A stretch of 22,718 nt of DNA, taken from positions 1 through 22,718 of IMG/VR virus record IMGVR_UViG_3300031403_000045, one strand, 5' to 3'. Shown here piece by piece: positions 1 to 22,718 of the stretch (positions within the stretch are counted from its first letter, which is position 1; the number at the start of each line of letters is the position of its first letter). This DNA comes from a virus. Under the pieces are notes generated by a model. It did no database searches. It worked only from the letters and a program-made list of their open reading frames with translations, and was not told the origin of the DNA. The translations under genes were made by a program, and so were the position numbers.

Positions 1-2
1 AA

Positions 3-338
3 CAAAGAGGTTGTAAGTTTGGTATTGACGGCTTGCAAATTGTAAACCGTAACGCGACAAAACTAGACGTTACCGGCGGTATGTCACAAAGCGAGGTTGC
101 TAAAGCATTTGGCGCCGTTAGTATGGCGCCTACGCCTACGCCTACGCCTACGCCTACGCCTACGCCTACGCCTACGCCTACGCCGCCAGTAATGACACCA
201 CCACCGCCGCCACCGGCTAACGATCTCGCTAGTGGTAAAATAATGCTACCCGCGGCGAACGGCGTCCCTTACGACGCGTTTATCGCGCAAAATTGGACCG
301 ACGAGCAATTGATCGCTAATGGTTATATGCAAGCGTAA
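3..338 (+). CDS. C-terminal part of a phage protein with Thr-Pro repeat linker; possible ssDNA-binding protein
   Basis: The reading frame is open to the left edge, so the N-terminus is missing; a TTG at 33 is not needed as a start. Visible parts are a short folded-looking segment (GIDGLQIV ... GGMSQSEVAKAFG), then a nine-fold Thr-Pro repeat followed by a proline run, then a compact C-terminal segment ending in NWTDEQLIANGYMQA. The linker plus short C-terminal tail, and the position just before the DNA polymerase block, fit a replication accessory protein. The segment before the linker faintly resembles the end of phage ssDNA-binding proteins of the DUF2815 type. That assignment is inference and weak. 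A terminator follows directly at 347-374. Confidence 0.6.
   Translation, partial: QRGCKFGIDGLQIVNRNATKLDVTGGMSQSEVAKAFGAVSMAPTPTPTPTPTPTPTPTPTPPVMTPPPPPPANDLASGKIMLPAANGVPYDAFIAQNWTDEQLIANGYMQA
129..182 (+). repeat. Hexanucleotide tandem repeat (CCTACG) x9
   Basis: Nine perfect copies of CCTACG lie inside the first gene and encode alternating Thr and Pro. Because the unit is six bases, copy-number changes would lengthen or shorten the linker without breaking the frame. Perfect identity suggests recent expansion by slippage. Confidence 0.95.
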
Positions 339-346
339 AAGTTACC

Positions 347-374
347 ACCCGGATCGATTGTGGTCCGGGTTTTT
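347..374 (+). terminator. Rho-independent terminator after the first gene
   Basis: A 7-bp perfect GC-rich stem (ACCCGGA at 347-353 with TCCGGGT at 364-370), a 10-base loop and a run of T to 374 follow the stop codon at 338 by eight bases. It would end or attenuate the upstream transcript before the small gene at 391. Confidence 0.85.
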
Positions 375-390
375 ATTAATAGGGTTAAAG

Positions 391-660
391 ATGCTCGAGG
401 AACAAAAAAACGTTTTGCGTAGTATTTATAAGCAATACTATTATTTTGAAACAATTTTAGACTTACTCAATAAAGATATTAAAAATGTTACTTATGAGCA
501 AAAAGCCAGGATAGCGGATCAGATCACTAAATCCGCTAATTATAATTTTAATATCGGCCAAAACGAGCGTTTAAAATTTGCTATTAAAGACGGGTATAAG
601 ATTGATCTGATACTCGATAAGGTAATGCGACAATGCGACAAGATATTGACACTAATATAA
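391..660 (+). CDS. Small hypothetical protein (89 aa)
   Basis: The ATG at 391 is chosen because the frame upstream runs through the terminator at 347-374; an AGGG lies a few bases before it. The product is Lys/Tyr/Asn-rich and looks mainly helical (QYYYFETILDLLNKDIKNV, then QKARIADQITKSANYNF). I recognise no family. Its end overlaps the polymerase start by 28 bases, so the two are probably translated from the same message and it may be a replication accessory. Function unknown. Confidence 0.7.
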   Translation: MLEEQKNVLRSIYKQYYYFETILDLLNKDIKNVTYEQKARIADQITKSANYNFNIGQNERLKFAIKDGYKIDLILDKVMRQCDKILTLI

Positions 661-2585
661 TTTACGATCTCGAAACATATCCTAATTTTTTCAGCTTTTG
701 CGCGTGTAATGTAAACTCTGAATTTTATTATTACGAGATCAGCGAACGCCGCGACGATAGTAATGATTTATACGCTTTTTTAATGTGGGTAAAGCAAAAT
801 AATATCGCGCTAGTCGGTTTTAATAACGTCCATTTTGACTATCCGATCTTGCATGAGTTTATACACATTTACCCGACATTAACGCCGTACGACCTTTATT
901 TAAAAGCTATGTCGATTATTAATAGTGATAACGAATATGCTCACATTATCCGCGAACCTTATATCAAGCAAATAGACTTGTATAAGATAAATCATTTCGA
1001 TAATGCCGCGAGACGTACGTCGTTAAAAGTATTGCAAATAAATATGAGGTCTGAGTCTGTCGAGGATCTACCGATTAAACCCGGTACCATTTTAACGCTC
1101 GAGCAATTACCGATCATCGAGACTTATAACAGGCATGATGTAAGCGAAACTTTAAAATTTTATGACTATTGTCTCGACTCTATTAAGTTTCGCGACGAAC
1201 TGAGCGCGACGTATGATTATAATTTTACTAATCATAACGACACCAAGATCGGCAAAGATTACTTTATTCAGTTACTAGAGAAAAGATCACCAGGTACATG
1301 CTACACGCCGAGCGGCGCCAAGCGTCAAACCATACGCGATTATATACAATTAGAAAACGCGGTATTACCTTACGTCGAATTTACTAACACTGAATTTACT
1401 CGCGTACTAAATTACTTTAAGGAGCAAGTTATAACCGAGACAAAAGGCGTTTTTAAGGATCTTGTCGCCACGGTTGACGGCTTTGATTATGTTTTCGGCG
1501 TCGGCGGTATACACGGATCGATCGAATGGTGCCACGTTAAAAGCGACGCTGATAATATTATTATAGACCTGGACGTCGCGAGCTATTATCCGAACCTAGC
1601 GATCGCTAATAACCTTAACCCGGCGCATTTAGGCACCGGCTTTTGTGAGATTTATAAAGACTTGTACGATCAGCGTAAACAATACGCGAAAGGCACCCCA
1701 CAAAATGCAATGCTTAAACTTGCGCTTAACGGTGTATATGGTGACTCTAATAATAAATACTCACCCTTTTACGATCCCGCCTATACAATGGCGATCACAA
1801 TAAACGGTCAATTATTACTATGTATGTTAGCCGAACGGCTCCGATTAATACCCGGTTTAAAAATGATACAAATTAACACCGACGGTTTAACGGTTAAAAT
1901 ACCGCGCTCGCTAGAATGGTTATTAAATGACGTCTGGCAAGAATGGGAGAAATTAACCGGGTTAACTCTTGAGGCGGCGTATTATTCTAATATGTGGATC
2001 CGTGATGTTAATAGTTATGTCGCCAGGTACGACGACGGTAAATTAAAATGCAAAGGTGCCTATCAATACCAGGATCTAGAATGGCACAAAGATCACTCGG
2101 CGTTGATCATCCCTCGCGCCGTTGTCGAATATCTTGTAAACGGTACGCCGATTGATCAAACAATACGCGGTTGCTCTGATAAGTTTGATTTTATGATCAA
2201 AGCAAAGGCGCCACGTAGTAATTATATCTTATATGGTGATCAAGTGGTTCAATCGACTAACCGGTATTATGTCAGTACCGACGGTAAACCCCTGATAAAA
2301 GTCTCGCCGCCAATACTAGGCGCTAAACCGGGACAATATAAGCGCAAAAACGGGATCAGTACTGACTATTATCGATCCGTACTGGCTGAGGTTGGTGAAG
2401 CCTGGGACGAACGGATCCACACAAAAAACAAAAGTGTATACACCGAGCGCCGGACCGAGTACCAAAAAAGTTATTTAACGACACTTTGTAACCACGAAAG
2501 GGAATTTAATTTTAACAATGTAAACTATCAATATTATATTGATCAAGCTGATAAATTAACGAGGTTTAACAATGAAAGCATGTAG
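633..2585 (+). CDS. Family B DNA polymerase with 3'-5' exonuclease
   Basis: Replicative phage DNA polymerase, 650 aa, with all three proofreading motifs in order: Exo I around D12/E14 (YDLETYPN), Exo II around D69 (GFNNVHFD), and Exo III Y165-x3-D169. These are followed by GVGGIHGS near 289-296 and by the polymerase motifs: motif A DVASYYPN with D314, motif B K362...N366GVYG, motif C N415-T-D417, and KCKG at 472-475. This is the family B layout and the length is normal for a compact phage enzyme. Motif C reads NTDG rather than the common DTDS, so the first of the two usual aspartates is Asn. I see no obvious protein-priming insertion and have not excluded one. It overlaps the small gene before it and the 53-aa gene after it (14 bases), suggesting one early operon. 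It may act with the putative ssDNA-binding protein at the left edge. Confidence 0.93.
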   Translation: MRQDIDTNIIYDLETYPNFFSFCACNVNSEFYYYEISERRDDSNDLYAFLMWVKQNNIALVGFNNVHFDYPILHEFIHIYPTLTPYDLYLKAMSIINSDNEYAHIIREPYIKQIDLYKINHFDNAARRTSLKVLQINMRSESVEDLPIKPGTILTLEQLPIIETYNRHDVSETLKFYDYCLDSIKFRDELSATYDYNFTNHNDTKIGKDYFIQLLEKRSPGTCYTPSGAKRQTIRDYIQLENAVLPYVEFTNTEFTRVLNYFKEQVITETKGVFKDLVATVDGFDYVFGVGGIHGSIEWCHVKSDADNIIIDLDVASYYPNLAIANNLNPAHLGTGFCEIYKDLYDQRKQYAKGTPQNAMLKLALNGVYGDSNNKYSPFYDPAYTMAITINGQLLLCMLAERLRLIPGLKMIQINTDGLTVKIPRSLEWLLNDVWQEWEKLTGLTLEAAYYSNMWIRDVNSYVARYDDGKLKCKGAYQYQDLEWHKDHSALIIPRAVVEYLVNGTPIDQTIRGCSDKFDFMIKAKAPRSNYILYGDQVVQSTNRYYVSTDGKPLIKVSPPILGAKPGQYKRKNGISTDYYRSVLAEVGEAWDERIHTKNKSVYTERRTEYQKSYLTTLCNHEREFNFNNVNYQYYIDQADKLTRFNNESM

Positions 2586-2733
2586 AAAAAGATTAACGAA
2601 AAAAGGCCGCGAGATATTAAAAGCGAACTCCGTAACAGGCGCCGACGGCTATTTGCTACCACCGCCCGATCGAACTGACATTAAAATAATGTCGCTCGAG
2701 TGCCACTTTAGAAAGGTAAACGCGTATGATTGA
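2572..2733 (+). CDS. Small basic hypothetical protein (53 aa)
   Basis: A short gene starting inside the end of the polymerase gene. Its ATG at 2572 is preceded by GAGG about eight bases upstream. The product begins MKACRKRLTKKGREIL, so the N-terminus is strongly basic; the middle is proline-rich (YLLPPPDR) and the C-terminus has a Cys-His pair (LECHF). The basic start could bind nucleic acid, but I recognise no family. Its end overlaps the next gene by eight bases. The ribosome site and tight overlaps on both sides support a real gene. Confidence 0.6.
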   Translation: MKACRKRLTKKGREILKANSVTGADGYLLPPPDRTDIKIMSLECHFRKVNAYD

Positions 2734-2794
2734 ACCACTATTATTATCTATATTTGTCGCGGCTGTTGTGGTCGCCTGGCTGTTGAGCGATTAA
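2726..2794 (+). CDS. 22-residue single-pass membrane microprotein
   Basis: ATG at 2726, TAA at 2792-2794. The product is MIEPLLLSIFVAAVVVAWLL plus Ser-Asp: two polar residues, about 18 hydrophobic ones, and an acidic end, which is one membrane helix and almost nothing else. A good ribosome site (AAAGG about nine bases upstream) sits inside the previous gene. Its stop overlaps the stop of the convergent holin-like gene on the other strand. It could be a small membrane effector (holin-like, antiholin or superinfection factor). The role is inference; the gene itself rests on the ribosome site and the clean hydrophobic pattern. Confidence 0.5.
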   Translation: MIEPLLLSIFVAAVVVAWLLSD

Positions 2795-3207
2795 GGTTTT
2801 TTACTCTCGTTCATTCTAGCGATACCGTGACTACCGAAAAAGAAAATTATAATAGCGGTCGTCGCGGTAATCATTAACCCGGACGTTGCGAGTTTAAAAT
2901 AAAACTCTGCTAATACCATATCCCACGGCGCCGCTATCGCACACATAAGAATTAGTGATAATTGCGCCTTAATCCATAGCACCGCGATTGATCGACGCGT
3001 GATTGATCGCTCGGTTGACTCTGATAATGTGGATTGCACAAATGATTGCACACTGGCAACCGTTTTAGCGTTAAATTCGATCACCTCTTCTTGTGTGAGT
3101 TTCATATTACCGACCCACCCGCCGACCTTAGCGAGTAAACCGGTATCTTTGTCTAGTACATCGGTCCGGGTTTTTTCACCCCATGTAAAAGGATTAAGCC
3201 ATTTCAT
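2791..3207 (-). CDS. Holin-like membrane protein
   Basis: 138 aa. The N-terminal part is soluble (MKWLNPFTWGEKTRTDVLDK) with an amphipathic helical region to about residue 70. Two strong hydrophobic segments follow at about 74-95 and 102-125, and a short basic tail ends in ESKKP. Size, topology and its place as last gene of the late block, next to a DUF5675-like gene, fit a phage holin that permeabilises the inner membrane at lysis. It overlaps the upstream gene as ATGA (3204-3207), so translation is probably coupled. The sequence resembles holin-like proteins of marine podoviruses; the exact holin family is not certain. Three of the few GATC sites of the late block lie here, near 2985-3082. 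Confidence 0.7.
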   Translation of the reverse strand: MKWLNPFTWGEKTRTDVLDKDTGLLAKVGGWVGNMKLTQEEVIEFNAKTVASVQSFVQSTLSESTERSITRRSIAVLWIKAQLSLILMCAIAAPWDMVLAEFYFKLATSGLMITATTAIIIFFFGSHGIARMNESKKP

Positions 3208-3608
3208 ACACTTCTCGCTCTATCGGTTATAATTACTGTACCTGTATCGCTCGTTACGTGCATTAAATCATCAAAGGCTTTAGCGCTATTACCTACATCG
3301 GCAATATTGTCAGCGTTTAAATCTTTGAGCATTGTGCCGACCAATATACACCCTTCAATCTGTGAGGTAAAATTACCCTTGTGTATATATATCCACGTTC
3401 TACCGCTTACGTCTAAGATATGAATGACTTTACCAAGTGTCGGCGATAATCGCTTTTTATATTCATACTTGCCGGATGGCACACAAGAAATGTTTGTTAC
3501 ATTATTGAGCCAGGGCAATTCTAGCGTAAAGCATCTAAAGCCCTCACACTGTAAAATGCCGATAGTGCAATCTTTAGTCGACGCTGTGTTAACTACTATT
3601 ACACTCAT
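3204..3608 (-). CDS. DUF5675-like protein, candidate lysis enzyme
   Basis: 134 aa. Recognisable pattern of the DUF5675 family: FTLELPWLNN near 27-36, then CVPSGKYEYKKRLSPTLGK, then DVSGRTWIYIHKGN near 66-79, then EGCILVG at 85-91. His76 and Cys87 stand in an arrangement reminiscent of the His...Gly-Cys site of YkuD-type L,D-transpeptidases. That comparison is my inference. It lies between a coiled-coil membrane protein and the holin-like gene, with ATGA overlaps on both sides, so a role in cell-wall attack or lysis is plausible. No classical endolysin (lysozyme, amidase, transglycosylase) is visible in the window. No signal peptide seen. Confidence 0.8.
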   Translation of the reverse strand: MSVIVVNTASTKDCTIGILQCEGFRCFTLELPWLNNVTNISCVPSGKYEYKKRLSPTLGKVIHILDVSGRTWIYIHKGNFTSQIEGCILVGTMLKDLNADNIADVGNSAKAFDDLMHVTSDTGTVIITDRARSV

Positions 3609-3928
3609 AAAGGTTTATCCCCCTCAAGCACCCGCAACCTGTCTTTTATTCGAGCAATATCACGCCTCAAAACTTCGACGTCTTTCTGTTGCAGTTGCAT
3701 ATTACCCATCACTTCGGCTATTAAAAGTTGATTATTAGTGACTTGCACAAGTGCATTTTTATTGGCTTCTATGTCTCGCTTCATATACTCGCCATCTATG
3801 GTTAAGGTGTTAATTGCAACCGACACCCCTAGATAAGCCGCCGCCGCCGCTAATGCTGACGGTAGTATGTAATTGTGGAGTATTGACATATAACCTATGT
3901 GTCTCCTATCTGAATTAATTTGAGTCAT
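3605..3928 (-). CDS. Membrane-anchored coiled-coil protein, spanin- or holin-like
   Basis: 107 aa with one hydrophobic segment at about residues 19-41 (ILPSALAAAAAYLGVSVAIN), followed by a charged, heptad-like helix to the end (QQKDVEVLRRDIARIKDRL). This one-helix-plus-coiled-coil shape is that of an inner-membrane spanin subunit or of some holins, and the place inside the lysis cassette fits. The ATG at 3928 overlaps the upstream stop by 14 bases and has a GAGG ten bases before it. A second ATG at 3889 (MSILHNY), with AGG close upstream, is an alternative start that would still keep the membrane segment. No partner outer-membrane lipoprotein was found. Confidence 0.65.
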   Translation of the reverse strand: MTQINSDRRHIGYMSILHNYILPSALAAAAAYLGVSVAINTLTIDGEYMKRDIEANKNALVQVTNNQLLIAEVMGNMQLQQKDVEVLRRDIARIKDRLRVLEGDKPL

Positions 3929-4553
3929 TTAATTTAAACCTCGGTCTTATGCTCGGGATTGAGCGGTCTTTAAACGGTGCGACATCAAAAGTATATCCTT
4001 CGTTACGTACTCGCACGTACCACGGATGTTTTTCATCAAAGAAAGGAAAGTGGAACTCGTACCCGAAGTCTATGAGTACACCAAATATCCTGCGACGTTT
4101 AAAGTACCTGCGCTTACCGTCAATTTTGCTGAACCACACGGCGGTTAACTCGTCGCCCTCAGTTCTAAAATCAACAAGGCGTATATCGTTGTAATGAATA
4201 CTTGTACCAAACCAATTCGTTAGGCGTAAGTTCCAACACACGTTACGCCACGCGCACCACCGATACCCATACCACCAACGTTTTACGAAGGGTAAGTCAC
4301 TCCATATCACGCCAAGGTAATCGGGGTACCACCCTTGCACAGTCACCCCATCCACATTACGCCAAAACACCCTTGGGAAGTCGGGGTCACACCCTGTACC
4401 GTTCCACCCATCCTCACGACAGCCGAACAAAGGGTCTAAACCCCAAGGCAACCTGTCAAGACGTTTAAACGTTGCCCAAGCGGTAGGTATTGGCAACACA
4501 ATAAGCGCCAGAGGTAAGAAAATTAATAATCTTGCTAGTGCTTTTAACCGCAT
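3915..4553 (-). CDS. Conserved phage protein with N-terminal membrane segment
   Basis: 212 aa. An N-terminal hydrophobic stretch (residues about 8-28, LLIFLPLALIVLPIPTAWA) could be a signal or anchor. It is followed by a Trp/Arg/Tyr-rich domain with DGWNGTGCDPD near 48-58 and a WWYGYRWCAWRN cluster near 92-103, then beta-like sequence. The GDGWNG...RNxxWNLR pattern recalls a family of uncharacterised phage proteins near lysis genes (possibly DUF7338); I am not certain of the name. Its ATG overlaps the upstream stop as TAATG at 4553. Function unknown; membrane-associated. Confidence 0.7.
   Translation of the reverse strand: MRLKALARLLIFLPLALIVLPIPTAWATFKRLDRLPWGLDPLFGCREDGWNGTGCDPDFPRVFWRNVDGVTVQGWYPDYLGVIWSDLPFVKRWWYGYRWCAWRNVCWNLRLTNWFGTSIHYNDIRLVDFRTEGDELTAVWFSKIDGKRRYFKRRRIFGVLIDFGYEFHFPFFDEKHPWYVRVRNEGYTFDVAPFKDRSIPSIRPRFKLNDSN
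4463..4470. repeat. GTTTAAAC palindrome, left-most of 17 copies
   Basis: Exact copies by eye begin at 4463, 8294, 8924, 10237, 11016, 11845, 13188, 13853, 14531, 15152, 16009, 16592, 17117, 18189, 18310, 19626 and 21703; none lies left of 4463. Thirteen are inside genes, read either as (C/G)GT-TTA-AAC (Leu-Asn) or TTT-AAA-C (Phe-Lys). Four are in non-coding gaps. Changing the outer G to another base gives only eight occurrences in total (C four, A two, T two), so the full palindrome is specifically favoured. Confidence 0.9.
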
Positions 4554-4987
4554 TACGTACCGCCGCCACCTAGATTAGTTGCTGTAAATGTAACGACAAT
4601 ACTGTCTGTATTATCAGTGTTTAGTTTCTGCCTGATAGTCACAGTAACGTTTGCATTTTTAGTGCCTGCTTCTACTGGCGGCGTAAGCGTCCATGTCGTA
4701 CCTAGCGCACTAATGGCTATCCATGAATTAAGCGTACCCGACACGGCATCACCAGTGTTTTGCACCGCGCGTACCTCGTATTTATCCGAATCAAGCCCTG
4801 CCGCGTCGTCAACCCAAGTACCGTCAGTATTTGCATCGTAAGTACCGTTTTGCCTAATGGTAAAATCCGCAGAATCTAAAGGGTTCGTTGTAGAGGTCGC
4901 GGCACTAGCGGGGTTAAAGTTTACAGGTTCACCCGCAACCACGCTCGATGCGTTTACACCGAGTAATACTTGTGTCATTACTGCCAT
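4553..4987 (-). CDS. Small Ig-like or beta-rich virion-associated protein
   Basis: 144 aa from the ATG at 4987, chosen because it forms TAATG with the stop of the tail fibre gene and has GGGG eight bases upstream; a longer frame to 5047 lacks support. The product begins MAVMTQVLLGVNASSVVAGE and is rich in Thr, Val, Asn and Asp with alternating hydrophobics (TWTLTPPVEAG, VTVTIRQKLN, SIVVTFTATNL), ending in four Gly and Thr. This looks like one or two Ig-like beta-sandwich domains. Being directly after the tail fibre, it may be a fibre accessory or a surface-decorating protein. No family recognised. Confidence 0.7.
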   Translation of the reverse strand: MAVMTQVLLGVNASSVVAGEPVNFNPASAATSTTNPLDSADFTIRQNGTYDANTDGTWVDDAAGLDSDKYEVRAVQNTGDAVSGTLNSWIAISALGTTWTLTPPVEAGTKNANVTVTIRQKLNTDNTDSIVVTFTATNLGGGGT

Positions 4988-7092
4988 TAGCTTAACCCCG
5001 AACCTGTGATGTCGATTAGCGACGCACTGCGACGCACAATCGTACACATGCCGCCCTGTGCTAACGCTCTATTACCCGTGACCACACCCGCACCGCCAAA
5101 CCAGTTTAGCGTATCGCCTGATGTTGGGATGATAGTAGCCGCGCCCGTACCAGTGTTAGACAACGTTATAACGCCACCAACGGGTAAAGATGAAGCAATA
5201 GTCAAGTTAATCGCGCTGTTAGTCGTTTTGGTATAGTAGCCATTACTCGCACCGAAGTTTGTGTTTGTGGTGTTTTGTGTAGCCACATCAACTTGATTGT
5301 AGCCGACTTCTTTAGTGCCAATTTTAACCGTACCAGATGCGTCCATGCGCATTCTTTCACTGCCGCCCGACCTAAAAACTAAGTCACCTAAGTCATTATT
5401 TATAATAAAATCAGCGTTAGCTGTGGTTGGGTAGCCTACATAAGCTTGTTGGTCGCCGTTAGCATCGGTAAACCTAATAAATGAGTTTACCGCAATCCCT
5501 GTGTTGTTAGTATCCTGTAGGTTTATTATTGGGGTCGGAGCCTCTATGTGCAAAGTATTTATAGGGTTAGTCGTACCAATACCTACGTTGCCATTAGTGG
5601 CAACTCGCATTCTTTCTGAACCGCCAGTATAGAATTTATAATTTCCTGAGTTTGACACAAAGAAATTCATATCTGGGCGAACCAAACTACTATTCCTGTT
5701 TACGTATTCTAATACACCACCATTGAAAGAGCCTGTTGTTACGCCGTTTGTAAACTCCCAATTTTCATCATCCTTAGAAACAACTAACCTTGCTGCTGGC
5801 GAACTAGTGCCAATACCAACGTTTCCTGATGCGTTTATACGCATTCTTTCACTTGCGCCAGTAGCAAACGCCAATGTGTCTGACGCAGGGAAAAACAAGC
5901 CTGTGTTCGAGTCACCAGATGTACGTAGTGCAGGCAAAGCCGCAGTGCCAGTAGGTATTCTAACTTGCCCTGTAAAATTAGGGTCTGCTATATCCGCTTT
6001 TAAGTTTAACGAAGCAACAGAAGCCGCTTGTTGCCATGCAGACCATGTTGGGTTGCTTGGTGTGTTGCCGCTACTTCCGCGAGAAAATGAACTACCGTCT
6101 ATCCCGATAAAGCGTTGCGTAAACTGAGACAGCGATACACTTTTCACCTGATGTATTACCACACCTGTTACCGAAGACGGTGCATTAGTTGTTGAACCGA
6201 GGACGCGATAAAAGCCTGTTTCAACACCTTCTGCGTTATTTAGACTGGTCTGAGGATAAGTAACACCATCAAAAAGACCTAAGCCAAAAGCCCCCACCGT
6301 TAATAATCGTCCTGCTGTGGCATCCAAAGCGTTCGTCTGTACGTCTGCATCAAACGCTGTGCCTCTTGTTGCAAGTAAATTAGTGTTGGTATCAACCTCA
6401 CCATTTAATGCGCTTAAATCCCCTGTAAGACCGCTTATGTCAGTATCGTTGCTGTCCACGCGCCCGTCAAGTGTGTTTACGGCTGTTTCAACACTGTCTA
6501 CGCGGTTGTTAACGGCGGTTACGCCTGTCGTGTTTGTGGCGATGTCGTTGGTGTTTGTCGCAATGTTGTTGGTGTTTGTGACGATGTCGGTATCGTTACT
6601 GGTCACTCGACCATCAAGCGTGTTTACATCGCTGATTACCGCGTCAAGTTCAGTTTCGATGACCACGCGGTCGCCAGTCGCCGCACTCCCGATAAACAGC
6701 TCACCGCTTAGTACTTGTAAGCCGGTGTTATCGAACGTGTAAACGCCCCCTGTGAATGCCAGTTGTGCGTTTGACAAGAGAGTAAACTTAGTACCTTCTA
6801 CCATGCGTAAGGCGTCTAAACCTCTAATGCTCAGTCTAAAGTCGCCCTCAGATGCGCGGTAAAAACCCGTCGCCGCTTCGTTAACAAACGCCATTGCCGG
6901 AGTTAGCGCACTCCCGTCTGTTATTTTAAAAGGCGCACGCATACCGCCACGCCCGTCACGGTCTATGGAGTTTGTAAGCCCGTCACCAACGTCGGTTAGT
7001 GTTGTGTTAGCCCATTCTGCGTCGATTAACGTCCCACCAACAACAGGGTTTCCCACCGGTAAGGTGTAATTTCCGTTCGCATCTCTACTCAT
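4987..7092 (-). CDS. Tail fibre protein with pyocin-knob-like domain
   Basis: 701 aa, probable receptor-binding fibre. The N-terminus (residues 1-100, PVVGGTLIDAEWANTTLTDV) matches the virion-attachment end of many phage fibres. Residues about 145-245 form a low-complexity trimeric coiled-coil-like stalk (NTLDGRV, SNDTDI, ATNTNDIATNT). Residues about 255-355 look like a pyocin-knob domain (GFYRVLGSTTNAPSSVTGVV, ending WSAWQQ). Three repeat units then carry GASERMR/GGSERMR followed by GNVGIGT near 413-428, 491-507 and 577-593. The C-terminus (about 610-701) is beta-rich. There is no S74 chaperone at its end. It overlaps the upstream ejection gene by eight bases and the downstream gene by one. 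It has no GTTTAAAC site, unlike most late genes. Confidence 0.88.
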   Translation of the reverse strand: MSRDANGNYTLPVGNPVVGGTLIDAEWANTTLTDVGDGLTNSIDRDGRGGMRAPFKITDGSALTPAMAFVNEAATGFYRASEGDFRLSIRGLDALRMVEGTKFTLLSNAQLAFTGGVYTFDNTGLQVLSGELFIGSAATGDRVVIETELDAVISDVNTLDGRVTSNDTDIVTNTNNIATNTNDIATNTTGVTAVNNRVDSVETAVNTLDGRVDSNDTDISGLTGDLSALNGEVDTNTNLLATRGTAFDADVQTNALDATAGRLLTVGAFGLGLFDGVTYPQTSLNNAEGVETGFYRVLGSTTNAPSSVTGVVIHQVKSVSLSQFTQRFIGIDGSSFSRGSSGNTPSNPTWSAWQQAASVASLNLKADIADPNFTGQVRIPTGTAALPALRTSGDSNTGLFFPASDTLAFATGASERMRINASGNVGIGTSSPAARLVVSKDDENWEFTNGVTTGSFNGGVLEYVNRNSSLVRPDMNFFVSNSGNYKFYTGGSERMRVATNGNVGIGTTNPINTLHIEAPTPIINLQDTNNTGIAVNSFIRFTDANGDQQAYVGYPTTANADFIINNDLGDLVFRSGGSERMRMDASGTVKIGTKEVGYNQVDVATQNTTNTNFGASNGYYTKTTNSAINLTIASSLPVGGVITLSNTGTGAATIIPTSGDTLNWFGGAGVVTGNRALAQGGMCTIVRRSASLIDITGSGLS

Positions 7093-9253
7093 TTTCGCTA
7101 TCCCCGTTGTCTAGTTCGGTAGTGGTAACTACAATTTCACGACTTGCCGCACGTATAGCCGCATCAGGCACACCCGCATCGCTTAAATTCTTAAACAGTA
7201 TACGCGCTTGTTCTTGCCCTATACTCTGACCCGCAATGATACGCTGAGTTGTTTTAAGCGACAATCCTTTTGCTAGTCCCGCACCTGCCGGTAGACCCTT
7301 AATACCTAAGATTGGTGTTAAAACACTCCCTAGCAAAATAGTGGCTAAAGCTTTCTCATGTGCCGCAGGGTTTAGATTTGGCGTTTTAGCCTTAATATCT
7401 TTAAGTGCGCCTTTTTGAGCGTCTAGGGCTTCTCTTGCTTGGGGTAGCCCACGTCTAACGTCCCGAGCTTCACGTCGTATCGTTTTAACGCCTTCTGACG
7501 CGCTTGCCACACCTGCCTGCGCTTCTTCTTGCGCCGCTAAAGCACGTTCTAAAACACGTTGTTTTTCTTGCATGGTCTGTTGCGCACGTTCGGCTATAGT
7601 ATCTTGACCCTGACCAACATTACGCCGTTGTGACTTTAAACGTTCTGCCAACAACTGTTCAGTAGTGGCGAAACCGTTGTTAGCTTTTGAAGCTGTCTCG
7701 GTAGCCCCTCTAAAGGTTTCACTTGCCGCATACGCCGCTTTATCTGCGTTGAATGCCGCCGCTACATCATCAGGCAATTGACGCACCATGAAGTCGTCTA
7801 TTTCAGCCGCCGCATCTTTCAATACGAAAGACTCTAACGAACCTTTGCCACCGTCTGACATAGCGTTTGCACGTACTCTAAGAGCGTTACGCGCATTCAT
7901 CAATACGTCGCCCGTAACCTCGCCTGTTTGACGGTTCATTAAACCATTAGGCGATTGCGGCATACGTACACCGGCAAATTGTTCGCGCAATATTTTACCG
8001 ACTACGCCTTTACCGTCAGCGTCTAAATTAGCGCCGTACTTCTTAAGTATGTCGTCTGTCAAGGTGTCTAAGTTAACGTTAAACCGCGCTTGCTTAACCC
8101 CTTGAAACGCATAATCTCTGTTTGCTTCACGTAATAAACGGTTAGCTTCTGAACCGTCGGCATTACGTATAGCGGCAACAAGGTCGGGCGGCGTGTTAGG
8201 GGGTATAGCTTCATCGCGTACCTGCAACCTAAACGTAGCGTCCTGCTCCATAGCACGCTGATTTTTTGCCGCTTGTACTTGTTCTTTAGCCTTGTTTAAA
8301 CGCCCTCTAGCAGTGGTTACTAATTCGCCCGCATCATCTGCCCGCAGGTTTACTGCATCGGCGTTGCGCATTATTTGCGTGACACCGTCTTCCGCTTGCT
8401 CGACGCCTTCTTCCGCACCTTTAAGCACTAACCTACTACGGTCACGTATACTGCCCCCGCCAATCGCAGGTGCGACTATTTTTTGGTATAAGTTTTGTAT
8501 TGCACTACCTTCATCTGCTAGGTAGTTAAGGTCAGTAAAGGTACCGTCCGGCGCGTCTAAACTTTGCGCTATCCTACGCTTAATTGCCGGACTTACCGCA
8601 CGATTTATTAAGTCGCCTGCACCGCCCAATATAGGTGAAGCAACCCCGCCGATAATTGCACCGCGTGTAGCGTCATCGACCACGTTATCCATGTTCTCAG
8701 AAATACCCGCACCTGTTAAACCACCGTCAATTGCACCCACGGTTGCTAACTTACCCCCCGCACCTAGCGTTTTCGCTAGTCGGGGCGAACGACGCGCAAT
8801 GTTAGTAGCCGCTTGAGTAACTGCGCTACCGCCACGCGACGCATTAACCGCGTTGGTTGCCGTGTTGCCAAGTGCGCCAAGACCTTTAAACAATGCGCCC
8901 CCACTTGCGATACTCCCGCCCACGTTTAAACCTAGTGCGGTTAGTGGGTTTTCATCTGCGTACGCTTTTTTATCGCTTTCTATATCGCCTTTCATATCAC
9001 GGTATATGTCGCTAAAGCTTTGGTCAGTATCGTTTAACAACTTGTAAGCGCCTGCCGCAACCCCTGCGCCCACTTCATCGGCAAACCCAAAGGTCATGCC
9101 CTCAAGTGCCGCACGTGGCGCGTCGTACCAGTTACTCTCAAACTCAGGTTGCGTTGCGGGTTCAGGCGTTACCGGTGCGCTTTGTTTTGCGAACTTAGCG
9201 TAAGGGTTAGCGGTATTCGGTGCTTTTTTAAACTTAGCGTACGGGTTATCCAT
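7085..9253 (-). CDS. Internal virion / DNA ejection protein, 722 aa
   Basis: Large, Ala/Arg-rich protein that starts with a duplicated NPYAKF (residues 3-8 and 16-21). A segment near 40-120 follows that is common in phage internal proteins (ALEGMTFGFADEVGAG ... ENPLTALGLNVGGSIASGG), then Gly/Ala helices and long charged helices to about 635. A hydrophobic stretch near 645-680 (LATILLGSVLTPILGIKGLP) could enter a membrane. This is the profile of proteins carried in the capsid and released into the host envelope to form the DNA conduit. It sits in a row of three such genes before the fibre; its ATG overlaps the previous stop as TAATG. Function rests on layout and resemblance. Confidence 0.8.
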   Translation of the reverse strand: MDNPYAKFKKAPNTANPYAKFAKQSAPVTPEPATQPEFESNWYDAPRAALEGMTFGFADEVGAGVAAGAYKLLNDTDQSFSDIYRDMKGDIESDKKAYADENPLTALGLNVGGSIASGGALFKGLGALGNTATNAVNASRGGSAVTQAATNIARRSPRLAKTLGAGGKLATVGAIDGGLTGAGISENMDNVVDDATRGAIIGGVASPILGGAGDLINRAVSPAIKRRIAQSLDAPDGTFTDLNYLADEGSAIQNLYQKIVAPAIGGGSIRDRSRLVLKGAEEGVEQAEDGVTQIMRNADAVNLRADDAGELVTTARGRLNKAKEQVQAAKNQRAMEQDATFRLQVRDEAIPPNTPPDLVAAIRNADGSEANRLLREANRDYAFQGVKQARFNVNLDTLTDDILKKYGANLDADGKGVVGKILREQFAGVRMPQSPNGLMNRQTGEVTGDVLMNARNALRVRANAMSDGGKGSLESFVLKDAAAEIDDFMVRQLPDDVAAAFNADKAAYAASETFRGATETASKANNGFATTEQLLAERLKSQRRNVGQGQDTIAERAQQTMQEKQRVLERALAAQEEAQAGVASASEGVKTIRREARDVRRGLPQAREALDAQKGALKDIKAKTPNLNPAAHEKALATILLGSVLTPILGIKGLPAGAGLAKGLSLKTTQRIIAGQSIGQEQARILFKNLSDAGVPDAAIRAASREIVVTTTELDNGDSENE

Positions 9254-10443
9254 TACTTAAACCCCTCTGGTAGGTACCCAAATTGGTATTCAAAAAAATC
9301 AGCAGATTCGGGGTCATCACGTAACATTTGCAACGCTTCTTCTGGTGCGTCTTGTATACCCGCTTGCGGCGTAACTTGACTACGTGATTTAAGCTCGTCA
9401 TCCCCGCCAGTAATAAAGCGTAAATTATTTTGGATGTAGTCCTCTCCCGCACCCTTTATGCGCACATTCTCTGCGGATACTTCCATTTTACGTTGTATTA
9501 TCTCGTTTATGGAATTTATACCTCTTTGTATTTGTTCCGCGTCCATACTTGGGTTAATGTTCGCCGCTTTCCATGCTTTTTGTTCTGATTCAGTTAACGC
9601 AGAGCCAAACAATTCGTTTCGTTCTGGGTTCTCATAGAAGTTTCTCCAATCTTGCCACCATGCCGCTTTAGCTTTTTGGTCGTCGTCGGATAAGAAAGAT
9701 GAATTTGTCGCTACAAAGTTGCTTAGTTCGTTAGCAAACGGCGCACCCTCTATTTTTTTACCGCCTATGGTACTTTGTGAAAACTTCGGCTTGAAACTAT
9801 CAATGACACCTACTGCACCCATGAAACGCTTTGATTGGTCTTCAAAAGCTGTACGTTCTCTGGATGTTAACCAACCCGTACCACGCCCGTCATACGCCGA
9901 GTTACCTTGACGCTCTTTACGTCGTAAACCATCCGGCGTTATAGGCTCAGCGTCAAAACCTGCACCCTGTTCAAACACTTGACCGCTATTAGTATCAACA
10001 TCATAAATAACTTCTGTGCCGTCGGGTCTGATAAAGGTTTCAGGAACGCGACGACCTGCATTTTGGCGCTGTGTCTCTTGCTGATTATTAAGCGTGACAC
10101 GGTTCGCAAAATTTTCGGCGCGTTCAACGCTCGACTGTTCTGCTTTACGGTTTTCAGCTTCGATAGCCCGTTTTAACGCTCTACCCTCGGTGTTTAACGT
10201 GCGTTGGTCGTTACGCTTCTCACTTGCTAAGGCTCTGTTTAAACGCCCTCTTTCACCTGCCGCGCTACGCACTGCACTTCCTTGCGTCTGTCCGTAGTTT
10301 TGCAGTTGTCCGATAGTTGATAAACTCATTAAGTCGGCGTCACCTAACTGCCCACGTAACGCGGCGGCTTGCGCCATCGCTTCTTGACTGTTAGGGTCAA
10401 CTTGACCACCCATCAACGCCTGTATTTCATCATATGTAGCCAT
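9253..10443 (-). CDS. Internal virion / DNA ejection protein, 396 aa
   Basis: Mostly helical, Gln/Arg/Ala-rich, with a charged region at about 60-115 (AGERGRLNRALASEKRNDQR) likely to be a coiled coil. The C-terminal half is more globular (KAKAAWWQDWRNFYENPERN near 255-275). It ends DFFEYQFGYLPEGFK. It has no enzyme motif that I can see; composition and place between two other ejection-type genes suggest a capsid-internal protein injected with the DNA. TAATG junctions on both sides imply coupled translation. Its RGRLN codons share a 16-base identical stretch with the 722-aa gene around a GTTTAAAC site. Confidence 0.75.
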   Translation of the reverse strand: MATYDEIQALMGGQVDPNSQEAMAQAAALRGQLGDADLMSLSTIGQLQNYGQTQGSAVRSAAGERGRLNRALASEKRNDQRTLNTEGRALKRAIEAENRKAEQSSVERAENFANRVTLNNQQETQRQNAGRRVPETFIRPDGTEVIYDVDTNSGQVFEQGAGFDAEPITPDGLRRKERQGNSAYDGRGTGWLTSRERTAFEDQSKRFMGAVGVIDSFKPKFSQSTIGGKKIEGAPFANELSNFVATNSSFLSDDDQKAKAAWWQDWRNFYENPERNELFGSALTESEQKAWKAANINPSMDAEQIQRGINSINEIIQRKMEVSAENVRIKGAGEDYIQNNLRFITGGDDELKSRSQVTPQAGIQDAPEEALQMLRDDPESADFFEYQFGYLPEGFK

Positions 10444-10895
10444 TACGCACCTCGTAGAATAGCCGCCATCGCGCCTTGAATACCTGCTTCTTTATCTGCG
10501 CTCAAACCTTTACGTTCCTCGGCGATGCGCTTCGCTTCTTTACCGCCTTTATACATGCCGATACCACGGGCTACACCTTCTAAGCCGCCGCCGCCTACTA
10601 AGACACCGTTTACGACTTGACCGTTTACCGGTGGTGCGTCGCGAAGTGCATTGGCTGACGCCATTTGCTCGTCAAGTGCAGAACTTTTACCCGCGTAGTC
10701 TTGACTGATTTGCGCAAGGTATTGTTCTTGTTCCGCAGGGGGTAGGGTTTTAATAAACTCCATAATACGCCCTAAGTCCATACCGTTCATTTGCCCCATG
10801 TTACCCGCAGGTTGCGCGGGTTGAGCGCCTAACGGCGACATTTGAGCGCCTTGCGCATCCATTGACGGTGGCATTTGTGGATTGAAATTCTGCAT
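10443..10895 (-). CDS. Small Gln/Met/Pro-rich virion protein
   Basis: 150 aa. The first 40 residues are low complexity, rich in Met, Gln, Pro and Ala. A helical part follows (IMEFIKTLPPAEQEQYLAQI near 44-63), then a Gly-rich turn (VLVGGGGLEGVARGIGMYKG), and a helical end. The small size and position ahead of the two larger ejection proteins recall the smallest of the three ejection proteins of P22-like phages, but there is no clear sequence match. Start at 10895 lies one base after the upstream stop, with GGGGA just before it. Confidence 0.7.
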   Translation of the reverse strand: MQNFNPQMPPSMDAQGAQMSPLGAQPAQPAGNMGQMNGMDLGRIMEFIKTLPPAEQEQYLAQISQDYAGKSSALDEQMASANALRDAPPVNGQVVNGVLVGGGGLEGVARGIGMYKGGKEAKRIAEERKGLSADKEAGIQGAMAAILRGA

Positions 10896-10896
10896 A

Positions 10897-12657
10897 TTAT
10901 TCCCCTAAAACTTTTGAGTAATCGACTTTCATAAAGCCTGAGTTATCTTGAATTATTGCATCAGGCATTATTCTCTCAACTTCTTGAGCAATTACCCCGA
11001 CACCCTTCATACCACGTTTAAACACTTCTGGCATTAGGTTGTTCCACGTCCAAGTATAGATGTTAAACCCGTTTGTCTCACCAACTTTGCGAATATTGTC
11101 TTTTAAGCGTTCATCACTGAACATACCCGCGATACTACCCGCACCGTTTATAGCGTTGTTTAACGCGCCATTACGTATGTTTGAACGGTCAACACTCCCG
11201 CTATAAGCGTCACGTGCCGCGCCTGTGTAGTCTACACCGCCTGCGTTCCCTGCTTGCGAGAAACCGTTGAAGTCAGGCTGTGCAACTTGCGCACCACTAA
11301 GCAACGCATTTAGCTCGTTAAGCGTCTGGTTACGGCGTGTATTTTCCTCGCCAATCTGGTTACTACGCAATCGGTTAATGTACTCTGCTTGCGTCATTTC
11401 TTGGTCAAACATCTGAGCATCACCGCGTAGCATCAATTCTTGGTCTGCGAGTGACAACTCTTGGTCTGCGCCTGCTCTACGTTGAATGAGTTCTTGACGG
11501 CTCATATCCTGTTGCAAACGAGAAATTTCATCTTGTGACATTCCCATTTGTTCGCCGAACATTTGCGCCCTACGCTCTGACTCCATGCCAAAGTCGCGCT
11601 CACTTTCTGCGCCTGCTTGGTTAATCGAGCTAAACTTCGCTTGGTTATACGCGTCATTTTTACCCATATTAAAGTTTTCCATAGCGGCGTCATACGCGGC
11701 ATCGCCCTCAGAAAGCCCACGGTTGCGTAAGTCAATTTGCAATTGCTCTTGCTCTTGCTCAAAACGCGGGTCTAGGCGCGACGTTGCTTGCCCGTACAAA
11801 GAATCTTCGGCGCTCTGGCGACCATCTTGCGCGAGTGAGACATCGTTTAAACCTTGCCCTACGTTACGCGCCGTTTGATTGTTTGTCGCTTCGGGGATGT
11901 AATCTAGTTCAGGTAAAAAACTACCTGCATTAGCCGACATTCCACGCCCTTGCGTTGACAACTGTTGGTTGTTACCACTGTAATCCGTCTGTTGATAATC
12001 ACTAGACGAATTAAAATCACCCATTATATTGTCATACGTAGTATCCATACTAGGCGGCGCTACGTATGGTTGCATAGGTGGTGGCGTGTATGCAGGCGGC
12101 GTAGCCGGTTGCCCACCGCCGGTAGACGGGTTGCTTATAGTAGGGTCATTCGGCGCGACTGGCGCAGAAGGTGTTTGCCCATTTTGCCCGTTTATGCTGT
12201 TAAAAGGGTCGTTATTTAAGTTACCTAAAGGGTCTAACCCGTTAACAGGGTCTAACGCAGGCATACCGGTGTTACCGCCTAAACTGCCATTGTTGCCGAA
12301 CATGCCCGAACCACCTGACGGGGTTGGCGGCGTGTAAACAGGTGAAGGACTACCTACCGATGGAAAACCGCCACCCATACCACCCCCTAAATCTGGAAAA
12401 GGGTTGGTTGGGAAGGGTACGGTTAAGCTTCTACTATCACCGAAGCCATCATCCATCATAGGATTACGACCACCGTATGAAGGCATCGCAGGCTGTGAAA
12501 AGTTAGCGTTTGCTTTAGTGCCGCCACTTATAAAGTTATTTTCTGGCGTGCCTAACCCCGTAGTCTGCATCATATTGCCTAGATTACCTTGATTCATCGG
12601 CATGTTCATACCCGTTTCATACATCGGGCTTGCTGAGTTTGGTTGCTGTTTAGCCAT
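10897..12657 (-). CDS. Tail protein ending in an S74 intramolecular chaperone domain
   Basis: 586 aa. Residues 1-260 are disordered-looking and rich in Gly, Pro, Asn and Met; 260-460 are Gln/Glu/Arg-rich helices (EQEQEQLQIDLRNRGLSEGD); the last 75 residues are an S74-type auto-cleaving chaperone: S514-D515-E-R-L-K519-DNI, then GFNIYTWTWN, GVGVIAQEVE and a terminal VDYSKVLGE. In the known endosialidase case the chain is cut at Ser before Asp with a Lys five residues on, and that spacing is kept here. It lies directly after the 156-aa connector-like gene (eight-base overlap) and ahead of the ejection genes, so it probably forms part of a trimeric tail structure such as a needle or tip. Exact role is inference. 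Confidence 0.85.
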   Translation of the reverse strand: MAKQQPNSASPMYETGMNMPMNQGNLGNMMQTTGLGTPENNFISGGTKANANFSQPAMPSYGGRNPMMDDGFGDSRSLTVPFPTNPFPDLGGGMGGGFPSVGSPSPVYTPPTPSGGSGMFGNNGSLGGNTGMPALDPVNGLDPLGNLNNDPFNSINGQNGQTPSAPVAPNDPTISNPSTGGGQPATPPAYTPPPMQPYVAPPSMDTTYDNIMGDFNSSSDYQQTDYSGNNQQLSTQGRGMSANAGSFLPELDYIPEATNNQTARNVGQGLNDVSLAQDGRQSAEDSLYGQATSRLDPRFEQEQEQLQIDLRNRGLSEGDAAYDAAMENFNMGKNDAYNQAKFSSINQAGAESERDFGMESERRAQMFGEQMGMSQDEISRLQQDMSRQELIQRRAGADQELSLADQELMLRGDAQMFDQEMTQAEYINRLRSNQIGEENTRRNQTLNELNALLSGAQVAQPDFNGFSQAGNAGGVDYTGAARDAYSGSVDRSNIRNGALNNAINGAGSIAGMFSDERLKDNIRKVGETNGFNIYTWTWNNLMPEVFKRGMKGVGVIAQEVERIMPDAIIQDNSGFMKVDYSKVLGE

Positions 12658-13120
12658 TTTGAGTATTCCTAAGTAACTGCGCTTGTAGTTGAGCTTCGCT
12701 AGGCGCTTTCATACCGTTGCTACCGCCTTGGTACCTTGGCACACCTAATTCACGGCGCGTTACTTGCGGCGCATCAGCCATCTTTTGAAACTTGTCGTAA
12801 TCGGTATCTTGTAGCAGTGTACCGCCTGCGCGTCCCATTAAACGACCTGCAAATTCACTTTTAGCGCGGTCTATACCTAGCTGTGAATCGAGCGCCGCTT
12901 GCGCTTCTGGCGCGAGTGTTTGATTCTGCGTCCATTTGGTGACAAACTCACCGGTTGCAGGGTCACGAACACGTTCGCTACCATATGATAAGCTACCCCA
13001 CGGGTTGTTTTGGTCGATACGATTAGCCCACGTTTGGTCGCGGATAGCTTCTCTATTTGACTCGCCTGTCGCTTCTGCCGCACCTTGGTAGTCTGGTGCT
13101 CTTGGTGTTGACTTACCCAT
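12650..13120 (-). CDS. Conserved podovirus tail/connector protein, 156 aa
   Basis: Starts with PDYQGAAEATGESNREAI, then TWANRIDQNNPWGSLSYG, a pattern seen at the N-terminus of proteins in many podovirus tail modules, where it is sometimes fused to the following gene. Here it is separate and overlaps that gene by eight bases, so the two may be a split version of one protein. Residues 75-150 are helical (LAPEAQAALDSQLGIDRAKS). No enzymatic motif. Its ATG forms TAATG with the upstream acetyltransferase-like gene. Confidence 0.75.
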   Translation of the reverse strand: MGKSTPRAPDYQGAAEATGESNREAIRDQTWANRIDQNNPWGSLSYGSERVRDPATGEFVTKWTQNQTLAPEAQAALDSQLGIDRAKSEFAGRLMGRAGGTLLQDTDYDKFQKMADAPQVTRRELGVPRYQGGSNGMKAPSEAQLQAQLLRNTQNG

Positions 13121-13548
13121 TAGGATACCTCTCTATAATATTTACAATCTTCTTTACGCAACTCAAGCAAGACGTAATCCACACCTTGTTTAAACGCATC
13201 CTTTAGCCTTGCCACTTCTTTAAAACCAATTTTCTTATCAACTGACAACGCTTTTAAATTATCTGCGGGTACTAACGAATGTATCATTAGCCGCCCTGCC
13301 GTATTGTACACAAAATCGGCGATTTCGTTCAAAAAACCGTGCTTAACCGCTAATGGTACGTCTATGCATAAATGCGCTTGGCAACTCGTTTCAGTCCAAT
13401 TATCCATGACGCAACCTGCTAAAAGTGCGCCTGTGTCTTTATCATACGCCAGTATAGACGTCATATCAGGTATCAATTGCACAGGATTGCGCAAGGTGAA
13501 CCAATCCCAATCGGTTTCGCTGTTAATAGAACGAAAGCCTACATTCAT
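13120..13548 (-). CDS. GNAT-like N-acetyltransferase
   Basis: 142 aa from the ATG at 13548, which overlaps the upstream stop as ATGA; a longer frame to 13569 has no ribosome site. The order of elements fits the GNAT fold: a strand TSILAYDKDTGALLAGCVMD, then NWTETSCQAHLCIDVP, a helix HGFLNEIADFVYNTAG, then LMIHSLVPADNLKALSVDKK and IGFKEVARL, with the C-terminal strand VDYVLLEL. Such genes recur inside the tail region of podoviruses. The acetyl-CoA loop (usually RGxGxG) is not clearly present, so activity is uncertain. It sits between the tail hub and the connector-like gene; the target could be a virion protein or a host protein. Confidence 0.8.
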   Translation of the reverse strand: MNVGFRSINSETDWDWFTLRNPVQLIPDMTSILAYDKDTGALLAGCVMDNWTETSCQAHLCIDVPLAVKHGFLNEIADFVYNTAGRLMIHSLVPADNLKALSVDKKIGFKEVARLKDAFKQGVDYVLLELRKEDCKYYREVS

Positions 13549-15179
13549 CGCATACCGCCAGTATTCCACATCACATCATAACTTTGTAAAAACGTGTCGG
13601 CTTGCGCTGAACCTTGCACCGCAATCGCAAGTCTGCGACCGATGCCTGAACCACCGACTAAAGTTTGTCGGTTAGTTTGTACGTTGCTCGTCCATACGGC
13701 GTTATCCCACAAAGCGTTGTCCCACCGTGAATCGCCCTCAAAACTAAGCGATGTAGTATCTGCCAATTCGGTGCGGTTATAGTCATATGAAAATTTAACG
13801 CGGTAGCTTAGCGCATCCGACGACATGAAATCAGGTCGAACGCTAACACCACGTTTAAACATGCCGCCGCTTTCGTAGTCGCCAAAGAAAAACAAACTTG
13901 AAAATTTTATAGCTTCGCCGTTTTGCATCACGCCAACTGGTGGGGTTATTTTTACGTTGTCGAGTTCTGCGTCCATTATTAACACGCGGTTATCAGACGT
14001 GCCGATATACGGCGTACCTTTCCACTCCACGCAACATCGCATAGGGATGTCACGCCACCAACCGAAAGAGTTTTTAGGGATGTCATAGACATACTGCAAA
14101 AACTGCCCGTTATTCCTAACCGGCGTACTTAAGACCATAGACGATATAGATGGAAAATAGCTAATGCCCCAACCTAGTTCGCCTGCGTAAAGTTTAATAT
14201 CTTCACGTAGGTAATACGCAGTTTTAGCGCCAATACCTTCGGTACTTAACGGAGCGCCAATACCTTGCAATAGTTGGGATAGTGGCGTTATGCCTTGCAC
14301 CGATAAAATATGTAAGTCACCGCCAAATTCGCTTGCGCATCGTACACCGCCAACAATTTGACCGACGTAATATACGCCACGTAGTTGCCATTCATCAGCG
14401 CCAATAGCTTCGGGGTCAGCACCTTGGTAAGGTAGTACATCACCGGCTGAACTTACACCGACTAAATAATCGTCAATACCTGAACCGCCGTCGATAGTCC
14501 AACTGAACAAACCTTGCAGTATACCCCCGCGTTTAAACTTGTTACCGAACTGGAATAACGTCGCCGCACCTGCAATCGCCCCTACATCTAAGTAGTAAGC
14601 ATCAGAAGAATTGCGCAAAGCAAACCAAATACGTTGTTTATGAACCACTACAAATACAATGTTTTCAGCGTCTATGCCAGTTATGCCAGTAGTTTGCGCC
14701 CAAGTATCAGTATCTCTTGTGTATGTGAATAAGCCGTTTTCGGTGTCTGCGTAGAACAAAAGGTCATCACCTGCATCGGTTACGTAGTGTTGAAACACCC
14801 CGACACCTGCTCTGCCTGAAACGTTATTGAACGCAATCTTTGATACCGGAGTGTCAAGCGTTGTTACGTCCCAAATACCTTCGTTAGTCGCGGCAAATAG
14901 TCGTTGTTCTGAGGGGTCTACCGTCGACGGGTCATAAGGGATTAAGGTTCTTACGCCTAAACCGTCGGTAGTCTCTAAATCAATTGCCCATTCGCGGTAG
15001 CCCTTGCGTACTTTCATGCCGATTTCATCAGACATTAGATTGTACGTGTATACCGCTAAATCAGGGTTAGGGCGTGATAACTGAGCGCGGCCATCCATTC
15101 CACCGCTAGGCGCGGGGAAACTAGCCACTTGAGCAGTTGGCGTTATAGCGCGTTTAAACGACTTACGTTGAAGTGCCAT
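13545..15179 (-). CDS. Tail hub / nozzle protein (P22 gp10 or T7 gp12-like role)
   Basis: 544 aa from ATG 15179; a GTG at 15191 is a weaker alternative. Beta-rich throughout with repeated short blades (EGIWDVTT, ENGLFTYTRDTDTWAQTTGI, WGISYFPSISSMVLSTP, GTPYIGTSDNRVLIMD), typical of the propeller-like tail hub of podoviruses that closes the portal channel. It follows the adaptor gene directly (17-base overlap), as in related phages. It should form the hexameric tube end to which fibres attach. It contains three GTTTAAAC sites (13853, 14531, 15152), each in a Phe-Lys-Arg context. Confidence 0.82.
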   Translation of the reverse strand: MALQRKSFKRAITPTAQVASFPAPSGGMDGRAQLSRPNPDLAVYTYNLMSDEIGMKVRKGYREWAIDLETTDGLGVRTLIPYDPSTVDPSEQRLFAATNEGIWDVTTLDTPVSKIAFNNVSGRAGVGVFQHYVTDAGDDLLFYADTENGLFTYTRDTDTWAQTTGITGIDAENIVFVVVHKQRIWFALRNSSDAYYLDVGAIAGAATLFQFGNKFKRGGILQGLFSWTIDGGSGIDDYLVGVSSAGDVLPYQGADPEAIGADEWQLRGVYYVGQIVGGVRCASEFGGDLHILSVQGITPLSQLLQGIGAPLSTEGIGAKTAYYLREDIKLYAGELGWGISYFPSISSMVLSTPVRNNGQFLQYVYDIPKNSFGWWRDIPMRCCVEWKGTPYIGTSDNRVLIMDAELDNVKITPPVGVMQNGEAIKFSSLFFFGDYESGGMFKRGVSVRPDFMSSDALSYRVKFSYDYNRTELADTTSLSFEGDSRWDNALWDNAVWTSNVQTNRQTLVGGSGIGRRLAIAVQGSAQADTFLQSYDVMWNTGGMR

Positions 15180-15900
15180 AATTCGTATCACTCGTATTGA
15201 AAGTATTCAAAAGTCTAGCGCCATGATTGCCACGACCTGCGTTTAATATCGGTGCGCTCTTATCACCCGCCGTTATCTGCTCGTATACTTCCACAAGTTC
15301 AAGCTGTGCGGCGTTAGAGTCAAAACCTTTAGCGTTTAAAAACTTTACTTTTAGTGCGCATTCCATTAAGTAACTGTCGAACAAAGGGATGTCGCCGCCG
15401 GTTAATATAGCTTTAGCGGGCGTACCTGAGTCACCTGATAAAACTGATAGATTAGATACGTACTCGAATGCTATCTCTAAACCCGCAGGCGTAGGCGAGG
15501 GGAATATATTAAACTTACCCTGTGCAAGTCTAAAATTCACGTATATAGTTTCAGAAACTAAATCACGACCTTTAAGGTATTGCCACTGTTGGGCTGATAG
15601 TGAAGTTATGGGGTTTCTGTTTGTGCGCTCCCAACCTGTTTGGTCAATCATGCGTACGAAATCAAGAGGTAAGTCAAACTCACCAACACTACCCACGGGT
15701 ACGCTGATAAGGTGTTCTTTTTGTAGAAACTCCCAATCGTACGAGCGTACAAGCTGTTTTACGACTGAGTTAATAAGGTAGCGCATCTGAACAAAGTTAT
15801 CATCTGCGCTTGAATAGGGGTCAACGGACGGCGTTAAACCGACCTCAGCCGCTACCGTATTGATAATCTCGTTAACACTGGCTGAGGTCTGTATTGTCAT
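15163..15900 (-). CDS. Head-tail adaptor (tubular protein A-like)
   Basis: 245 aa. Pattern of podovirus head-tail adaptors: an N-terminal helix (VNEIINTVAAEVGLTP), then MRYLINSVVKQLVRSYDWEFLQKE near 49-72, then GEFDLPLDFVRMID, and a C-terminal helical bundle (LFDSYLMECALKVKFLNAKG). This protein forms a dodecameric ring under the portal and links it to the tail hub. It follows the 224-aa gene by three bases and precedes the hub, the expected place. Confidence 0.85.
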   Translation of the reverse strand: MTIQTSASVNEIINTVAAEVGLTPSVDPYSSADDNFVQMRYLINSVVKQLVRSYDWEFLQKEHLISVPVGSVGEFDLPLDFVRMIDQTGWERTNRNPITSLSAQQWQYLKGRDLVSETIYVNFRLAQGKFNIFPSPTPAGLEIAFEYVSNLSVLSGDSGTPAKAILTGGDIPLFDSYLMECALKVKFLNAKGFDSNAAQLELVEVYEQITAGDKSAPILNAGRGNHGARLLNTFNTSDTNYGTST

Positions 15901-15903
15901 TTT

Positions 15904-16578
15904 CTATTCCTTGGTAGTTCGTCTTTTGGCACGTGATGTACGGACTTCGGACGTATTGGGTACATCTAGTTCAACCTGTTCGGAATTTCCGCTTGTTGTC
16001 TCCATCGCGTTTAAACGTGCTTCCATTTGTTGAAGTGTAGACTCCAACTTGTTTGCACGTTGTTCAGCGACTTCGGCACGTTCTTCCGCTTCGTCTAGTT
16101 TTTCTTGCATCGCTAGAGGTACTTTAGTTTCTTTAGCCGCTTCTAGCCATTTTATAGCCTTAGCTTTTAAATCGTACCCGCCCATACGTTGACTTGCGAA
16201 ATTATCAGCAAGCGCCGCTAATTGCTCTACCGTCTTGACGTTAACAAACGCCAGTTCTTCGGCTTGAGAACGGCTAATCAAAGCCCATTCGATAAGTGGC
16301 GTACCTTCTAACGGCACTTCTTGGCGGTTTTTAAACGCTTCATAATGGCGAGGGAAACGACTAATATCAGCAGGTCTAGCAGGGCGACAAACATTTGATG
16401 TACGACTACCCGCGACACGAATGTCGACGTACTCTACATCTTTAAATACTGCGCGGTGTTCCTCTGCTGACTTTTCTTTGTCGGGCATTGTTTTGTGAAA
16501 AAATTTTACGAGTAACGCCGCATCACCTGCATTGTTACCCGATTCAAATAAAGTGTGATCAAAATCTGCTTGTTGCAT
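15904..16578 (-). CDS. Conserved hypothetical head/tail-region protein (224 aa)
   Basis: The first half looks globular (ALLVKFFHKTMPDKEKSAEE; VEYVDIRVAGSRTSNVCRPA), with GTPLIEWALISRSQAEELAF near 92-111 followed by NVKTVEQLAALAD. The latter resembles a helix-hairpin-like pairing seen in counterparts in other podoviruses. Residues about 155-195 are a coiled coil (LDEAEERAEVAEQRANKLES) and the end is basic (TSRAKRRTTKE). Strong ribosome site AGGAG eight bases before ATG 16578. It is the first gene after a predicted promoter at 16608-16636, with a GTTTAAAC palindrome between promoter and ribosome site. Function unknown; perhaps a neck or DNA-contact protein. Confidence 0.75.
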   Translation of the reverse strand: MQQADFDHTLFESGNNAGDAALLVKFFHKTMPDKEKSAEEHRAVFKDVEYVDIRVAGSRTSNVCRPARPADISRFPRHYEAFKNRQEVPLEGTPLIEWALISRSQAEELAFVNVKTVEQLAALADNFASQRMGGYDLKAKAIKWLEAAKETKVPLAMQEKLDEAEERAEVAEQRANKLESTLQQMEARLNAMETTSGNSEQVELDVPNTSEVRTSRAKRRTTKE

Positions 16579-16591
16579 TTGTATAACTCCT

Positions 16592-16599
16592 GTTTAAAC
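16592..16599. promoter_or_regulatory. GTTTAAAC palindrome at predicted transcription start
   Basis: It lies 9-16 bases downstream of the -10 box at 16608-16613 (minus direction) and just before the AGGAG ribosome site. A protein bound here would cover the start of transcription, the usual place for a repressor operator. Operator function is inference. Confidence 0.5.
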
Positions 16600-16607
16600 G
16601 AGGTTAC

Positions 16608-16636
16608 AGTATATGCCACCTATCAGATTTTGACAA
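16608..16636 (-). promoter_or_regulatory. Sigma70-like promoter for the tail block
   Basis: On the minus strand, TTGTCA (-35, 16636-16631), exactly 17 bases, then TATACT (-10, 16613-16608). Each box matches consensus at five of six positions. It lies in a 61-base gap just after the stop of the small head protein and ahead of the 224-aa gene, so it would restart transcription for the tail and ejection genes downstream of the capsid terminator. Confidence 0.65.
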
Positions 16637-16639
16637 ACA

Positions 16640-17053
16640 TTACGCTACGGGTATCTCGCCCCATGCCCAATCACCAGAAACTAACGCTTGACCAGTGCGG
16701 TTACGCGCACCAGTAGTTGCGTCGATTACTGCATCTATTGCCACTGCTCCACCTGCTTCAACAAACGCAACGGTGTTATTAATATCCGCACCGTTAACCA
16801 CTTTTAGCGGGAAATCAGTAGTCGCGCCGACGGCTAGACCGTTACCCCCAATGTGTTGCGTAGGATGTGCGGCGGTGTCTTCAACACGTGAAAAGTCGCT
16901 TTCTTTAGGGTCTGCGACACCGGTGCAAATACCAATGTTTCCAGAATTAGAGCCTAAGTTCATACCACCTTCAAACTGACCGGCGGGGTAATTATCGTCT
17001 AACGCCGCTACCGCAACTGCGTTTAATGTATATGTTGGCAAATTCTTAGCCAT
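16640..17053 (-). CDS. Small head protein, candidate capsid decoration/cement protein
   Basis: 137 aa from ATG 17053, chosen because GAGG lies eight bases before it; the longer frame to 17101 runs through the terminator hairpin. The product starts MAKNLPTYTLNAVAVAAL and is Ala/Gly/Val/Asp-rich and beta-like (GAVAIDAVIDATTGARNRTG), ending SGDWAWGEIPVA. Position directly after the major capsid gene and size match the cement proteins of BPP-1-like capsids; I infer that role from context. It is the only gene between the capsid terminator and the promoter at 16608-16636. Confidence 0.72.
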   Translation of the reverse strand: MAKNLPTYTLNAVAVAALDDNYPAGQFEGGMNLGSNSGNIGICTGVADPKESDFSRVEDTAAHPTQHIGGNGLAVGATTDFPLKVVNGADINNTVAFVEAGGAVAIDAVIDATTGARNRTGQALVSGDWAWGEIPVA

Positions 17054-17075
17054 GATAAAATCCTCTAATTTAAGT

Positions 17076-17109
17076 AAAAAAGCCCCGCCGCGAATGCGCA
17101 ACAGGGCTT
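17076..17109 (-). terminator. Rho-independent terminator after the major capsid gene
   Basis: On the minus strand, AAGCCC plus TGTTGCG (17109-17097), loop CATT, then CGCGGCG plus GGGCTT (17092-17080) and a T run ending at 17076. The stem is 13 pairs including three G-T pairs, directly followed by six T. It would reduce transcription past the capsid gene. The hairpin overlaps no real coding sequence. Confidence 0.88.
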
Positions 17110-17116
17110 ATAAGTC

Positions 17117-17124
17117 GTTTAAAC
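17117..17124. repeat. GTTTAAAC palindrome between capsid gene and terminator
   Basis: It sits in the ten bases after the capsid stop (17135) and eight bases before the terminator stem. One of the four intergenic copies. Confidence 0.85.
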
Positions 17125-17134
17125 GCTTTTGGGT

Positions 17135-18130
17135 TTAGCCGTTAGCGTCAAAGCGTCCTTGGAACTGACGACCTGAACACGTCATATTACCCGCCCAACC
17201 AATGATTTGCACTTCGGCATCTTGGTTAGTCGCATAACGACGGTTAGGTGACAACGGAACCATATTACGGTTTACGTGTGGACGGTAATGTAAATAATCA
17301 GTATTCAAGAAGTAAGCCGTTCCTGCTGGAGCGCCCGAACCATTTGAACCGTTGTATATACCACCATCTAGCACAACATCAGCATCCATGAATTTAACAC
17401 TCATAAAGCCTGCATCAGCACTTTGAGTGTTAGTGAAACGTTGTTGGGCTTGTAATGAAGCAATGTACGCATTCCATACCTGAGTATCAGCCATGATAAG
17501 GTCAGGACGTTCTTGGCCACGTACAAGCTCAGACCACAAGATATTCCAGTAACCTTGAATTTTAGTAGGGTCTAAACCGTTAGCGGCTGTTTGGTCACTT
17601 ACCGCGTTACGCCAGAATGCAAACGTGTCGCCATCAATCCCGCCGTAAGGTGCGGCAGTTGGGTCAACAGGTAGCGCGGCATCAAGCCCGTCGATTTCTT
17701 TACCGCCTGCGCCAGTACCATCAGAGTACAAACCACCGGTGATAAGGTTAGCAAGGGTTTTTTCAGCAACCGATAAACGCGATTCCATCAAGTCAATCAT
17801 CGCTTCTTTGCCTGAGTTTTGTAACTGCTCAAGACCAGAGATGACAACCGGTACCGCGGCTTGTTTCCAATCAAACTGCGCGGCAGACAATACATCACTT
17901 ACACCCGTAGGTAGGATGTCGTAACCTGAGTACCAACCCGCATTAGAGTTTTCAGCGAATGAAAGCTCTTGCATAATGTAAGTACCGCCAGAAACGGTTT
18001 TAATTTTGCCACTTTTCTTTAAACGGGCTAAAAGCGCGTTGTTATTTGATACGTTGTCGGCAATCTTTTTACTACGGTTTTCAATCGTAGTAGCCATGAT
18101 GTCCGAGATATTCGGGTTTGCAAAAGCCAT
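17135..18130 (-). CDS. Major capsid protein (HK97-fold, BPP-1-like)
   Basis: 331 aa, the size of BPP-1-type capsid proteins. The N-terminus NPNISDIMATTIENRSKKIA then NVSNNNALLARLKKSGKIKT is the family signature. A central part has SVAEKTLANLITGGLYSDGT, then DTFAFWRNAV, WNILWSELVRGQERPDLIMA and DTQVWNAYIASLQAQQRF. The C-terminus has YFLNTDYLHYRPHVNRNMVP and a closing QIIGWAGNMTCSGRQFQG. Strong GGAG seven bases before ATG 18130. It is the only late gene with its own long leader (the structured 18131-18321 region) and a terminator just after it, so its message may be separately controlled for high yield. No separate protease gene was seen next to it. Confidence 0.93.
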   Translation of the reverse strand: MAFANPNISDIMATTIENRSKKIADNVSNNNALLARLKKSGKIKTVSGGTYIMQELSFAENSNAGWYSGYDILPTGVSDVLSAAQFDWKQAAVPVVISGLEQLQNSGKEAMIDLMESRLSVAEKTLANLITGGLYSDGTGAGGKEIDGLDAALPVDPTAAPYGGIDGDTFAFWRNAVSDQTAANGLDPTKIQGYWNILWSELVRGQERPDLIMADTQVWNAYIASLQAQQRFTNTQSADAGFMSVKFMDADVVLDGGIYNGSNGSGAPAGTAYFLNTDYLHYRPHVNRNMVPLSPNRRYATNQDAEVQIIGWAGNMTCSGRQFQGRFDANG

Positions 18131-18321
18131 GTTAATGCTCCAATAAAGTTAAATTAAGGTTTATGTACCGTTGCTGTTATGTCGCTCTGTTTAAACAGTG
18201 GGCGAAAAGCTAGGGTTTAAAAAACCGAAATTGAGACTACTTGGAGTGTCCTTTGCAGGTGGCACTAAATGTCTATTTCAGGTTTTATTTTACCCTAGCC
18301 TAATACACTGTTTAAACGGTG
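18131..18321 (-). promoter_or_regulatory. Structured leader between scaffold and capsid genes
   Basis: 191 non-coding bases in an otherwise gapless operon. The region starts at the base after the scaffold stop codon and is filled by a nested inverted repeat (18185-18321), followed by an A/T-rich 54-base leader ending in the GGAG ribosome site. I found no convincing -35/-10 pair, so the element may act as RNA in the capsid message, as a DNA site, or both. Confidence 0.7.
18185..18321. repeat. Nested inverted repeat with GTTTAAAC outer arms
   Basis: Pairs, read on the plus strand: outer arms CTCTGTTTAAACAGTG (18185-18200) with CACTGTTTAAACGGTG (18306-18321), 14 of 16 plus one G-T. Next come GCTAGGGT (18209-18216) with ACCCTAGC (18292-18299); AAAACC (18221-18226) with GGTTTT (18281-18286); GAAAT (18227-18231) with ATTTC (18275-18279); GAC (18235-18237) with GTC (18271-18273); and AGTGTCC (18245-18251) with GGCACT (18261-18266), one base bulged. 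The end loop is TTTGCAGGT. In all this gives more than 40 pairs in 137 bases, all nested in order. Confidence 0.85.
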
Positions 18322-19371
18322 TCAAGTCCTACCGGTACTCGACGCGTTCCAGTTTGCTTCTAGCTGTGAACGTAGGTCTAAATTACCGTTGTCACTTGGT
18401 ACTCCCCCACGATTTCCACGTATCCCTGACGCCGCTAGTTGACGTTGCCCCATTTCTTTAGCCGTACCGCGCCCGCGTATTACTTTCTGAATCTCAGGGT
18501 TCAGCATTACTGCTTTTTCATACGCCTGTTCCAAAGTAATCGTCTGCCCACGCTTGGTCGCAAGCTCTACAATATCAGCCATGTCGACACGCACATCGTT
18601 AAAAAATTCTTTCTGTGCTACCGCGTTTACACTGCTTGCCGCACGTTGCTTGACTTGGTAATCTTGTTCTTGTCTTGAACGTTGGCGTTCTTGCTCGAAC
18701 GGGGCAAGCCGTTGGTTTAACATTTCTTCAAACTGGCTAGGCATTTGCCCGTTACTATCGGCTTGGGGTTCTTCACCGGCGAGTATCGAGTCTAAAGCTT
18801 CAATATCTATACCGTAATGTTTAATCAAACCGGCAAGGCGTTGCGCTTTTTGTTGTGTGTTACCCATAGACAGCGCGGCGGCGGTTTCTAACAAACCGTT
18901 TACCGCTTGTAGGGGGTCTTGTACGCCTTGCGACGCCATCAGCGAACGATACGGCTCAACCGTCTTACCAAACTCCTGATGTAATTTACGAGCATCAGAA
19001 GTGTCTTGCAAAAGTTTATTGACTTCCGCTTCGCGCTTGCTAACCTGTTTGCGTACACTATCGGGTAATTTTGCCCAATGCTCCCTTGTTTCTGGCGTCC
19101 ATCCAACCGGCGGCTTTTCGGTTTTACTGCTTGTGCCTGCTTGTTGTTGGTCGGATGGTTCGCCATCTTTTTCGGCGTTTTCAGCATCGGCAAAATCATC
19201 GCCGTCCGTAGCATCATCCGGTGTTGGTTCACCTACGCTTTCGCTATCATCCATTTCAGCATGTGCGCCCTCGTCGGGCGGGTCGATTACCGAAGTATCG
19301 ACGCTTTCGTTATCATCTGCATCGTCACTGCCTGACATTGCTTGCTCTAAGGCTTGTCTTAGTTCACTCAT
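18322..19371 (-). CDS. Capsid scaffold protein
   Basis: 349 aa, directly before the major capsid gene. Residues 1-75 are extremely acidic and disordered (Asp, Glu, Ser repeats such as SGSDDADDNESVDTSVIDPP). The rest is helical and Gln-rich (VGWTPETREHWAKLPDSVRK, HQEFGKTVEPYRSLMASQGV, MLNQRLAPFEQERQRSRQEQ). The end is a short basic/polar segment (LRSQLEANWNASSTGRT) of the kind that docks scaffold to coat protein. It should assemble inside the procapsid and leave before packaging. Its start overlaps the 136-aa gene by four bases (ATGA). The inverted repeat begins one base after its TGA. Confidence 0.85.
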   Translation of the reverse strand: MSELRQALEQAMSGSDDADDNESVDTSVIDPPDEGAHAEMDDSESVGEPTPDDATDGDDFADAENAEKDGEPSDQQQAGTSSKTEKPPVGWTPETREHWAKLPDSVRKQVSKREAEVNKLLQDTSDARKLHQEFGKTVEPYRSLMASQGVQDPLQAVNGLLETAAALSMGNTQQKAQRLAGLIKHYGIDIEALDSILAGEEPQADSNGQMPSQFEEMLNQRLAPFEQERQRSRQEQDYQVKQRAASSVNAVAQKEFFNDVRVDMADIVELATKRGQTITLEQAYEKAVMLNPEIQKVIRGRGTAKEMGQRQLAASGIRGNRGGVPSDNGNLDLRSQLEANWNASSTGRT

Positions 19372-19778
19372 TTTAAAATACCTGCTTTGTGTAAGTTATG
19401 CTCGATTAGCTGTTGCCTTTCTCGCTTGGCTTGTGGGTTATCCCCAATTTGTTCGCGGTACATCTCTTTACCGCGTTTGGCGAAGTGTTCCTCGCTGTAA
19501 TCCCGTATATCCGTCACACCATGTTTTTTATTGTGCGCTCGAAGCTGTGACCGACACGAAATAATCGAACCGTCTATGGGTGACTTAAACGGCTCTATAT
19601 TCTTTTGAACGTTTGGCGACGTGGCGTTTAAACGGCTTTGCAATTCGTATTCTTCCCAATTTTTGTCAAACTCTGTTTTTTCCTTCGCACGTTTCGCCGC
19701 CAGTTCTTCTTTTGTACCAAAGATACGGTCAAAATTGTTCTCAAAGTTCTTATTTGTTGGTTTACTCTTTATCGTCAT
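19368..19778 (-). CDS. Conserved small protein between portal and scaffold (136 aa)
   Basis: Start set at ATG 19778 with AGGA seven bases upstream; a GTG at 19784 is less likely. The N-terminus is charged and helical (LAAKRAKEKTEFDKNWEEYE). Then comes the recognisable IEPFKSPIDGSIISCRSQLR followed by AHNKKHGVTDIRDYSEEHF, a pattern I know from proteins encoded next to portal genes in many phages, with no established function. Single Cys and several His give no clear metal site. It overlaps the portal end by 17 bases and the scaffold start by four. A head-assembly accessory role is inferred from context. Confidence 0.75.
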   Translation of the reverse strand: MTIKSKPTNKNFENNFDRIFGTKEELAAKRAKEKTEFDKNWEEYELQSRLNATSPNVQKNIEPFKSPIDGSIISCRSQLRAHNKKHGVTDIRDYSEEHFAKRGKEMYREQIGDNPQAKRERQQLIEHNLHKAGILK

Positions 19779-21903
19779 TGTCACGTCCTTTTAGTGTGTA
19801 TTCATCTTCGCGCTGTGCCGCTTCTAGCTCGGCTTTCGCAATTAACTCGTTTAACTTCGCTTCGGTCTTGACTTCCGTTTTCACGATGTCTGCTTCTGCC
19901 GCCGCGTTGGTCTGTGCGATGTTGGCTTCGGCGTCGTTAACTTGCTCGTTCATACGCTGAGTGTGTTTACTTTCCGATTCCATTTGTTTTGCCATTGCGC
20001 TTGCTTGAATTTCACGCATTTTAAAGATATGCATTTGCTCGGCAGTTTGAATATCCATTTGCATATCTTGTTGGCGTATCTGCATATCAGCCTGCGCTTT
20101 AGCTTGTATCTTCTGCATCTCTACTTGAAGTTGTGCTTGCTGTGCTTGCTGTTGCGCCTGCGCCGCCTGTTGTTCTGGTGACGGTTCTTTGTTCGGGTTC
20201 TCTTGTTCTTTCTGCGACGCTTCTATGGTGCGGTCAAGTAATGACTCGATTTGCTGTGAACCTTTGAAACCGGCAAGTCCCCACTGCATTAACTGCAACA
20301 CGAACGGTTCAGCTTCGGGGCGCTGTTGGATCATTGGCGTAACCGCCTGCATAAATTGGCTTAACCCGTTTAAATACTCCATACGCTCTGCACGCATTTC
20401 ACCGTAGTCAATCATCGCCACTGATTCAGGACGTATAACAATAGACAGGTTTGAACGTTGAGGATTTTTAATAAGTTGTACCGCTTGGGGTACAAGCTGT
20501 GCATCAAAACTAGTCATCATGTTAGAGTTTTGCATGATAGTTTCAGGTGAGAAGAAACGCCCTATAATCTCGGCTTTAATCTCCATGATGTCACTGGCAA
20601 ACTGTGCAAACTGTTGTTGCAAGGCTTGCACACGTACTGAGCCAAACTTCGCTTTTTGCTTCGTCTGCCCTACACCTTCGTATTGATTTTGCAACTCCCC
20701 GCGCATGACATCAGCCATACCGGTAATCTGTTGGAGTAAACTAATAGAGTCGTTTCTAAGCATGGTTAAACGGTCTATCGCTTCGGTTATTGCGGATATA
20801 GGCATCCAATCAATAGAACCTTTTATACCCCCTTTCTCCGCAAACGCCGCCCATGAATCCACGGGTATTAAGGTGTTATCCGTCCCCTCGTTAAACATAC
20901 GTTGCACACCGTCAGCATTTTTGTCGTACACACCCACGGCTTTTACCGCTTCGGTAAGGATACTGATACGTGTTTGAAGCAGGTCTATTTCGTTGTACTG
21001 GTCTTCGGCTAACTTAAAGTCAGGCGTTGGCATGTACAATTTAGTTGTGGGGTTTGCCAGTAAAAACGGTGGGCATGGGTAGAAACCGCGCAGTTGTAGC
21101 GGGTCATCTTTAGTTTCCAATACCTTCTTGGTGTGCTTGCAAAACCAATAAACCTTGCGTTCAGCCATACACCAAATTTCCCACACCTCGGCTTGTTTAA
21201 TCTCTGAGGAATCTTCGTCGTTCTCTGATGCACCTTCGCTCACGTTCGCAGTACGGACGTTGTACTCTAAGGTTTTAGCAACGTCATCACCGAAGCGTTT
21301 TACCGCTTCTTCTTTGGTTAAGTAGTTCCTGAACGCAATCCAAGGTAGCTCGGCAAAGTTACGCGCCCAACCCCACAACACATCACCCCAATAGTAGTAA
21401 TCAATCGGTACTTTCTCATTGGTCGCGATGTCGTTGCCTAGCTCGTCTTGCGCCGTGTCATACGTGTAGCGCAGTTTCGCTGTGCCAAGACCTGCAAGGA
21501 GTCTATCTTGAAGCGCAGAACGCAACACGTTATCAATCTCTTTGCCGTTGACTTGGATGTCTTCGTTGAGCATTCTTTGCATGACTTCTGCGGCGACGCG
21601 GCTGATGTCATCGGATGCATCAGCGTAACGGCGGCTAACGTCAATCTTCGGCACTGAGCCGTATAGCATTGACTGTAAAGTCTCTACATTTGAGTAGAAC
21701 AAGTTTAAACGGCGCTTGTCGTCGCTCTTGGCGTCGTTATCCGATTTAAACCGGTCGACAATCTTGTCGGCTTGCTTATGCCATTTATCAAGGCGCTTTT
21801 CAGATGCTTTTATTTCATCGCACCAATACTTGCCATCGCGTTTATACTCGTTCTGGTCGTCTGCGGTGTCTTCGCCTTGGGGTACTTCGTAATTGTCTGC
21901 CAC
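19762..21903 (-). CDS. Portal protein (P22-like, with long Gln-rich coiled-coil tail)
   Basis: 713 aa, starting with GTG at 21903 and GAGG eight bases before it. Landmarks: WHKQADKIVDRF near 41-52, LNLFYSNVETLQSMLYGSVP near 66-85, VPIDYYYWGDVLWGWARN, YPCPPFLLANPTTKLYMPTP, YNEIDLLQTRISILTEAVKA, and LLQQITGMADVMRGE followed by GVGQTKQKAKFGSVRVQALQ. This is the usual order in P22/BPP-1-type portals. Residues about 565-700 are a long Gln/Ala/Glu helix, like the barrel or coiled coil of large podovirus portals. It forms the dodecameric DNA channel and contacts TerL (two bases upstream) and the adaptor. Confidence 0.92.
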   Translation of the reverse strand: MADNYEVPQGEDTADDQNEYKRDGKYWCDEIKASEKRLDKWHKQADKIVDRFKSDNDAKSDDKRRLNLFYSNVETLQSMLYGSVPKIDVSRRYADASDDISRVAAEVMQRMLNEDIQVNGKEIDNVLRSALQDRLLAGLGTAKLRYTYDTAQDELGNDIATNEKVPIDYYYWGDVLWGWARNFAELPWIAFRNYLTKEEAVKRFGDDVAKTLEYNVRTANVSEGASENDEDSSEIKQAEVWEIWCMAERKVYWFCKHTKKVLETKDDPLQLRGFYPCPPFLLANPTTKLYMPTPDFKLAEDQYNEIDLLQTRISILTEAVKAVGVYDKNADGVQRMFNEGTDNTLIPVDSWAAFAEKGGIKGSIDWMPISAITEAIDRLTMLRNDSISLLQQITGMADVMRGELQNQYEGVGQTKQKAKFGSVRVQALQQQFAQFASDIMEIKAEIIGRFFSPETIMQNSNMMTSFDAQLVPQAVQLIKNPQRSNLSIVIRPESVAMIDYGEMRAERMEYLNGLSQFMQAVTPMIQQRPEAEPFVLQLMQWGLAGFKGSQQIESLLDRTIEASQKEQENPNKEPSPEQQAAQAQQQAQQAQLQVEMQKIQAKAQADMQIRQQDMQMDIQTAEQMHIFKMREIQASAMAKQMESESKHTQRMNEQVNDAEANIAQTNAAAEADIVKTEVKTEAKLNELIAKAELEAAQREDEYTLKGRDNDDKE

Positions 21904-21905
21904 GG

Positions 21906-22718
21906 TTAAATCCTCATTTTCGCCGCCGACCCTATGGTCGAACGTTCGTTGTCTTTAAAAAGTTCGTCTAGTGTATGCCGATGCGGGATTATTTCAACTT
22001 GTTGCTGTTGCGCCACCACCGTCGGGCTTTTCGCGTTTGCTACTAAGCACATATATCTGAACGCATCGGCAAAGTCACTCGCCCAATCATGCAAAGGCTT
22101 ATCAAGAAACACCTTATTCACCTCGTCGTACTTACGACGGTATACGCGTAACGCTTCTATGCCATATTCCACGCGGGGGTGCATATAAATGTTGGGGAAC
22201 GTTGCGCGTACTGCGTCTATCCCGTGCTGAACCTTTAACGACGGCGTTACGCGGCAAGGTAAGCCGGCTTCTAGTAGTTGTTCGACGGTTGACTTACCGG
22301 TTTGCAAGGATTTCGCCCGTGCATCATGCGGTAGCCACACCGTTTCATACTCATACGGCTTCGCTTTCAAGGTATCGACGTAGTGCTGTATGGCTTGCCC
22401 GTTATTATAGTGCAAGTCAAACACACAAATCCCATCCGGTCTAGGTTGCCAAAACCAAAACACCGTCGAGTCACTTATACCGATGTCTGCCGCCGTGTAA
22501 ACAGGGAAGTTAGGGTCATAGTCGTACTTGGCGTCTATCCTGCCCTCACGTTCGGCGTTAGCAATCTGATGCGAATAGTACGTACCAATCAAGGCGGCTG
22601 AGAAACTAATCTCGAACTCTTGCTCGTATTGTTCCTCTGACATCTGCTCACGCATCAAGTCTAGTTCAGATTGCGGGAGTAAGCCGGACGTTGATGCTTT
22701 TAGTTCCTTGAAATACCA
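21906..22718 (-). CDS. Terminase large subunit, C-terminal nuclease part (partial)
   Basis: The frame is open to the right edge, so the ATPase domain lies outside; 270 residues are visible. The fragment contains the RNase H-like nuclease domain that cuts concatemers: PVYTAADIGISDSTVFWFW with the first acidic residue (visible residue 78), PHDARAK (Asp at 132), and HDWASDFADAFRYM with acidic residues at 215 and 218. The part before (EEQYEQEFEISFSAALIGTY) is the normal linker between ATPase and nuclease domains. It is followed after two bases by the portal gene. Probable headful or terminal-repeat packaging cannot be told from this piece. Confidence 0.92.
   Translation of the reverse strand, partial: WYFKELKASTSGLLPQSELDLMREQMSEEQYEQEFEISFSAALIGTYYSHQIANAEREGRIDAKYDYDPNFPVYTAADIGISDSTVFWFWQPRPDGICVFDLHYNNGQAIQHYVDTLKAKPYEYETVWLPHDARAKSLQTGKSTVEQLLEAGLPCRVTPSLKVQHGIDAVRATFPNIYMHPRVEYGIEALRVYRRKYDEVNKVFLDKPLHDWASDFADAFRYMCLVANAKSPTVVAQQQQVEIIPHRHTLDELFKDNERSTIGSAAKMRI

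Follow-up and report, generated by a model that had tools for sequence, protein, structure and literature searches.

The gap between the scaffold and capsid genes of the virus studied here is rather probably a promoter followed by a structured 5′ leader of the capsid mRNA, with CCA/A modules that would be bound by a protein and thereby adjust expression of the capsid gene. Computational comparison with related phages resolves a folded structure on one strand, an internal-loop module with covarying flanking helices, a link to the capsid gene and a promoter signal. Kept in this place by many relatives, the module is, judging from sequence comparison, probably a docking site that sets the amount of shell protein.

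Locus and sequence sampling

The window, i.e. the entire stretch of DNA analysed, is a 22.7-kb virus record with late genes on the minus strand; all features described below lie on that strand unless (+) is given. The major capsid protein gene (17135..18130, 331 aa) was assigned to phrog_9953, major head protein (E 3.7e-111), and its ribosome-binding site UUGGAG (18138..18143) was read directly. The gene on the other side of the gap (18322..19371, 349 aa) codes for an acidic and glutamine-rich protein and is a probable scaffold gene by position and composition; family searches with this candidate gave no match. The gap is 191 nt long, and 137 of these were described in the initial annotation as a nested inverted repeat at 18185-18321 that begins one base after the scaffold stop codon (18322-18324). 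Both the coordinates and this starting point hold. When searched within the record, the 137-nt sequence was found as a single copy, with no further copies.

Capsid relatives were collected from viral contigs (80 loci and two further scans) and from bacterial genomes (50 loci), which yielded 293 usable upstream regions, 179 of them non-redundant. With gaps defined from mechanical open reading frames, a few gap lengths being wrong, the gap mostly measures 80-240 nt where the capsid is about 60% or more identical to a reference capsid and 5-30 nt in more distant capsids (about 45-55% identity). A capsid leader is found at the same place in more than 100 related phages. A tandem array of about ten CGCCTA units is present at 124-185 (+), close to the left end of the record; the open reading frame containing it is located upstream of a gene for a phage DNA polymerase.

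Folding of the gap

The 137 nt fold on the coding (minus) strand with −49.9 kcal/mol (z = −8.2), and none of 200 shuffles was as good; the nested pairing of the initial annotation is thus, for this single sequence, far beyond the shuffled range. Without the left arm the element still folds (z = −6.1), and leaders across the set fold strongly (mean z −2.6, n = 107). Only L003, L004, L005 and L006, four distinct close sequences, can be aligned end to end with the window.

In these relatives, the outer helix GTTTAAACAGTG/CACTGTTTAAAC is paired in 57.7% of cells, which equals the shuffles, and shows zero compensated changes, at a capsid identity of 93-95%. In contrast, the inner helices together with two small hairpins are paired in 96.1% of cells, and five base pairs show compensated changes. 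The comparison with relatives that was proposed at the outset as a possible refutation therefore divides the element: the outer arms fall and the inner hairpins stand. The left outer arm GTTTAAACAGTG (18306..18317) is spacer DNA of a putative promoter, and its pairing with 18189-18200 is not kept in relatives. The right outer arm CACTGTTTAAAC (18189..18200) is replaced by other loop sequence in relatives; in the window it competes with, and forms part of, a conserved separate hairpin (18182-18205, module 2 below) that reaches three bases past the feature as first described. The view of one continuous nested element is thus not confirmed, and the nested 16-base outer arms were rejected as a functional element because their pairing is not conserved.

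Inside the arms, helix P1 connects GCUAGGGU (18292..18299), which overlaps the −10 box, with ACCCUAGC (18209..18216); it is paired in 97.1% of cells and includes one compensated pair. Helix P2, formed by AAAACC.GAAAU.GAC (18271..18286) and GUC..AUUUCGGUUUU (18221..18237), is kept in five of five sequences, yet hardly varies. MAFFT misplaces the module 2 loop of L005, which by eye pairs fully (UUGC CCA CUC AAGAC GAG A GCAA).

Promoter signal at the scaffold stop codon

Neither a promoter nor a repeated CCA/A module was mentioned in the initial annotation. The −35 box TTGACA (18320..18325) is a perfect match to the consensus and contains the scaffold stop codon TGA (18322-18324), while the −10 box TAGGCT (18297..18302), separated from it by a 17-bp spacer, is a poor match. 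The whole arrangement, TTGACA-N17-TAGGCT, begins 4 bases ahead of the gap, and TTGACA-N17-TA[GCT][GC]CT is also present in L003, L005 and L006. The positional signal recurs among leaders: a promoter score of at least 7.5 was reached in 52% of 107 leaders, compared to 2.6% of random same-strand 80-mers and 3.7% in the 3′ parts of the leaders. In BUCT555, the same kind of signal occurs at this place without the module. From the position of the boxes, transcription is expected to start near 18290, so that RNA made there would contain neither the left outer arm nor the greater part of the P1 left strand.

Stems of at least 7 Watson-Crick pairs were detected in 26 of 61 promoter regions (4.25 expected). 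Among these stems, 21 span the −10 box, with sequences that differ between relatives; such promoter-spanning helices can form only in read-through RNA. Long 5′-terminal hairpins are found in the leaders of many relatives.

The CCA/A internal-loop module

The conserved unit is an asymmetric 3x1 internal loop, 5′-CCA-3′ opposite one A, surrounded by short, freely varying helices. Module 1 (AGUG CCA CCU GCAA AGG A CACU, 18245..18266) has compensated changes in both helices and an invariant loop. Module 2 (UCGC CCA CUGU UUAA ACAG A GCGA, 18182..18205) contains the right outer arm; in relatives its inner part reads CUC GCAA GAG, CUC AAGAC GAG or CUC UUAG GAG, with CCA/A unchanged. Since flanking helices and hairpin loop vary, it is the internal loop that is conserved. 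The two modules are the sole scan matches on the minus strand of the window.

The scan for internal loops was performed without prior choice of letters on 116 non-redundant capsid leaders, with dinucleotide shuffles as control. Of the 116 leaders, 40 contain the 3x1 loop CCA/A (0.85 expected) and 13 the mirrored 1x3 loop A/CCA (0.4 expected); every other 3x1 loop is limited to at most 3 leaders. About half of the leaders are without a strict copy; when the stem criteria are relaxed, one to three copies, in either orientation, are present in 66 of 116. The coding strand holds 53 module copies and the opposite strand one, and 52 of the 53 lie downstream of the promoter, at a median of 24 nt past the expected start. 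No module was detected in the other intergenic gaps of ten near-complete related phages. Counted as a possible sign of the RNA strand, G-U and A-C combinations inside the helices numbered 13 vs 15 and 8 vs 4 in two counts. Mx8 and Mx9, with only 3 outer pairs in G+C-rich DNA and an unclear minimum-energy fold, were not counted as support for the module.

The flanking helix was also examined in matches that had not been chosen by pairing, obtained by searching viral contigs for the exact 15-mer CCAGCCWCGGTAGCA; the counts refer to the matches listed. Capsid-linked matches among those listed lie 41-116 nt ahead of the capsid start, and all three flanking pairs are present in 21 of 21 distinct ones, each pair position being represented by three Watson-Crick pair types. 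Among distinct matches listed from elsewhere, 6 of 65 have all three pairs, and two of these six look like missed capsid-linked copies. For the listed capsid-linked matches, the flanking helix is paired in 100% of cells (68% when shuffled) and its covariation amounts to 0.728 vs 0.143 for shuffled sequences, a value reached in none of 500 shuffles. A covariance model of one subtype gave six significant matches in 398 kb, all of them within capsid leaders (weakest E 1.2e-4).

Other leader types and the dispersed palindrome

The CCA/A module is absent from a sister clade (L038, L048, L251, L255, L260, L266 and L286), whose leaders have up to three hairpins with the 8-nt loop AUUCA[AC]GC and varying closing stems. 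The leaders of a further cluster (L296, L299, L301, L302, L304, L310, L316 and L327) share, close to their 5′ ends, GGAACTAGGAA and then CTCCCAGCC...GCAGAT, a block that is possibly a degenerate module inside a longer helix.

The 8-mer palindrome GTTTAAAC is present in both outer arms and, as stated in the initial annotation, enriched: the 22.7 kb contain 17 sites, from 4463 to 21710 and mostly inside genes, compared to 0.5 expected from base composition. Beyond the window, the enrichment extends to the genomes behind L009, L010, L017 and L027; observed and expected numbers are 28 vs 0.9 in G001, 28 vs 0.4 in G006, 13 vs 0.4 in G004 and 13 vs 0.8 in G002. In G003, G005, G009, G012, G014 and G017 the palindrome is absent or rare. 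Its variant GTGTAAAC recurs in capsid-promoter spacers. Another late-block gap of the window (16579-16639) features a promoter-like TTGTCA-N17-TATACT at 16636 and a copy of GTTTAAAC at 16592-16599, just ahead of the next start codon.

Comparison with known systems

At the gathering threshold, Rfam gave no match in the window or in 20 relatives, and a permissive Rfam search of the gap returned chance-level matches only. Among open-licence papers, nothing relevant on a capsid-leader RNA motif of phages was found; a prior description elsewhere is possible. The leader belongs with structured mRNA leaders having modules that resemble protein sites, and its module is not in Rfam.

The nearest functional analogue is the rpsF leader, which has in common with the capsid leader a structured fold and unpaired cytosines between helices. 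The core of the rpsF leader is CCG; in the capsid leaders CCG/A occurs in 3 (1.2 in shuffles) and CCA/A in 40 (1.2 in shuffles). The rpsF leader is the mRNA site of the S6:S18 ribosomal-protein complex, with unpaired conserved cytosines between helices as the protein site, and regulates the gene just downstream (PMC4647458). It is present in one copy in bacterial ribosomal operons, and no Rfam match to the phage capsid leaders was obtained.

The C-loop, a known protein site in a viroid, is a 3x1 asymmetric loop between hairpin stems with C first in the long strand and A on the short strand, and is defined by two base triples with cis Watson-Crick/sugar and trans Watson-Crick/Hoogsteen pairs (PMC8983868). 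At the level of sequence, the CCA/A module agrees with it in the 3x1 format, the leading C and the A on the short strand. The two differ in that the C-loop example reads CAC/A, a loop that is not enriched in the leaders, instead of CCA/A. Unpaired letters CCA between helices are likewise known from the CCA bulge of the phi29 packaging RNA. That bulge is located in a separate packaging RNA, whereas the loops described here are repeated in an mRNA leader and stand opposite an A.

Proposed function and alternative explanations

Fixed loop letters, free helices, repetition and the use of both orientations make the module look like a protein-binding site, and its confinement to the capsid leader suggests that capsid synthesis is what is controlled; we infer both for this locus. 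According to the proposed mechanism, a host-type promoter at the scaffold stop codon would start a transcript near 18290, whose leader of roughly 160 nt would fold into hairpins holding the two CCA/A modules. The loops would be bound by a protein that is probably encoded by the phage; a virion protein is possible and a natural guess. The bound protein would set translation or lifetime of the capsid message and so match the shell protein to other head parts. P1 would be restricted to longer read-through transcripts, which it may mark or silence.

How a bound protein might act on translation was considered for the ribosome site. CUCCAA (18241..18246) is a 6-bp match to UUGGAG (18138-18143) and thus a possible partner, but within the group to which the window belongs this pairing does not exceed chance. 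Across the whole set, occlusion is modestly enriched (mean duplex −9.6 vs −8.1 kcal/mol; 32% in the best tenth). Since this enrichment is weak and not significant in the window's own group, Shine-Dalgarno occlusion was rejected as a general mechanism, and it is equally likely that binding alters the stability of the message or affects ribosome loading in a different way.

The initial annotation offered several uses for the repeat, and the one in line with our results is an RNA element in the capsid message, as the element is strand-specific, covarying and tied to the capsid gene. Such an element could also stabilise the mRNA or be a processing site for RNase III, as known from T7 late messages, with the hairpin being cut or blocking decay and no dedicated protein. 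The strong folding of the leaders and the long 5′-end hairpins of many relatives are consistent with this reading, which we regard as unlikely given that stability alone leaves unexplained why CCA/A is invariant and occurs in either orientation, when helices and hairpin loops are variable. The DNA-level uses suggested at the time, i.e. a cruciform, an origin of replication, a packaging site or a relic of an inverted-repeat mobile element, are strongly disfavoured and extremely improbable. The long inverted repeat and its two copies of the genome-dispersed GTTTAAAC favour them, but the outer arms are not conserved, the module is confined to the coding strand, its position is identical in the leader-bearing relatives (more than 100 phages) and the record holds a single copy. 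For the mobile element in particular, which is not supported, further copies are missing from the record and the leader occupies the same position in close relatives.

Gating as in phage T4 would place the promoter inside a hairpin that forms only in the read-through RNA and silences that RNA, which would leave the local promoter as the only one that leads to capsid production. The precedent are the leaders of T4 genes e, soc and 49, where a late promoter lies in the upstream strand of an mRNA helix that hides the ribosome site, and read-through and local transcripts fold differently (PMC3014915). The capsid leaders resemble them in having a promoter inside a read-through helix, with P1 over the −10 box in the window and −10-spanning stems in 21 relatives, part of the 26 whose number exceeds expectation. 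Unlike in T4 gene e, the helix excludes the ribosome site, since more than 45 nt separate that site from the ends of P1 and of the outer arms; moreover, a repeated internal-loop module follows the helix, which gating does not account for. As a replacement for the proposed mechanism we consider gating quite unlikely; it may be an additional layer rather than an alternative. Modules acting on RNA polymerase, in the manner of put antitermination in phage HK022 and allowing transcription through the long late operon, would fit their position just past a promoter heading a long gene block, but the same phages have no module in any other intergenic region, and this explanation is very doubtful. A search for a single-subunit RNA polymerase gave no match in the near-complete relative G001, and likewise none in control genomes.

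Returning to the protein-bound capsid leader, a broader proposal is put forward tentatively: the leaders could represent a new class of phage RNA operators. In this view, a head protein of a tailed dsDNA phage would regulate its own capsid message through one to three orientation-independent CCA/A loops, and the sister clade would have exchanged them for another module with the same job. Control of head-protein stoichiometry in such phages is attributed for the most part to promoters, operon order and the assembly process. That dozens of distinct phages have a conserved RNA module at a fixed place in the capsid leader points to specific control of capsid synthesis at the RNA level. This question can now be tested with one short RNA and few candidate proteins, and a fixed internal loop used in both orientations would be a useful new unit of RNA-protein recognition.
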